From: Aureimonas pseudogalii
GTDB lineage: Bacteria; Pseudomonadota; Alphaproteobacteria; Rhizobiales; Rhizobiaceae
DNA length: 64,000 nt
Reading direction: 5' to 3'
Assembly: GCF_014196835.1 (NCBI RefSeq)
Contig: NZ_JACIEK010000008.1
Location: 1 to 64,000, forward strand
Part shown: positions 1 through 64,000 of the stretch, piece by piece
Numbering within the stretch: position 1 is the stretch's first letter
Layout of the letters: each line of letters opens with the position of its first letter
Position numbers and translations under genes: made by a program
Notes under the pieces: generated by a model
Database searches by the model: none
Seen by the model: the letters and a program-made list of their open reading frames with translations, nothing else
Told to the model about the DNA's origin: nothing

Positions 1-31
1 GCCGATCTTCCCCTTCGATGAACCGACCCAT
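1..31 (-). CDS. IS1182-family transposase, N-terminus only (cut by window edge)
   Basis: Ten codons reading MGRFIEGEDR are visible on the minus strand from an ATG at 31, preceded by a strong GGGGGAGG ribosome binding site 5-6 bases away. This opening is, from memory, the typical start of IS1182-family transposases. About 45 bases upstream lies the GTGTCAAAACC-type sequence usual at the end of these elements. The gene runs off the window, so integrity cannot be judged. The short visible part limits confidence. Confidence 0.6.
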   Translation of the reverse strand, partial: MGRFIEGEDR

Positions 32-60
32 GCCGACCTCCCCCAGGTGAGATCACAAGT

Positions 61-90
61 CTAGCTCAAATCAGGGTTTTGACACAGCCT
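61..90 (-). mobile_element. Probable terminal end of the IS1182-family element
   Basis: The stretch containing TTTTGACACAGCCT (77-90), reading outward from the transposase start at 31, looks like the terminal inverted repeat of IS1182-type elements. The matching end and any target duplication lie outside the window, so the exact boundary is uncertain. Confidence 0.4.
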
Positions 91-327
91 CGGTCACGCA
101 ACGCGACCACGGCGGGGGCGGTCGCCGGCCGCGCCGTTGGGGCGGCCAGGAGGGAGCCGATCCAAAGTCGGGCCGCAGCGGGGTTTGCCGCAAACAAGCG
201 GCCCGCGGCCCCTCGCACCCGTCAGCCATGGTCGTGGATCACGACGCTCGGTTCCTGAGGATAACTTCCCCTGCCACTGGAACGCGTGCCACGGGTCGGC
301 TTAGTTTCGGGGCCCACGGAGGTGCCG
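91..327. other. Non-coding leader before the TIR/SLOG operon
   Basis: About 240 bases between the IS end and the first TIR gene. No convincing open frame is present and no clear sigma-70 promoter was recognised. Insertion of the IS beside it could have changed transcription of the downstream operon. Confidence 0.4.
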
Positions 328-816
328 ATGGTTCGCAAGGTCTTCTTTAGCTTTCACTACAAACGCGACGTTTTTCGGGTCATGCAGGTACGCAACTCCT
401 GGGTCGTGCGGGCGGACGGCGAGGCGCAGCCGTTCTATGACAAGGCCGAATTCGAGGAGGCGAAACGTCGCGCCGGCGGCATCGAGAGGTGGATCGACGA
501 CCAGATGAGGGGGACCTCTGTGACGGTGGTGCTGTTCGGTGCGGAGACCCAAAGCCGCAAATGGGTGAACCATGAGATCAGGCGCAGCCACGACCTCGGG
601 AAGGGAATCCTTGCGATCGACATTCACAAGGTGAAGGACCCAAGACTCGGGGTCGATGCCCGGGGGCTGAACCCGCTCGACTACTGGTCGGCCGGTGACG
701 GCCCCGGCGCGACGCCGTTCAATCGTCTCTACAGCACGTACGACTGGGTGGACGACGACGGCTACCGCAACATGCCTGCCTGGATCGAGGCGGCGGCGCG
801 GGCCTCGGGACGTTGA
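328..816 (+). CDS. ThsB-like TIR protein (DUF1863 / MTH538 type)
   Basis: A 162-residue protein with the start of a DUF1863-type TIR fold, VRKVFFSFHYKRD, at residues 2-14, and the conserved Trp-x-x-x-Glu region WVNHEI near residue 77, where the Glu is the expected NAD-processing residue. TIR proteins of this class in Thoeris (ThsB) make NAD-derived signal molecules on infection. ATG at 328 was chosen over one at 286 because GGAGG lies 5 bases ahead and the fold begins right after it. It is the first gene of a four-gene operon, 7 bases ahead of the next. No SIR2-SLOG ThsA is present, so this is not standard Thoeris; the SLOG protein two genes on is the likely partner (inference). Confidence 0.8.
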   Translation: MVRKVFFSFHYKRDVFRVMQVRNSWVVRADGEAQPFYDKAEFEEAKRRAGGIERWIDDQMRGTSVTVVLFGAETQSRKWVNHEIRRSHDLGKGILAIDIHKVKDPRLGVDARGLNPLDYWSAGDGPGATPFNRLYSTYDWVDDDGYRNMPAWIEAAARASGR

Positions 817-823
817 GGCTGCG

Positions 824-1984
824 ATGAGCGTCTACGAACTCGCCATACTCGGCAGCGCCACGGCGGAGGACCGGCGGCTCCTGACCGGGACCCTGGGCAC
901 CCTCCTAGCCGAGTTCGACCTCGTGATCGGCGACGACGTCGCGGTCCGCGACGGACGGAGCGTCGGGGACCGGAACGACGCAGTCGCGTTCGCCGCCGCC
1001 TACTTCGGCGGGGACAACGCGGACGACGACGGCCCGGCGGCCGACCTCGTGCGCGCCAGCGTGCCGGTGATCCCGACGGTCGCCGCGGACGGGGACTTCG
1101 GGCGCGAGATCCCACCTTTCCTCCAGCCCGCCAACGGACTGCGCCGCAGGGCGGACGATCCCGGGATGAGGGAGCTCGCGACCGCGCTCCTCGAGTGCGT
1201 CGGGCTGCTGCGGCGCCAGCGGCGCGTGTTCGTCAGCTACCGCAGGATCGAGTCCCGGTCCGCCGCGGTCCAGCTTCACGACCTCCTCTCCAGCCGCGGC
1301 TTCGAGGTGTTCCTGGACACCCACGACATACGCCCCGGCGAGCCGTTCCAAGAGGTCCTCTGGCACCGCCTCGTCGACTCCGACGTCATGGTCATGCTGG
1401 ACACGCCGGGATATTTCGACAGCAAGTGGACACGGCAGGAGCTCGGGCGCGCGAGGGCGACCGACATCCAGGTGCTGCGGGTGGTCTGGCCCGCCCACGT
1501 GCCCAACAAGCTCACCGACATGGCCGAGACGATCTACCTCGACGGGAACGAGCTCGAGGGCCCGGAGGGACCGATCGTCGACGAGGTCGCCGACGGGATC
1601 GTGCTCGAGGTGGAACGGCTTCGCAGCCGCAGCATCGCCGCGCGGTACATGGCGATCACCGGGAAACTGAGGGCGGACGCGGAGAAGATCGGCGCCATCG
1701 TCGGGGGCATCGGTGCCCATCGGGCCATCGCCCTGGATTTGCCGGACGGCAAGAAGGTCTGGGCCTATCCGGTGGTCGGCGTGCCGACCGCGGAGATCCT
1801 GAACGACATCGCCGAGAAGTCGCGACGGGCCGACCAGCGGGAGATCCCGGTCCTCGTCTACGACCACGTCGGGATCCGCGAGGCTTGGGGCGCCCACCTG
1901 AAGTGGCTTGACGAGAACATCCGGGCCGTGCGCGCAATCAAGGTATCGGAAGCGGGCTGGACGCTCGCGGCCTGGGAGGCTTGA
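824..1984 (+). CDS. Three-part TIR-domain protein
   Basis: 386 residues. Residues 1-130 form an unassigned alpha/beta domain beginning YELAILGSA. A classical TIR domain follows at about 132-260, with RRVFVSYRR, the BB-loop-like DTHDIRPGE and SKWTRQELGRA, whose Glu near 205 matches the catalytic Glu of NADase TIRs. The C-terminal 120 residues are a further unassigned domain with DLPDGKKVWAYPVVGVPT. ATG at 824 follows the previous stop by 7 bases, and the next gene starts 2 bases after its stop. Stress-related TIR signalling or NAD depletion is inferred from family and context. I recall similar proteins beside SLOG genes elsewhere but could not search. Confidence 0.8.
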   Translation: MSVYELAILGSATAEDRRLLTGTLGTLLAEFDLVIGDDVAVRDGRSVGDRNDAVAFAAAYFGGDNADDDGPAADLVRASVPVIPTVAADGDFGREIPPFLQPANGLRRRADDPGMRELATALLECVGLLRRQRRVFVSYRRIESRSAAVQLHDLLSSRGFEVFLDTHDIRPGEPFQEVLWHRLVDSDVMVMLDTPGYFDSKWTRQELGRARATDIQVLRVVWPAHVPNKLTDMAETIYLDGNELEGPEGPIVDEVADGIVLEVERLRSRSIAARYMAITGKLRADAEKIGAIVGGIGAHRAIALDLPDGKKVWAYPVVGVPTAEILNDIAEKSRRADQREIPVLVYDHVGIREAWGAHLKWLDENIRAVRAIKVSEAGWTLAAWEA

Positions 1985-1986
1985 GC

Positions 1987-2643
1987 GTGGAAGACGTCAT
2001 TTTCCTGTCGGCGAGCGTGCCGGACCAGAAGCGGGCGCCCCGACACGCGTCGACCGCCGACAGCGTCGCGATCTGTTCCGCGGTCTCGGCGCTGGTCCAC
2101 GTCACGCTGGGCCGGCGCGTCCTCGTCTGGGGCGGTCACCCGGCGATCACTCCCATGGTCTGGGTCGTGGCGCAGGACGTCGGGGTCGACTACGGACGCT
2201 GGGTGCGGCTGTACCAGTCCCGCCATTTCGCCGATCAGTTTCCCGAGGACAACCAGCGCTTCCGGAACGTGACCTACACCGACGAGGTCGCGGGCGACCG
2301 GGACAGGAGCCTCGCCGCGATGCGGGAGCGGATGTTCTCCGAACACTCCTTCAAGGCGGCGGTCTTCATCGGCGGCATGGGCGGCATCGTCGAGGAGTAC
2401 GAGATGTTCCGGCGGCTCCAGCCGAAGGCCGCAGTGGTCCCGGTCGTCTCGACGGGCGGGGCGACGCTCGACGTGGCAGAGCGAGCCGGCGACCTTCCCG
2501 TCGAGCTGTCGAGGGAACGGGACTACGTCGCGCTCTTCCATCGACAGCTCGGGATCTCCGTGAGGGAGGAGCGCTTCAGCACCCCCGACGTCCAGCCCGC
2601 CGATCCGGAGCTGCGGTATTGGCGGCCTGGGAACCAGACCTGA
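1987..2643 (+). CDS. Stand-alone SLOG-family nucleotide-sensor protein
   Basis: 218 residues from a GTG start with GGGAGG seven bases upstream; a TTG at 1981 is too close to that site. The protein opens with FLSASVPD, has LVWGGHPAITP near residue 45 and AVFIGGMGGIVEEYE near residue 125, the glycine-rich Rossmann-like signatures of SLOG domains. SLOG domains bind nucleotide-derived ligands; in Thoeris the SLOG part of ThsA senses the TIR product. Here it stands alone without SIR2 or another effector fused, between two TIR genes, so a sensor or processing role for a TIR-made nucleotide is the natural inference. It has no visible membrane segment. Confidence 0.75.
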   Translation: MEDVIFLSASVPDQKRAPRHASTADSVAICSAVSALVHVTLGRRVLVWGGHPAITPMVWVVAQDVGVDYGRWVRLYQSRHFADQFPEDNQRFRNVTYTDEVAGDRDRSLAAMRERMFSEHSFKAAVFIGGMGGIVEEYEMFRRLQPKAAVVPVVSTGGATLDVAERAGDLPVELSRERDYVALFHRQLGISVREERFSTPDVQPADPELRYWRPGNQT

Positions 2644-2652
2644 GGGGGCGCC

Positions 2653-3273
2653 ATGGCTTTCCTTCGAAGGGAGGACATGCGGGCGAGGGCGCACCGTCGG
2701 GCGGGCACGCTCGGGGTGGGCGTGCTGGAGTACCTATGACGGGTCGCCCGACGGCGCCTCGACCGCTACGACATCTTCCTCTCGCAGACGACGCGGGACG
2801 CGGAGATCGTGCTCGGCGTCTACGACCTCCTGACGTCGAAGGGCTACGCCGTCTTCTGCGACTGGATCGACGCGCCCGAGGCAGGCCGAAGCCAAATCAC
2901 GCCCGCGAACGCAGCGTTCGTGAGGGCGACGATGAGCGTGAGCGACACGCTGCTGCTCCTAGACACGCAGGGAGCGGACCAGTCCCTCTGGATGTGCTGG
3001 GAGCTCGGATGGTTCGACGGGGCGAGGGCCCGCGTGGCCGTCCTTCCGGTGCTGTCGGAAAGCGAGCGCTACTACCGGGGCCGCGAGTTCCTGGGACTCT
3101 ACCCCTATGTCGAGCTGGATGCAGACGGGCGCTTGAAGGTCGTCCCGCCCGTCGTGGCTGGGCCGAGCGGCATCAGGATCATCGAGGCGCCGAACTCGAC
3201 AGGCTTCGACTCGTGGCGGGACGATCCGAGCGACACTATGAGGCCGCGCGTGGTCGGCGGCTACGGGCGGTAG
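2653..3273 (+). pseudogene. TIR-domain gene interrupted by an in-frame TGA
   Basis: ATG at 2653 lies 9 bases after the SLOG stop with GAGGGGG just upstream, and opens MAFLRREDMRARAHRRAG, as in TIR proteins of this type. At 2737-2739 there is an in-frame TGA after 28 codons. The same frame then runs on without a break through RYDIFLSQ (TIR strand A), DWIDAPE and LWMCWELGWFDG (the catalytic-Glu region) to a TAG at 3271. The next available start, GTG 2809, would remove strand A. So this is either a nonsense-mutated fourth gene of the operon, a read-through product, or a sequence error. Base composition matches the neighbours, suggesting a recent change. Confidence 0.65.
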
Positions 3274-3757
3274 CTTCCGGGCCGGCCGAGGCGGTGGTGG
3301 CGGTCGACGATCGCCGCGCCCGGCCGGATTGGTGGCACAGGTGCTGGAGGAGTTTCTCGACCCGCCACACGAGCGCGTGCTCGTGGCCGGATCGAAGCGA
3401 CGAAGGAGGCCCGTGACGACGGCCTCTTCCGGGCTCCAGCGCCCGAAGTCGCATCCGCATTCGATGAAACGTGTGTTCCAGACCAGCGATCCGCTGAACC
3501 CGGCACGAAGTTCGGATGCGGCGCAACGAGGAGCGGCGGCGGTCGATGGGTGTCCCGAACACTTCCCGCTGTCGACGACGGACGGCGTGGTGGAGGGAGC
3601 CGCGGGCATCTCGGGGCATTTCGCCCCGGTCACGCTCGCCCATCATGCCCTTCGGGCGCCTACGCCATCTCACTGCGCCAGCGCCGACGCGGCTTGAAGG
3701 CTGCCATCGCCCAACTCTGCGCAGTACAGCGCCTCGGCGAAGGTGATCGCCAGTCGG
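3274..3757. other. 484-base gap between convergent genes, no gene recognised
   Basis: The gap separates the rightward TIR operon from the leftward ATPase gene. Open frames exist on both strands (for example 3329-3697 on plus) but none has a good ribosome binding site or a recognisable domain. It could be the eroded remnant of a gene; nothing firmer can be said. Confidence 0.4.
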
Positions 3758-6700
3758 TCAACCGGCGTCGTACAGCACTCCGACGATCTGGCGCGCCCTA
3801 ACCATTAGGGGAACGTCTCTCGAGCCTTCAACCGCCTCGGTCGCAACGACCAGCGATCCCCCGAGTCCGCCAATGGTCTCGAACTGTCTGAGATGCGACA
3901 AGGATCCTGGCAGCCGGGATCCGACGCGCTTGAAGATGCTCTTCCCATCGTCCAGAGTCACCGCAACGAACTTTCCCTCCCACTGGTCCAGGTCGGCGGC
4001 GGACAGTTCGGCGCCGCCGAGGACAGTCTGGCCCGGCAGAACAAGCGGTACTGCACTGTCCTCCTTGACGCGGTATGCGATCTGCACGCGGCGGAGTTCG
4101 GGGACGTCGTCGACCGCGGCCGCCTCGTTCCGAGCGCCCTCCGGTGGCGGCATGTCCGTGAACACCGCTCCCACGACGCGATGCAGACGAACCTTGCTCT
4201 CGTCGAACGTCATCGTCGAGCGGCTCCTGCGCGGATCCGGCATCTGCGCGGACAGGGACACGCCGGTGGCGCCGGGCGCCCTCACCATCCGGCGGGCCAT
4301 CAACTGGCCCTTCGTCTTTGCCACGACGAGGTTCTGGTCACGGCCCGGATACGGGTCGGCCTCCACGATCACGACCGAACCGGACGGGACGGCAAAGCCG
4401 AGCGAGTCGCCGCGGACGTAGAAGAGGGCCTTGTTGTCGAACCAGCTACCGTCGACCGTCTCCGTCGGCATGTCCTGCGACCCCTCCGGGCCGAAGCTGC
4501 CAGAGAAGGCAGCGAGATCGGGACACACGGGCACGGAGAAGGAAGGCCGGCGCATGGCGGGGAACGGGACGACCGATCCGGTGCCTTCCTCCGCGGGAGT
4601 GAGCGGCTCCCGCCACCTGTGAAGGCGGAACTGTTCGTGCACCTTCTCCACCTCGGTCCGCAGGCGGTGGAAGGCGTCGCGCACCGACAGGACGTCGGCG
4701 TAGCCGATCGAGGCCTTGTCGTGGTGTGACTGGTTCAAGATGCGGCGCGGGGCCGCGCCCTCCGCGAGCGCGGGATCCTCCGCGAACCGGCGCACGACGG
4801 CATGTGAGAACAGGTCGTCGCCTCCCGATGCGACGAGAGCGCGCAAGCGGTCGACGAGCGTGATCAGCGTCGGTGCCCGCGTTTGCCCTGCGTAGGCGGG
4901 ATGGACCGCGTTGTCGAAGAGGTCGCCGAGCCTGGCCTCCATGAACACCCGCAGGTCCGAGGCGTAGTCCTGGGCATCGCGTGCCGAATCCGGGTTGGAA
5001 TCGAAGGCATGGCGCTTGCGGTCGACTTCCTCCACGGCAGGGGCGAGGGCAACGGTGAGACGGTTGGCGTTCACGGGGTGAACGGACAGGTGCAGGACGC
5101 GGTCGTCGCTTCGGCATTCGGCGACCAGCGAGCGGGCGAACTTGCGGTCGTGGGTCGTCACGAGGATCTGTGCGCCGCCCGCGGCCAGCGAGGACAGGCC
5201 CCGGGCCAGGCGTTCTTTGTTGTCGTTGTCCAAAAGCTCCTGCGGGTCGTCGAGGCACAGGAGTGCCAAACCGCCGCGCGTCGCCAGCACGTGCTCACGG
5301 AAGGCCATGAAGAAACCGAGGACGGCGGCACGGAGCGAGGACGCATTGGAGACGTGCTGGGCGGGCGCGGTGACGCCGAGGCGGCCCGCCTGCAACGCCA
5401 GGATCCCGCTCGCGTCCATCCGCGTGTCCGCGAGGGAGGGCGAGAAGGTCGTCGGGTCCATGAAGAACATGCGACGCCAGTGATCTGCGCGCCGGTGCAG
5501 GCGCTCGCGCAGGAGGTCGACCTGCGCCTGCGCGAGCCCGCCGAGCGGCACGAGTTCCCCAAGCGCTGCGGCGGTGCGCTGGCAGAGAGCGATCCTGCCC
5601 CGCTTCGCCTCATGGTTCGCCTGTATCCTCGCCAGCCGACCGACGAGGTCGATCGCCGAGTTGAGCGGGACGGCGTCCCGAACCATGTCCCGTAGCGCGG
5701 ACAATCGCCGACCGACGGCCCTCGACGGCTCCTTCCCGCCCTCGTTCCCGTCCCGAACGGCGATGCAGGCTGATCGCACGGCGGCCGTGTTGGCCCGTAG
5801 CCAGTCCGCAAAGGCCACTGCGCGCACGACTGCGTCGATGGACGTCTGCAACGTCGCGGCCTGGCGCGCCACGGACGGCGGAAGCGGGCGGCGCGTCGGC
5901 TCGTCGAACGGAGGAAGCGCCTCCAGGCATTCCTTCACGAGGTCGGCTGTGTCTGTCCGCAGCGGGGAAAGGATCCCTAGGAAACCCTCGGTCGCGAACA
6001 ACTCGTCGACGAAGCCCTTGCGCAGAAGTTCCGCCGGCGAGGCGGGGAGGGATTTCTTCGCTTCGGATGCGAGCGCCTCCGGCAGCTTGTCCGCCAGCGC
6101 ACCCCGCCAGTGGATGGCCCAGTCTGCCACGGCATGCGCCAGAAACTCGCGTTCCGCCTCCGCCAGATGCGACCCAACCGCCGCGCCGCTCTCGGGATCG
6201 GTGACGCCGTCGAGCGACCGGATGCAGACTGGACAGGTGTCGTCGACGTGCCCGTGCTCGCGCATCCATGATGAGACGCGGGCATAGAGCTGTTCCCTGC
6301 GTGCGCGGTCGGGACTCGCCGCCATCTCGTCGATGGCTCTTGCCTGGCCTTCCAGTTCCGAAAGGAGGGCGAGCGTGTCCTCCCGCGCCGACTCGTCGAC
6401 CTTAAGCGACGACAGCCGCTTGATCGAGGGCAGGTCCGCGAACTTGGCGACTTGGTCCGCGGCCGGGCCTACGTCCTTCTCGAGTCCGTCACGGTCCGTC
6501 TTGCTCTCGGGGTCGAATCCATCGCCGAGGACGTTGCGCGCGTCTCCGAACGCGTCCGCTTTCAAGGATCCGAAGAACTCGGCGGCCGCCGCGAGGCGGT
6601 CCCGGGCATCGGCGTCCGCCGGCTGGGAGAGGCCTCCCCATCGACGCATAGAGGGAGATGTCTCCACGATCCTGTCGAGATCGCCGGCGGCCTCGACATG

Positions 6701-7668
6701 GTGCCGAGCTATCTCTCCCACATCCTCGACCAGCTCCTCGACCAGCTCCTTGACCATCTGCTTGCCAGCGCGCTCGGCAACCTTCCCCGCATGTTTGGAG
6801 AGGTCGACGAGCGCGGCAAGGCCGGTGAGGCGAGCGACGGCCTCGCCCAGCTCCGACGCGCCGCCGACGGCGAGGTGCGGTATGAGGGCGGGCATCACCG
6901 TCGGGATGCGCCAGGCCACGGGGTCAAGGCCGACCGCATCGAGGTCGGGCTCCTCCTCCACGAGCTTGCCGCGGGAGGTGCGCGCCTGCTTCCTCCTCAG
7001 GGGTGCCAGAAGTTCGCCGTCCTCATCCGCGAACGTTACCTCGACCCAGGTGTCCGCAGGCAGCGGCGTCCCGTCGACGGGAAGGGTGTCGGTGGCCCTG
7101 GGCATCGGGGTGACCGACGAGCTGTCGTGCTTCGTGGTCGTCCCGCCGCGGTCGACCTCGCACGGGTATTCCGCCGTCCCGGGCCCTGGCTGCCGCTGGG
7201 AACGGATCAAGTGGCCGGTCAGACACCACAGACCGCGTTCGCGAGCGAGGTCTTGCCGGACCCGTTGACGCCCTCCAGTAGGGTGACCGGCTTGCCTGCG
7301 TCGAAGACGAAATGCGTGTCCTCGCCCGTGCAGCCGTACGAATGGAGACCCGCAAACCGATGCGCTCGGACCCTCGCTAGCCGAAGCACCCGCGTCGGGC
7401 GGGCCACCGCGGGCGGCCGTTCCGAGCGCGCGGGCGGCGGCGCGGCCCCGACGGCGTCGACAATTGCGTCCGCGTCGTCGCCCCGCAGATTGCCGGACCA
7501 TTTGTCGCGGTTGCGGCGGTACCAGTCGAGGGCCGAGCGCGGCCCGTCGTCGAGCGCCAGCGTCGGCCCGTTTTCCAGCGCGACGGTCCGGCCGCCGATC
7601 AAGTCGTCCAGCAACGTCTCGATCGTGAGGAGGTGGAGGGCGACTGCCGTCCGCGGGAGGTCGTTCAT
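3758..7668 (-). pseudogene. SMC/Rad50-like ATPase with tandem LexA/S24-like domains; frameshifted
   Basis: Starts at ATG 7668 with AAGG nine bases upstream. Frame one ends LEGVNGSGKTSLANAVCGV then TGA at about 7219. The protein continues in another frame as CLTGHLIRSQ and onward to TGA 3758. One extra T in the TGTGG at 7226-7230 would give AVCWCLTGH and restore exactly 1304 codons. The restored protein has Walker A near residue 135, coiled regions, a CPVC zinc-hook-like motif near 477, Walker B LLCLDDPQE near 800 and TTHDRKFA after it, i.e. an ABC/SMC-type ATPase. The C-terminus has two LexA/S24-like folds: YVRGDSL (Ser about 1089) and VKEDSAVP (Ser about 1203) with IFKRVG (Lys about 1244). 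It is divergent from the helicase operon. Real frameshift or sequencing error is undecided. Confidence 0.7.
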
Positions 7669-7878
7669 GCGAATCATCCTTTCGTGCGGCATTCTCGACT
7701 TCGGGTTGCGTTCGTGTCCACCGCGCGGGAACGCTCGCCCGAACCGTGACCCGGGCGGCGCTCCCGTGGTTGGCTGATGTTTCGGTCCTGTGGAGGGGAC
7801 AAGCCCGGCTCGTGCGCAGATTGCGTCCGCGAATCCTATGCGCTCTAGTCGACCGAACTTCTGTCCTGTGAGGATTCG
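7669..7878. promoter_or_regulatory. Divergent intergenic region between ATPase and helicase genes
   Basis: These 210 bases must hold the promoters of both divergent transcription units. I could not pick confident -35/-10 boxes or a perfect operator palindrome. If the S24-like domains regulate the cluster, this is where a binding site would be expected. Confidence 0.4.
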
Positions 7879-10800
7879 ATGTCCGAAGCCGAGACCGCCT
7901 CGATCTACCAAAGCAGCCTTCCGATCGAGGAGAAGCTGGAGCGGGCACGGACCGAACTCCTCGACCTCTCGGCCCGCAACCGCCTCCTGAACGTGCCGCG
8001 CATGTCGAAGGCGGCGAAGACGATTGACGTGGTCGACGAGCGATCCGCGGAGGTCTATCGACTGCTCGCCAAAGACGCGAAGGCGTTCACGTTCGCGGCG
8101 GGCCGGCCCGACCGCGGCGCGTCCGGTAAGGGGAACGAGACGGAGGAGGAGGACTTCGCCGCCGTCGACCTCGCGCTGCCGGAGGACGTCGACGAGGCGC
8201 TCGACGAGCAGGGCCGCGCGAAGCGGCACCTCGACACCAAGCTTCAGACGCGGATGACCCCCAAGGGCCTCCAGAAGCGACTCCTCGACCTCTACCACGA
8301 CGCCCGGACGCTGGAGGAGGAGCAGGGCGTGAATGTCCTCTTCCTCGCGCTCGGCATGCTCCGCTGGGTCGACCCGAACAACAAGGAGAACATCCGCCAC
8401 GCTCCGCTCGTCCTCGTGCCGGTCAAGCTGGAGCGCGGCACGGCCGGCGAGCGCTTCCGCCTGCGGGTTCGGCCGGAGGACCAGACGTCGAACCTCTCAC
8501 TCGAAGCCTACCTCGACCGCGTCCACAAGCTCCGTCTTCCGTCCTTCGAGGGCGGCGACGAGTTCGACCCCGACGCCTACTTCCGGGAGGTCACCGAGGC
8601 CGTCTCGACGAAGGACGACTGGTCCGTCCTGCCGGACGACATCGTCCTCGGCTTCTTCTCGTTCTCCAAGTTCCTGATGTACCGGGACCTCGATCCCGAG
8701 AACTGGCCCGCCGACGGGCGCATCACCGACCAGTCGACGATCCGGTCGCTCCTGTCCGATGGTTTCGACGCGGGCGAGCCCCTGCTGTCGGAGGACGAGA
8801 GGATCGACCGCCACATCGATCCTGCCGACATGCTCCACATCGTCGACAGCGACGGGTCGCAGACACTTGCCGTCCACGACGTCCGCCGCGGCCGCGACCT
8901 TGTCATCCAGGGGCCGCCCGGGACGGGCAAGTCCCAGACGATCGCCAACGTCATCGCGTCGGCCGTCACCGACGGGAAGACCGTCCTGTTCGTCGCCGAG
9001 AAGATGGCGGCGCTCGAGGTCGTCAAACGCCGCCTCGACAACGCCGGGGTCGGCGACGCCTGCCTCGAGCTCCACAGCAACAAGGCGAACAAGCGGGGCC
9101 TCCTCGAGGAGCTGCGCCGGACATGGGAGCTCGGCTCGCCACGCGGCGAGTTCCCGTCGAGCCTCGCGGCCAAGCTCCGCGAGGCTCGCGACGTCCTGAA
9201 CCTCCACGCCGAGCGCATGCACGTGTCGCACGCTGCGTCGGGCCTGACGCCCTACCAGGTATTCGGCACCCTGACGAAGCTGCGGCAGGAGGGACAGCGG
9301 CCGGTCGACTTGACGCTCGCGGGCGCGACGGGCTGGACGCCCGACGGTTTGTCGGCGCGGCGACGCCTCCTCGTCGAGCTGACCCAGCGCGTCGACGAGA
9401 TCGGGTTGCCCGTCCGCCACCCATGGCATGGAGTCGGCCTCGACCTCGTCCTGCCGACGACCCTCGAACGGCTGCTGCCGCGCATCGAGGCGCTCCGGTC
9501 GGCCGTTGCCGAACTCGAGATCGAGTACGAGGAACTGGCGGGGACGCTGGAACTGGAGCCGAAGCCCGACACCTTCGCGGCGGCAGCCACCCTGTGCGAG
9601 CGCGCGGACATCCTGGCCCGTGCGCCCGACCTATCGCCTGAGGCGCTCCGGGCCGGGGCTTGGGATGATCGGTGCGGGGCGATCGCCGCTCTCGTGACCG
9701 CGGGCGCGGACTTCCGGCGGCAGGGTGAATCCTTGGGCGACGCGGTCCATCCGTTGGCGCTCGGCACCTCCATCGAAGGACTGGAGGCCCAGCTCGCCTG
9801 GCTGCCGCGCGACTTCCCCGCGGCGGCGTTCGGCCGGGCCGCGGAGCTCGTGGACCTGCTTCCGCGCCTGCGTGCCGAGGCCGACCGGCTCGCCTCCGAA
9901 CTCGGTGTCCCGGGCCCGGTCGACACGCTCGCCGCCGTCTCCCGCCTCATAACGACGGGCGAGCGCGTGGCCGCCGCCCCCGACGCCAGCCCCGAGGCCT
10001 TCGCGGCCACTGTCTGGGACCAGGGCATCGAGCAGGCGGGCGACCTCGCGGAGGCCGTCGAGACGCTCGAGCGCGCGCGCGCGACGATGGGCGACCGAAT
10101 CCTCGACGTCGCCTGGACGACCGAGGTCTCTGCCGCCCGTCAGGCGCTGGCGACGAACACCGGGTTCCTGAAGTCGCTCAACGGCGACTACCGGAAGGCG
10201 AAGGCGCTGGTCCGCTCCATCCTGCGCAACCCCGACATGCCGACGCAGGAGGTCGTCGACCTCCTCGACACGCTGACGAAGGGGCAGGCCTCCGCCAGGC
10301 GTGTGCGCGACGACGACGCCTTCGGACGCTCCGCGTTCGGCGCCGACTGGCGCGGCGAGCGCTCCGCGTCCGCTCCGCTTCTCGCCCTCGTCGCCTGGAT
10401 GCGCACGCTGCGTGGCCTCGGCGCGGAGCCGCGCCTCATCGCCGGACGGCTCGCCGAGCGTCAGGTCGTGGGCGAGCACGCCGCGCTGGTCCTTCGTCAC
10501 GTCGACGTCGCCAAGCCGCTGCTCGAGACGCTCTGGACGAACCTTGGCCCCTCGGCCGGCCCCGCGTTCGCCGACGCCGTATCTGCCGACCGCGCGTCCC
10601 TCGACCTTGTCGAGGCCCGGGCCCGCAACCTCGCCTGGGCCGATGGCCTCTGCCGCGAGATCATGCGCACCGTTCCCGATGGCCTCCCCGACCGCCTTGG
10701 CGTCGTCGCGCGCGTCGCGGCTTGGCAGGCGGCCGCCCGGTCTCTCGACGAGCGTGCCGACCTCGGCGGTGAGGCGTTCGGCCCCGCTTGGCGAGGCAAG

Positions 10801-13602
10801 GATTCGGACTGGAACGCTCTGGCGGCAGCCGTCGAGTGGATCGGGGCGCACGGCGACCTTCGGCACCTCGCCGCGCGCCTGCCCGACCGAGCCGCGGTCG
10901 CGGAGCGGGCGGGACGTGCCGTCGCCGCATCCGACGCGGCGCAGGGCACGCTGGCGGAGGTCGCCGCCTTCCTGATGGCCGACGCCCGGAGCCTGTTTGG
11001 CGCCGACGGCTACGGCGACGTGGCGCTCGCGCGTTGCTGCGAACGGATGGAGGCCTGGCTCGACAACTCCGAACAGCTCTCGAAGTGGGTTTCCTACCGC
11101 GACCGGGCCGACCGTGCACGCGCGGACGGCATGTCCGTGTTCGTCGACCAACTCGAGGACGGCCGCCTGTCGACGCCCGAGACGCTTCCCTCGTTCGAGA
11201 TCGCGTACCACGAGGCGATCCTCGACGAGCTGATCCGGGCCAATCCCGAACTCGGCCGCTTCGACGGCAACCTCCACGGTCGCCAAGTGCGTGAGTTCGC
11301 GAACCTCGACCGCGAGCGCATCAAGGCGGCGAGCCTCGAGGTGGTGCGCGCCCACCATCGCCGCATCCCGCCGCGCGACGGCGGCGTCGGTCCGGTCGGC
11401 ATCCTGCGCGGTGAGATGGCCAAGCGCAGCCGCCACATGCCGATCCGCCAGCTCATGCAGAAGGCGGCCCCCGCCGTCCAGGCGCTGAAGCCGGTCATGA
11501 TGATGAGTCCTCTGTCCGTCGCACAGTTCCTGACGCCGGGCAGGCTCACCTTCGACCTGCTCGTCATGGACGAGGCCTCGCAGATCCAGCCTGTCGACGC
11601 GCTGGGCGCCATCGCCCGCGCCCGGCAGGTTGTCGTTGTCGGGGATGAACGCCAGCTCCCGCCGACCAAGTTCTTCTCGAAGATGACAGGCGGGGGCGAC
11701 GAGGACGACGACGAGGACGGCGCGCGCGTCGGTGACATCGAGAGCATCCTCGGGCTGTTCACCGCCCGTGGCTTACCGCAACGCATGCTCCGCTGGCACT
11801 ACCGCAGCCGCCACCAGTCGCTGATCGCGGTCTCCAACACGCAGTTCTACCAGAACAAGCTCTTCATCGTGCCGAGTCCCTATACGACCGAGGCCGGGAT
11901 GGGGCTGCGCTTCCACCACGTTCCCGACGGTGTCTTCGATTCCGGCGGCACGTCCGTGAACGCCGTCGAGGCGAGGGTCGTCGCCGAGGCGGTCATCCGG
12001 CACGCCAAGACGAACCCCGAGCAGTCGCTCGGCGTCGCGACCTTCTCGGTTTCCCAGAGGCGGGCGATTCAGGACGAGGTAGAACTCCTCCGCCGCCTGA
12101 ACCCCGACACAGAGGAGTTCTTCCACTTCCATCCGTCGGAGCCGTTCTTCGTCAAGAACCTCGAGAACGTGCAAGGCGACGAGCGCGACGTGATCATGAT
12201 CTCGGTCGGCTACGCCAAGAACGCGCAAGGCACCATGGCCATGCGGTTCGGCCCCCTCGGGGCGCAGGGCGGCGAGCGGCGCCTGAACGTCCTCATCTCT
12301 CGCGCCAAGCGGCGCTGCGAGGTCTACGCCTCGATCACCGACGAGGACATCGACGTCGAGCGCGGCAAGGGTGCTGGCATCCTCGCGTTCAAGCTCTTCC
12401 TCCACTATGCGAGGACGGGCCGGCTCTCCATCGCGCAGGCCACCGGCCGCGACATGGACAGCGTGTTCGAGGAACAGGTCGCGAGCGCGCTCCAGGCGAA
12501 GGGCTACCAAGTCCATCCGCAGGTTGGCATCGCCGGGTTCTTCATCGACCTCGCCGTGTCCGATCCCGAGCGCCCGGGGCGCTACCTAATTGGCATCGAG
12601 TGCGACGGCGCGTCCTACCATTCCTCGCGCTCGGCCCGCGACCGTGACCGCCTGCGCCAGGCGGTGCTGGAGGACCACGGCTGGATCATTCACCGCGTCT
12701 GGAGCACTGACTGGTTCCAGCGCCCGCAGGAGCAGCTCGATCGCACCGTAGCCGCGATCGAAGCGGCGAAGGCGAAGCTGGACGAGCGCATGGAGCGTGG
12801 CCTCGCCGCCCATCGCGCGGTGCCGATCGAGATCGTCACGGTCGATCGCGGCGAGGTGACGGAGGTCGGGCTCGGCGACGCCGTCCCCGAGGAGCGCGCG
12901 GCTGCCACGGCCTACGTCGAGGCGACGTTGACCCGCCCCGGACCGTATGACCTGCACGAGACCCCCGTCGGGCGGATGGCGGACCTCGTGACGCAGGTCG
13001 TGCAGGTCGAGTCCCCCGTCCACGTCGACGAGGTCGTCGCCCGCGTCCGCGACGCGTTCGGGCTCCAGCGCGCGGGCGCACGGATCCAGGCTGCCGTCGA
13101 GCAAGGCGTCGAGCGGGCGGTGGTGCATGGCGGTATCGTGCGCACGGGCGACTTCCTCTCGGACGCCGACGCTACCATCGTGGTACGCGACCGTCGCAAC
13201 GCGTCGTCCGGTGGCCTCCGAAAGGTCGAGATGCTTCCCCCGTCGGAACTTGAGACCGGGGTTCTCGCGATCGTAGTCGAGAACCTGGGTGCGACGGACG
13301 ACGAGGTCGTGCGCATGCTGTCGCGGATGGTAGGACTTCGGTCGAGCAACTCGCAGCTCAGGTGGGCCATCGTATCGGTGATCGCTGACCTGATCGACAG
13401 GAAGTTGGTCGACAGGAAAGACGGGATGCTCGTTGCGAGCTCTGCACCGGTCTCTGGATTGGCCGCGACGGTGGTCAGGCGGGAAGGCGCCGACGGAACG
13501 ACTGGAGGCACCGGATCGGTCGGCGGCCCGGAGACGGAGGACGCTTCGAATGCCGGGGACGTCCGAGACGGTGCGGTTTCCCATGCATCTATGGAGGCCT
13601 GA
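7879..13602 (+). CDS. DUF4011 SF1 helicase fused to Vsr/DUF559-like nuclease and DUF3320
   Basis: 1907 residues; ATG 7879 with GAGGA five bases upstream. Order: N-terminal DUF4011 (ARTELLDLSARNRLLNVPR near residue 18), Walker A QGPPGTGKSQT near 345, a roughly 800-residue insert, Walker B VMDEASQIQP near 1230, motif III VGDERQLPPT near 1255, and C-terminal SF1 motif RLNVLISRAKRR near 1475. A PD-(D/E)XK-like nuclease of the MTES_1575/DUF559/Vsr type follows at about 1535-1620 (FIDLAV, IGIECDGASYHSS, RVWSTDW). DUF3320 (VDEVVARVRDAFGLQRAG) is near 1715. This architecture is known in defence islands (as I recall, close to the system named Hhe). DNA translocation and cleavage is inferred. It is followed 3 bases later by the GHKL-nuclease gene. 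Confidence 0.88.
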   Translation: MSEAETASIYQSSLPIEEKLERARTELLDLSARNRLLNVPRMSKAAKTIDVVDERSAEVYRLLAKDAKAFTFAAGRPDRGASGKGNETEEEDFAAVDLALPEDVDEALDEQGRAKRHLDTKLQTRMTPKGLQKRLLDLYHDARTLEEEQGVNVLFLALGMLRWVDPNNKENIRHAPLVLVPVKLERGTAGERFRLRVRPEDQTSNLSLEAYLDRVHKLRLPSFEGGDEFDPDAYFREVTEAVSTKDDWSVLPDDIVLGFFSFSKFLMYRDLDPENWPADGRITDQSTIRSLLSDGFDAGEPLLSEDERIDRHIDPADMLHIVDSDGSQTLAVHDVRRGRDLVIQGPPGTGKSQTIANVIASAVTDGKTVLFVAEKMAALEVVKRRLDNAGVGDACLELHSNKANKRGLLEELRRTWELGSPRGEFPSSLAAKLREARDVLNLHAERMHVSHAASGLTPYQVFGTLTKLRQEGQRPVDLTLAGATGWTPDGLSARRRLLVELTQRVDEIGLPVRHPWHGVGLDLVLPTTLERLLPRIEALRSAVAELEIEYEELAGTLELEPKPDTFAAAATLCERADILARAPDLSPEALRAGAWDDRCGAIAALVTAGADFRRQGESLGDAVHPLALGTSIEGLEAQLAWLPRDFPAAAFGRAAELVDLLPRLRAEADRLASELGVPGPVDTLAAVSRLITTGERVAAAPDASPEAFAATVWDQGIEQAGDLAEAVETLERARATMGDRILDVAWTTEVSAARQALATNTGFLKSLNGDYRKAKALVRSILRNPDMPTQEVVDLLDTLTKGQASARRVRDDDAFGRSAFGADWRGERSASAPLLALVAWMRTLRGLGAEPRLIAGRLAERQVVGEHAALVLRHVDVAKPLLETLWTNLGPSAGPAFADAVSADRASLDLVEARARNLAWADGLCREIMRTVPDGLPDRLGVVARVAAWQAAARSLDERADLGGEAFGPAWRGKDSDWNALAAAVEWIGAHGDLRHLAARLPDRAAVAERAGRAVAASDAAQGTLAEVAAFLMADARSLFGADGYGDVALARCCERMEAWLDNSEQLSKWVSYRDRADRARADGMSVFVDQLEDGRLSTPETLPSFEIAYHEAILDELIRANPELGRFDGNLHGRQVREFANLDRERIKAASLEVVRAHHRRIPPRDGGVGPVGILRGEMAKRSRHMPIRQLMQKAAPAVQALKPVMMMSPLSVAQFLTPGRLTFDLLVMDEASQIQPVDALGAIARARQVVVVGDERQLPPTKFFSKMTGGGDEDDDEDGARVGDIESILGLFTARGLPQRMLRWHYRSRHQSLIAVSNTQFYQNKLFIVPSPYTTEAGMGLRFHHVPDGVFDSGGTSVNAVEARVVAEAVIRHAKTNPEQSLGVATFSVSQRRAIQDEVELLRRLNPDTEEFFHFHPSEPFFVKNLENVQGDERDVIMISVGYAKNAQGTMAMRFGPLGAQGGERRLNVLISRAKRRCEVYASITDEDIDVERGKGAGILAFKLFLHYARTGRLSIAQATGRDMDSVFEEQVASALQAKGYQVHPQVGIAGFFIDLAVSDPERPGRYLIGIECDGASYHSSRSARDRDRLRQAVLEDHGWIIHRVWSTDWFQRPQEQLDRTVAAIEAAKAKLDERMERGLAAHRAVPIEIVTVDRGEVTEVGLGDAVPEERAAATAYVEATLTRPGPYDLHETPVGRMADLVTQVVQVESPVHVDEVVARVRDAFGLQRAGARIQAAVEQGVERAVVHGGIVRTGDFLSDADATIVVRDRRNASSGGLRKVEMLPPSELETGVLAIVVENLGATDDEVVRMLSRMVGLRSSNSQLRWAIVSVIADLIDRKLVDRKDGMLVASSAPVSGLAATVVRREGADGTTGGTGSVGGPETEDASNAGDVRDGAVSHASMEA

Positions 13603-13605
13603 CCG

Positions 13606-15366
13606 TTGACCGGTGCCAAGGCCAGGTTCCAGGTCGACACGCGCCTCGCTCGCCTTTTGGGTGAAGGGTATCGATCAAGCGAGCTCGCGCTGCGTGAGCT
13701 CGTCGACAACGCTTGGGACGCGGACGCGCCCAACGTCTGGGTCACGCTGCCCGAGGCTCTCAGCGGGGATCCCGTCGTCGTGCGCGACGACGGCGTCGGC
13801 ATGACGTCGGCGGCCTTGCGCAATGAGTACCTGAAGATCGCCGGCGACCGACGTCTCCGAGCAGGTGCGGTCACGCCTGGACGCAAACGCAGGGTCAAGG
13901 GTCGCAAGGGCATAGGCAAGTTCGCGGGACTCCTCCTCGCGGGCGAGATGCGGATCGATACGGTGTCCGGCGGCGTGAGGAGCAGCGTCCTTATCGACAA
14001 GCGGATCCTGCTCGAAACCGATCGGGACCTCGAGACCGTCGACCTTCCGCTCGAGGAGACCGTGGCTGCGCCGGGTGAGAAAGGAACGACCGTCACCTTG
14101 TCTGCCCTCGAGGACCGTCTGAACTTCCCGGTTGCGGACAAGCTGCGCGAAATCCTCGTCCGCGAGTACGCGCGGCAGGACGACTTCTCCGTCAGCGTCA
14201 ACGGAAAGAAGCTGACGATCGAGGACGTTCCCGGGACTACTTCCCGAGCAGCGGAGAACCTCCCCGCCGCCGGGGCGGTCGACCTGCGTTTCACGGTGGC
14301 AGGAGGCAAGGGCAAGCATGGGCGTCCTGGCATCGTCGTTCGGGTCGACGGGAAGAGTGTGGGCGAGCCTTCGATGTTCGGACTCGAAGAGGACGAGGAT
14401 ATCCCGGGCAAGTTGGCGCGCCGGGTCTTCGGCGAGATCGAGGTCAACGGGAACGACGACTTTGTTGCCGCAGACTGGGGCGGGCTGAACGAGAGCAGCA
14501 AGGCCTACGCGGAGATAGCCGAGTTCGTTCGCCGGCAGGTGAAGGCTGCCCTGAAAGCTGCGTTCGCAAACGACATGAGCCTTCAGCGCGCCCGCATCGC
14601 GAAGCGGCTCCAGGAGCGCATCGCCGCACTGCCTGAGTTCAGGAGAAAGTATGCGGAGGAGGCCATCCGCCGGATACTCGTCCGTTTCTATGAGGAGAGT
14701 GCCGACCGTATCGAGGCCATTGCCGACGTCGCGCTCGACGCCATCGAGTACGATGCCTACTGGGACATCCTTCAGCGTATCAGCGCCGCGAGCAAGGCCG
14801 AGGTCAGCGACTTCGCGGACTCGCTGGCCGAATTCGGGATCTTGGAACTCTCCGCCATCGGCCGGCAGGCATCCGTGCGGCTTCGCTTCCTCGACATGCT
14901 GGAGGAGCTGGTCCTGCGGAAGGAGACGCTGGAGGCCGACGTCCACAGGGCGATCGAGACGAACCTGTGGGTCCTCGGACGTGGCTACGCGACGATGTCT
15001 TCCAACCGGACTTTGCGGGACATCCTGCGGCGCTTCGGCCGCGACGAACCGGAAGCGTTGCGGGCGGCCAAGCGGCCGGATCTTCTCCTAGGCCAGGCGT
15101 CCGACGGCACCAAGACGCTCATCGAGTTCAAGCGTCCCGCGCACGCCATCGACCGCAACGACGTCGCACAGGCGGAAGCGTACCGGGACGATCTCGGCCG
15201 TCAGCTTCCGTTGGGGGGCATCCGTATCCTGATGCTGGGCAGAGGGCCGCTTGCGACACTGGACGTGACGAGGCTCGCCCCCGATGTGCAGATCCAATCC
15301 TACCTCGGACTGATCTCGTCGGCGCGCGACGAGCTGGAATGGATCCTGAAGGGCATCGGCGACTGA
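13606..15366 (+). CDS. GHKL (MORC/Hsp90-like) ATPase with C-terminal PD-(D/E)XK nuclease
   Basis: 586 residues from TTG 13606, with GGAGG at 13593-13597, three bases after the helicase stop. The N-terminal GHKL ATPase has the N box ELALRELVDNAWDAD near residue 28, the G1 box VRDDGVGM near 60 and the GRKGIGKFAG lid near 100. A helical middle region follows. The C-terminus has RPDLLLG near 490 and TLIEFKRP near 505, the D...ExK pattern of PD-(D/E)XK nucleases of the Shedu/DUF4263 sort. A nucleotide-driven clamp that licenses DNA cutting is a reasonable inference. Tight coupling to the helicase gene suggests one complex or pathway. Confidence 0.8.
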   Translation: MTGAKARFQVDTRLARLLGEGYRSSELALRELVDNAWDADAPNVWVTLPEALSGDPVVVRDDGVGMTSAALRNEYLKIAGDRRLRAGAVTPGRKRRVKGRKGIGKFAGLLLAGEMRIDTVSGGVRSSVLIDKRILLETDRDLETVDLPLEETVAAPGEKGTTVTLSALEDRLNFPVADKLREILVREYARQDDFSVSVNGKKLTIEDVPGTTSRAAENLPAAGAVDLRFTVAGGKGKHGRPGIVVRVDGKSVGEPSMFGLEEDEDIPGKLARRVFGEIEVNGNDDFVAADWGGLNESSKAYAEIAEFVRRQVKAALKAAFANDMSLQRARIAKRLQERIAALPEFRRKYAEEAIRRILVRFYEESADRIEAIADVALDAIEYDAYWDILQRISAASKAEVSDFADSLAEFGILELSAIGRQASVRLRFLDMLEELVLRKETLEADVHRAIETNLWVLGRGYATMSSNRTLRDILRRFGRDEPEALRAAKRPDLLLGQASDGTKTLIEFKRPAHAIDRNDVAQAEAYRDDLGRQLPLGGIRILMLGRGPLATLDVTRLAPDVQIQSYLGLISSARDELEWILKGIGD

Positions 15367-15663
15367 CGCGCCGCTGCGTCCCGATGTTGCCGGCCGTAGG
15401 TATGGCCAAAAACTCGGATGCGTGCGGAACAGCGTATGCGCGTCCTCACCCCTTTGCCGCTGCCGCAGGCGGACTACCGCTCCCGGCTTCGTCGGCGGCA
15501 CTCTCTACTCATCTGCAACTGCCGCCGCTGTCCGGTAACGCAGACTTGATTTCTGTGCCAAGGAAAAACCCTAACCTGAGGAGAATGGGTAATTTCGGCT
15601 TTGCCGTACTTTGCGAGGTCCTGGCGTCGTGACGCATACGGGATCGACCACGCCTGTGCGTCC
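15367..15663. other. Gap between convergent genes
   Basis: About 300 bases between the GHKL-nuclease stop and the methyltransferase stop. No gene is recognised. It contains a partial copy of the methyltransferase 3' end, listed separately. Confidence 0.5.
15439..15499 (-). repeat. Partial duplicate of the methyltransferase 3' end
   Basis: This stretch resembles 15659-15713 closely: both share CGTCCTCA, then GCCGCAGGCGGA, then CCGCTCCCGG and CGTCGGC in the same order. On the minus strand it reads ADEAGSGSPPAAAAKG and stop, against ADGAGSGVPPAAKI and stop at the end of the intact methyltransferase, with the stop codon in the same place. It is a decayed duplicate of the gene end, or the scar of a second methyltransferase copy. 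Confidence 0.5.
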
Positions 15664-17709
15664 TCATATTTTCGCCGCAGGCGGAACGCCGCTCCCGGCC
15701 CCGTCGGCAGCGGCCTGTGCCACGCGCTCCTTATCGAGGCTCCCCCAGTACCAGACGTAGTGCTCCAGCTCGGCTTCCTCGCGGTCGTCGCCCTCGTGGG
15801 GCGGATAGACGCTCTCGTGCGGGAACTCGCCCTCGTTCTCGCGAAGAAGGATCGACGACGTCGCCGCCAGCTTCCTGATCCGGAGGTCCCGCGTTTGGGG
15901 CAGCAGGGCGGACGCGGGAGGTCTCGGCTCGCGCGGCGTGCCGTCGGCGTTCGTCGACCGCACGGGTTCGAGCCGGAACCGGGTACCCTGCAAACTGATC
16001 GCGCGGCCCGGGTCGTGATGGATGCCCGTCAGCGCGGTCGCGACCGCACAGCCAAGGTGCAGCGCCACGACGGGCGGAAACGCGTTGCCGATCTGGCGGT
16101 AGACGGGATGCCTATCGCCGCGGAACTTCCAGTCGGCCGGAAACCCTTGCAGCGCAGCGATCAGCCCGTTCGCCGGAAGGATGGGTCCGTCGTGTCCGGG
16201 CGCCGGGGGAAGCTCGCCCCATCGGGTGGTGATGAGCGTCATCGCCCTCCACTTCTCCGCCGTCTTTCGCTGGCCGAAATCCATGCTCTCCTTCTTCGTG
16301 CTGCCACCGAGAATCGTCGGGGCAACGCAGTCGAACGCGTCCGTAACCTCGTCCGAGGGGACGTATCCGCCCGAACGTAGCCACCAGTCGATCGCACCGA
16401 TCACCGGATAGGGTTCGTCCTTGTAGTGGGCTACGGCCTCGGGCCACCTGAAGCGTGACATGGCGTCGGCCTCCAGGAAACCGACGAGGATCGTGCGGAC
16501 GCGTGTCTGGGGAATGCCGAACCAGGCGCAACGCACCTTCCGCCACTCGCAGGCATAGCCCAGCTTGCCGAGCCTGCCGAGGATGCGGTGGCGGTACATG
16601 TCGTAATCGGGGCCGAAGAGGCCCTCGACGTTCTCCAGCATGACGGCGCGCGGCTTCATGCGCTCGATCAGCCGCAACGCCTCGGGGAAGCAATCGCGGT
16701 CGTCGTCCTCGCCGTTCCGTTTCGACGACGCCTTCGAGAAGCTCTGGCAGGGCACGCCCCCTGCGAAGAGGTCGATCGGGCCGACATCGCCCGGGTCGTA
16801 GCCGACGAGGTTGGCCTCGATGACGTGATCGGCGCCGAAGTTCGCGCGCAGCGTCTCGCAGGCGTCGGGATCCATTTCCAACATCCCGACATGCTGGAAC
16901 CCAGCCTTTGACAGGCCGCAAGCCTGGCCGCCGCCACCCGCGCAGACCTCGAAGCTCGTGAGGCCGTGCTTGAACGGCGTGCTGATCGAGGTGAGGGCGC
17001 GGCGCCGCTGGTTTGCCGTCCGGGTGTCGGGAGCGGCTTCCGGCGCGGGCGCCGTGGCCTTGGGTTCCTCGACATTGCCGAAGTTCGCGAACCTCTCGAC
17101 CAGTCCGTGCGCCGACTCCTCGAGCTGACCGGACTTGCGCGCTTTCGCAAAATCCTCCAGGGCCCGGGAGAGAACGCGGATTCCATCTTCGCTCGACGGG
17201 TCTCCTATCCACGTCATTGCGACGAGTTGGAGTGAAAGCGGGCGTGCGCCCTTGGCGAGGTCGAGTAGGGCGGGAGAGTGGGTTTCCAGAGCGGAATTGA
17301 TTTCCGCGACCAGGCGACCGAGGCGACCGGCGACGTCGGACGCATGCGAGTTGGCCGCCTTTCGGAAAGCGGGCAATCCCGACGTTGCCGACTTTCTGGT
17401 CTCGCCCGACGAGACCACGATCTTCATTTCGTCGGCGTTGATGCGCCTCCCGGACCGGAGCGAATGCAATGCGGCCTCCCGACCTTCGGGTTTTGCGGAG
17501 GCGAGGATCACCGCGGCCGAAGGTGTCAGCTTCTGTTTGACCAGAAACTTCCGATGCCCCGATAGGTGGCGTGCCACCTTCCGATAGCCAAGGACGGTCC
17601 GCGGCTCGATCTTGCACTCGTGCCGGACCCAAGCGCCGAAACTGCCCTTCAGCAACCCCGCCGCTTCTTCAACGTGCTGGGCGGACCGCTCGATCGAGCG
17701 AGGCCGCAT
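15664..17709 (-). CDS. DNA (cytosine-5) methyltransferase with long N-terminal domain
   Basis: 681 residues from ATG 17709; there is no strong ribosome binding site, so the start is tentative. Catalytic motifs appear in order: I (FEVCAGGGGQACGL, about 251), IV (GGVPCQSFS, catalytic Cys about 320), VI (MLENVEG, about 355), VIII (QTRVRTILVGF) and X (QIGNAFPPVVALHLG, about 538). The first 240 residues are a helical region beginning HVEEAAGLLKGSFGAWV, perhaps a DUF3102-like DNA-binding part. No restriction endonuclease gene adjoins it in the usual arrangement. Possible roles are self-protection for the neighbouring nuclease cluster or a solitary epigenetic function (inference). It is convergent with the GHKL-nuclease gene. 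Confidence 0.92.
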   Translation of the reverse strand: MRPRSIERSAQHVEEAAGLLKGSFGAWVRHECKIEPRTVLGYRKVARHLSGHRKFLVKQKLTPSAAVILASAKPEGREAALHSLRSGRRINADEMKIVVSSGETRKSATSGLPAFRKAANSHASDVAGRLGRLVAEINSALETHSPALLDLAKGARPLSLQLVAMTWIGDPSSEDGIRVLSRALEDFAKARKSGQLEESAHGLVERFANFGNVEEPKATAPAPEAAPDTRTANQRRRALTSISTPFKHGLTSFEVCAGGGGQACGLSKAGFQHVGMLEMDPDACETLRANFGADHVIEANLVGYDPGDVGPIDLFAGGVPCQSFSKASSKRNGEDDDRDCFPEALRLIERMKPRAVMLENVEGLFGPDYDMYRHRILGRLGKLGYACEWRKVRCAWFGIPQTRVRTILVGFLEADAMSRFRWPEAVAHYKDEPYPVIGAIDWWLRSGGYVPSDEVTDAFDCVAPTILGGSTKKESMDFGQRKTAEKWRAMTLITTRWGELPPAPGHDGPILPANGLIAALQGFPADWKFRGDRHPVYRQIGNAFPPVVALHLGCAVATALTGIHHDPGRAISLQGTRFRLEPVRSTNADGTPREPRPPASALLPQTRDLRIRKLAATSSILLRENEGEFPHESVYPPHEGDDREEAELEHYVWYWGSLDKERVAQAAADGAGSGVPPAAKI

Positions 17710-17873
17710 CGTGGCTATGCGTAACGGACCATCGGCGACTGTCGGGTCACAGCCTCGATCATCCACGTCTTCGCGTCCGACACCTTCCGATCGACAGTTC
17801 GTGCGATGCGGGCGCGGGCGTTAACTTGATCTTGGATGGCCCCTGGCTCATATTTCGATCAGGAGAACCGAAG

Positions 17874-18107
17874 ATGGACGTTCGATTCACGCATAAGACG
17901 ATATTGGATGGTCGCTACCACGTCATCACCTCCCCTGACGTAAAAGGGCTGTTCATCGCCGCTCCCAGTAGGACCGTCGCGTGCAGCGAAGCGGACGCTG
18001 TGCTGCGGATAATCCAAGACGATCGAAGAAAGAAGCTAGAACAGCGTCGGGCCGCCGAGGAAGAGCTTCAGACCGCTGAGTCCGCCAGGACATTCGGTCA
18101 ACGCTGA
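17874..18107 (+). CDS. Small HicB-like / DUF1902-like candidate antitoxin
   Basis: 77 residues from ATG 17874 with AGGAG eight bases upstream. The N-terminal 45 residues (VRFTHKTILDGRYHVITSPDVKGLFIAA) resemble the partial RNase-H fold of HicB-like proteins. A charged helical tail rich in Arg, Lys and Glu follows. The next gene's ATG comes directly after this gene's TGA. Composition is less GC-rich than the flanking genes, suggesting separate acquisition. Antitoxin function is inferred from fold hints and from pairing with the HicA-like neighbour. Confidence 0.5.
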   Translation: MDVRFTHKTILDGRYHVITSPDVKGLFIAAPSRTVACSEADAVLRIIQDDRRKKLEQRRAAEEELQTAESARTFGQR

Positions 18108-18332
18108 ATGATTTACTGCTTCAAGTTTGAGGATGTTGAAGGGTATCTGAATTCCCTTGGCTGGAGCAGAGTGGGTAGGTCTGACTTGCACGTGGTCTAT
18201 GAGCGTAATAGCGAGTACATCACGTTCCCAGCCCCGAATGTGTTCGCAAAGATTCCGGAAAATCTGGTGAACGAAGCGCTTGACGAACTGGGGATACCCG
18301 TTCCCAAGTTCGAGTGGTCTTGGTGCGATTGA
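18108..18332 (+). CDS. Small HicA-like candidate toxin
   Basis: 74 residues, starting on the base after the preceding stop (TGA then ATG), which implies translational coupling. VEGYLNSLGWSRVGR, then DLHVVYERN with a central His, then the Pro-rich turn TFPAPN and a closing helix PENLVNEALDELGIP, follow the order of the HicA dsRBD-like mRNA interferase fold, where a His is catalytic. Order here is antitoxin first, unlike most hicAB pairs. Match is by pattern only; it could instead be an unrelated small accessory protein. Confidence 0.5.
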   Translation: MIYCFKFEDVEGYLNSLGWSRVGRSDLHVVYERNSEYITFPAPNVFAKIPENLVNEALDELGIPVPKFEWSWCD

Positions 18333-18514
18333 GCTACTACGCAACTGCGCGCAGCCGATCTGCGTACGGCGTCGCCCACTAGGCCACGTAGACTCGGACC
18401 AAGAGGGGAGAGCGGAACTGCTTTGGTTTCCATTCTCCTCTGCGAGCTTGGGTTCCCGTCGCATTCTGGATGCCGTCGATTGCTTGGACAGCGCGCTGAC
18501 GACCTGGAGGATGA

Positions 18515-19648
18515 ATGGCGAAAACCAACGTCGGGCCGAAGAAGCATGCCGCCCTCTGGGCATTCTCGGCCGGCCGATGCCAGTACAGGGGCTGCAACAG
18601 GGAACTCGTCGGCGACCTGATCTCGGGCAACGAGGACGGCACGTTCGGCTTTGTTGCACATGTCGTCGCGGACTCGGCGCAGGGACCGCGCGGCGACCCA
18701 GTGCGATCACCGGAGCTCGCGAAGTCCCTCGAAAACCTGATGCTCCTCTGCGCCACCCACCACAAGCTGATCGACGTCGAGGAGGTTGAGGAGCACTCAG
18801 AAGCGGTTCTCCTCGAAATGAAGCGCGAGCATGAGGAGCGCATCGCTATCGTCGCCGACATGGACCCCGACCGGGCCTCGCACGTCGTCCGCTTCGCCGC
18901 GGACATCGGCGGGAGCGAGTCCCTCGTGTCGACCAAGGCGATCCTCTCCGCGATGCCGCCCGATCACCATCCGGCGTCGCGGCAGACCATCGACCTCTCG
19001 CTTGTGTCGTGCGCGTACAAAGACGACGAGGAGGACTACTGGCACTTCCAGGCTGAGAACCTGCGCAGGCACTTCGACGCGAAGGTCAGGGGGCGCGTCG
19101 AGGTGCAGGAGATCCGCAACCTGAACGTCTTCGCGTTGGCGCCGCAGCCCCTCCTGATGGAACTCGGCCGCCTGATCGGCGACATCGTGCCCGCGGTGGT
19201 CCACCAGCGCCACCGCGAGCCCGCGACTTGGCGGTGGCAGCCCGGGCAGCCCGCGATCCGCTTCGTGGAGACCGTGCCTGGGGACGCGGCAGGGCGTTCG
19301 GCGGTCGCCCTCAGGCTGGCCCTCAGCGCGACCGTTACCGACGATCGCATCACAGCCGTCCTCGGGGACGACGTAGCCATCTGGTCCCTGACGGCCGAGG
19401 ATCCGCACAACGACATCATGCGCCGCCCACAGGACCTGTCGGAGTTCAAGCGGCGCGTCCGCACCCTCCTCGACCGGATCAAGGCCGTCCATGGGGAGGG
19501 CGCCGAGGTCAACATCTTCCCGGCGCTGCCGAACTCGGCGGCGGTCGAGTTCGGCAGGGCCCGGATGCCGAAGGCCGACCTGCCGATGCGGGTCTGGGAC
19601 CAGAACAGGACGCGAGGTGGGTTCATCCCGACGTTGAGAATCGGGTAA
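18515..19648 (+). CDS. cap5: CBASS effector Cap5: HNH endonuclease fused to SAVED domain
   Basis: 377 residues; ATG 18515 with GGAGG four bases upstream. The N-terminal HNH nuclease (about 8-95) has the Cys pair of [15 protein letters not shown], and [14 protein letters not shown] giving the Asn and His residues. The C-terminal part (about 150-370) is a SAVED domain, with [20 protein letters not shown] and [19 protein letters not shown] domains bind the cyclic oligonucleotide made by a CD-NTase; binding drives Cap5 to degrade DNA and kill the infected cell. The gene points toward, not along, the CD-NTase-Cap2 operon at 20953-23950, with two unknown genes between. Confidence 0.9.
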
Positions 19649-19729
19649 TGCAACTGAAGGGAACAGCTTGCTAGGGTAATCCGAAAGCTGCATTCGAAGC
19701 TGCGAGAAGCCTAGGAACGGAGCTTGTGC

Positions 19730-20479
19730 ATGCGGTTGGCGTACTTCCCAGGAACTCGCAGGAAGGTCACGGTAGCCGAATACGTTTCTGAGACCGGAGC
19801 CAAGACCGCGCGGACTGGCGACGACTACATCGCTCCCGACGCCCAATGCCCGGCGTGTCTTGGAAACATGTACGCGGTGCGAGGTGCTCCGCAACGCATA
19901 CAGTTCTTCCGGCATAGGGTCGGGTTGAATTGTCCAGCGTCAAGGCCAGCAGGCGAACCATATCTCCGGATGACGCCAGTTGAACCGGATGTTGTGGGAG
20001 GCATCGAGTTGAGGAGGGCGTTCATCGAGAATTGGCGACTTCACTACTCCGCGATCAGGACATTGGCACCTTGCCTGTCTCCCGAGGAGTTTTTGACGAT
20101 CGTTGGGTCGGCGGACGAGCTTAGGGTCTGGGAGCATCGAGCGTTGACAGAGAGCTGGTTACCCCAGACGCTCGTACTGCTCATAGATTTTCCGCCGTGG
20201 ACTGGCTTGCGCCGTAATGGAGTTCCAGAACGCGATCTGTGGTTGCGGTTCTGGTACCAGGGGCAGCATGAAACGTTCTCGGCACTGTGGATCGACATGC
20301 AGCATGGGGCGACACTCTGTCGGGCGTCATTCGAGCCGCCCCGACGCGAAACCGACAGGCCTCGATACGAGAACCTTCGCAAGCAGAGCGAACTTCAGCC
20401 GGATCGAAACTTTCTCAATGCGCCCGCAAAGTACATCCCCGCATTCATTGTCCGGACCGTCGAGCACGGTCTGACATGA
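19730..20479 (+). CDS. Unrecognised protein with N-terminal Cys/His cluster, inside CBASS locus
   Basis: 249 residues from ATG 19730 (GGAG seven bases upstream). Residues about 35-65 hold CPAC, then FFRHR, then LNCP, a likely zinc-binding knuckle reminiscent of the start of CoiA-like proteins. The rest is a Trp-rich alpha/beta region with no known domain that I can name. It follows cap5 by about 80 bases on the same strand and overlaps the next gene tail to tail by 35 bases. Base composition is less GC-rich than cap5. A CBASS accessory role is suggested only by position. Confidence 0.7.
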   Translation: MRLAYFPGTRRKVTVAEYVSETGAKTARTGDDYIAPDAQCPACLGNMYAVRGAPQRIQFFRHRVGLNCPASRPAGEPYLRMTPVEPDVVGGIELRRAFIENWRLHYSAIRTLAPCLSPEEFLTIVGSADELRVWEHRALTESWLPQTLVLLIDFPPWTGLRRNGVPERDLWLRFWYQGQHETFSALWIDMQHGATLCRASFEPPRRETDRPRYENLRKQSELQPDRNFLNAPAKYIPAFIVRTVEHGLT

Positions 20480-20828
20480 CTGCGCCAAGAGAAGTGAGTT
20501 CTTCGACCAAAGCTTTAGCTGAGCTTAAATCTTCAAGGTGCAAGACGGACGAACGATGAGCCACTGATGCTAGGCATCGAAGGTTCTCCATCGTTTCCCA
20601 TTCGGCCTCGGCAACCGCCACGTATGCGTCGATCCCGCAAGGTGAACAGCGCGGCCCGTCGTCGCCCCATTCCTTTAAGTCGGCCGCCTCCTGCGCATCG
20701 ACCTTGACCGCGTAGTCGACATGCGACTCAAGCTCTTGGTTGGTAGCAGGCAGCGCGAGCCAGTTGAAGCGACCACTTTCTAAGCCTCCGGGCCAAGATC
20801 GCCCGCAGGTGAGAAGCACGTATGGCAT
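20445..20828 (-). CDS. Unrecognised 127-residue protein downstream of cap2
   Basis: Start at ATG 20828 is supported by GAGGGAG eight bases upstream. The sequence begins MPYVLLTCGRSWPGG and has a CSPC motif near residue 60; the rest is mainly helical and acidic. No domain is recognised; it lacks the metal-binding motif of a JAMM/JAB protease, so it is not Cap3. It lies 124 bases downstream of cap2 on the same strand and overlaps the convergent neighbour by 35 bases. It may be the third gene of the CBASS operon or an unrelated passenger. Confidence 0.6.
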   Translation of the reverse strand: MPYVLLTCGRSWPGGLESGRFNWLALPATNQELESHVDYAVKVDAQEAADLKEWGDDGPRCSPCGIDAYVAVAEAEWETMENLRCLASVAHRSSVLHLEDLSSAKALVEELTSLGAVMSDRARRSGQ

Positions 20829-20952
20829 TCTTGTTCTCCCTCGACCGAAAGCTACATGATGCCGATGCAAGGAAGTACGCTAGTTCGGCGCATGTGCGCC
20901 GTTGGCGCCGCAAAGTGTCCGGCGAGCGAGTTTGAGGCAGTTACCGAAAGGG

Positions 20953-22761
20953 CTATAGGGCTGCGGCGCGGGGTGAGATCGGCTCGGTAGTATCATCGAC
21001 GTGTTTCGGCCAACCGAACTCGAACGTGCCGCGAACTCCGGATCCATTCCCGACAACGACTTGCCAGTTCTGCGTCCGCGCGCCACCCGCGGCGGCCAGT
21101 CTGTTTTCCGACGATACCGCAACGCGGTGGTCAGAGACGAGCGGGGGCGCGAGCAGCGCGTCAAGGGCCCGTTCCGCGACCAGTGTCACGATCGGGGCGA
21201 GTTCGATGGGACCGTACGGCTCGTAGGCCGTGCCGCAGGCTGGCTCCCGCCTGGACGTCGGGCCGCCCGGCCATTCCGACACCCGCAGGAGCGGAAGCCC
21301 CGTCTCGTCCAGTCCGGCACGGAACGGCGCGCCCCCCGGGGCGATGCAGACGGCATGTCCCGCGACCGCATGCGCCTCGGTCCATCCGTAGACGACGGGC
21401 GGAGCGGCGGTGCCGACGGCTTGATGCCACTCGTCAAGCATCGCCTCCGCCGGCCAGTCGCCCATCGCCGAAACGATGAGGTCGCACCCGAGCAACAGGT
21501 CCTCCTGCTGCCGCAGAATGTCGCCCGCCCTGGCGACCTCGTAGGACACATCGAGGTGGGGCAGGTCGCGTCCGAGCTTCACCGCAAGGGCCATGGATTT
21601 CGGCAGATCGACCTCGCCCATGCCGAGCGGGTGTCGCCCGACGTTCGCCGCCTTGAGCACGTCCATGTCGACGAGCGTCAGGCGCCCGACGCCTGCCTGG
21701 GCCAGGAGGACCGCGACGGGTGCGCCAACGGAGCCGCAGCCGAGGACGACGACATGCGAGTCCCGCAGCCGTCGCAAGCGCGGATCGCCGTCCCGTCCGT
21801 GGATCCAGGAGGGATCCGCGCGCTGCGCTCGAATCCTGCGGGCGGAGGTGGCGCCGAAATACCGCCCGACGGCAAGCGCCCGCGGGACGCGGTCGGGTCG
21901 GAAGCCCGCGGTCAGCGGATCGCGGCCCCGTTCGACGTCGGGCCGCCGCACCACCACCAGCGTGATGGCGGTTCCCGCGGTCGACGGCATCGCGATCGCC
22001 ACGGGAAGCGCGTCCGGAAGGGCCGAAAGCGTTTCGCGCAGCAGCTTGTCGCAGCCCGCCTGCTCGGCCAGCGCCAGCACGTCCGCCGCCGTCTCCGGCA
22101 TCTCCGCGGGCACGAGCGGACGGTCCAGCCGCAGGAGGAACGCAGGGCCGGTCTCCCCGTCGCGGCGCGACGGCTTGCCGTAAAGGTTGCGCCGCCAGCG
22201 CTCGATCGTCCCGTCGTCCTCGGCCAGGAGGAGGTGCCTGCCTTTCCAAGCCCGCACCCATCGCGAGCCCAGCTCCGGATCGAGCAGGCTCAGCACGCGG
22301 ACGCCTCCCAATGTCCTGGTTGCCGACCAGTAGGAGAGGATGTCCTCGCGATGGACCTCGTCGCCGGCGGGCGTGCCGACCAGGTGGCCGACGCCGAGCG
22401 CAAGCGCGAGGACGTTCGCGACCATGCCGACCGGATCGTCCGGCGAGAACGTGGTGGTGCCGGAGGCCAGGCATAGGTAGCCGTCACGCTCGACGTTCGG
22501 CCAGGCTCCGAACTTCGGCTCGTCGACCAAGCGGATCCGCGGGGGATCGAACGGGAAGCCCGCGCCCACGAGGACGTCCACCAGCCTGACCGCGTCCGCC
22601 AGCTCGACCGGAAGCCGCCAACCGGCGACCGGCTTCGTCCGAAGCGACGACAGCTCGTCTGGGCGCAGGCGACGGACATCCGCGGAGTTCGCCCGCAACC
22701 ACGCGTCGACCGCCCCCTCCGCGGAACTCCTGCGTTCCGCCAGGACGGCGCCGTCAGGCAT
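20953..22761 (-). CDS. cap2: CBASS Cap2: fused E2-E1 ubiquitin-like conjugation enzyme
   Basis: 602 residues; ATG 22761 overlaps the end of the CD-NTase gene by 8 bases. The N-terminal E2-like domain carries the likely catalytic Cys in GYLCLASG near residue 96. The middle and C-terminal E1/ThiF domain has VVVLGCGSVGAPVA near 337, TLVDMDVLKAANVGRH near 360 and a candidate E1 Cys in REPACGTAY near 508. In type II CBASS, Cap2 joins the CD-NTase C-terminus to cellular targets, raising second-messenger output. No cap3 deconjugase is found here, so reversal of conjugation would need another protein or be absent. Confidence 0.9.
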   Translation of the reverse strand: MPDGAVLAERRSSAEGAVDAWLRANSADVRRLRPDELSSLRTKPVAGWRLPVELADAVRLVDVLVGAGFPFDPPRIRLVDEPKFGAWPNVERDGYLCLASGTTTFSPDDPVGMVANVLALALGVGHLVGTPAGDEVHREDILSYWSATRTLGGVRVLSLLDPELGSRWVRAWKGRHLLLAEDDGTIERWRRNLYGKPSRRDGETGPAFLLRLDRPLVPAEMPETAADVLALAEQAGCDKLLRETLSALPDALPVAIAMPSTAGTAITLVVVRRPDVERGRDPLTAGFRPDRVPRALAVGRYFGATSARRIRAQRADPSWIHGRDGDPRLRRLRDSHVVVLGCGSVGAPVAVLLAQAGVGRLTLVDMDVLKAANVGRHPLGMGEVDLPKSMALAVKLGRDLPHLDVSYEVARAGDILRQQEDLLLGCDLIVSAMGDWPAEAMLDEWHQAVGTAAPPVVYGWTEAHAVAGHAVCIAPGGAPFRAGLDETGLPLLRVSEWPGGPTSRREPACGTAYEPYGPIELAPIVTLVAERALDALLAPPLVSDHRVAVSSENRLAAAGGARTQNWQVVVGNGSGVRGTFEFGWPKHVDDTTEPISPRAAAL

Positions 22762-23950
22762 TCCGGCCCCCGCCGGCGGCGCGGACCGAGCCGCTACTGG
22801 CGGCCGCCGCCGAACCGATCGCCGTTCCCGACAGGAAGGCCGGGGCGCCGATGCCCACGGCTCGGGCCCTGGCCCGCTCCGCGAGGCCGACGCCGACCCG
22901 ATCCTGGACCGCCTTGGCCATGTCCTGCTTTGCCGTCATGACGGCTGCGTTGTAGAAGTCGGCGCGGGCCTGTCTGAGCCACTCGTGGAAGGCCGCCTTG
23001 CGCTCCGGATGCTTCCCCCACTTGTCGGCGAAGTTCTCCAGAGGGTCGGTCGGGTTTTTGATGTAGTCGACGCCGTTCACCGTCTCGATGAACTGGTCCA
23101 TGCGCGAGAGGATGGAGACGAGCGCCTTGCCGATGGTCAGTTCGCCGCCGTAGGCATGCGCGGCAAGCGTCGTGATGATCACGGAGATCGGGCGCTCGTC
23201 CGGACGCTTGGCGAACATCCGGTCGCGGTGCCGTTTGAGGATCATGACCGCCGACTGGAGCGGCGTCCTGATCCTGAACGTGGGCATGTTCTCGACCTCG
23301 GCGCGGATGCCGTCCTTCCGCCGCTTGGCCTCGACGGCCACGACCTTGGCGCGGAACCATTCCGAGTAGGCTTTCGGGTTGGACCTGGGCCAGTCGCGCG
23401 TCAGGATGCGGTAGCCCACGTCCTCGCGGTCCGTGATCGCGACCGCCGTCTTGGCCACGGCCGCGTCGAGCATGTGGCGCTGGAGCAAGGCGCGCTGGTC
23501 CGCCTCGTTCGGGACGGCGGGCACGATGTCCATGTGGAACTGTGCGCCGTCCGCGTATTCCAGGACCCAGCAGCGGCGCCCCTCTCGGACGGGCTTCGCC
23601 ATCCCGTGCGCCTTCGCGTACAGCTCGATCTCGTACCCGACGAGCCACTTGAGCTGAGCCTGGGTGATGGATCCCTTGTCGAGCAGGCGGAGTACGCAGA
23701 CCGAATCGACGTCGTAATCCTCGGCCTCCGTCCACGGCCGAATGGCGGTGCCGAGGCGGAACGACCCTTGGACGTATATCTGGGGGTCGTAATGGTGGAT
23801 GGTCGACTCGGGCCGGCCGAACCAGTCGCCCAGCGAATGGAAACGGGAGTCCGCCTGCTCGTAACGTGAGGGGGGGATCTCGAGCTCTTCGGCCATGGCC
23901 TCGAGGAAGCGCTCGGCCTCGGGCGTGATGAAGCCGGTGACTGCGTTCAT
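22754..23950 (-). CDS. CBASS cyclic-oligonucleotide synthase (CD-NTase)
   Basis: 398 residues from ATG 23950, with AGGAG seven bases upstream. YVQGSFRLGTAIRP near residue 60 is the GS-motif of the polymerase-beta fold, DYDVD near 75 supplies two catalytic Asp residues and FHMDIVPAV near 136 the third. The protein is thus a cGAS/DncV-like nucleotidyltransferase that makes a cyclic di- or trinucleotide on phage infection to activate the SAVED effector at 18515. The C-terminus is flexible, Gly/Ala/Ser-rich and ends GGGRNA, suitable for Cap2 conjugation. Product and clade cannot be told from sequence by eye. Confidence 0.92.
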   Translation of the reverse strand: MNAVTGFITPEAERFLEAMAEELEIPPSRYEQADSRFHSLGDWFGRPESTIHHYDPQIYVQGSFRLGTAIRPWTEAEDYDVDSVCVLRLLDKGSITQAQLKWLVGYEIELYAKAHGMAKPVREGRRCWVLEYADGAQFHMDIVPAVPNEADQRALLQRHMLDAAVAKTAVAITDREDVGYRILTRDWPRSNPKAYSEWFRAKVVAVEAKRRKDGIRAEVENMPTFRIRTPLQSAVMILKRHRDRMFAKRPDERPISVIITTLAAHAYGGELTIGKALVSILSRMDQFIETVNGVDYIKNPTDPLENFADKWGKHPERKAAFHEWLRQARADFYNAAVMTAKQDMAKAVQDRVGVGLAERARARAVGIGAPAFLSGTAIGSAAAASSGSVRAAGGGRNA

Positions 23951-24026
23951 GTCGATCTCCTGGTCTGCTGTTGGGTCCGGCGCACCGCCCCGTCCCATCT
24001 GATCCCTCTATGTTCCCCCTCCTTCA

Positions 24027-24050
24027 CCTGCGCGGCACAGGCCGCGCAGG
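24027..24050. terminator. Perfect 10-bp hairpin between CBASS and nrdJ
   Basis: CCTGCGCGGC, loop ACAG, GCCGCGCAGG is a perfect stem of 10 pairs. It lies 140 bases beyond the nrdJ stop and upstream of the divergent CD-NTase start. A T-rich stretch follows on the plus side only (TTATTCC), so it may be a weak or bidirectional terminator, or mark the right junction of the island. Confidence 0.45.
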
Positions 24051-24191
24051 TTATTCCATTCATTCCGCTGCTGTTTCAGCGGCATCTAGCGTAGGTCTAG
24101 TTTCCTATCCAGCGCGAATTGGCCGCGGCCGGTTTACAACTTTGGCGCCCAATTCATAACTTTGGGCATCCCGACAGGTGGCGTCGAGGCG

Positions 24192-27100
24192 TCAGGAGCA
24201 GCCGCTGGTCGAGCCGCAGGTGTCGCATTTCAGGCAGGTGCCGTTGCGGACCATGGTGAAGTTCGAGCATTCCGAGCAGCTGTCGCCCGTGTAGCCCTTC
24301 ATCATCGCCTGGACCCGGCGTTCGGCGCTCGTCGCCTTCGGCGCGGTTTCGACGCGCGAGACGTCGCGATCGGAGGCCGGGAAGGCCAGCGGGCTGTCGA
24401 ACAACCCTTGCGCCGGCGAGACGTCGGCGACGGGAGCGGGCTCGGCGAGCGGCGCGCTCTCGTAGTCGCGCTTGAACGCCGCCGCCTGATTGCCGGCCCC
24501 GCCGGCGCGCGGCGCCAGCGCGGTGGGTGCCGCGCTGCGCGACACCGTGGCGAGCGCGGTCGGCGCCGCCATAACGGGCGTCACGGTGGGCTTCGGCGCC
24601 GGAGCGGCCGGCGCCGCGCCGGCCGAACCCTGCGGGTCGGTGGAGGAGACGAGGCGGAACTTCGCGGTCTGGCCGCGCACCATGCCCGACGAGATCGGCA
24701 GCGGCGCCGGCTTGTCGCCTTCTACGCCGCGACCGATGGTCGAGGCGCCGAAATCCTCCGGCTGGACATGGGCGAGGTCGTGGCGGCCGAGATAGGAGAC
24801 CGCCAGCTCGCGGAACACATAGTCAAGGATCGACGTCGCGTTCTTGATCGCCTCGTTGCCCTGCACCATGCCGGCCGGCTCGAAGCGCGTGAAGGTGAAG
24901 GCCTCCACGTATTCGTCGAGCGGCACGCCGAACTGCAGGCCGAGCGAGATCGCGATGGCGAAATTGTTCATCATCGCGCGGAAGGCGGCGCCTTCCTTGT
25001 GCATGTCGATGAAGATCTCGCCGATGCGCCCGTCGTCGAACTCGCCGGTGCGCAGGTAGACCTTGTGCCCGCCGACGATCGCCTTCTGGGTGTAGCCCTT
25101 GCGGCGGTTCGGCAGCTTCTCACGGTCGCGCACGACCTTCTCGACGATGCGCTCGACGATGCGCTCGGCGACTTCCACCGCGCGCGCCGGGGCCGGGGAG
25201 GCCATCAGCGCCTCGGCGGCCTCCTGCACCACGTCGTCCTCGTCCTCGTCGTCCGCCAGAAGCGAGGCGTTCAGCGGCTGCGAGAGCTTGGAGCCGTCGC
25301 GGTAGAGCGCGTTGGCCTTCAGCGCCAGCTTCCACGACAGCATGTAGGCGGCGTTGCAGTCCTCCACCGTGGCGTCGTTCGGCATGTTGATCGTCTTGGA
25401 GATCGCGCCGGAGATGAAGGGCTGCGAGGCCGCCATCATGCGGATGTGCGATTCCACCGAGAGCGAGCGCTTGCCGATGCGCCCGCACGGGCTGGCGCAG
25501 TCGAACACCGCCAGATGCTCGGACTTGAGGAAGGGCGCACCCTCCAGGGTCATCGCGCCGCAGACGTGGACGTTGGCGGCGTCGATGTCCTTGCGCGAGA
25601 AGCCGAGGAAGGGGAGCATCTCGAACGACATGTCGTTCAGCTGCTCGTCGGAGATGCCGAGCACGTCGCGGCAGAAAGCCTCGCCGAGCGTCCACTTGTT
25701 GAAGACGAACTTGATGTCGAAGGCCTGGCCGAGCGCGGCGTTGAGCGCTTCGATCTGCTCGTCGTCGAAGCCCTTGGCGCGCAAGCTGCCCGGGTTCACC
25801 GCCGGGGCCTGGTTCAAATTGCCGTGGCCGACCGCGTAGGCCTCCATCTCGGCAAGCTGCGCCTCGCTGTAGCCGAGCGAACGCAGCGCCTCGGGCACGG
25901 CGCGGTTGATGATCTTAAAGTAGCCGCCGCCGGCGAGCTTCTTGAACTTCACCAGCGCGAAGTCGGGCTCGATGCCGGTCGTGTCGCAGTCCATCACGAG
26001 GCCGATCGTGCCGGTGGGGGCGACGACGGAGACCTGTGCGTTGCGGAAGCCGTGCTTCTCGCCGAGCTCCTGCGCCTGCACCCAGGCTGCCTTGGCGCGG
26101 GCCGAAAGGCGCTTGTCCTTCAGCGAGGAATGGTCGAGCGGCACCGGCTCGACGGCGAGGCCCTCGTAGCCGTTGGCGAGGCCATGGGCGGCGCGGGCGT
26201 GGTTGCGGATGACGCGGCCCATGCTCTCGGCGTTGCGCTCATAGTCCGGGAAGGGGCCGAGCTCACGCGCCATCTCGGCCGAAGTCGCATAGGAGACGCC
26301 GGTCATGATCGCCGAGAGCGCGCCGCAGATCGCCCGGCCTTCGGCGGACGAGTAGGGGATGCCGGCGGTCATCAGCAGGCCGCCGATATTGGCGAAGCCG
26401 AGGCCGAGCGTGCGGTAGTCGAACGAGCGCTGGGCGATCTCCTTCGAGGGGAACTGCGCCATGAGCACGGAGATCTCGAGCACGATCGTCCAGAGCCGCG
26501 TGGCATGCTCGTAGGCGTCGACGTCGAAGCGCGCCGTGCCGGCCGGGCCGGCTTCGCGGAACTGCAGGAGGTTCATCGAGGCGAGATTGCAGGCCGTGTC
26601 GTCGAGGAACATGTACTCGGAGCACGGATTCGAAGCGCGGATCTCGCCTGCCGCCTGGCAGGTGTGCCAGTCGTTGATCGTGGTGTGGAACTGGATGCCG
26701 GGATCGGCAGAGGCCCAGGCGGCATAGCCGATCTGGTCCCACAGCTCGCGGGCCTTGAGGGTCTTGGTCACCTTGCCGGTGGTGCGGCCGACGAGATCGT
26801 GGGTGCCGTCCTGCTCCACGGCCTGGAGGAAGGCGTCGGTGACGCGAACCGAATTGTTCGAGTTCTGGCCGGCGACGGTGAGGTAGGCTTCGCTATCCCA
26901 GTCGGTGTCGTAGATCGGGAAGTCGATGTCGGTGTAGCCCTGGCGCGCGAACTGGATGACGCGCTTGACGTAGTTCTCGGGAACCATCGCCTTCTTGGCG
27001 TCGCGCACGGCGCGCTTGAGCGCCGGGTTCTTCATCGGCTCGAAGCAGTCGCCCTCCGGGCCCTCGCAGTTCACGCAGGCCGCGAGGATGAGCTTCAGGT

Positions 27101-28055
27101 GCTTGGAGACGGTCTTGGAGCCGGTGACGAGAGCGGCGACCTTCTCCTCCTCGCGCACCTTCCACTGGACATATTTCTCGATGTCGGGATGGTCGATGTC
27201 GACCACGACCATCTTGGCGGCGCGGCGCGTGGTGCCGCCCGACTTGATGGCGCCTGCCGCGCGGTCGCCGATCTTGAGGAAGCTCATGAGGCCGGACGAG
27301 CGGCCGCCGCCGGCCAGCTTCTCGCCCTCGCCGCGCAGCGACGAGAAGTTGGAGCCCGTGCCCGAGCCGTACTTGAAGAGGCGCGCCTCGCGCACCCAGA
27401 GATCCATGATGCCGCCCTCGTTGACGAGGTCGTCGGCGACGGACTGGATGAAGCAGGCGTGCGGTTGCGGATGCTCGTAGGACGAGGTCGAGCGCGTCAG
27501 CTCGCCCGTGCGGTAGTCGACGTAGAAATGGCCTTGGCCGGGGCCGTCGATGCAGTAGGCCCAGTGCAGGCCCGTGTTGAACCATTGCGGCGAGTTCGGC
27601 GCGACCTTCTGGGTCGCGAGCATGAAGGCGAGCTCGTCGCGGAAGGCGGATGCGTCGTCCTCGGAGTTGAAGTAGCCGCCCTTCCAGCCCCAATAGGTCC
27701 AGGTTCCAGCGAGACGGTCAAAGACCTGCCGGGCGTCCATCTCCGAGCCATAACGCTCGCCGGCGGGTAGGGCGGCCAGCGCCTCCTCGTCGGCGACCGA
27801 GCGCCAGAGCCAGGAGGGAACGTCGTTCTCCTCGACCTTGCGCAGGATCTTCGGCACGCCGGCCTTGCGGAAGTACTTCTGGGCGAGGATGTCGGACGCC
27901 ACCTGGCTGAACTGCGCGGGCACGTCGATGTCGGCGAGGCGGAAGACCACCGAGCCATCGGGATTGCGGATCTCGCTGGTCGCCTTGCGGAACTCGACGC
28001 CGCCATAGGCGCCCTGGCCCGGCCGCGTGTATCGGCGCTCGATCTTCATGCCCAT
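24192..28055 (-). CDS. nrdJ: Vitamin B12-dependent (class II) ribonucleotide reductase
   Basis: 1287 residues, full length for the long alphaproteobacterial form. Reduces ribonucleotides to deoxyribonucleotides with adenosylcobalamin as radical source, needing no oxygen. Visible hallmarks: [12 protein letters not shown] near residue 140, the active-site region [27 protein letters not shown] with active-site residues, and [20 protein letters not shown]. It ends with the zinc-finger-like Cys cluster CSECSNFT...[17 protein letters not shown] 28055 is chosen from AAGGA eight bases upstream; ATG 28049 is also possible. This is the first core gene right of the defence island. Confidence 0.97.
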
Positions 28056-28522
28056 AGGTGCATTCCTTCAGCCGATGCGCGAAATCCGTCCGTGCCAATC
28101 GCCGTCGGAGTGGAGCGCTCATTTGGTGAGGCAGCCATAGCTTCCAACAAGCCGTTGTGTCAGCGCCTCTTCATCTCCCTACATATAGTGAATTTCCCGC
28201 TTCGGGCAGATCTTGTCAAACGGGTCGATCGGAGTCCATCGGCTCGCGTTCCGATTCGCTTGGTCCGTGTCAGCGGACGACCGCTGGATTCGTTGGATTT
28301 TCCGTCGTGGCATACAGGCGACCGGAGGCTATGCCACCGGACAGATTCTTTTTTACCATTTGCGAGCCGGTCGAAGGAGCCTGTGGATTGTGAGCATAAG
28401 CCGGCCGATCGCGAGGCGCGCGGCTCCCGGGATCGACAGGTTCGGTCGTCGCGAACGATGCGGCGCAGATGCCGCAGGCCCTGCGCAAGCTTCGCCGATG
28501 GCGCGATCGAAGGGTCATTCAG
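28056..28522. other. Long leader region upstream of nrdJ
   Basis: Nearly 470 bases without a convincing gene between nrdJ and the gpt hairpin. It holds the candidate NrdR boxes listed separately and a TTGACA on the minus strand at 28219-28214, with no good -10 at the right distance. No cobalamin riboswitch core was recognised. Confidence 0.5.
28147..28191 (-). promoter_or_regulatory. Candidate tandem NrdR boxes upstream of nrdJ
   Basis: CCTACATATAGTGA at 28178-28191 is close to the NrdR-box consensus (palindromic, core near CTATATATAG). A weaker box, ACAAGCCGTTGT at 28147-28158, is centred exactly 31 bases away, the spacing typical of paired NrdR sites. They lie about 95-135 bases ahead of nrdJ. 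NrdR represses ribonucleotide reductase genes when dATP is plentiful. The second box is weak, so the pair needs comparison with relatives. Confidence 0.4.
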
Positions 28523-28559
28523 GGAGCCGTTGCCGTTTTCCCTCTTGGAGAACGGCTCC
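28523..28559 (-). terminator. Hairpin downstream of gpt
   Basis: GGAGCCGTT and AACGGCTCC form a perfect 9-bp stem with a 19-base loop just past the gpt stop codon. There is no strong T-run in the direction of gpt transcription, so termination efficiency is uncertain. Confidence 0.4.
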
Positions 28560-28566
28560 TGCAATT

Positions 28567-29064
28567 TCAGCCCGCCGAGCCCTTGGCGATCGGCGCCTGG
28601 AAGGTCAGACCGAGATCCCAAGGAAAGAAGATCCAGGTGTCCTGGCTCACCTCGGTGATGAACGTGTCCACCAGCGGCCGGCCCTTCGGCTTGGCGTAGA
28701 CGGTGGCGAAATGGGCCTTCGGCAGCATGGCGCGCACGAGTGCGGCGGTCTTGCCGGTGTCGGTGAGGTCGTCGACGATCAGGATGCCGTCGCCGTCGTC
28801 CTCGCGCAGGGCCGGGGCGATGTCCTTGAGAACGCGCAATTCCCCTTGCGTGTCGTAGTCGTGATACGAGGCGATGCAGACCGTCTCGATCAGCCGCGTC
28901 CCGAGTTCGCGCGCGATGATCGCAGCCGGCACGAGGCCGCCGCGGGTGATGCAGACGATCGCCTTCCACTCCTGCCGCTGGCCGGCAAGCCGCCAGGCGA
29001 GGGCGCGCGCGTCGCGGTGAAACTGCTCCCAGGACACGGGAAAGGATTTCTCGGGCGCGGACAT
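28567..29064 (-). CDS. gpt: Xanthine (xanthine-guanine) phosphoribosyltransferase
   Basis: 165 residues, normal length for Gpt. Salvages xanthine and guanine to nucleotides with PRPP, in the cytoplasm. The PRPP-binding motif [13 protein letters not shown] lies near residue 85 and the early [12 protein letters not shown] near residue 35. ATG 29064 has GAGGAG eight bases upstream; the upstream extension of the open frame is low-complexity Arg-rich sequence and was rejected. Its transcription is divergent from the LssY-C gene. Confidence 0.93.
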
Positions 29065-29165
29065 CGCAACACTCCTCAGGGCTGGCCGCTGCGATAGCTT
29101 GTCGCGAATGCGGGAGCAAGGTTCGCCGGTCGGTCCGGCGCCGCCGCACGGGGGAAGGCGAGGCG

Positions 29166-29873
29166 ATGGCACGACGGCATCGGACACGATACGCGCTGCT
29201 GACCGGCCTCGGCCTCGTCGTCCTCTATGCCCTCTGCGCCTATGTCGTGCTGCCGCGGTTCTGGACCCAGTACGACGCGCGAAGCGGCGGCACGCTGCGG
29301 CCCATGGTGACGGCAACGCTCGACGGCCGGCCGGGCGATCCCATCAATATCGGCCTGCTCGGCACGCGCGGCGACGTCGAAGCCGCGATGGCGGCGGCGG
29401 GCTGGTATCCGGCCGATCCGGTCACCGTTCTTTCGAGCCTTCGCATCGCCGCGAGCGTCCTGTTCGACCGCGCCTATCGCCAAGCGCCGGTCAGTCCGCT
29501 TCTCTACGAGGGGCAGGTGGAAGCGCTGGCCTTCGAGAAGCCGGTGGGCGGGAGCGCCGATCGGCGCCAGCACGTGCGCTTCTGGCGGATGTCGCCGGGC
29601 GACGACACCGAGGCGCCGCTCTGGCTGGGCTCGGTCACCTTCGACGCGGGCGTCGGCTTCAGCCACTACACGGGCGCCGTGACCCACGACATCGCGCCCG
29701 AGATCGACGAAGCGCGCAGTGCGCTCGTGAACGACCTCCAGCACGCCGGCCGCGTCGCCGCTCTGCGGATGGAAACCGGCATCGGCGCCACCGCGAACGG
29801 GCGCAACGGCGAGGGCTCGCCCTATCGCACCGACGGCATGGCCTCGATCGTCACGCTTTCGCCGCACCCGTAG
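29166..29873 (+). CDS. LssY C-terminal-domain membrane-anchored protein
   Basis: 235 residues with one N-terminal transmembrane helix (about 10-30) followed by a periplasmic domain. [26 protein letters not shown] (start at about residue 60, quoted in part), then RRQHVRFWR and LWLGSVTFD, are typical of the LssY_C domain. Its biochemical role is unknown. The last 23 bases overlap the convergent CinA-like gene. Confidence 0.75.
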
Positions 29874-30615
29874 CAGCCGAAACGGTCGCGATCATCGCCT
29901 CGACCTCGACGCGCGCCGCCTCGATCGCGGCTGGATCGCGCGAGCGGATCACGAGTTCGGTGGAGTAGCGTTGGCCGTCGAACTTCGGATAGGAGCCGAT
30001 CGCGGTGCCGGGATGGCGCTTCTGGATCTCGCCGAGCGGGCCGCCGATGTCGCCTTCGCCAAGTGGACAGGTGATTGCGACGCTCTGGATCGCCGGACCG
30101 CTCGGCAGCGTCGGCAATACGTTGTCGAGCATCGCGGCGAAGATCGACGGCACGCCGGCCATGACGAAGACGTTCTCGACGCGAAAGCCGGGCGCGACCG
30201 AAATCGGGTTGTCGATCAGCGAGGCGCCTTCGGGGGTGCGCGCCATGCGCTGGCGCGCCTCGGTGTAGGGCAGGTCGCGCGAGCGATAGGAGGCCGCGAG
30301 GCGCTCGTTCGCTTGCCGGTGCACCGTCACGGGCAGGCCGAAGGCCGCGCCGATGGCGTCGGCCGTGATGTCGTCATGCGTCGGGCCGATGCCGCCGGAG
30401 GTGAACACGAAATCGTAGGTGGTCCGCAAGGCATTCAGCGCCTCGACGATCGCCGGGGTCTCGTCCGGCACGATGCGAACCTCCTTCAGGTCGATGCCGG
30501 CCAGCGTCAGCACCGAGGCCAGGTGCCCGATGTTGCGGTCCTTCGTGCGCCCCGACAGGATCTCGTCGCCAATGGCCAGCATGGCGGCGCGGGGGGCGGG
30601 ATGGGTATCGCTCAT
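29851..30615 (-). CDS. Molybdopterin-binding CinA/MoaB-like protein
   Basis: 254 residues from ATG 30615 with AAGGAG eight bases upstream. The N-terminal 170 residues form the MoCF/MoaB-like fold: [20 protein letters not shown], then [14 protein letters not shown]. It corresponds to the N-terminal part of CinA without the C-terminal amidohydrolase (PncC) domain, as is common in this order where the two are separate genes. Possible role is ADP-ribose or nicotinamide-nucleotide metabolism; molybdopterin binding is a fold-based name only. Confidence 0.85.
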
Positions 30616-30816
30616 CGGAAGCTCCTTCGTCGGGGAAGGCTGCAGATGATCCTGCGCCGCCGAAGCGCAAGGGGATGGAGGAAGGGGCTGCGGCGAAGAC
30701 GCACCGTCACCGTGCCGCGTCTCGCTTTCCGCCGGCGGACGCGCTCTATCTCCCGCCGAGGCCCACGACCCGGAGGCCGTTTCAACATCCGGGCTCCAGC
30801 AGCAAGGTGGACCGCG

Positions 30817-31413
30817 ATGGCGAAGGTTCTCGTTCTCTATTATTCCAGCTACGGTCATATCGAAGCGATGGCCAAGGCCGTCGCGGAGGGCGCGAGCAGT
30901 GCCGGCGCCGAGGTCGACGTCAAGCGCGTACCCGAGACGGTTCCCGCCGAAGTGGCGCAGGCTTCGCACTTCAAGACCGACCACGACTTTCCCGAGGCGC
31001 AGCCGGACGACCTCGCGAACTACGACGCGATCATCGTGGGCACGCCGACGCGGTACGGCAACATGGCCTCGCAGATGGCGACGTTCTTCGATCGCACGGG
31101 CGGTCTGTGGGCACAGGGAAAGCTGATCGGCAAGGTCGGCGGCGTGTTCTCGTCGTCCGCCACCCAGCATGGCGGCAACGAGGCGACGATCTTCTCGGTC
31201 CACAAGACGCTGCTGCATCACGGCCTGATCATCGTCGGCCTGCCCTATTCATTCCAGGGGCAAATGGCGATGGACCAGATCGTCGGCGGCTCGCCCTACG
31301 GCGCCACGACGATCGCGGCGGGCGACGGCTCGCGCATGCCGAGCGCGATCGAGCTCGACGGCGCCCGCTTCCAGGGCAAGCACATCGCCGAGATCGCCGC
31401 CAAGCTCGCTTGA
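30817..31413 (+). CDS. wrbA: NAD(P)H:quinone oxidoreductase, WrbA type
   Basis: 198 residues, the usual length. A flavodoxin-like FMN enzyme that reduces quinones by two electrons, guarding against redox cycling. It begins [20 protein letters not shown] (FMN phosphate loop), has [13 protein letters not shown] near residue 77 and [19 protein letters not shown] near 130, all WrbA signatures. ATG 30817 is preceded by AAGG. Followed by a good terminator. Confidence 0.95.
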
Positions 31414-31441
31414 GCGCGCGACGTCGAACGATGGATGCAGG

Positions 31442-31474
31442 AAAGCCGCCGGGGAGCGATCCTCGGCGGCTTTT
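31442..31474 (+). terminator. Rho-independent terminator of wrbA
   Basis: AAAGCCGCCG and CGGCGGCTTT form a perfect 10-bp stem with a 12-base loop, ending in TTTT, about 30 bases after the wrbA stop. Confidence 0.8.
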
Positions 31475-31518
31475 CAGATGAAACGATGGGCGAGAACCGA
31501 TGGGGCCTCAGCCCGCCA

Positions 31519-31725
31519 TCAGGCGAGAGCGTCCAACCATGCGGGGTCGCGTTCCCCACGCCGAACCTCGTGGAAGTCCCGTTCCAAGGCCTCGCGGAGG
31601 CTGTCGAATGCGTGATTGTCGCTCTGGAGCTGGCGGAGAAGAGTGCCGACCGTCTCGTCGGGAAGTTCGAGCCATTCGTCGGACTGGACGGGCGGTGCCT
31701 GCGATATGCGATGACTGGCTGGCAT
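31519..31725 (-). CDS. Small hypothetical protein
   Basis: 68 residues from ATG 31725 with an excellent GGGGAGG six bases upstream. Begins MPASHRISQAPPVQ and is acidic and helical afterwards (LREALERDFHEVRRG), ending WLDALA. No domain recognised. The strong ribosome binding site is the main argument that it is real. Confidence 0.5.
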   Translation of the reverse strand: MPASHRISQAPPVQSDEWLELPDETVGTLLRQLQSDNHAFDSLREALERDFHEVRRGERDPAWLDALA

Positions 31726-32083
31726 GAACGTCCTCCCCGAACTCTCCCGAATTTCTTCGATCTGTGTGTCGATCACATCACACCGGCATCCCTTCGACAA
31801 GTCCTCAGCAGTCGTCCCTAAGCACTTTAACCAAACCGTCATGTTTCATACGGCCGGCTTCTCCTCAGACAATTACAGTTGAACGACCGTTCTAGATTTG
31901 TCTTCAACAACGCTCGACGGGAATTCATCCGCTTCTGGCAAAAGCGTCCGCCCGGTCCATTCCTTTCCGAAAGAATTGCCGTGGGGGCCTCGATGGCGCC
32001 GACTGCGACATCCTCGGCCGATCTCGCGCAGGCCCGAGCGAGTTGCCGAGGTCTCGACCTCCCGCGCGAACCGGGAAGGCAGG
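31726..32083. other. Region between small hypothetical gene and tRNA-Leu
   Basis: About 360 bases; short frames exist but none has support. TTTAACCAAACCG around 31827 is locally AT-richer, and may belong to the promoter of the leftward small gene. Confidence 0.4.
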
Positions 32084-32170
32084 TGGTGCGGACTGCGGGG
32101 CTCGAACCCGCAAGCCCTTGCGGGCGAGGGGTTTTAAGCCCCTTGTGTCTACCGGTTTCACCAAGTCCGC
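32084..32170 (-). tRNA. tRNA-Leu (anticodon UAA)
   Basis: Reading the minus strand, GCGGACT at 32170-32164 pairs with AGTCCGC at 32094-32088, followed by A and an encoded CCA. The anticodon loop is CTTAAAA with anticodon TAA, flanked by AGGGG/CCCCT. A long variable arm is present and the T arm carries GGTTCGAGCC. 87 bases including CCA. Confidence 0.95.
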
Positions 32171-32357
32171 ATGCTGGCGCTGCGCCGCGGGGATACCGTC
32201 CCAAGTAGAAGGCGGCGCTCGCATGATGCGAGCGATACCCCGTCCCGGTCGTCGTCTCAATCCTTCCCGTTCGTCATGCCGCGACCCGGGCGTTTGGATT
32301 TCGCGGGCCTTCGAGGTTAAGCGTGTCGTTCAAGCCAACGAGCAGGGACATGACGCC

Positions 32358-34148
32358 ATGACGATCGAGCGCTTCGAGGACGTCGCCCCGCGGCTGGTCG
32401 ACGTGGCGATGGGACGCACCCCCGCCGACCTCGTGATCCGCGGCGCACGCTGGCTGAACGTCCACTCCGGCGAGATCCTGCCGGACACGGACATCGCCGT
32501 GGTCGCCGGGCGCTTCGCCTATTGCGGCCCCGACGCCTCGCACGCGATCGGGCCGAATACCGTGATCGTCGAGGCAGCGGGGCGAACCGTCGTGCCCGGC
32601 CTCTGCGACGCCCACATGCATGTGGAAAGTGGCATGGTGACCGTCACGGAGTTCTGCCGGGCGGTGATGCCGCACGGCACGACCTCGATGTTCATCGATC
32701 CGCACGAGATCGCCAACGTGCTCGGCCTCGCGGGCGTGCGCCTCATGCACGACGAGGCGCTGGGGCAGCCGATCAACGTGTGGACGCAGATGCCGTCCTG
32801 CGTGCCCTCGGCGCCGGGGCTGGAGGAGGCGGGCGCGATAATCTCGCCGGCCGACGTCGCCGAGGCGATGACCTGGCCGGGCATCATCGGGCTCGGCGAG
32901 GTCATGAACTTCCCGGGCGTCGCCGCCAACGATCCGACCATGGTCGGCGCCATCGCCGCGACGCGCCGGGCCGGGCGCACGGTCGGCGGGCACTACGCCT
33001 CGCCCGATCTCGGCCGCGCCTTCCACGGCTACGTCGCGGGCGGGCCGGCCGACGACCACGAGGGCACCCGCGCCGAGGATGCCGTCGCGCGCGTGCGGCA
33101 GGGCATGAAGGCGATGCTGCGCTTGGGGTCGGCTTGGTACGACGTCGCCGAGCAGATCAAGGCCGTGACCGAGATGGGCCTCGACTCCCGGCACTTCATC
33201 CTCTGCACCGACGACTGCCATTCCGGCACGCTCATCCGCGAGGGGCACATGGACCGCGTGGTGCGCCATGCGATCGCGCAGGGGTTGAAGCCCGTGACCG
33301 CCATCCAGATGGCGACGATCAACACCGCCGAGCATTTCGGCCTGGAGCGCGAGATCGGGTCGGTGACGCCGGGGCGGCGCGCCGACTTTCTTCTCGTCTC
33401 CGACCTCGCGGCGCTGCGGATCGACGCCGTCTACGCGCGCGGCGTGCTCGTCGCCGAGGCGGGACGGCTGGCGATCGACGTTCCCGCCTATCCCTATCCC
33501 GACAGCGCCAAGAACACGGTCCGCCTCGGACGGCAATTGGCGGCGGCGGACTTCACGCTCGAAGCGCCCGCCGGGCGCAACGAGGTGACGGCGCGCGTCA
33601 TCGGCGTGGTCGAGAACCAGGCCCCGACGCGGGCGCTCACCGTGACGCTGCCGGTGATCGACGGCGAGGTGCCCGGCGACCTCGCGCAGGACGTCTGCCG
33701 CATCGCCCTCGTCGAGCGCCACCGCGCCACCGGCACCGTCACCAACGCCTTCGTCTCCGGCTTCGGCTATCGCGGCCGTTGCGCGATGGCTTCCACCGTC
33801 GCGCATGACAGCCATCACATGATCGTCGTCGGCACGGATGCCGCCTCGATGGCGCAGGCCGCCAACCGCTTGGGAGACGTCGGCGGCGGCGTCGTCTTCT
33901 TTGCGGACGGCGAGGAGAAGGCGCTGATCGAGATGCCGGTCGCCGGGCTCATGTCGGTGGAGCGGGCCGAGATCGTCGCCGAGAAGGCCGACCGGCTGAT
34001 CGCGGCGATGCGCGAGGCCGGCTGCACGCTGAACAACGCCTACATGCAGCACTCGCTGCTGGCGCTGGTGGTGATCCCGTCGCTGCGCATTTCCGACAAG
34101 GGGCTGGTCGACGTCGATCGGTTCGAGATCGTCGACGTCTTCGTATGA
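32358..34148 (+). CDS. ade: Adenine deaminase
   Basis: 596 residues, normal for bacterial Ade. Hydrolyses adenine to hypoxanthine and ammonia in purine salvage, with a binuclear metal site. Amidohydrolase motifs: GLCDAHMHVESGMVT near residue 80, DPHEIANVLG near 115, and ILCTDDCHSGTLIREGH near 285, then the C-terminal domain with VSGFGYRGRCAM and VAHDSHHMIVVG. ATG 32358 was chosen as the family start; the frame is open upstream through the tRNA region, which cannot be coding. Confidence 0.95.
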   Translation: MTIERFEDVAPRLVDVAMGRTPADLVIRGARWLNVHSGEILPDTDIAVVAGRFAYCGPDASHAIGPNTVIVEAAGRTVVPGLCDAHMHVESGMVTVTEFCRAVMPHGTTSMFIDPHEIANVLGLAGVRLMHDEALGQPINVWTQMPSCVPSAPGLEEAGAIISPADVAEAMTWPGIIGLGEVMNFPGVAANDPTMVGAIAATRRAGRTVGGHYASPDLGRAFHGYVAGGPADDHEGTRAEDAVARVRQGMKAMLRLGSAWYDVAEQIKAVTEMGLDSRHFILCTDDCHSGTLIREGHMDRVVRHAIAQGLKPVTAIQMATINTAEHFGLEREIGSVTPGRRADFLLVSDLAALRIDAVYARGVLVAEAGRLAIDVPAYPYPDSAKNTVRLGRQLAAADFTLEAPAGRNEVTARVIGVVENQAPTRALTVTLPVIDGEVPGDLAQDVCRIALVERHRATGTVTNAFVSGFGYRGRCAMASTVAHDSHHMIVVGTDAASMAQAANRLGDVGGGVVFFADGEEKALIEMPVAGLMSVERAEIVAEKADRLIAAMREAGCTLNNAYMQHSLLALVVIPSLRISDKGLVDVDRFEIVDVFV

Positions 34149-34434
34149 CGCCGGGCTCGCTTTACAAAAGACGCGGGATCGCCGATGGACGTTTGGTCGG
34201 CAACGGGAGAGCGGAAAGGGGACGTGCGATGGCATTGAAATCATCGATCGGCGGAGCAACGTTCCCGATTATCGGCGCCGGCGCTCTCTAGCCCGTCCGC
34301 TGTTCGCAGCTGCGGCGCCGAGCGCGTCCGGCTCGCGTCGGTCCGATCGAATGGTCGGCACGCCGCGTTCGCTCCCGAACCTTTCCCGAAGTCCGGCCCC
34401 CGAGCGGCGGACTTCCGACCGAAATGTCCCGTCG
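34149..34434. other. Gap upstream of ilvA
   Basis: 286 bases; no gene recognised and no clear promoter picked out. Confidence 0.35.
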
Positions 34435-35688
34435 ATGTCCACCTCCGAATTCGTCGCCCGCGTCGCCCGCGCGGAAGAGGCGCTGCGCGCGCTCTTTCCC
34501 GAGACCCCGCTGCAGCTCAACGAGCACCTCTCCGCCCGCTACGGCGCGCGCATCTTCCTCAAGCGCGAGGACCTGACGCCGGTCCGCTCCTACAAGATCC
34601 GCGGCGCCTTCAACTTCATGCGCAAGCGCATCGAGGCGGGTGACACGGCTGCCAGCTTCACCTGCGCCTCCGCCGGCAACCACGCGCAGGGCTTCGCCTT
34701 CGCCTGTCGGCATTTCGGCCTGAAAGGCCGCATCTTCATGCCGGTGACGACGCCGCAGCAGAAGATCGACAAGACCCGCGTCTTCGGCGGCGATGCCGTC
34801 GAGATCGAGCTCGTGGGCGACTTCTTCGACGATTGCTACACGGCCGCCAAGGCCTATGCCGCAACGAGCGGCGCGGCGATGGTGCCGCCCTTCGACCACG
34901 AGGACATCGTCGAGGGCCAGGCGAGCGTTGGGCTGGAGGTCGTGCGCCAGCTCGACGGTGAGACGCCGGACATGCTCGTGCTACCTGTCGGCGGCGGCGG
35001 TCTTGCTTCCGGCATGGCGCGTTATTTCGAGGGCGAGGGCGCCCCGAAGTTCCGCCTCGTGGAGCCCCTGGGTGCGCCCAGCTTGCAGACGAGCCTGCGC
35101 GAGCGCCGCCGGGTGAAACTGCCGCAGATGGAGGGCTTCGTCGACGGCGCGGCCGTGGCCGAGATCGGCGAACTGCCCTTCGAGGTGCTCAGCCGCTTCG
35201 CGCCTGAGCAGGTGATCCTCTCGCCGGAAGGGCGGCTCTGCCAGACCATGCTCGAGATCCTAAACACCGAGGGCATCGTGCTGGAGCCGGCCGGGGCGCT
35301 GGCGATCGACGCGTTGCGTACGCTCGGCCCCGAGCTCAAGGGCAAGACCGTCGTGCTCGTCGTCTCCGGCGGCAATTTCGACTTCGAGCGCCTGCCCGAC
35401 GTCAAGGAGCGGGCGCTGCGCTACGGCGGCCGGAAGAAGTATTTCGTGCTGCGGCTGGCGCAGCGGCCGGGCGCGTTGAAGGATTTCCTCTCGCTGCTCG
35501 GGCCGGACGACGACGTCGCCCGCTTCGAGTACCTCAAGAAATCGGCGCGCGAGTTCGGCTCGATCCTTCTCGGCATCGAGACCAAGGATCCCGGCAATTT
35601 CGACATCCTGCTGCGCCGCTTCGCCGACGAGGGCATCCGCTATCAGGACATCACCGACAACCAGGTGATCGCCGATCTCCTGATCTGA
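34435..35688 (+). CDS. ilvA: Threonine ammonia-lyase (threonine dehydratase)
   Basis: 417 residues. PLP enzyme converting threonine to 2-oxobutanoate for isoleucine synthesis. The PLP lysine lies in VRSYKIRGAFNFM near residue 52, SAGNHAQGFAF is near 80 and the phosphate-binding PVGGGGLASG near 185. The C-terminal 85 residues (LRLAQRPGALKDFL onward) are a single ACT-like regulatory domain, the shorter IlvA form, expected to respond to isoleucine. ATG 34435 begins MSTSEFVARV. Confidence 0.95.
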   Translation: MSTSEFVARVARAEEALRALFPETPLQLNEHLSARYGARIFLKREDLTPVRSYKIRGAFNFMRKRIEAGDTAASFTCASAGNHAQGFAFACRHFGLKGRIFMPVTTPQQKIDKTRVFGGDAVEIELVGDFFDDCYTAAKAYAATSGAAMVPPFDHEDIVEGQASVGLEVVRQLDGETPDMLVLPVGGGGLASGMARYFEGEGAPKFRLVEPLGAPSLQTSLRERRRVKLPQMEGFVDGAAVAEIGELPFEVLSRFAPEQVILSPEGRLCQTMLEILNTEGIVLEPAGALAIDALRTLGPELKGKTVVLVVSGGNFDFERLPDVKERALRYGGRKKYFVLRLAQRPGALKDFLSLLGPDDDVARFEYLKKSAREFGSILLGIETKDPGNFDILLRRFADEGIRYQDITDNQVIADLLI

Positions 35689-35703
35689 AGCTGCCTCGAC
35701 GGG

Positions 35704-36723
35704 TCACGAGGCGGGTAGGGCGCGGATCCAGTCCGCGATCTCGCCCGCCAGTCTCTCCGTCGTGTTGGGCGACGAGATCGCGCCGGCGATGACGTGCTGC
35801 GAGGGGTCGGTGGAATCGGTCACCAGGATCGTCTGGTGCGCGCCGCCCCAGCGACCGACGATGACGTCCGTGCGGGCGGGATCCACCACTTTGTCGCCCT
35901 GCGAGTAGACGAAGAGCGCGGGCAGACGGAGGCTCGCGAAGTCCAGCCCCTGCACGATTTCCACCAGCCGCGCCATCGGCAGCAGCGCGCGCGTCGGATA
36001 GCTCGTCGTCCACTCGTCGTCGACGGTCATCTCCGCCTTGGCGGCCCCGTAGGTCTCGGGGCCGAGATAGGAGATGATCTCGCGCGCGAAGGGCAGAGTC
36101 AGCAGGAACGAGCGCCAGTTCTGCACGGCATAGTTCGGCGAGATTGCCACGAGCCCCGCGAGATCGGTGGAGAGATCGGGACGGCTGGCGGCCAGCGTCG
36201 CCAGCGTCGCGCCGGTCGAGGTGCCGATCACCACCACGCGCTCGCCGAGACGCCGCGCGATCGCCGTCGCCTCGGCCATGTCGTCCACCCAGTCGCCGAC
36301 GCTCGCCTCCGCCATGGCGGCGCCGTCGCGGCCGTGGCCGGTCAGGCGCGTGTAGAACAGGTTGGCGCCGAGGCGCTTGGCGACCTCGTCGGCCAGCGGA
36401 CGCGTCTCGCCCTTGGCACCCGAGAACCCGTGAATGTAGACGAGGGCGATCGGCGTCTTGGAGCGCGAGGCCGGATAGGCCCAGACGATCTCCTTCTCGG
36501 CATTTGATCGAAGATTGGGGATGTCGGCCTCGGTGCGGGCGAGATAGGCGACCGGGTCGTCGCCGATCGCCGACGCGTCGAATGTCGGCGCGAGGCGCGC
36601 GGGCTCCCTCGGTCCGAAGACCCAGACGGCCGCGGCTGCGACGGCGAGAAGGGCGAGGGCGGCGAGGATCAGGCGAAGGCGCAAGCGAAAGTCCGGGGTT
36701 GGCGGAAAGGAGTGGCCACGCAA
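35704..36723 (-). CDS. Membrane-anchored or exported alpha/beta hydrolase
   Basis: 339 residues. The N-terminus has a hydrophobic helix (about 15-37, LRLILAALALLAVAAAAVWV), so the enzyme is anchored or secreted. Hydrolase core: VYIHGFSG near 95, nucleophile motif GTSTGA near 172, the acid in QGDKVVDPA near 280, and His in PSQHVIAG near 310. Substrate unknown. The start is TTG 36723, only 13 bases after the cpdB stop, suggesting the end of one operon running from cysK. Confidence 0.85.
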   Translation of the reverse strand: MRGHSFPPTPDFRLRLRLILAALALLAVAAAAVWVFGPREPARLAPTFDASAIGDDPVAYLARTEADIPNLRSNAEKEIVWAYPASRSKTPIALVYIHGFSGAKGETRPLADEVAKRLGANLFYTRLTGHGRDGAAMAEASVGDWVDDMAEATAIARRLGERVVVIGTSTGATLATLAASRPDLSTDLAGLVAISPNYAVQNWRSFLLTLPFAREIISYLGPETYGAAKAEMTVDDEWTTSYPTRALLPMARLVEIVQGLDFASLRLPALFVYSQGDKVVDPARTDVIVGRWGGAHQTILVTDSTDPSQHVIAGAISSPNTTERLAGEIADWIRALPAS

Positions 36724-36736
36724 TGGCGCGATCGCG

Positions 36737-38707
36737 TCACAGGTGCAACCGGTAGCGGGCGTATCCGTCGTCGGTGCGTCCCGCGCTCTCGGGTTTCAAC
36801 GCGGCGATGTCCTGTAGATGGGCGGCCGAGGCCGGACCCGTCGAAAAGAGCACCGTGGTGTCCGGCACGGGGGCGAGGCGCCAGTTGCCGTCCGCCGCCG
36901 GGTCGATCCGCGGGTTCTCCACGATGTAGCGGATCAACACGTCGCGGTTGGCGTCGGGCGCCACGAAGACGATCTTGTCCGGCCCGATGCCCGGAAACTT
37001 GCCGCCCCCGCCGGCGCGGTAGTTGTTGGTCACGACGACGAACTCCTGCGCGGGGTCGATCGGCTCGCCGCCAAAGGCGAGATCGACGATGCGCGAGGAC
37101 CCCTCGTCCATGAGCTTGCCGTCTCGGTCGAAGCGGGCGGGCTTCGTCACGTCGATCCGGTAGGTCACGCCGTCGATCACGTCGAAATTGTAGGAGGGAA
37201 ACCCGTCCGCGATCAGCGGTTGGTCGCTTCCGCCGGCCTCGACCTGCTGGAAGATGCCGGCCGACATTTCCAGCCAGTCCTTCACGCCGGCGCCCGTCAC
37301 CTTCACCGCCTGCACGGTGTTGGGATAGAGGTAGAGATCGGCGACGTTGCGGATCGCGATCGGGCCGGCGGGAATGTCGGTGTAGTAGTCCGGCCCCGAG
37401 CGACCGCCCGACTTGAAGGGCGCGGCCGCCGACAGGAGCGGCAGCGCGGCGAGGGGCGTGCCCTTCAGGATCTCCTTCATGTACCGGAGCTGCGCCTGGT
37501 TCACGATCTGCACGGACGGGTCGTCGGCGACGAGCGCGAAATACGAATAGAGCGGCGCCGTGGTCTCGCCGACGGGCGTGCGCACATAGGTCAGCGTCGC
37601 CTCGTGGTCGGCCTTGGCTGCGGCGAGCACTTCCGGCTTGCTCTCGACGAGAGCTCGCGGCGTGCGGTCCACCCGCTCGAAGATCGGGCGCAGCTCGTTC
37701 GTTGCGGAGACGATGGCCCAGCCCTCGCCCCGGCGCTCCAGAAGGAGATCGACCAGTCCGAGATCGGAGCCCCAGAAGCCCGCCATGACAGCGGGCTTGC
37801 CGTGCAGCGTACCCGCTACCGCGTCGACGTTCTCGATCCCGGCGAAGTCCTCGCCGGGAAAGCGCAGGTGCTGGTGCCCGGTCAGCACGACGTCGATGCC
37901 CTCCACCGCCGCCAGTTGCAGCGAGGCGTTCTCGAGGCCGGCATCGTCCGCGCTTCCCGCTGCGATGCCCGAATGCGAGAGCGCCACAACGATCTGCGCG
38001 CCCTGCGCCCGCAGGCGCGGCACCAGTGCGCGCGCTGTTTCGACGATGCCACGTGTCGAGGCCTTGCCGGCGAGGTTCTGCGCGTCCCACACGGTGATCT
38101 GCGGCGGCAGGAAGCCGATGACGCCGATGCGGATCGGCTGGCGCGAGCCGTCGCCGAGCGCGATCTCGCGATCGAGGATGACGTGGGGTGGCACGATGCG
38201 TTCGTCCGACGCGGGATCGGCGACCAGCGCGCCCTTCGCCAGGTTGGCGCTGACGATCGGAAAGTTCGCGGGCGCGATGACGTTTGCGAGGAAATCCAGC
38301 CCGTAGTTGAATTCGTGGTTGCCGAGCGTCCCCGCGTCATAGCCGAGCACGTTCATCGCCGCGATCACGGGGTGGGCGTCGCCGCGCTTCATGCCCTTCT
38401 GGAAGGCGACGTAGTCGCCCATCGGGTTGCCCTGGAGGAAGTCGCCATTATCGAACAGAAGCGTGTTTGTGGCCTCGGCACGGATCTGGTCGATGATGGT
38501 GGCGGTGCGGGCGAGGCCGACGGTCGGCGTCTCCTTGTCGGCGTAATAATCGTAGGGGAAGACGTTCACGTGGAGATCGGTCGTCTCCATGATGCGCAGA
38601 TGCGCCTGCCGCTCAGTCGCTTTCGCGCTGAACGGATGCAACGCGGCGCCGGCGACGGCCGCGCCGGCGACGAGGAAGTCTCTGCGGTTCAACGCGGTCG
38701 GTGCCAT
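36737..38707 (-). CDS. cpdB: 2',3'-cyclic-nucleotide 2'-phosphodiesterase / 3'-nucleotidase
   Basis: 656 residues from ATG 38707 (AAGGAGG six bases upstream). A Tat-type signal NRRDFLVAGAAVAGAALHPF fits periplasmic export through the TatABC system encoded near the right end of this window. The metallophosphoesterase domain has METTDLHVNV, DNGDFLQGNP, GNHEFNYG and VLTGHQHLRF; the 5'-nucleotidase C-terminal domain follows from about residue 380. It scavenges phosphate and nucleosides from RNA breakdown products. Confidence 0.93.
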   Translation of the reverse strand: MAPTALNRRDFLVAGAAVAGAALHPFSAKATERQAHLRIMETTDLHVNVFPYDYYADKETPTVGLARTATIIDQIRAEATNTLLFDNGDFLQGNPMGDYVAFQKGMKRGDAHPVIAAMNVLGYDAGTLGNHEFNYGLDFLANVIAPANFPIVSANLAKGALVADPASDERIVPPHVILDREIALGDGSRQPIRIGVIGFLPPQITVWDAQNLAGKASTRGIVETARALVPRLRAQGAQIVVALSHSGIAAGSADDAGLENASLQLAAVEGIDVVLTGHQHLRFPGEDFAGIENVDAVAGTLHGKPAVMAGFWGSDLGLVDLLLERRGEGWAIVSATNELRPIFERVDRTPRALVESKPEVLAAAKADHEATLTYVRTPVGETTAPLYSYFALVADDPSVQIVNQAQLRYMKEILKGTPLAALPLLSAAAPFKSGGRSGPDYYTDIPAGPIAIRNVADLYLYPNTVQAVKVTGAGVKDWLEMSAGIFQQVEAGGSDQPLIADGFPSYNFDVIDGVTYRIDVTKPARFDRDGKLMDEGSSRIVDLAFGGEPIDPAQEFVVVTNNYRAGGGGKFPGIGPDKIVFVAPDANRDVLIRYIVENPRIDPAADGNWRLAPVPDTTVLFSTGPASAAHLQDIAALKPESAGRTDDGYARYRLHL

Positions 38708-38750
38708 CAGTCCCTCCTTCTTCGATCGAGCGTCGGCGAGTGACCCGTCG

Positions 38751-39272
38751 TCAGTCGCCATAGGCCGGCGTCGAGACCTCGCGGGTCGAGACCGGACGGA
38801 AACCCATCTTGCGATAGAGCGGCAGGGCGGCGGGATGGTCGAGCGTGTTGGTCTCGACAGTGAGGGCGCCCGGATGCTCCTCGAAGCCGGCGAGGATCGC
38901 CTGCGAGAGCAGCGGACGCGACAATCCCATGGCGCGGAACTGCGGCAGGACCGCGAAATGCACGAGCCGCGTCTCGCGCGGCGCGCGGCCGGCATCGAGC
39001 TCGAACCAGCCGGCCGGCGCGCCATCGCAATAGAGTACGCGGATGCGAACGTTCGGGCCGTGTATCTCTCGCTGCAGCCCGGCATCGCTCAGAATGCGCG
39101 ACGTCCAGTGATGGGGGCGCCCCACGGCGTCGTAGAGATAGCGGTAGTAGTCCAACGGGATCCGGCGAACCGCCAGCACCGCATGGTGGCGTCCGCTGGC
39201 GGGGAACGGCGTCGGCTGCTCGGGCGGCTGGTGCATCACGAGCTGGGTGACGATGGTCTTGAGAATGCGCAT
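38751..39272 (-). CDS. GNAT-family N-acetyltransferase
   Basis: 173 residues from ATG 39272. Acetyl-CoA binding region LVHFAVLPQFRAMGLSRPLL near residue 105, then AALPLYRKMGFRPVS near 155, the GNAT C-terminal signature. The acceptor substrate is unknown. It lies 17 bases after sseA and 43 bases ahead of cpdB on the same strand. Confidence 0.87.
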   Translation of the reverse strand: MRILKTIVTQLVMHQPPEQPTPFPASGRHHAVLAVRRIPLDYYRYLYDAVGRPHHWTSRILSDAGLQREIHGPNVRIRVLYCDGAPAGWFELDAGRAPRETRLVHFAVLPQFRAMGLSRPLLSQAILAGFEEHPGALTVETNTLDHPAALPLYRKMGFRPVSTREVSTPAYGD

Positions 39273-39289
39273 CGATCGAACTTCGGCCT

Positions 39290-40180
39290 TCAACGGGCGG
39301 GACCCGTCTCGACCGGCGTCGTCTCGCTCGATCCCCATTCGGTCCACGACCCGTCATAGAGCGCGACGTCGCGCTTGCCGAGAGAGGCCAGAGCGAAGCT
39401 GATCGCCGCCGCCGTGACGCCGGAGCCGCAGGACGTGACCACGGGTCGGTCGAGATCGACGCCCGCCTCGCGGAAGACGCCGCGCAGCGCCTCCGGCGGC
39501 TTCAGGCGTCCACCTTCCGCGAGCGAGCCGATCGGTACCGATCGCGCACCCGGCATATGGCCGGATCGCACGCCCGCGCGCGGCTCCGGCGCCTCGCCGC
39601 GGAAGCGCTCGGCCGGGCGCGCGTCGGCGATCTCTCGCGAGCCGTCCGCGACGATCGACTGCATCGCCTCGAAGCCGACCACGGCACCTGGATCGAGCTC
39701 GGCCCGGAAGGCGGCGGTGCGAGGCCGCGCCGGTCCCGTCTCGACGGGCAGACCGGCCGCCGTCCACGCCGGAAAGCCGCCGTCGAGGAGGCGCACGTCG
39801 CGCGCACCGAAGGCGCGCAACATCCACCAGACGCGGGGGGCGCTGAAGAAGCCGAGCCCGTCATAGACGACGATCGTGTCGGTGTCGGCGATGCCGAGCG
39901 CCGTCATCGCCGCAGCGAACGCTTCGGCATTCGGCAGCGTGTGCGGCAGCGCCGCGGTCTCGTCTACCACCGCGTCCTGATCGAAGAACACCGCGCCGGG
40001 AACGTGCCCCGCCTCGAACTCGGGTCTCGCGAACCGCCCCTGTGCCGGCAGATACCAAGAGGCATCGACGACCGACAGGCCGGGGCGTCCGAGATGTTCG
40101 GCGAGATCGGCGGGGGCGATGAGGAAGGGGTTGGCGGTCAAGTCGGCATGCCCTAGCGTATGGTCGGTTCGGCGCAGCAT
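39290..40180 (-). CDS. sseA: 3-mercaptopyruvate / thiosulfate sulfurtransferase
   Basis: 296 residues with two rhodanese domains. The first includes VVDASWYLPAQ, HVPGAVFFDQD and FSAPRVWWMLRAFG; the second has GHMPGARSVPIG and the active-site loop SCGSGVTA with catalytic Cys near residue 252. CGSGVTA is typical of mercaptopyruvate sulfurtransferases. ATG 40180 is the only ATG available, though the family often begins nearer residue 12. Part of a sulfur-related run behind cysK and alaX. Confidence 0.92.
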   Translation of the reverse strand: MLRRTDHTLGHADLTANPFLIAPADLAEHLGRPGLSVVDASWYLPAQGRFARPEFEAGHVPGAVFFDQDAVVDETAALPHTLPNAEAFAAAMTALGIADTDTIVVYDGLGFFSAPRVWWMLRAFGARDVRLLDGGFPAWTAAGLPVETGPARPRTAAFRAELDPGAVVGFEAMQSIVADGSREIADARPAERFRGEAPEPRAGVRSGHMPGARSVPIGSLAEGGRLKPPEALRGVFREAGVDLDRPVVTSCGSGVTAAAISFALASLGKRDVALYDGSWTEWGSSETTPVETGPAR

Positions 40181-40216
40181 AAACGGGCGCCGAGACCGGT
40201 GGAAGGGATGCCGGGC

Positions 40217-40960
40217 TCAGCTGGCCGGAAGAGGGCCGAATCGGATGCGGAACCGCCGGTTCTCCTTGCCCTTCTTCTCGATCTTGCCGATGTGGATCTC
40301 GCCGACCTCGGACGTCTCCTGCACATGCGTGCCGCCGCAGGGCTGCGTGTCGACAGTGCCGTCGTCGCCGATGCAGACGAGGCGGATGCGCCCGCCGCCG
40401 CGCGGCGGCTTGACGTTCTTCGACTTCACGAGATCGGGGTTCGCGTCGAGTTCGGCATCGGTGATCCAGCGTGTGAAGACGGGATGGTTGGCCTCCACGA
40501 GGTCCATCAGCCGGGCGGTAATCTCCGCCTTGTCCGCGGCGGCCTCCGGAATGTCGAAATCGACGCGGCTCTCGTCCTCGCCGACCGCCGCGCCCGTCAC
40601 CGGATAGGGGCAGGCGACAGTGAGGAGATGGCAGGCCGTGTGCATGCGCATCAGCTTGTAGCGCCGGGCCCAGTCGAGATGCAGCACGAGCGTCTCGCCT
40701 GGCGAGGGGAGCGCCTCGTCCTCCGCCGGCATCATCACGATGGTGGCCCGGTCTTCGCCATACCGCGTGTCCGCGATCGCGATCTGCCGGCCGTCCTCCG
40801 TCTCGACGAAGCCGGTGTCGCCCGGCTGTCCGCCGCTGCTGGCGTAGAAGTTGGTGCGGTCGAACACGAGGCCGCGTTCGCCCTCCAGGCGCAGGAGACG
40901 CGCTTCGAGGGTCGAGAGATAGGCGTCGTCCGCGTAGGCGGCTTCCGTCTCGCCGGCCAT
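40217..40960 (-). CDS. alaX: Alanyl-tRNA editing protein (AlaX type)
   Basis: 247 residues. Free-standing editing domain that hydrolyses Ser or Gly from mischarged tRNA-Ala. Zinc ligands are visible in MHTACHLL and CGGTHVQET, with the N-terminal RTNFYASSGGQPGD. Its ATG overlaps the cysK stop by one base (TGATG), so the two are translationally coupled. Confidence 0.92.
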   Translation of the reverse strand: MAGETEAAYADDAYLSTLEARLLRLEGERGLVFDRTNFYASSGGQPGDTGFVETEDGRQIAIADTRYGEDRATIVMMPAEDEALPSPGETLVLHLDWARRYKLMRMHTACHLLTVACPYPVTGAAVGEDESRVDFDIPEAAADKAEITARLMDLVEANHPVFTRWITDAELDANPDLVKSKNVKPPRGGGRIRLVCIGDDGTVDTQPCGGTHVQETSEVGEIHIGKIEKKGKENRRFRIRFGPLPAS

Positions 40961-42000
40961 CAGGACGCTGCCTCGAAGGGCACGTCGAACTGTGGCTCTC
41001 GGCCGATCCAGCCAGGCACCGGCAGGTTCTTCGAACGCAGGAACTCGGGGTTGAAGAGCTTCGACTGGTAGCGGTTGCCGTAGTCGCAGAGGATCGTCAC
41101 GATCGTATGGCCGGGACCCATCTCGCGCGCCATGCGGATGGCGCCGGCGATGTTGATGCCCGACGAGCCGCCGAGGCAGAGGCCTTCCTCGCCGATGAGA
41201 TCGAACACGATCGGCAGGGCCTCGGCGTCGGGAATGCGATAGGCGAAGTCCGGTGTGAACCCTTCGAGATTGGCGGTGATGCGGCCTTGACCGATTCCCT
41301 CCGTGATCGAGGAGCCTTCGGCCTTGAGTTCACCCTCGGTATAGTAGCTGAAGAGCGAGGCGCCCTCGGGATCGGCGATACCGATCTTCACGTGGCCGGA
41401 ATGGCGCTTCAGGCCCATCGCGACGCCCGCCAGCGTGCCGCCGGTGCCGACCGCGCAGACGAAGCCGTCGATCTGCCCGTCGGTCTGGTGCCAGATCTCC
41501 TCGGCGGTGGTGACGACATGCCCGTCGCGGTTGGCGAGGTTGTCGAACTGGTTGGCCCAGATGGCGCCCTGCGGATGGCTGCGGGCGAGCTGCTCGGCGA
41601 GACGGCCCGACAGCTTCACGTAGTTGTTCGGGTTCTTGTAGGGGACCGCGGGAACCTCGATCAGCTCCGCGCCCATCAGGCGCAACGCGTCCTTCTTCTC
41701 CTGGCTTTGCGTGTCGGGAATGACGATCACGGTGCGGTAGCCGAGCGCATCGGCCACGAGGGACAGGCCGATGCCGGTGTTGCCCGCGGTGCCCTCGACG
41801 ATGATGCCGCCGGGCTGCAGCAGACCCTTTTCCTCGGCGTCGCGGATGATGAACAGCCCGGCGCGGTCCTTCACCGACTGGCCGGGATTCATGAATTCGG
41901 CCTTGCCGTAGATCTCGCAGCCCGTGAGTTCGGACGCCTTGGCAAGACGGATGAGCGGCGTGTTGCCGATGGCGTCGATCACGGAGGGGAAGCGGGACAT
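40960..42000 (-). CDS. cysK: Cysteine synthase A
   Basis: 346 residues from ATG 42000. PLP enzyme making cysteine from O-acetylserine and sulfide. AEFMNPGQSVKDRAGLF holds the PLP lysine near residue 45, GTAGNTGIGLSLVA follows, and the phosphate-binding loop is GTGGTLAG near 185. The C-terminus has GGSSGINIAGA. First gene of the leftward run cysK-alaX-sseA-GNAT-cpdB-hydrolase, with gaps of 43 bases or less. Confidence 0.94.
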   Translation of the reverse strand: MSRFPSVIDAIGNTPLIRLAKASELTGCEIYGKAEFMNPGQSVKDRAGLFIIRDAEEKGLLQPGGIIVEGTAGNTGIGLSLVADALGYRTVIVIPDTQSQEKKDALRLMGAELIEVPAVPYKNPNNYVKLSGRLAEQLARSHPQGAIWANQFDNLANRDGHVVTTAEEIWHQTDGQIDGFVCAVGTGGTLAGVAMGLKRHSGHVKIGIADPEGASLFSYYTEGELKAEGSSITEGIGQGRITANLEGFTPDFAYRIPDAEALPIVFDLIGEEGLCLGGSSGINIAGAIRMAREMGPGHTIVTILCDYGNRYQSKLFNPEFLRSKNLPVPGWIGREPQFDVPFEAAS

Positions 42001-42206
42001 GGTCTCTGCAGCGCTGGTTGCGGTCGTCGAACCGTAGGGTCGCCCTCGCGAAGCGGCAAGAACCGTCGTTCCAACAACCGCGCTCGTGGCGCAAAGTTCA
42101 GCCGACTCGAGCAAGACCGCCGACGACCCCGCGCCATCCCCTGTTCACGGCAGGAAACGTCGCCTCGCTCGATGGGCCTCGCTGATCGGCACGGGCGGAC
42201 GGGCGC

Positions 42207-42923
42207 TTAAAGATCCTTGCGGTCTCGCAGCAGCCCGAGACCGTCGAGTCGGTCGGCATGGCGGCGGGTCGCCAGCACGATGCATCCCCGGCGGGCGCCC
42301 GTCTCGTCGGCCGAGGCAACGGCGGGATAGAAACGGCTCCAGCCCGCCAGCGGCGGCAGGTAGCGTTCGTTCAACGGGTGACCGCCATACAGGGCGACGC
42401 CGTATCCGGGGTCGCCCGGAACCTCGAAATCATCGATCATCACCACGGCGTCACTCCAGCGCGCGTGGATGATCCGCAGCTCTTCGTGTCGGGGAACGTC
42501 CTCCTGCCAGTGCGCATCGAGGTAGAAGAAGGTGGACGGATGCGTCGGGCGGTCCGCCAGGGCCTTGAGGAAAAGCCGCGAATCGCCGTGCACGAGCCGA
42601 ATCTTCGGCTGTTCGCGGGCGCATCGCACCGCCGCGAACTTGTAGAATCGCTCGACGAGTTCGACGGAATGGACGTCGCCCTTCGACACCTCCGCCAGGA
42701 AGCAGGTGGTGGTGCCGCGAAAGGCCCCGGTCTCGACCACCTCGTCGATCGGCACGGCCTCGAAAATGTCTTTGACGAGCTGACGGCGACGGACCTGCCC
42801 GTTCATCGGGCCACCCCAACTGCAGTGATAGCCCGGCCGCGCCAGATCGAGCCTGACGGCCCAGTCGACGGGAAGTCTGTTGGTGAGCGCGCGGTAGGCA
42901 CGTTCGCTGAAGCTCAATGCCAT
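42207..42923 (-). CDS. Class I SAM-dependent methyltransferase-like protein
   Basis: 238 residues from ATG 42923; an ATG at 42980 is possible. VVETGAFRGTTTCFLAE near residue 63 is the SAM-binding motif I, SVELVERFYKFA is the acidic strand after it, and FFYLDAHWQEDVP and VMIDDFEVPGDPG resemble sugar- or surface-related methyltransferases of this type. Substrate unknown. Confidence 0.8.
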   Translation of the reverse strand: MALSFSERAYRALTNRLPVDWAVRLDLARPGYHCSWGGPMNGQVRRRQLVKDIFEAVPIDEVVETGAFRGTTTCFLAEVSKGDVHSVELVERFYKFAAVRCAREQPKIRLVHGDSRLFLKALADRPTHPSTFFYLDAHWQEDVPRHEELRIIHARWSDAVVMIDDFEVPGDPGYGVALYGGHPLNERYLPPLAGWSRFYPAVASADETGARRGCIVLATRRHADRLDGLGLLRDRKDL

Positions 42924-43347
42924 CGCCGACCCATCTCCCGTTGTCGGTCGCCCGGCCGCAAATGGGCCGTCGATCATCACGAAGCGGAGGGCGGTTTCGC
43001 GGAGTTCAAAGCTTCGCTCGAAGGTCTCGATCGAAGCTTTGACAAGATGACGGCCGTCCCCTTGCCCTGATCAGCTCTCATCATGGCTTAGTTGTCTACC
43101 GACCGTTGCTGTAAACCTTAAGGAGGATCTTTGGAGCTCTCATCCCCGCGCACAGGTCCGCTCTCAGGCGGTCGCCCTATCGTGCCCGCCACCGATCATC
43201 GTCGATGCGAGCAGACCGTTACGGTGCGGAAACCTTGGTAGGGAAGACGAGCGCACGGTCGCAAAGACGAGAGCTGGAAAACTTGCCGCCTTGTCGCGCT
43301 GCTCGCAATTTCGTTTGGATTGGTGCTGAACGCCGAGCGAAAAGACT
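42924..43347. other. Gap between methyltransferase and tRNA-Asn
   Basis: 424 bases. No gene supported. TTGTCTACCGACC near 43090 may be promoter material, but no hexamer pair convinces. Confidence 0.4.
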
Positions 43348-43422
43348 TGGCTCCCCGGGCCGGATTCGAACCAGCGACCGATCGATTAACAGTCGATTGC
43401 TCTACCACTGAGCTACCGGGGA
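43348..43422 (-). tRNA. tRNA-Asn (anticodon GUU)
   Basis: Minus strand begins TCCCCGGTAGCTCAGTGGTA, the anticodon loop is CTGTTAA (anticodon GTT), the T loop is GGTTCGAATCC, and the 3' end is CGGGGAGCCA with encoded CCA. 75 bases; the cloverleaf pairs fully. Confidence 0.96.
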
Positions 43423-43606
43423 ACGGTCCGCATCGGTTGCGGACGAGGCCCCTATAGCAGCCGAAAATTCGATTTGCCAACCCGCGTCGTCGCGAAACCG
43501 CGAAATAATTTGCCCGCCTCCAATTCGGCGCGGTTCCGCCGTAACCCGCTCGCCACCATGTGTCGCTATGAGACGCCGACGCATTTCGTCCGGGAGCGCA
43601 TTCCTC

Positions 43607-43960
43607 ATGACACCCTCCTCGCCGCCCAAGCGGGACCTCTTCCGCCTTCGCGGCAACACGATCGAACTGTTCGGTCGCACGCTGCGGCTCCCGGCCAACC
43701 GAATCGCGCGCATGACGATGGGCGTCGCCTTCATGATCGGGGGCGTGTTCAGCTTTCTGCCGGTGCTTGGCATCTGGATGTTGCCGCTGGGCCTTCTGAT
43801 CCTCTCCATCGACCTGCGCTTCGTGCGCCGATGGCGTCGCAGGGCAGACGTCAAATGGGGTCGGCGGCGCCGGGCGCGGGCCGTGCTGGTGCGATCCGGG
43901 GCGGAAACGAGGAAGGGGCGCTTTGCCTGGGTCCGGATCCCTTCGTTCGGACGACGCTGA
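43607..43960 (+). CDS. Small PGPGW-like transmembrane protein
   Basis: 117 residues from ATG 43607 (GGGAG about 11 bases upstream; an ATG at 43568 is less likely). Two hydrophobic segments near residues 38-75 (TMGVAFMIGGVFSFLPVLG, then MLPLGLLILSID) match the PGPGW-type membrane family, followed by a very Arg-rich cytoplasmic tail. Function unknown. Confidence 0.7.
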   Translation: MTPSSPPKRDLFRLRGNTIELFGRTLRLPANRIARMTMGVAFMIGGVFSFLPVLGIWMLPLGLLILSIDLRFVRRWRRRADVKWGRRRRARAVLVRSGAETRKGRFAWVRIPSFGRR

Positions 43961-44055
43961 GACGGCATGACGCCGGCCGACCGGCGGGAATCGCATCGAG
44001 CGATCGTCCGCCCCTTGCATGGCGGGCCGCCGCGAAGTAGGTAGCCCCTCGTCGA

Positions 44056-44129
44056 GGCCTCGTGGCGGAGTGGTTACGCAGAGGACTGCAAATCCTTGCA
44101 CGGGGGTTCGATTCCCTCCGAGGCCTCCA
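44056..44129 (+). tRNA. tRNA-Cys (anticodon GCA)
   Basis: Starts GGCCTCGTGGCGGAGTGGTT, the anticodon loop is CTGCAAA (anticodon GCA), the T loop is GGTTCGATTCC, and the 3' end GAGGCC is followed by T and encoded CCA. 74 bases with a complete cloverleaf. Confidence 0.96.
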
Positions 44130-44236
44130 GCCCCTTTTCTCTTGGTCGATCCCATCCCGGCACACCGCGCGGTGCTTGCCAGTGTGCGTGCGCGCGCCTA
44201 AGGGGAGTCGCCGAAACAACCTTTCCGGGACCTGCC

Positions 44237-44887
44237 ATGGATTTCGCTGCCGCCCGCACCAAGATGGTCGACAACCAGATCCGCACGACCGACGTCACGT
44301 CGCACGAGATCCTGCGGGCCTTTCTCTCCGTGCCGCGCGAGCGCTTCGTTCCCGACCAGCGTCAGCCGCTGGCCTATATCGACGAAGACATTCCGCTTGG
44401 TGGCGGGCGCTACCTGATGGAGCCGTCGCCCTTCGCCAAGCTGCTGCAGCTGGCGCAGGTCGGCCCAGGCGACGTCATCCTCGACGTCGGCTGCGGCACG
44501 GGCTACTCGTCGGCCGTGCTGTCGCATCTCGGCGGCTCGGTGGTGGCCCTCGAAGAGAATGCCGATCTCGCGAATCGGGCTTCGGAAACGCTGGACGCGC
44601 TCGGCATCGTCAGCTGCGCCGTGGTGACCGGGCCGTTGGTCGGGGGCGTGCCGACCGAGGCGCCCTTCGACGTGATCGTCTTCCAGGGATCGGTCGGCGA
44701 AATCCCCGCGACCTTCTTCGACCAGTTGAAGGATCGCGGGCGTCTCGTGGTCGTCGAGGGCTACGGCCTGTCGGCGATGGCCAAGCTCTACACGAAGGAG
44801 GACGGCATCCTGTCCGACCGCTTCGGCTTCAATTGCAGCGTGAAGCCGCTCCCTGGTTTCGAGAGCAAGCAGTCCTTCGTGTTCTGA
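44237..44887 (+). CDS. pcm: Protein-L-isoaspartate O-methyltransferase
   Basis: 216 residues. Methylates isoaspartyl residues in damaged proteins using SAM. ERFVPDQRQPLAYIDEDIPL near residue 37 and the motif I DVGCGTGYSSAVLSHLGG near 85 are diagnostic. Its place ahead of the TolC porin and valS is common in Hyphomicrobiales. Confidence 0.93.
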   Translation: MDFAAARTKMVDNQIRTTDVTSHEILRAFLSVPRERFVPDQRQPLAYIDEDIPLGGGRYLMEPSPFAKLLQLAQVGPGDVILDVGCGTGYSSAVLSHLGGSVVALEENADLANRASETLDALGIVSCAVVTGPLVGGVPTEAPFDVIVFQGSVGEIPATFFDQLKDRGRLVVVEGYGLSAMAKLYTKEDGILSDRFGFNCSVKPLPGFESKQSFVF

Positions 44888-45120
44888 CATTCGATCTCGG
44901 GTCGCGGATGCGCGATTCGTTGATTATACGTACGGGAAGTGTTTTCCCGAGGCCACACTCGGCAGCAAAACCCGAGCCGTCGGGCCGACTCCTCTGGCGT
45001 CGGCGCAAGCTTCGGTTCACTTCCAAAGAGGGCAGTCGCCAAGGTTCGGGCGTGGCTTGTCCGTGTATAGCTTTTGATCCGGTGTTCTGCGGATCGACCG
45101 CCCGAATCTGGAGTGAGCCC

Positions 45121-46542
45121 TTGCGCAAGAATTCCTGGATCCTGGCATCGGTATCGGCCCTGCTCATGATTAGCGGCGCTGGAACCGCCGGTGCCGAAAG
45201 CCTGCGGGGTGCCCTTGCGAAATCCTACGCGAACAATCACCAGCTGAACGTCGCGCGTGCGCAGCTGCGCGCCACCGACGAGAACGTGCCGCAGGCGCGA
45301 GCCGGGCTGCGGCCGACCGTGACGGGCGTCTCGCAGGCGACGGCGACGCGCTCGCGCACCACCCTCGGCGACGACCTGCAGTCCTCGAGAAGCCGAACCG
45401 GCGTCATCACGGCCGGCATCCAGGTGAACCAGGTGTTGTTCGACGGGTTTCGGACGCCGAACAACGTCAACGCCGCGCAGGCGCAGGTCCGCGCCTCGCA
45501 GAAGAATCTCGAGAACACCGTTCAGAACACGCTTCTGAACACCGTTACCGTCTACATGAACGTGCGCCGCGACCGCGAGATCGCGGCCTTTCGCCGTCAG
45601 AACCTGAACTTTCTGAACGAGCAGGTTCGCGCCGCGCAGGCGCGGTTCGACGTGGGCGAGGGCACGCGCACCGACGTGGCGCAGGCGCAAGCCGAGCAGG
45701 CCCTGGCGACCGCGCTGCTCAACAGCGCTCTCGCGCAGGTCGCCAGCAGCGAATCGCAGTATCTCGACGTCATCGGCGATCCTCCGGGCCAGCTCGATGC
45801 CGGCACCCTGCCGCCGAAGGCCGCCGTTCCCGGCAGCGTCTCGCGGGCCATCGAGGTGTCGCAGAGCCAGCATCCCGCGATTCTCGCCACGCAATACGCC
45901 GTGGATGCCGCGGGCTTCCAGGTGAAGTCCGCCGAAGGCGCGCGCCTGCCGACCGTGTCGTTGAACGGACAGGTCGACAATCAGTATTCGCTGTCGGATC
46001 AGACGCCCAATGCGTCGAACCTGCCGGGCGTCGATGTTCTGACGCAGAATCAGGTGGCGGGCACCGTCACGGCGCAGTTGTCCGTTCCCATCTACCAGGG
46101 CGGCATCGTCGCCTCGCGCGTTCGCCAGGCCAAGGAAGTGTTGGGGCAGCGCCGGATCGAGGTTGATCTCACGCGCGACGAGGTGCGCTCGGCCGTCGCC
46201 ACCGCCTGGGCCCAGCGTCAGGCCGCCGATGCCAACGTCATCGGTTACCGCGCGCAGGTCGCCGCCGCCGAGCTGGCGTTGAACGGTGTCGTCGAGGAGC
46301 GCAACGTCGGCCAGCGCACGACGCTCGACGTCTTGAACGCCCAGTCCGACGTGATCACGGCGCAGATTCTCTTGGCCGGCGCCCAGCGGGACGCCGTCGT
46401 CGCGGCCTACACGCTGACCTCCGCGGTCGGTCAGCTGCAGCCGGAGCGTCTGGCGCTGGCGGTCGACAGCTACGAGCCCGACGAGCATTACCAGCAGGTG
46501 CAGGACAAGTGGTACGGGCTGCGCACCCCGGACGGTCGCTGA
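45121..46542 (+). CDS. tolC: TolC-family outer membrane efflux protein
   Basis: 473 residues from TTG 45121 with GGAG seven bases upstream; no in-frame ATG sits near the signal peptide. Signal peptide ILASVSALLMISGAGTAGAE. The mature part has two repeats of the OEP fold with long heptad-like helices (LNTVTVYMNVRRDREIAAFR; ARFDVGEGTRTDVAQAQAEQ) and Gly-rich turns such as VLFDGFRTP and PIYQGGIVASR. It forms the outer membrane channel of type I secretion or drug efflux pumps; no pump genes are adjacent. Confidence 0.92.
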   Translation: MRKNSWILASVSALLMISGAGTAGAESLRGALAKSYANNHQLNVARAQLRATDENVPQARAGLRPTVTGVSQATATRSRTTLGDDLQSSRSRTGVITAGIQVNQVLFDGFRTPNNVNAAQAQVRASQKNLENTVQNTLLNTVTVYMNVRRDREIAAFRRQNLNFLNEQVRAAQARFDVGEGTRTDVAQAQAEQALATALLNSALAQVASSESQYLDVIGDPPGQLDAGTLPPKAAVPGSVSRAIEVSQSQHPAILATQYAVDAAGFQVKSAEGARLPTVSLNGQVDNQYSLSDQTPNASNLPGVDVLTQNQVAGTVTAQLSVPIYQGGIVASRVRQAKEVLGQRRIEVDLTRDEVRSAVATAWAQRQAADANVIGYRAQVAAAELALNGVVEERNVGQRTTLDVLNAQSDVITAQILLAGAQRDAVVAAYTLTSAVGQLQPERLALAVDSYEPDEHYQQVQDKWYGLRTPDGR

Positions 46543-46564
46543 CGCCCGGCCTGGAGATGATCCG

Positions 46565-46579
46565 CTAACGATCCGTTAA
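46565..46579 (+). promoter_or_regulatory. Possible CtrA-type site upstream of the popZ-like gene
   Basis: CTAA, seven bases, TTAA differs by one base from the alphaproteobacterial CtrA consensus TTAA-N7-TTAA. It lies 120 bases ahead of the PopZ-like gene, a cell-pole protein whose homologues act in the cell cycle. A single near-match can occur by chance. Confidence 0.3.
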
Positions 46580-46699
46580 AAAACCTCTGAACAGCGGCGA
46601 TCTCGCGTCGGCAGGGATTCAACCTCATTCGAATTGAGTCTAGCATCCTCCCAATGATCGGCGGCGACGTGCCGCCGATCGAATCGGGTGCTGATCAAC

Positions 46700-47671
46700 A
46701 TGAGCAAGGCGAACGTCGCGCAGGAGCCGTCGATGGACGAGATCCTGGCATCGATCCGGCGAATCATCGAAACTGGCGAGGACCGAAACGGCGCGCCGAA
46801 TGCGGGCCTCGCGTCCGCCCGTCTGCAGCGAGCCCCCTACGCCTTCGGCATCGCTCCGGCCTCCCTGCAGTCCGATCTGCCGACCGCCCGCGCGCCGGCC
46901 GAGTTCCCGGCCGACGCCGAAGATGTCGCTCGTGTCGAAGGCGCGGCGCTTTCGTCGAGCGTCGCAGTGACGGCGCCGGGCGAGCGGTCCGAGGAGGATG
47001 ACGACCGGCTGACGGCGGCGCTGGAAACGGAACTCGCCGCCAGTTGGGGCTCGTTCGAGGTGGTGCCGCCGACGGTGGCTGCGCCGATGCGCGAACCCGC
47101 ACCTTCGTTCGTCGATGCGCCTGAACCGGTCTATGACGATGCGGCGGCGGCGGTCGAGGTTTCGGCGAATGCCGACTCGGCGGCACGCGACCAGTCGCGG
47201 GAGACGGCACCGGAATTTGCCGACACCCATGACGGTGACGGGAATGGCGACGTGACGCCGGAGGCCGGTTTCGCGTCGTTCGATGCGCCCGCGCACGAGA
47301 CCCCTATCTTGCAGGATCAGAGCGCCATGGGAACCGAATCCACCCTGTCCGACCGCGGCGTCTTCGAGCCCGCCAACACCGACGAGCGTGATCGCCGGGC
47401 CGCCGCTGGCCCCGAATCGACGTTCTATGCGCCGATCCACGATACGAGCGCATCGCCGCTCGCCTCCGACATGACGGGCAATCTCGTCGCCGCCTCGTTC
47501 GACGAACTGGCGCAGGCGATCCGCAACGGCGAGTTGAAGTCGCTGGAGTCCATGGCGCAGGAGATGCTTCGGCCCATGCTGCAGGAGTGGCTGGACGACA
47601 ACCTGCCGCGCATGGTCGAGCGTCTCGTGCGCGAGGAGATCGAGCGCATGGCGCGGGGTGGCCGTCGCTGA
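46700..47671 (+). CDS. popZ: PopZ-like polar organizing protein (DUF2497)
   Basis: 323 residues. The conserved N-terminal helix PSMDEILASIRRIIE (residues 10-24), a long acidic, Ala/Pro/Glu-rich low-complexity spacer, and the C-terminal helical region MLRPMLQEWLDDNLPRMVER followed by VREEIERMA are the three parts of PopZ/DUF2497 proteins. PopZ forms a polar matrix that anchors chromosome origins and polarity factors. A GTG at 46688 is an alternative start. The spacer is longer than in Caulobacter PopZ, as usual in Hyphomicrobiales. Confidence 0.85.
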   Translation: MSKANVAQEPSMDEILASIRRIIETGEDRNGAPNAGLASARLQRAPYAFGIAPASLQSDLPTARAPAEFPADAEDVARVEGAALSSSVAVTAPGERSEEDDDRLTAALETELAASWGSFEVVPPTVAAPMREPAPSFVDAPEPVYDDAAAAVEVSANADSAARDQSRETAPEFADTHDGDGNGDVTPEAGFASFDAPAHETPILQDQSAMGTESTLSDRGVFEPANTDERDRRAAAGPESTFYAPIHDTSASPLASDMTGNLVAASFDELAQAIRNGELKSLESMAQEMLRPMLQEWLDDNLPRMVERLVREEIERMARGGRR

Positions 47672-47699
47672 GCGAACCTCCTGGCGATCGGAAGGGACG

Positions 47700-47725
47700 A
47701 GGGGTGGCGCGAGCCGCCCCTTTTT
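47700..47725 (+). terminator. Rho-independent terminator after the popZ-like gene
   Basis: AGGGGTGGC, loop GCGA, GCCGCCCCT with one G-T pair in the stem, then TTTT. Lies 29 bases after the stop, upstream of valS. Confidence 0.8.
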
Positions 47726-47838
47726 CGTTCCGTCGCCGCGCCGGCACCGATCCGCCATCGGCCCCTGATCTCGTTGACACTTGCGAAATCTTCCCTGTAA
47801 CCGATGCGGCAACGTTTCGCTGACAGCTGGACCTCCCC

Positions 47839-50613
47839 ATGATCGAGAAGACCTACGACGCGGCGACGATCGAGCCTCGCATCGCCGACCGTTGGGAGGC
47901 CGCCGATGCCTTCGCCGCCGGCGCGGGCGCCAAGCCGGGCGCCGATCCCTTCTCGATCGTCATTCCGCCGCCGAACGTGACGGGGTCGCTCCATATCGGC
48001 CACGCCCTGAACAACACGCTGCAGGACGTTCTCGTGCGCGTTCACCGCATGCGCGGCGAGAACGTGCTCTGGCAGCCCGGCCTCGACCATGCGGGCATCG
48101 CCACGCAGATGGTGGTGGAACGCCAGCTTGCAGAGCGTCGCTTGCCGGGCCGGCGGGCAATGGGCCGTGACGCCTTCGTCGAGCGCGTCTGGGAGTGGAA
48201 GGAGGAGTCGGGCGGCGGCATCCTCAAGCAGCTGCGTCGTCTCGGCGCCTCCTGCGACTGGTCGCGCGAGCGCTTCACCATGGACGACGGCCTGTCGCGT
48301 GCCGTGCGTAAGGTCTTCGTGCAGCTCTATCGCGAGGGGTTGATCTACCGCGACAAGCGGCTGGTCAACTGGGATCCCAAGCTCCTGACCGCGATCTCCG
48401 ACCTCGAGGTCGAGCAGAAGGAGGTCGCGGGATCGCTCTGGCACTTCCGCTATCCCGTCGAGGGGCGCGACTACGACCCGGCCAATCCCGAGACCTTCAT
48501 CACGGTGGCGACGACGCGCCCCGAGACCGTGCTCGGCGACACCGGCGTCGCCGTCAATCCGTCGGACGAGCGCTACGCGGCGCTCGTCGGCAAGCGCGTC
48601 CGCCTGCCGCTGATCGGGCGCCTGATCCCGGTGGTCGCCGACGACTATGCCGATCCGGAATCGGGATCGGGCGCGGTGAAGATCACGCCGGCGCACGACT
48701 TCAACGACTTCGAGGTCGGCTCGCGGCACGACCTGCGCCGCATCAACGTGCTGGCGGTCGACGGCTCGATCGCGATCCGCGACAATGCCGACTTCCTCGA
48801 AGGCCTGTATCCGGCGGATGGCGAGCGGGCCGTGGCCATGTTCGAGGGGCTCGACCGCTTCGCCGCGCGGGCGATGCTCGTGGACTGGATGGACAGCGAA
48901 GGCTACCTCGCCAAGGTCGAGGAGCACACGCACATGGTGCCGCACGGCGACCGCGGCGGCGTGCCGATCGAGCCCTTCCTCACCGACCAGTGGTATGTCG
49001 ACGCCGCGACGCTGGCGCAGCCTGCCATCGCCAGCGTGCGCGAGGGCCGCACCAACTTCGTCCCGAAGAACTGGGAGAAGACCTATTTCGACTGGATGGA
49101 GAACATCCAGCCCTGGTGCATCTCGCGCCAGCTCTGGTGGGGCCACCAGATCCCCGCCTGGTACGGCCCGGACGGCACGATCTTCGTGGACGAGGACGAG
49201 GAGGTCGCCGCCGCCGCGGCCCTCGCGCACTACGTCACCAACGGCACGATCAGCGATGCCGAGGCCCGGCAGCTGGCGGACGATCCGGCGGCGCGCGACG
49301 GGTTCCTGACGCGCGACGAGGACGTTCTCGACACCTGGTTCTCGTCGGCGCTCTGGCCCTTCTCGACGCTCGGCTGGCCGGACAAGACGCCCGAGCTCGC
49401 GACCTACTATCCGACGAGCGCGCTCGTCACCGGTTTCGACATCATCTTCTTCTGGGTCGCCCGGATGATGATGATGGGGCTGCACTTCATGGAGACGGAG
49501 CCGTTCGAGACGGTCTACGTCCACGCCCTCGTTCGCGACAAGAACGGCGCCAAGATGTCGAAGTCGAAGGGCAACGTCATCGACCCGCTGGACCTCGTGG
49601 ACGAGTTCGGCGCGGATGCGCTGCGCTTCACGCTCGCCATCATGGCGGCGCAGGGGCGCGACGTGAAGCTCGATCCCCAGCGCATCGCTGGCTATCGCAA
49701 CTTCGGCACCAAGATCTGGAACGCCACGCGCTTTGCCGAGATGAACGGCGCGATCCATGGGCACGACGTCGATCCCGCGGCGCTGACGCTGCCACTCAAC
49801 CGCTGGGTGATGACCGAACTGTCGAAAGCCGTGGCCGACGTCGACGACGCGCTCAAAGCCTACCGCTTCAACGACGCGGCCGGCACGATCTATCGCTTTG
49901 CCTGGAACACGGTCTGCGACTGGTATCTCGAGCTCGCCAAGCCCGTGTTCCTCGGTGAGGACGAGGCCGCCAAGCACGAGACGCGGCGGGTCGCCGGCAC
50001 CGTGCTCGACCGTATCTACGCGCTGCTGCATCCGTTTATGCCGTTCCTGACCGAGGAGCTCTGGGCCGTGACGGCGGTCGATGCCGGGCGCGAGGGGCTG
50101 CTCTGTCACGCCGCCTGGCCTTTGATCGACTTCGCGGACGAGGAGGCCGCGGCGGATCTCAACTGGCTGGTGGCACTGGTGAGCGAGATCCGCTCGGTTC
50201 GCTCCGAGATGAACGTGTCGCCGGCAGCCGAAGCGGCCTTCGTGGCGGTGGACGCGGACGAGACGACCCGCGGGCGCCTGCAACGCCACGAGCCGGCGCT
50301 GCGCCGGCTGGCGCGGCTGTCCTCGATCGAGCTGTCGGCGACGGCGCCGCCGCAATCGGCGCAGTTCGTGGTGGGTGGAGGCAGCTACGCGCTACCGCTG
50401 GCGGGGATGATCGACGTGGCCGCCGAGCGGGCGCGGCTGCAGAAGGCCGAAGCGAAGGCGCAGGCCGAAGTCGGGCGTATCGACAAGAAGCTCTCCAACG
50501 AGAAGTTCGTGGCGAACGCACCGGACGACGTGGTGGATCAGGAGCGCGAGAAGCGCGCCGCCTATCTCGCCGAGGCCGAGAAGTTGCGGCAGGCCATCGC
50601 CATGCTGGCCTGA
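47839..50613 (+). CDS. valS: Valyl-tRNA synthetase
   Basis: 924 residues, full length. HIGH-type motif PPNVTGSLHIGHAL near residue 45 and KMSKSKGN near 572; the editing domain contains TTRPETVLGDTGVAV. The C-terminal coiled-coil arm is present (AAERARLQKAEAKAQAEVGR). Charges tRNA-Val. ATG 47839. Confidence 0.97.
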   Translation: MIEKTYDAATIEPRIADRWEAADAFAAGAGAKPGADPFSIVIPPPNVTGSLHIGHALNNTLQDVLVRVHRMRGENVLWQPGLDHAGIATQMVVERQLAERRLPGRRAMGRDAFVERVWEWKEESGGGILKQLRRLGASCDWSRERFTMDDGLSRAVRKVFVQLYREGLIYRDKRLVNWDPKLLTAISDLEVEQKEVAGSLWHFRYPVEGRDYDPANPETFITVATTRPETVLGDTGVAVNPSDERYAALVGKRVRLPLIGRLIPVVADDYADPESGSGAVKITPAHDFNDFEVGSRHDLRRINVLAVDGSIAIRDNADFLEGLYPADGERAVAMFEGLDRFAARAMLVDWMDSEGYLAKVEEHTHMVPHGDRGGVPIEPFLTDQWYVDAATLAQPAIASVREGRTNFVPKNWEKTYFDWMENIQPWCISRQLWWGHQIPAWYGPDGTIFVDEDEEVAAAAALAHYVTNGTISDAEARQLADDPAARDGFLTRDEDVLDTWFSSALWPFSTLGWPDKTPELATYYPTSALVTGFDIIFFWVARMMMMGLHFMETEPFETVYVHALVRDKNGAKMSKSKGNVIDPLDLVDEFGADALRFTLAIMAAQGRDVKLDPQRIAGYRNFGTKIWNATRFAEMNGAIHGHDVDPAALTLPLNRWVMTELSKAVADVDDALKAYRFNDAAGTIYRFAWNTVCDWYLELAKPVFLGEDEAAKHETRRVAGTVLDRIYALLHPFMPFLTEELWAVTAVDAGREGLLCHAAWPLIDFADEEAAADLNWLVALVSEIRSVRSEMNVSPAAEAAFVAVDADETTRGRLQRHEPALRRLARLSSIELSATAPPQSAQFVVGGGSYALPLAGMIDVAAERARLQKAEAKAQAEVGRIDKKLSNEKFVANAPDDVVDQEREKRAAYLAEAEKLRQAIAMLA

Positions 50614-50932
50614 TCGTCGGCGAGGTCACCGTCGCGCTGTCGCATTCGCGCAACGGTCGGCGAAACTCTTCCGTTTAGGGAAGAGTTTCGCCCTGTGGCC
50701 TTCGCTCTGCAATGCGTCTTCCTTTCCGCAGAGCAGAGTTTGAAAGTTGCTTCTTCGCAGAGTCTTGCGTGAAACTTCTGATCGCGGGCGTGATGCCCGA
50801 TGTGTCGTCTTCGAGCGCTTGTCGAAGAAGGACTCCGGCAAACTCCCACTCTTTCCAATTGTGACGACTTCGTGGGAAGCTTCGCGCATGATCGGGCGGC
50901 GACAGTCCGGCGCGACGCATCGGGGGAACGAC
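50614..50932. other. Gap between valS and the FadL-like gene
   Basis: About 320 bases with the large hairpin listed next and no gene support. Confidence 0.4.
50659..50692 (+). terminator. Large perfect hairpin after valS
   Basis: GGCGAAACTCTTCC and GGAAGAGTTTCGCC form a perfect 14-bp stem with a 6-base loop, 46 bases past the valS stop. No T-run follows, so it may be a transcript-stabilising or terminator-like element rather than a classical terminator. Confidence 0.5.
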
Positions 50933-52285
50933 ATGATCGATTGGCAGCGGCTGGCGGCGGGAACGGCATTGGCCATGCTCGCGGGATGGGCACCGGCGCA
51001 GGCCGGAGGCTTCCAGCGGGGAACGGCGGACACCGACGTGCTCTACGACAAGGGCACGATGACCACCCGGCTCGGCTTCACCTATGTCGATCCGCAGCGC
51101 GGCTTCGACTCGGTGAACGGCGTGCGCGGCGACTACGGCACCTATACCGGCACCTATCGCATCCCCAGCGCGGCCGTGAAGTTCGGCAACGACACCGGCG
51201 CCTGCGTCGGGAATTTCGTCGAGGCCTTCGCGGCCGAGGGCGACTATTCCAACCTGCCGGGTGGCGCCCAGCCGGCGCCCTTCCCGGGCGGATCGCGGGT
51301 GCGCGATCTCGAGTTCCAGTCGAACGAGGTCAGCGCCACCTGCCGCCTGAGCTATGCCCAGGACGGCATGCGCTTCAGCCTGCTCGGCGGCCTCTTCATG
51401 GAGGACTTCACGTTCGAAGGAACGAGCCTCGCCAATCGCAACCTCGGCACCTCGCTTCCCGCGTCGCTGCAGGCCGCGCTCGGGAGCCTCGGTGCGCAGC
51501 TTCTCGTGCCGGTCGCGCTCAACGCGCAGACCGAGGCCGACTACAAGACCGGCTACCGGGTCGGCGCCGCCTTCGAGATGCCCGAGATCGCCTTGCGGGC
51601 CCAGGTTCTCTACCGCTCTGAGGTCGAACACGACGACATCACCGGCACCGGCTCCCTGTCGGCGACGAGCGACGCCTTCGTGCGCCTCGCCAACGGCGCG
51701 CAGGTTTCCGTGCCCACCGCCGCGGCCTTGCTCTCGCGCTCCGGCATCACCGTGCCCACCGCTCTGATCAACGCCTTGCCGAAGGGTGGGAGCGTGCTCG
51801 CGGAAGGCCTGCCGGCCTTCCAGAACACCGCTACGAGCCCGCAGAGCCTCTACATCAACGCGCAGACCGGCATTGCCGAGGGCACGCTCCTTCTCGGCTC
51901 GTTCCGCTGGACCGATTGGAGCACCAACCGCGCCGTGATCACAACCGTCGCAGGCAACAGCAGCGTCAGCCCGTACTACTGGGACGACGGCTATTCAGCC
52001 TCGATCGGCCTCGGCAAGGCCTTCAACGAATATGTCTCGGGCTCGGTGTCGATCGGTTACGACAGCGGTGTCTCGACGGGCGCGGAAACCACCTACACCG
52101 ACCTCTACACGCTGTCCGGCGGCCTTTCGCTGAAGAACAACGACTGGGCGGAACTGCGCATCGGCGGACTGATCGGCTATTGGACGGACGGCGCGCAATC
52201 CGTCTCCAACGGCGCCATTTACAACGCAACGGTCGGCAACGACTTCGTCTACGCGGCTAACGCCTCGATCAAGCTCAACTTCTAA
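50933..52285 (+). CDS. FadL/OmpP1-type outer membrane transport protein
   Basis: 450 residues from ATG 50933 with GGGGGAA upstream. Signal peptide ALAMLAGWAPAQAGGF, mature region starts near residue 25. Alternating short beta strands, repeated NGAQVSVPTAAALL-like loops and a C-terminal Phe (SIKLNF) show an outer membrane barrel; the general plan matches the FadL family that imports hydrophobic compounds. Ligand unknown. Followed by a strong terminator. Confidence 0.82.
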   Translation: MIDWQRLAAGTALAMLAGWAPAQAGGFQRGTADTDVLYDKGTMTTRLGFTYVDPQRGFDSVNGVRGDYGTYTGTYRIPSAAVKFGNDTGACVGNFVEAFAAEGDYSNLPGGAQPAPFPGGSRVRDLEFQSNEVSATCRLSYAQDGMRFSLLGGLFMEDFTFEGTSLANRNLGTSLPASLQAALGSLGAQLLVPVALNAQTEADYKTGYRVGAAFEMPEIALRAQVLYRSEVEHDDITGTGSLSATSDAFVRLANGAQVSVPTAAALLSRSGITVPTALINALPKGGSVLAEGLPAFQNTATSPQSLYINAQTGIAEGTLLLGSFRWTDWSTNRAVITTVAGNSSVSPYYWDDGYSASIGLGKAFNEYVSGSVSIGYDSGVSTGAETTYTDLYTLSGGLSLKNNDWAELRIGGLIGYWTDGAQSVSNGAIYNATVGNDFVYAANASIKLNF

Positions 52286-52307
52286 ATTCGAATCTGTTGG
52301 ATCATCG

Positions 52308-52346
52308 AAGGCGGTCGTCCGATGGGGCGGCCGCCTTTCGCTTTTT
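52308..52346 (+). terminator. Rho-independent terminator of the FadL-like gene
   Basis: AAGGCGGTCG and CGGCCGCCTT pair with one G-T, with a 10-base loop, then TCGCTTTTT. Lies 22 bases after the stop. Confidence 0.85.
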
Positions 52347-52903
52347 AAAGTGTGTCGCAACGGCCTCGTTTTCTCGCCGAATGCGAGTGTGGATCGTCGG
52401 CAACACTATTGCCGTGCAGCATCATTTAAGAACGAAGCCAGCGGGTTGGTGCCGTGTTGCCGCCATAAAACACGGCCACCCAACGTCAAGGGGCGGGCAG
52501 CCAGTCGTGCGATCGAAACGACTCGCCGCTCCAGCAGCGACGGACGCAGGGCAGGAAATCGATGGGCGTCACAATCCGCGAAAGGCAGAAGCCGGCCAGT
52601 CCGTCCGCCGTATTCGGCGTACCGGCTCTTGCGCGGCGCGTGGGCCATCCGGATGGTGTGCAGGCGGCTTCGTCGGCGAGGCGCGATGCAACAATCTTCA
52701 GACATCGATCTTACGCTCGGGCTCGAAGCCGGGGCGCCGTGTCGCACCGGGTGCTGACGCCGCCGAAGGGACTCTGCGCGCGATGATGACGATCCGGCGG
52801 CATGGGACAGATCGCCTCGAAGGTTTCGCCAACGTCACGGGCCCCTGGGTTCCGGTGATTGGTGCGAACCTTTGCGTCGCGGCTGCCGAGAGCGGGGCGG
52901 TCC
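52347..52903. other. Long non-coding region upstream of exoR
   Basis: About 560 bases with only short, unsupported frames on both strands. A leader of this length before a regulator of exopolysaccharide and motility could carry control sites; none was recognised. Confidence 0.4.
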
Positions 52904-53713
52904 ATGCGGGTCTCTGACGCGCTGGTCTGGGCCTGCGCCGGCGGATGGCTGCTGATGGCGACGCCCGGCGCGCAGGCGCTCGACGCCGGCAGCGTCTCGA
53001 CGAAGGCGCCGAGCTCGCGCGATGCGTTTTCGCTGGGCTTTGCCGCCTACAAGCGCGGCGAGAAGGCCGAGGCCATCGAGGCGCTGCAGCAGGCGGCCGA
53101 TCTCGGCCATGCCGGCGCCCGCTGGAAGCTCGGGCAGATGTATGCCGATGGCGATGGCGTCGTGGAAAACGACTACGCGGCGTTCCGCATGTTCGAACAA
53201 ATCGTGCGCGATCAGGAGGACGATACGTCCTCCTCGCCGAACGCCGCCTATGTCGCCAGCGCCGTGGTGGCTCTGGCTGAATATACCCGCAACGGCATTC
53301 CGGGAACGCCGGTCAACGCCGATCCCTCGCAGGCACGGCAGCTCTATTCGCACGCCGCCTCCTATTTCGGCGATGCCCGTGCGCAGTTCGAGCTCGGCCG
53401 CATGTTGCTGGCGGGCGAGGGCGGCAAGGCCAACCCGAAGCAGGCCGCGCGTTGGCTGAAGCTCGCGGCCCGCAAGGGCTACGCCAAGGCCGAAGCGCTG
53501 CTCGGTTACCTTCTGTTCGACGGCGAGACGATCTCGCTGCGCGCCGAGCCGGTGCGCGGCCTGGCGATGCTCACAAGGGCGCTCAAGCTCGCGCCTGCCA
53601 AAGACAAGGACTGGATCCGTCCGCTGCAGGAGGAGGCGTTCTCGCTCTCCAACGAGGACGACCGTCGCACTGCGCTCGCCTATGCCGATCAGGTGGATGC
53701 CGGCGGCGACTGA
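52904..53713 (+). CDS. exoR: ExoR-like periplasmic Sel1-repeat regulator
   Basis: 269 residues from ATG 52904. Signal peptide MRVSDALVWACAGGWLLMAT to AQA, so exported to the periplasm. Sel1/TPR-like repeats follow: GARWKLGQMYADGDGVVEND, FEQIV, YVASAVVALAEYTRNGIPG, AQFELGRMLLAGEGG, RGLAMLTRALK. Spacing and motifs match rhizobial ExoR, which in Sinorhizobium binds the sensor kinase ExoS and holds down exopolysaccharide synthesis. Gene ends tail to tail with xthA. No exoS/chvI genes are within view. Confidence 0.85.
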   Translation: MRVSDALVWACAGGWLLMATPGAQALDAGSVSTKAPSSRDAFSLGFAAYKRGEKAEAIEALQQAADLGHAGARWKLGQMYADGDGVVENDYAAFRMFEQIVRDQEDDTSSSPNAAYVASAVVALAEYTRNGIPGTPVNADPSQARQLYSHAASYFGDARAQFELGRMLLAGEGGKANPKQAARWLKLAARKGYAKAEALLGYLLFDGETISLRAEPVRGLAMLTRALKLAPAKDKDWIRPLQEEAFSLSNEDDRRTALAYADQVDAGGD

Positions 53714-53731
53714 CGGCGATCCGAATCGAGG

Positions 53732-54541
53732 CTAGGCCTCGATCGAAGGCGAGGAATCACCGAGGGCCAGTTCGACCACCACGGGCACATGATCCGAGGG
53801 CTTCTCCCACGCCCGGACGTGTCGATCGATCTCCACCGACTTCAGGAGCGAGGCGGCCTCGGGCGAGAGCAGCACATGGTCGATCCGGATGCCGTTGTCG
53901 CGCTGCCAGGCGCCGGCCTGATAGTCCCAGAACGTGTAGGTGCCCGGCTTGTCGGTGGAGGCGCGCACCGCATCTGTCAGGCCGAGGCCGAGAAGGCGCC
54001 GATAGGCGGCGCGTGTCTCGGGCTGAAACAGCGCGTCGTCGACCCAGGCCTTGGCGTTGCGGGCGTCTTCGGGCTGGGGAATGACGTTGTAGTCGCCCGC
54101 CAGCACGAACGGGATCTCGTCCGCCAGCCGATGGCGCGCGTGGGCCTCCAGCCGTTTCATCCAGGCCAGCTTGTAGGTGAATTTCTCGGTGCCGATCGGG
54201 TTGCCGTTCGGCAGATAGAGCGAGGCGACGCGGATGTCGCGATCACCCATTCGCCAGACGCCTTCGATGAAGCGGGCCTGCTCGTCGAGCGCATCGCCCG
54301 GCAGGCCGCGCTCGACCGAGACGGGCGCCTGCCTCGAAAGGAGCGCGACGCCGTTGAAGCCCTTCTGTCCGTGGGTCTCGACATGCCAGCCCCGCGCTTC
54401 GAGCTCGGTACGCGGGAAGGTCTCGTCGACGTTCTTGATCTCCTGAAGACCGGCGATGTCCGGCTGGCGCTCGTCGAGCCACGCGAGAAGCACGTCGAGG
54501 CGGGCCTTGACGCCGTTGATGTTCCAGGTGGCGATCAGCAT
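53732..54541 (-). CDS. xthA: Exodeoxyribonuclease III / AP endonuclease
   Basis: 269 residues. Base-excision repair enzyme nicking at abasic sites. IATWNINGVKARLD at the start, LQEIK near 34, GDYNVIPQPEDA near 150, DNGIRIDHVL near 218 and the catalytic KPSDHVPVVVEL near 245. Leftward, downstream of erpA by about 60 bases. Confidence 0.96.
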   Translation of the reverse strand: MLIATWNINGVKARLDVLLAWLDERQPDIAGLQEIKNVDETFPRTELEARGWHVETHGQKGFNGVALLSRQAPVSVERGLPGDALDEQARFIEGVWRMGDRDIRVASLYLPNGNPIGTEKFTYKLAWMKRLEAHARHRLADEIPFVLAGDYNVIPQPEDARNAKAWVDDALFQPETRAAYRRLLGLGLTDAVRASTDKPGTYTFWDYQAGAWQRDNGIRIDHVLLSPEAASLLKSVEIDRHVRAWEKPSDHVPVVVELALGDSSPSIEA

Positions 54542-54599
54542 GGGGTCGAACTCGCGCGGCAGGAGGCGTGCCCGTCCTGCCGCGCGGAGCCTCGTCCTG

Positions 54600-54953
54600 T
54601 CAAACGGAGAAGGACGTGCCGCAGCCGCAGGAGGCCACCGCGTTGGGATTGCGGATCTGGAAGGACTGTCCCATCAGGTCGTCGACGAAATCGACCACCG
54701 CGCCGTCCATGTAGGCCAGCGACATCGAATCGATGAGGACGGTCGCCCCGTCCTTCTCGATCACCACGTCGTCGGCGTCCCGATCGTGCGTCAGGTCGAA
54801 CTTGTAGGAAAAGCCCGAGCACCCGCCGCCCTCCACCGAGATGCGCAGCGCTTTCTCCGCCTCGGACTTGGCGACAATCGCATTGATGCGCCGTGCGGCG
54901 GCGTCGGACACCGTGACGGGCTGGGCGGCGGGGGCGGCGAACGAGTCGCTCAT
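54600..54953 (-). CDS. erpA: Iron-sulfur cluster insertion protein ErpA/IscA type
   Basis: 117 residues. A-type carrier that delivers Fe-S clusters. The three conserved Cys are in EGGGCSGFSY and SCGCGTSF. The acidic Gly-rich region in between is normal. Divergent from dgt, upstream of xthA, as in related Hyphomicrobiales. Confidence 0.93.
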   Translation of the reverse strand: MSDSFAAPAAQPVTVSDAAARRINAIVAKSEAEKALRISVEGGGCSGFSYKFDLTHDRDADDVVIEKDGATVLIDSMSLAYMDGAVVDFVDDLMGQSFQIRNPNAVASCGCGTSFSV

Positions 54954-55114
54954 GGGGCATGTCCGGGGTGGCGAAGCGGCCTTGCGGCCTCTTCTTGTTG
55001 GATCGTCTGGCCTAACGTATGAACGCGCGCCGGGTCGGTCAATCGGTCGGTGCCGCCCATCTTGCCGCGCCGGCGCGAGCGGGCCGCAGGATCTTCGTCG
55101 GGGGACTTCGCTTC

Positions 55115-56329
55115 ATGGCCGACGAGACGTTCCACGGCATCGGCGTCGGGCGCGAGCATCTGGCGCCCTTCGCGGTCGATGCGGCGGCTTCGCGTGGACG
55201 GCTCGTTCCCGAGCCCGACAGCCGGACGCGCACGCCCTTCCAGCGCGACCGCGACCGGATCGTCCATTCCAGCGCCTTCCGTCGGCTGAAGCACAAGACG
55301 CAAGTCTTCGTCGCCTACGAGGGCGATCACTTCCGCACTCGCCTGACCCACACGATCGAGGTCTCGCAGATCGCCCGCGCCTTCGCCCGCGCGCTGCGGC
55401 TGGACGAGGATCTGACCGAGGCGGTCGCCCTCGTCCACGATTTCGGCCACACGCCCTTCGGCCATGCCGGCGAGCGCGCCCTCAACCGCTGCATGGAGGA
55501 CCATGGCGGCTTCGACCACAACGCTCAGTCGCTCCGCATCGTCACGGCGCTGGAGCGCCGTTACGCCGAGTTCGACGGCCTCAACCTCGCGTTCGAGACG
55601 CTGGACGGGCTGGTGAAGCACAACGGGCCGCTGACGGGCCGGCATGCCTGTATCGGGGGGCCTGTGCCGCGGCCGATCCTCGATTTCGACGCCGTCTTCC
55701 CGCTGGACCTCGATCGCTTCGCCTCGTTGGAGGCGCAGGCCGCCGCGATCTCCGACGACATCGCCTACAACACCCACGATCTCGACGACGGGCTGCGCGC
55801 CGGGCTGATCGATCTGGAGGATCTGGAAGGGCTGGATCTCGCGGGCGATCTGCTGCGCGAGGTGACGGCGCGCTATCCCGATCTCGATCGCTCGCGCACC
55901 GTGCACGAGATCATGCGCCGTCACATCACGCGGATGGTGGAGGACGTCATTGCCGCCTCGCTCGGACGCCTCCGCGAGGACGGCATCGGCGACCCGCACG
56001 CGGTGCGGGCGGCGTCGCGCACGCTCATCGACTTCTCGCCGCGCATGCGGGCGATGGCGGCGCAGACGAAGGAGTTCCTGTTCGCCCGGGTCTATCGCAA
56101 CGACAGCGTGATGCGCGTGATGGACCGCGCCGAGGGTGTCGTCGCCGATCTCTTCGCGCGCTACCGGGCCGATCCCGCGGCGATGGGCGGCGCCTGGAGC
56201 GAGAGCGTGCGCTCGCTCGACGAGGGGCGTCTGGCACGCCGTGTCTGCGACTATCTCTCGGGCATGACCGACAGTTTCGCCCTCGCCGAACATCGGCGTC
56301 TGTTTGACGCTACCCCCGATTTGCGCTAG
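55115..56329 (+). CDS. dgt: Deoxyguanosinetriphosphate triphosphohydrolase-like protein
   Basis: 404 residues from ATG 55115; the open frame extends upstream but family start is here. HD-domain motifs: [27 protein letters not shown] near residue 70, then [15 protein letters not shown] near 108 and [15 protein letters not shown] near 212. Hydrolyses dNTPs to deoxynucleosides and tripolyphosphate. First gene of the run to argS, SPOR, nagZ. Confidence 0.94.
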
Positions 56330-56419
56330 GCGCGCCGCTTGCCACCCACGCCCCTCGCGTAGCCTTTTCATGCCGGTGGGGCGGGGCTCGTCCTTCCGAT
56401 CTCGTCTGGAATGCTTCCC

Positions 56420-58171
56420 ATGAACCTCTTCGCCGACTTCGAGCAGCGCATTCGCCAGAGCGTCGAAGCCCTTCTGCGAACGATGGAAGCCGGCGAGGTC
56501 GATCTCTCGCGCATCACGGTGGAGCCGCCGCGCGATGCCAGCCACGGCGACCTCGCCACGAACGCGGCGATGGTGCTGGCCAAGCCCCTCGGCCAGAAGC
56601 CGCGCGATCTCGCCGAGCGCATCGCCGAAGGATTGCGCGCCGATCCGGATGTCGCTGCGGTCGAGATCGCCGGCCCCGGCTTCATCAACCTGCGGCTTCA
56701 TCCGCAGGTCTGGACGCGCCATCTCGGCGCCATTCTCGCGGCCGGCACCGACTACGGACGCGGCGAGCCGACCGGGCGCAAGGTGAACGTCGAGTACGTC
56801 TCGGCCAACCCCACGGGGCCGCTCCATGTCGGCCATTGCCGCGGCGCCGTGGTGGGCGATTCCATCGCCAATCTCCTGGCGTTCGCCGGCGATGCGGTGA
56901 CGAAGGAATACTACATCAACGACGCCGGCGAGCAGGTGAACGTCCTCGCCCGCTCGGTCTACCTGCGCTACCGCGAGGCGCTGGGCGAGCCGATCGGCGA
57001 CATTCCGGCAGGGCTCTATCCCGGCGACTATCTGAAGACCGTCGGCTCCGCGTTGTCGATCCGCTACGGGCGCGATCTCCTGGCGCAGGACGAGAGCGAA
57101 TGGCTGCCGCTCGTCAAGAGCTACGCCATCGCGGCGATGATGATGTCGATCCGCGACGACCTGCGCGCGCTCGCCATCCAGCAGGACGTCTTCTTCTCGG
57201 AGAAGACGCTGCACGAGGGCAATGGCGGCCGCATCACCGCGATCATCGACGATCTGCGCGGCAAGGGCTTCGTCTATCAGGGCACGCTGCCACCGCCGAA
57301 GGGGCAGCTGCCGGACGACTGGGAGGACCGCGAGCAGACCCTGCTGCGCTCCACCGAGGTGGGCGACGACGTCGACCGGCCGCTGGTCAAGTCGGACGGC
57401 AGCTACACCTATTTCGCCGCCGACGTCGCCTATTTCGCCGACAAGTTCGCCCGCGGTTTCGACGAGATGGTCTACGTGCTCGGCGCCGACCATGGCGGCT
57501 ACGTCAAGCGGCTGGAAGCGGTGGCGCGCGCGGTTTCGGGCGGCGCGGCGCAGTCCGACGTGGTTTTGTGCCAGCTCGTGAAGCTCTTCCGCAACGGCGA
57601 GCCGGTGAAGATGTCGAAGCGGGCCGGGGAGTTCGTGACGTTGGCCGACGTGGTGCAGGAGGTCGGGCGCGATGCCGTCCGCTTCATGATGCTGTTCCGC
57701 AAGAGCGACGCGCCGCTCGACTTCGACTTCCAGAAGGTCACCGAGCAGTCGAAGGACAATCCCGTCTTCTACGTGCAGTACGCCCATGCCCGCTCACGCT
57801 CGATCGTGCGGCAGGCCGCGGCGGAGGGCATGGACGTCTCGGCGCTCGACCGGGTGGACGCGGCGACGCTCGAACGGCTGACCGACGAAGGCGAACTCGG
57901 CCTCGTGCGCAAGCTTGCCGAGTATCCCCGGCTGGTGCAGAGCGCGGCACAGGCCAAGGAGCCGCACCGTCTTGCCTTCTTCCTCTACGACGTCGCCTCG
58001 GCGTTCCACGCCCAGTACAATCGCGGCAAGGACCACCCGGAGTTACGCTTCGTTAAGCCTGATGATGCGAAAACCACGGCGGCCCGACTGGGCCTCGTGC
58101 AGGCGGTGGCCTTCGTGATCGCGTCCGGGCTGGACCTCGTCGGCGTCTCCGCGCCGGAGGAAATGCGCTGA
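56420..58171 (+). CDS. argS: Arginyl-tRNA synthetase
   Basis: 583 residues from ATG 56420; an ATG three codons earlier is possible. HIGH-type motif [19 protein letters not shown] near residue 125 and [11 protein letters not shown] near 395; the C-terminal DALR anticodon domain ends the protein ([36 protein letters not shown]). Charges tRNA-Arg. Confidence 0.97.
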
Positions 58172-58272
58172 CGGACCACGCTTTGAACAAGTTCGCGAAC
58201 TAGGCGCAAGCTTCGCGACGCATTGTGTAATTTCGGCTGCTGCGGGCCGAAATCCGGGGTGGGATCGGTGGG

Positions 58273-59808
58273 ATGAAGAACGTCAAGGATTCAAATCCCG
58301 GCATGGTCGGCGGCCGCGACCCCTTCGCCGATCTCGTCCGCGCGGTGGAAGGAACCTCGATGCGCACGCCTGCGTCCGCCAAGTCGTATCAGGGTTTCGA
58401 GCCGGTTGAGGTTCCCCAGTCCGCGGGCTGGGACGAGTTCACCTACGCTCCCGAGCGCGGCGCAGTGTCTGAGCGCGCCCGCGTCGCCCTCGCGATCGAA
58501 GCGCCGATGCCGGCCCCGGCCGCCGCACGTCGGCCCGCGGTGCGTGGCGGCGAGGGCGATCTGCAGATCGAGGACGCGCTGTTCGGCCTCAGCCAGCCCC
58601 AGCGCCCGCGCGATTCCAACCCCGCCGAGACCCAGTCCTTCGCGCCGGCCCGCCAGCATGAGCCGGAATTGCGACAGACCCTGACCCTCGACGATTTCGA
58701 TGAGCTGATCGCCAGCGAGATGGCGGCGATGAACGCGCCCTACGTCGCCGACGACGAGGACGACTACGCGCAGGGCTACGATGAGTCCGACGTCGAGGTC
58801 GATCGCTACGACGACTATCCCGTGGCGGCGCGCTCGCGCTTCCGGCGTCCGGCGATGCTGCTCGGCGGCGTGGCGCTGCTGGCGCTGGTCGGCGTCGCGA
58901 CGGCTGCCGTCTATCACAATGTCGACGGCATGTCGGGGTCCGACGGGCCGCTGCTCATCAAGGCCGACGCCACGCCCTACAAGGTCGCGCCGGCCGATCC
59001 CGGCGGCCGCTCGATCCCCAACCAGAACAAGGCCGTCTACCAGCGCGTCGCCGGGGTCGGCGCCGACGCGACGCCCACCCAGCAATCGCTGGTGACCGCG
59101 ATGGAGGAGCCGCTCGACATCGCCGAGGACGACGAGCCGGCGGTGGATGCGCTTCCCGGCGTCAGCGTCGGCGACGAGGTCGCTCTCCCGTCCGAGCAGG
59201 CGGACGCGGGCACGCCTGCGGCCGCGCCGGCCGAGCCGACGTTGCAGCCTCGCAAGGTGAAGACGCTCACGGTTCGCCCCGATGGCACGCTGGTCGCCAC
59301 CGAGGCCGAAGCGCCGGCCGGCACGGATCTGATGACGACGGCCTCGAGCAGCGCGCAGGTCGCGATGCTCGATCCGGTGGCCGGCATCGCGCCGCAGCTG
59401 CCCTACGCTGCCGACGCCGACGACGAGAGCTTGGCCGCGGCCGAGCCCGAGATGCTGCCGCCGCCCGCGCCGCCGGTTGCCGCCACCGCGGCTCCCGCCA
59501 AGGCTGCTACCCCCAAGGCTGCCGCGCCGATTCAGGTCGCCTCGCTGGAGCCGGAGCCCGCCGCAGGCAGCTATTTCGTGCAGATCGCCTCGCAGCCAAG
59601 CGCCGATCTCGCCAAGCAGTCGATGAGCAATCTCGGCAAGCGCTATTCCGGCGCCATCGGCGGTCGCGGCCTGAACATCAAGCCGGCGGACATTCCGGGT
59701 AAGGGCACGTTCTACCGCGTGCGCGTGGTCGCGGCGTCGAAGGCGGAGGCCAACACGGTTTGCGAGAGCGTGAAGTCTGCCGGCGGAAGCTGCTTCGTGA
59801 CGCGCTGA
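58273..59808 (+). CDS. SPOR-domain cell-wall-binding membrane protein
   Basis: 511 residues. Cytoplasmic, acidic N-terminus (residues 1-190), one transmembrane helix near 194-215 (AMLLGGVALLALVGVATAAV), then a long Ala/Pro/Glu-rich periplasmic spacer and a C-terminal SPOR domain from about 432 (GSYFVQIASQPSADLAKQS, TFYRVRVVAASKAEA). SPOR domains bind denuded septal peptidoglycan, so a division-site role is likely. Lies between argS and nagZ as usual in this order. Confidence 0.9.
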   Translation: MKNVKDSNPGMVGGRDPFADLVRAVEGTSMRTPASAKSYQGFEPVEVPQSAGWDEFTYAPERGAVSERARVALAIEAPMPAPAAARRPAVRGGEGDLQIEDALFGLSQPQRPRDSNPAETQSFAPARQHEPELRQTLTLDDFDELIASEMAAMNAPYVADDEDDYAQGYDESDVEVDRYDDYPVAARSRFRRPAMLLGGVALLALVGVATAAVYHNVDGMSGSDGPLLIKADATPYKVAPADPGGRSIPNQNKAVYQRVAGVGADATPTQQSLVTAMEEPLDIAEDDEPAVDALPGVSVGDEVALPSEQADAGTPAAAPAEPTLQPRKVKTLTVRPDGTLVATEAEAPAGTDLMTTASSSAQVAMLDPVAGIAPQLPYAADADDESLAAAEPEMLPPPAPPVAATAAPAKAATPKAAAPIQVASLEPEPAAGSYFVQIASQPSADLAKQSMSNLGKRYSGAIGGRGLNIKPADIPGKGTFYRVRVVAASKAEANTVCESVKSAGGSCFVTR

Positions 59809-59927
59809 CCGCACTCGCCGGCGGCGTTCTCGCCGCGTCGGCTCCCGCCGGGCCGCCATGGCGATCCGGCTTGCCCGCCGACCGGAACCCGTCGGCGGCT
59901 TCTTCTCCTGCGGACAGGACTTCGACG

Positions 59928-60950
59928 ATGCCCAAAGCCTGGATTGCCGGCTGCAGCGGCTTGGCGCTGACCGCCGACGAACGCGCCTTCTTCGCCGACG
60001 AACGGCCATGGGGGTTCATTCTCTTCGGTCGCAACGTGTCGGAACCCGCGCAGCTTCGCGATCTCGTGGCCGAGTTGACCGAGGCGGGCGCCCGCGACAC
60101 CGTTCCCATTCTCGTCGACCAGGAGGGCGGACGCGTGCAGCGGTTGCGGCCGCCGCTGGCGCCGCGCTATCCGCCCTCCATGACGGTCGGACGCGTGCAC
60201 GAGCGCGACGGCGAGGAGGCTGGCCTTCGCGCCGCCTGGCTTCAAGGTCGCCTACTCGGGCATGACCTTCGCGACGGCTACGGCATCAACGTCGATTGCC
60301 TGCCCTGCCTCGACGTGGCGTTTCCCGGCACCCATTCGGTGATCGGCGACCGCGCCTATTCGAACGATCCGGCTGTCGTGGCGGCGCTCGGGCGCGCCGC
60401 GGCGGACGGGCTGATGGCGAGCGGCGTGCTGCCGGTGATGAAGCACCTGCCGGGGCACGGGCGCACCGACGCCGACAGCCATCTCGAACTCCCGCGGGTT
60501 CGCGCCACGCGGGCCGAGCTCGAGGCGGTGGACTTCCCGCCGTTCCGGGCCCTGCGCGATCTTCCCGCCGGCATGACCGCGCATCTCCTCTTCGAGGCAC
60601 TCGATGCCTTGCGCCCGACGACGCTGTCGCCGAGCACGATCGGCGAGATCATCCGCGGCGAGCTCGGCTTCGACGGCCTCCTGATGAGCGACGATATGTC
60701 GATGAAGGCGCTCGACGGCGACATGGGCGACCTCACGGCGGCGGCGATCTCGGCGGGCTGCGACTTGGCACTCCACTGCAACGGCGACATGGCGGAAATG
60801 GCGAAGGTCGCGGCGAGTGTTCCCGAGCTGACGGGACGCGCGGCCGAGCGGGCGGAGCGGGCGCTGGACGTGATCCGCCGCGGGGCGACGCCCGGTTCGA
60901 TCGACGAGGAACGCCGCGAATTCGAGGGGCTTCTCGCACTCGTGGCTTGA
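59928..60950 (+). CDS. nagZ: Beta-N-acetylhexosaminidase (peptidoglycan recycling)
   Basis: 340 residues from ATG 59928. Family GH3 enzyme that removes GlcNAc from muropeptides in the cytoplasm. PILVDQEGGRVQRL near residue 61, MKHLPGHGRTDADSHLELP near 170 (the flexible catalytic His loop), and the nucleophile Asp in LLMSDDMSMKAL near 250. All catalytic residues are present. Confidence 0.95.
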   Translation: MPKAWIAGCSGLALTADERAFFADERPWGFILFGRNVSEPAQLRDLVAELTEAGARDTVPILVDQEGGRVQRLRPPLAPRYPPSMTVGRVHERDGEEAGLRAAWLQGRLLGHDLRDGYGINVDCLPCLDVAFPGTHSVIGDRAYSNDPAVVAALGRAAADGLMASGVLPVMKHLPGHGRTDADSHLELPRVRATRAELEAVDFPPFRALRDLPAGMTAHLLFEALDALRPTTLSPSTIGEIIRGELGFDGLLMSDDMSMKALDGDMGDLTAAAISAGCDLALHCNGDMAEMAKVAASVPELTGRAAERAERALDVIRRGATPGSIDEERREFEGLLALVA

Positions 60951-61035
60951 GGGCCGGGGGCGAGCGGGCTAACGGAGGGTTCGCGAAAGGTTTCGCGCGC
61001 CGCCGTTGCGGCCGCCCTTCGACGGGATCGGCCCC

Positions 61036-62157
61036 ATGACCGCCAGAACGCCGATCGTGCGTTGGATCGACCAGGAAGCGCCGACGGCCACCGCAGCCGC
61101 CAGCTTCGCATCCGATCTTGAATTCGAGGCGGTCGGCTTCAAAGCGGGCGGCAAGCGCATTCTCGACGAGGTTTCGATCTGGGCCGAGTCGGGCCAAGTC
61201 CTCTGCCTGCTTGGTCCGTCCGGTTCTGGCAAGACCTCGCTGCTGCGCATCGCCGCCGGCATCGAGCGGCCAACCAGCGGGCGCGTCCTGATCGGCGGCA
61301 CGGCGGTGGCGGGACCGGAGGGTTTCGTTCCCCCGGAGCGGCGCGGCGTCGGCCTGATGTTTCAGGACTTCGCGCTGTTTCCGCACATGACGATTCTCGA
61401 CAACGTGCGCTTCGGCTTGCGCCCTCTCGGCGCTTCCCACGCCCATTCTGCAGCGCTCGCGGCGCTGGAGCGGGTCGGCCTGCGCGCGGCGGCGGCCGAC
61501 TATCCGCACACGCTTTCGGGCGGCGAGCAGCAGCGCGTGGCGCTGGCCCGGGCGCTGACGCCGCGCCCCCGGGTTCTGCTGATGGATGAGCCGTTCTCCG
61601 GGCTGGACAGCCGGCTGAAGGACGTGATCCGCACCGACACGCTGCAGATCCTGCGCGAGACCGGCTCCACCGCCATCGTCGTGACGCACGACGCCGAGGA
61701 GGCGATGCGGATGGGCGACCGAATCGCGCTGTTGCGCGATGGGCGACTGGTGCAGGCGGGCACCGCCCACGAACTCTATCGCCGCCCGGCCAGCCTGTTC
61801 GCCGCCGGCTTCTTTTCCGAACTCAACGTGCTCGCCGGCACCGTGCGGGGCGGGCGGGTCGAATGCCCGCTCGGCACGGTCGCAGCTTCGCCACGATCGG
61901 ACGGTACCCCGGTGAAGATCGGCTTACGGTTGAATGGGTTGCGTCTCGCGGTGGACGGAAGCGGCGTCCCGGCAAGGGTGCTCTCCCGGCGGTTTCTCGG
62001 GAGCGTCGATCTCCTTACCCTGGCGGTCGACGGCGCGGATCGGCCCTTGCGGGCGCGGATCCGCCCGAGCGAGTTGGGGGAGGGCGTGGACGAAATCGTC
62101 GTGTCCGTTGATCCGCAAGAGATTTTCGTGTTTGAAGACACGGACGGTTCGATCTGA
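61036..62157 (+). CDS. ABC transporter ATP-binding protein, Fe(III)/spermidine type (orphan)
   Basis: 373 residues from ATG 61036. Walker [15 protein letters not shown] near residue 58, Q-loop [12 protein letters not shown], signature [19 protein letters not shown] near 158, Walker [15 protein letters not shown], and H-loop [12 protein letters not shown]-terminal TOBE-like part (about 270-373) is as in FbpC/PotA-type ATPases. No permease or binding-protein gene is adjacent, so partners must be elsewhere. It occupies the position between nagZ and tatA, where scpA-scpB often stand in relatives. Confidence 0.9.
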
Positions 62158-62163
62158 ATAGAA

Positions 62164-62178
62164 CGCGAACGGTTCGCG
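62164..62178. promoter_or_regulatory. Perfect palindrome upstream of tatA
   Basis: CGCGAAC, one base, GTTCGCG: a perfect 7-bp inverted repeat centred 25 bases ahead of the tatA start and 7 bases after the ABC gene stop. It could be an operator; the loop is too short for a hairpin terminator. Confidence 0.35.
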
Positions 62179-62195
62179 TCGCAAGGAGGCGTATC

Positions 62196-62426
62196 ATGGG
62201 TAGCTTCAGCATCTGGCACTGGCTGATCGTTCTGGCGGTCGTGCTCCTCCTCTTCGGTCGCGGCAAGATTCCCGAGCTGATGGGCGACGTCGCCAAGGGC
62301 ATCAAGAACTTCAAGAAGGGCATGTCGGACGAGGACGTGACGACGGTCCAGGAGCGCCGCGTGCTTGAAACCCGCGAAGGCGAGCCGATGACCCACGACA
62401 CCACAGTGGAGAAGTCCCGGATCTGA
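62196..62426 (+). CDS. tatA: Twin-arginine translocase subunit TatA
   Basis: 76 residues, AAGGAGG upstream. One N-terminal membrane helix ([18 protein letters not shown]) with the [20 protein letters not shown] amphipathic helix that forms the Tat pore. First gene of tatABC. Confidence 0.96.
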
Positions 62427-62474
62427 ACGTTCGATGCCGGCTTCCGCCGGCATCCCTCGTGAACGGGCGTAGCC

Positions 62475-63023
62475 ATGTTTGACATCGGTGGTCTTGAGCT
62501 TCTCGTCATTGCCGTCGTTCTGATCGTCGTGGTCGGACCGAAGGATCTCCCGAAGATGCTGCGGACCTTCGGTCGCGTCAGCACGCAGATGCGTCGCATG
62601 GCCGGCGACTTCCGCAAGCAGTTCGACGAGGCGCTGAAGGAGGCGGAACTCGACGAACTGCGCGAGGTCGCCCGCGACGTGAAGCAACTCGATCCGCGGG
62701 CCGACATTCGCAAGGCGATGAATCCGGTTCGCGCCGTCGGCGACGAGATCCGGTCGTCGCTGAAGGCAGCCGCCAGTTCGGCGGCGCCTCAGGTGCCGTC
62801 GGCGAGCCAGGGACCGGTTCCCGTCGCGGCGGCGCAGGCGCAGACGATGTCGTCCAATCCCAATGGCGCCGCCGCGCCTGCCGCAGACGTCGTGGCATCG
62901 AGCGAGCCGAAGGTCGGCGAAGTCGGTCCGGCGGAAAAGACGGCGGCGCCCGAGCCGGCGCTGATGAACGGAGCCGCCACCCCGGCGGCTTCGACGCGTG
63001 ACATGGCAGGAGGCGTTTCGTGA
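62475..63023 (+). CDS. tatB: Twin-arginine translocase subunit TatB
   Basis: 182 residues. N-terminal helix MFDIGGLELLVIAVVLIVVV then GPKDLPKMLRTFG; the conserved Glu in ELL and GPKDLP are TatB hallmarks. A helical, then Ala/Pro-rich, C-terminal tail follows. With TatC it recognises twin-arginine substrates such as the CpdB signal in this window. Its stop overlaps the tatC start by 3 bases (GTGA). Confidence 0.95.
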   Translation: MFDIGGLELLVIAVVLIVVVGPKDLPKMLRTFGRVSTQMRRMAGDFRKQFDEALKEAELDELREVARDVKQLDPRADIRKAMNPVRAVGDEIRSSLKAAASSAAPQVPSASQGPVPVAAAQAQTMSSNPNGAAAPAADVVASSEPKVGEVGPAEKTAAPEPALMNGAATPAASTRDMAGGVS

Positions 63024-63832
63024 GCCGTTCGGAGTCCGACATCGAGGCCTCGTCCGCGCCGCTCATCGAACACCTGATCGAACTCCGCCGCCGGCTGATC
63101 TGGTCGATCCTCGGCTTCATGGGCATGTTCCTGATCTGCTTCTTCTTCGCCAAGCAGATTTTCAATCTCCTTGTCATCCCCTACCAGATCGCCACCGGCT
63201 GGGCGGGACTCGACCCGGCGAGTGTCGAGCTGATCTACACGGCGCCGCAGGAATTCTTCTTCACGCAGGTGAAGGTCGCGGCCTTCGGCGGGTTCTTCCT
63301 CGCCTTTCCGGTGATCGCCATCCAGGTCTACAAGTTCGTGGCGCCAGGCCTCTATCGCGACGAGCGTGCGGCCTTCGTGCCCTTCCTCGTGGCGACGCCG
63401 CTGCTCTTCCTGCTCGGGGCACTGCTCGTCTACTTCTTCTTCTGCCCGATGGTGATGTGGTTCTTCCTGTCGATGCAGCAGCAGGGCAGCGGTACTGACG
63501 CGGCGATCCTTCTTCTGCCGAAGGTGTCGGAATACCTGTCGCTGATCATGACGCTGATCATGGCGTTCGGTCTGGTGTTCCAGCTTCCCGTGGTGTCGTC
63601 GCTGCTGGTGCGCGCTGGGATCATCTCGTCGGAGTCGCTGCGCAGCAAGCGCAAATACGCCATCGTCATCGCCTTCATCGCGGCGGCCATCCTCACGCCG
63701 CCCGATCCGCTGTCCCAGATCGGTCTTGCGATCCCCACCATCCTTCTCTACGAAGTCGGCATCATCACCGCACGGCTGATCGAGAAGAAGCGCGCCCAGC
63801 GGGTGGCGGCAGGCCAAGCGACCACGGAGTGA
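63020..63832 (+). CDS. tatC: Twin-arginine translocase subunit TatC
   Basis: 270 residues from GTG 63020. Six membrane helices; the early [16 protein letters not shown] and [21 protein letters not shown] (quoted in part) contain the conserved Glu and Phe regions that bind the twin-arginine signal, with [15 protein letters not shown] after them. Integral inner-membrane receptor of the Tat pathway. Confidence 0.96.
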
Positions 63833-63872
63833 TCCGGTCGTTGCCGGTCCGCAGCTCGCGGACTGGAGAAAC

Positions 63873-64000
63873 ATGCTCGACATCAAGTGGATCCGCGAGA
63901 ACGCGGAGAAGTTGGACGAAGCGCTGACGGCGAGAGGGTCGAAGCTCGGCTCCGCCGAGGCGATCCGCCTCGACGAGGCGCGCCGCGCCCACCTGACCTC
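63873..64000 (+). CDS. serS: Seryl-tRNA synthetase, N-terminus (cut by window edge)
   Basis: ATG 63873, with GGAG close upstream, opens [18 protein letters not shown], the start of the long tRNA-binding coiled arm of SerRS. 42 codons are visible before the window ends; the position after tatC is as in relatives. Confidence 0.9.

What the first reader, a model, noticed from the sequence alone, without database searches (positions are those of the whole stretch)
3758..15366. Divergent three-gene cluster: S24-tailed SMC-like ATPase, giant DUF4011 helicase-nuclease, GHKL-nuclease
The proteins combine an SMC/Rad50-like ATPase with LexA-like domains, an SF1 helicase with a Vsr-like nuclease, and a MORC-like ATPase with a PD-(D/E)XK nuclease. 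Single components are known from defence islands (the helicase resembles Hhe), but I do not know this trio as a named system. Two nucleases, two translocase-like ATPases and a peptidase-like switch suggest DNA-damage or phage-genome sensing tied to cleavage.
Basis: partly seen in the sequence, partly recalled or inferred. Interest (0 to 1): 0.78.

Follow-up and report, generated by a model that had tools for sequence, protein, structure and literature searches.

The report
Two stacked defence blocks, not trio
The three neighbouring genes are real and look like virus defence, but comparison with relatives shows two separate blocks standing side by side: a known helicase-nuclease with a second nuclease behind it, and an unnamed DNA-clamp-like protein with a LexA-like tail.

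Summary
The three ORFs and their domains are confirmed, but they are not one system. The giant helicase (7879-13602) passes NCBIfam's cut-off for anti-phage protein ProA and matches PADLOC PDC-S37; it is below the Hhe cut-off. Relatives split the trio into two blocks. Block B (7806-15370, helicase plus GHKL-nuclease) is one 88%-identical stretch in a same-genus genome without an SMC match (E<=1e-50). Block A (SMC-like gene, 3755-7727) occurs in close relatives without the other two. All three together: 0 of 62 SMC loci, 0 of 26 helicase loci outside the window, 0 of 13 GHKL loci. The window's SMC copy is frameshifted just after Walker A; 46 of 55 relatives checked read open. The most novel part is this SMC/Rad50-like protein: not named by four libraries, no fixed partner, and a tail of two LexA-like domains, the second with Ser (46 of 46) and Lys (45 of 45) in LexA's catalytic register (weak sequence similarity). 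The cluster lies in a defence island with Thoeris III, a Dcm methylase and CBASS. Function is inferred, not tested.

The parts
3758..7668 (-). Block A: SMC/Rad50-like ATPase gene with a LexA-like tail, interrupted by a frameshift in this copy
   Evidence: DNA homology with close relatives covers up to 3755-7727
7219..7668 (-). N-terminal piece with AAA_23; ends at a stop after Walker A
7246..7272 (-). Walker A of the SMC-like protein (GxNGxGKTS)
   Evidence: the fixed columns are conserved in 44-45 of 46 rows, the S/A/C position is free
6224..6235 (-). CxxC pair (zinc-hook-like, by recall), both Cys in 46 of 46 homologues
5228..5251 (-). Walker B region; DDPQ and the last Asp in 46 of 46
4193..4459 (-). 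First LexA/S24-like domain; Ser position mostly Thr/Asn (Ser in 9 of 46), Lys position Arg in 45 of 46
3761..4195 (-). Second LexA/S24-like domain; Ser (46 of 46) and Lys (45 of 45 without gap) in LexA's register
7879..13602 (+). Block B: DUF4011 helicase - MTES_1575 nuclease - DUF3320 protein, ProA / PDC-S37
12466..12759 (+). REase_MTES_1575 nuclease domain of the helicase protein
13606..15366 (+). Block B: GHKL ATPase with C-terminal PD-(D/E)XK-like nuclease
14932..15132 (+). Nuclease motif of the GHKL protein (E443, D492, E507, K509)
7806..15370 (+). Stretch shared as one 87.9%-identical block with same-genus genome G794, which has no SMC match at E<=1e-50
15664..17766 (-). C5 cytosine methyltransferase; a 44-46% relative is divergent to the helicase in L067 and L186

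Best explanation
The cluster is two independently inherited defence blocks stacked in one island. Block B is a ProA-type protein (Prometheus, by name) with a second nuclease gene coupled behind it: the helicase would load on and move along invading DNA and cut with its own nuclease domain, and the GHKL protein would close as an ATP-driven clamp and cut with its PD-(D/E)XK domain. Block A is a stand-alone SMC/Rad50-like protein: dimeric ATPase heads and a coiled coil with a CxxC pair would engage foreign DNA or DNA ends, and the tail, a degenerate LexA-like domain followed by one with an intact Ser-Lys pair, would act as a switch by self-cleavage or by cleaving a partner. In this genome Block A is probably inactive, because its frame is broken after Walker A. 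Shown here: domains, block boundaries, absence of the trio in the loci examined, conserved residues. Inferred: every step of action.
For: Block B shared without Block A: G794 holds helicase (92%) and GHKL (83%), one continuous DNA match over window 7806-15370, and no SMC match at E<=1e-50. Helicase without either: G781 and G787 carry it at 88% with no SMC or GHKL match at E<=1e-50. Block A without B: 51 of 52 genome SMC loci show no helicase relative (tblastn E<=1e-5) in the fetched flanks; two close SMC genes (L068 84%, L069 88%) share DNA with the first 30 kb of the window only over 3757-7727 and 3859-7726. No recurrent partner: SMC neighbour clusters peak at IS3-type genes (9 of 62 loci) and SbcD-like genes (6 of 62); among 91 nearest neighbours no PADLOC or Pfam family matched more than 3. 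Helicase above the ProA cut-off. Rad50-like head: profile hits, AAA_23 and SMC_N in 39 of 39 homologues, Foldseek. LexA-like tail: with all homologues, 0 of 100 column shuffles reach either domain's score.
Against: SMC gene and helicase do share an island in one close relative (L067, 86-87%), at the same ribonucleotide-reductase locus in another arrangement, and distant versions do in Mesorhizobium AR10. GHKL-type ATPases sit next to the SMC gene now and then: L106 at 25%, and 2 of 91 nearest neighbours carry HATPase_c_3. Many SMC loci have short flanks, so co-occurrence can be missed. The helicase-GHKL pair is known from two species only. The LexA kinship of the tail is weak: hhalign probabilities are 12% and 34%; smaller alignments were reached by 4 and 44 of 100 shuffles; the Pfam score is below gathering; PDB profile searches with the tail found no S24 protein. 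Foldseek TM-scores by query for the head are only 0.17-0.19 in the top hits. No activity was tested.
Confidence: 0.75

Rival explanations
1. The three genes form one defence system: the SMC-like sensor recruits the helicase-nuclease and GHKL-nuclease.
For: Divergent, tightly packed layout in the window; SMC and helicase also share an island in L067.
Against: Trio in 0 of 62 SMC, 0 of 26 helicase and 0 of 13 GHKL loci; G794 has B without A; the layout in L067 differs.
Confidence: 0.04
2. Block B plus the Dcm-type methylase is a restriction-modification-like module: methylation marks self DNA, and the helicase-nuclease and GHKL nuclease cut unmarked DNA, as proposed for MORC-type systems (Iyer et al. 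2008, PMC2292703; abstract and passages seen).
For: A C5 methylase lies near the helicase in 3 of 5 close copies (window, L067, L186; not L184, L185), divergent to it in two. The paper's passages report MORC genes with cytosine methylases, Vsr-superfamily nucleases and superfamily II helicases.
Against: Methylase near 2 of 26 helicase loci outside the window and 0 of 13 GHKL loci; the window's methylase is only 44-46% identical to the other two, which are 72% identical to each other, and it is placed differently; the helicase here is SF1-type by Pfam, not SF2.
Confidence: 0.25
3. The SMC-like protein works as an accessory to SbcC/SbcD-like nuclease pairs, and loci without them are remnants or use a pair elsewhere in the genome.
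For: SbcC- or SbcD-like genes near 8 of 62 SMC loci: 3 of 52 genome loci, 5 of 10 plasmid loci.
Against: 54 of 62 show none in the fetched stretch; full-length open SMC genes occur in such loci.
Confidence: 0.1
4. The SMC-like protein is a DNA-repair or plasmid-maintenance factor, not defence.
For: Closest folds are Rad50, Lamassu and SMC proteins; relatives on 21 plasmid records.
Against: Patchy presence: 1 of 21 genus genomes (own), 3 of 385 class genomes (own included, one a tail match only). Defence-type neighbours such as Shedu and AbiEii in annotated records and PtuA-type models for 3 of 91 nearest neighbours.
Confidence: 0.12

Closest known systems
ProA (NCBIfam NF058533; link to the Prometheus system is by name) / PADLOC PDC-S37
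   Same: The helicase passes the ProA cut-off (1624.9 against 1500 bits) and matches PDC-S37 at 1874.2 bits.
   Different: A GHKL-nuclease gene follows 3 bp behind it here and in G794; 25 of 26 helicase loci outside the window show none.
Hhe
   Same: DUF4011 helicase with related helicase and nuclease regions (1054 bits).
   Different: Below Hhe's 2000-bit cut-off.
Lamassu LmuB and Rad50/SMC ATPases
   Same: Head and coiled-coil organisation: Foldseek's first hits are Rad50 (7zr1) and the Lamassu LmuACB entry 9hqu (low TM-scores); weak LmuB profile hit (E 1e-6).
   Different: LexA-like tandem tail, about 1300 aa in L067, no recurrent partner gene in 62 loci.
LexA / Peptidase S24
   Same: The second tail domain aligns with its Ser and Lys on those of LexA.
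   Different: C-terminal to an SMC-like ATPase; the first domain lacks the pair; Pfam score below gathering.
MORC/paraMORC GHKL proteins; BbrUII/HgiDII restriction enzymes
   Same: GHKL module and restriction-type nuclease motif (BbrUII model 142.9 bits; Foldseek hits TRAP1/Hsp90 first and MORC4 at ranks 33 and 35).
   Different: Far below BbrUII's 550 cut-off; no methylase near 13 GHKL loci and a DEAD helicase near 2 of 13.

Membership tests
ProA (Prometheus) | Score above NF058533 curated cut-off of 1500 bits | tested here: met
   1624.9 bits
ProA (Prometheus) | Gene composition of the named system | not testable with these tools
   No defining paper found; in 23 helicase loci the commonest neighbour cluster reached 5
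Hhe | Score above NF042953 cut-off of 2000 bits | tested here: not met
   1054 bits
Lamassu | LmuB-type SMC together with LmuA effector and LmuC | tested here: not met
   LmuB hit E 1e-6 only; no LmuA or LmuC in the rows shown for the 10 window proteins scanned (one protein's list was cut at 25 of 60); no fixed partner in 62 loci
SMC/Rad50 ATPase superfamily | Walker A, Walker B and Rad50-like head | tested here: met
   in homologues; the window copy is split and the TM-scores are low
Peptidase S24/LexA | S24 profile match above gathering score | tested here: not met
   21.7 against 23.3 bits; 8 of 39 homologues match at E<=0.01
Peptidase S24/LexA | Ser-Lys pair in LexA register | tested here: met
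   Second domain, Ser 46 of 46 and Lys 45 of 45; peptidase activity not testable here
BbrUII/HgiDII restriction enzyme | Score above NF050001 cut-off of 550 bits | tested here: not met
   142.9 bits
MORC-type restriction-modification | GHKL ATPase, nuclease, methylase and SF2 helicase in one neighbourhood | tested here: inconclusive
   GHKL, nuclease, methylase and a helicase lie together in the window and L186, not in the 13 other GHKL loci; the helicase is SF1-type

The most novel reading that the evidence does not exclude
Block A is an unnamed single-gene defence family: an SMC/Rad50-like DNA sensor whose own LexA-type peptidase domain fires when the ATPase heads engage phage DNA, so that a proteolytic switch sits on a DNA clamp.
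Probability: 0.27. Interest if true: 0.72.

Novelty: new variant of a known kind. Interest (0 to 1): 0.42.

Why it matters
It shows how a defence island can look like one new system when it is a stack of separate units, and gives block boundaries that decide it. It also points to a family of full-length SMC/Rad50-like proteins, by record titles mainly in Proteobacteria with single finds in Acidobacteria, Nitrospira and others, with a conserved LexA-type residue pair and no name in the four libraries searched: a direct test of whether proteolysis can be wired to an SMC-type DNA sensor.

Tried and rejected
Rejected: the trio as a system; Hhe membership; BbrUII membership; a fixed SbcCD partner for the SMC gene; the Dcm gene as a fixed partner. 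Programmed frameshifting was thought unlikely because relatives mostly read open: of 55 homologues checked, 46 are open over the stretch, 2 more (L077, L094) stop only at its very end, 7 carry internal stops (7 of the 62 loci were not put to this check). Literature: the paper that defines Prometheus was not found; the name is used for a defence system in passages of PMC12629846, PMC12390725, PMC13356809 and PMC12846349, the last two of which tie it to DefenseFinder. One search for S24-tailed SMC defence proteins listed six papers, none of which by title and start of abstract describes this (none was opened). PMC2292703: abstract and passages.

Led nowhere: whole-model fold searches showed head matches only in the 50 rows listed; PDB profile searches with the tail; hhalign with the smaller tail alignments.
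Full report
Observation. The SMC-like gene (minus strand, 3758 to about 7668) is split: its N-terminal piece with AAA_23 and Walker A stops at 7219, and the rest continues in another frame. The helicase (7879-13602) carries DUF4011, AAA_11/AAA_12 helicase parts, an MTES_1575 nuclease and DUF3320; the GHKL gene (13606-15366) starts 3 bp behind it. The genes lie in a defence island: ThsB-like TIR, ThcB4 and ThcA of Thoeris type III to the left, a C5 methylase and a CBASS set (SAVED, E1-E2, CD-NTase) to the right, then a class II ribonucleotide reductase gene.

Known models. The helicase scores 1624.9 bits with NCBIfam ProA (cut-off 1500), 1054 with Hhe (cut-off 2000), and 1874.2 with PADLOC PDC-S37. 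Prometheus is used as a defence-system name in passages of four papers; that ProA belongs to it rests on the name, and its definition was not found. The GHKL protein is far below BbrUII's cut-off (142.9 against 550). The SMC-like protein matches no family above its cut-off except AAA_23 and only weak or partial models in PADLOC and PHROGs.

Co-occurrence, SMC side: 52 genome loci and 10 of 21 plasmid records. A window-type helicase lies near 1 of 52 (L067, Mangrovicella, 86%), a distant one near 1 of 10 (Mesorhizobium AR10, about 36%), a 25% GHKL protein near 1 of 52, all three together in 0 of 62. One more distant SMC locus, L144, has neither. Helicase side: 26 loci outside the window, namely 16 from the class search, 5 plasmid loci, 3 same-genus loci, and L057 and L067, which entered through their SMC genes. 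GHKL is near 1, SMC near 2 (those same L057 and L067), methylase near 2, SbcC/SbcD near 2. GHKL side: 13 loci, SMC in 0, close helicase in 0; L012 has a 34% partial helicase about 9 kb away. G794 is counted on the helicase side; with it, 1 of 14 GHKL loci has the helicase. Two of the 13 have a DEAD helicase divergent to the GHKL gene, a PDC-S28 match for L010. Within the genus (21 genomes) SMC is in 1, the helicase at 88% or more in 4 (five others have 40-44% partial matches), GHKL in 2. Flanks were cut by contig ends in many loci, so these counts are lower bounds for linkage.

Block boundaries. In G794 the DNA from window 7806 to 15370 matches as one stretch at 87.9% that ends just outside the helicase-GHKL pair on both sides. 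In L068 and L069 the SMC gene matches over 3757-7727 and 3859-7726, with no other DNA match to the first 30 kb of the window. In L067 SMC, helicase, methylase and ribonucleotide reductase gene are all present but ordered otherwise. G781 and G787 carry the helicase without either partner. So the SMC gene and the helicase-GHKL pair are inherited separately.

SMC-like family. Across 46 aligned homologues the two Cys of a CxxC, DDPQ with a following Asp, and the Ser of the second tail domain are in 46 of 46; the second-domain Lys in 45 of 45 without a gap; the first domain has Ser in 9 of 46 and Arg at the Lys position in 45 of 46. Against an alignment of ten LexA proteins and two S24 paralogues from the genome and its relatives, the first domain gives E 0.0026 (probability 12%) and the second E 0.00044 (34%), and 0 of 100 column shuffles reach either score; with the smaller alignments 44 and 4 of 100 shuffles reach it. 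In the alignment of the second domain its Ser and Lys fall on LexA's. Pfam S24 is found in 8 of 39 members at E<=0.01; in the one member shown it covers the first domain. PDB profile searches with either tail domain gave no S24 hit. The predicted structure of L067's protein (39 sequences, mean pLDDT 84.1, pTM 0.50) has Rad50 and Lamassu entries as first Foldseek hits, with TM-scores by query of 0.16-0.19 for the first six; no tail match was among the 50 rows shown. The catalytic roles of LexA's Ser and Lys are recalled, not from a call.

Partners of the SMC gene. The commonest neighbour clusters are IS3-type genes (9 of 62; named after the annotation in L060) and SbcD-like genes (6 of 62; 8 of 62 counting tblastn hits to SbcC or SbcD). 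Among 91 nearest neighbours from the genome loci (at least 150 aa, within 3 kb, one per side), no PADLOC or Pfam family matched more than 3, two carry HATPase_c_3, and 202 PADLOC models matched at least one protein at E<=1e-10, PtuA-type ATPases among them. No control set of neighbours of ordinary genes was scanned. This fits a stand-alone gene in defence-rich places.

GHKL protein. The nuclease motif E443, D492, E507, K509 is invariant in 11 of 11 sequences. Iyer et al. 2008 (PMC2292703, abstract and passages) describe such GHKL genes with cytosine methylases, Vsr-type nucleases and SF2 helicases; Block B beside a methylase resembles that plan, but with an SF1-type helicase.

Verdict. Two independent blocks, one a known protein with an add-on nuclease, the other an unnamed SMC/Rad50-like family with a LexA-like tail and a broken copy here. 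Defence and mechanism are inferences from domains and neighbours.

Noticed in passing
window 286-3273: Thoeris-type genes: ThsB-like TIR, ThcB4 (472.5 bits, cut-off 220), ThcA (261.8 bits, cut-off 110) and a second ThsB-like piece.
   Followed up: partly
window 18515-23998: CBASS-like set: SAVED-HNH-type effector, E1-E2 protein and CD-NTase.
   Followed up: partly
window 24192-28055; L067 5389-9264: A class II ribonucleotide reductase gene flanks the island in both genomes (1 of 52 SMC loci outside the window), which suggests an insertion hotspot.
   Followed up: partly
L057 49-15522: Mesorhizobium AR10 has SbcC-like and SbcD-like genes divergent from a ProA helicase (2144 bits), followed by an SMC-like gene of the window's family.
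   Followed up: partly
L130 5028-15570: SbcD-like, SbcC-like and ProA-type helicase genes in one same-strand row.
   Followed up: no
L010 9019-13749; L011 8997-13749: GHKL-nuclease gene divergent from a DEAD/DEAH helicase that matches PDC-S28 (1106.7 bits for L010; L011's is 98% identical).
   Followed up: no
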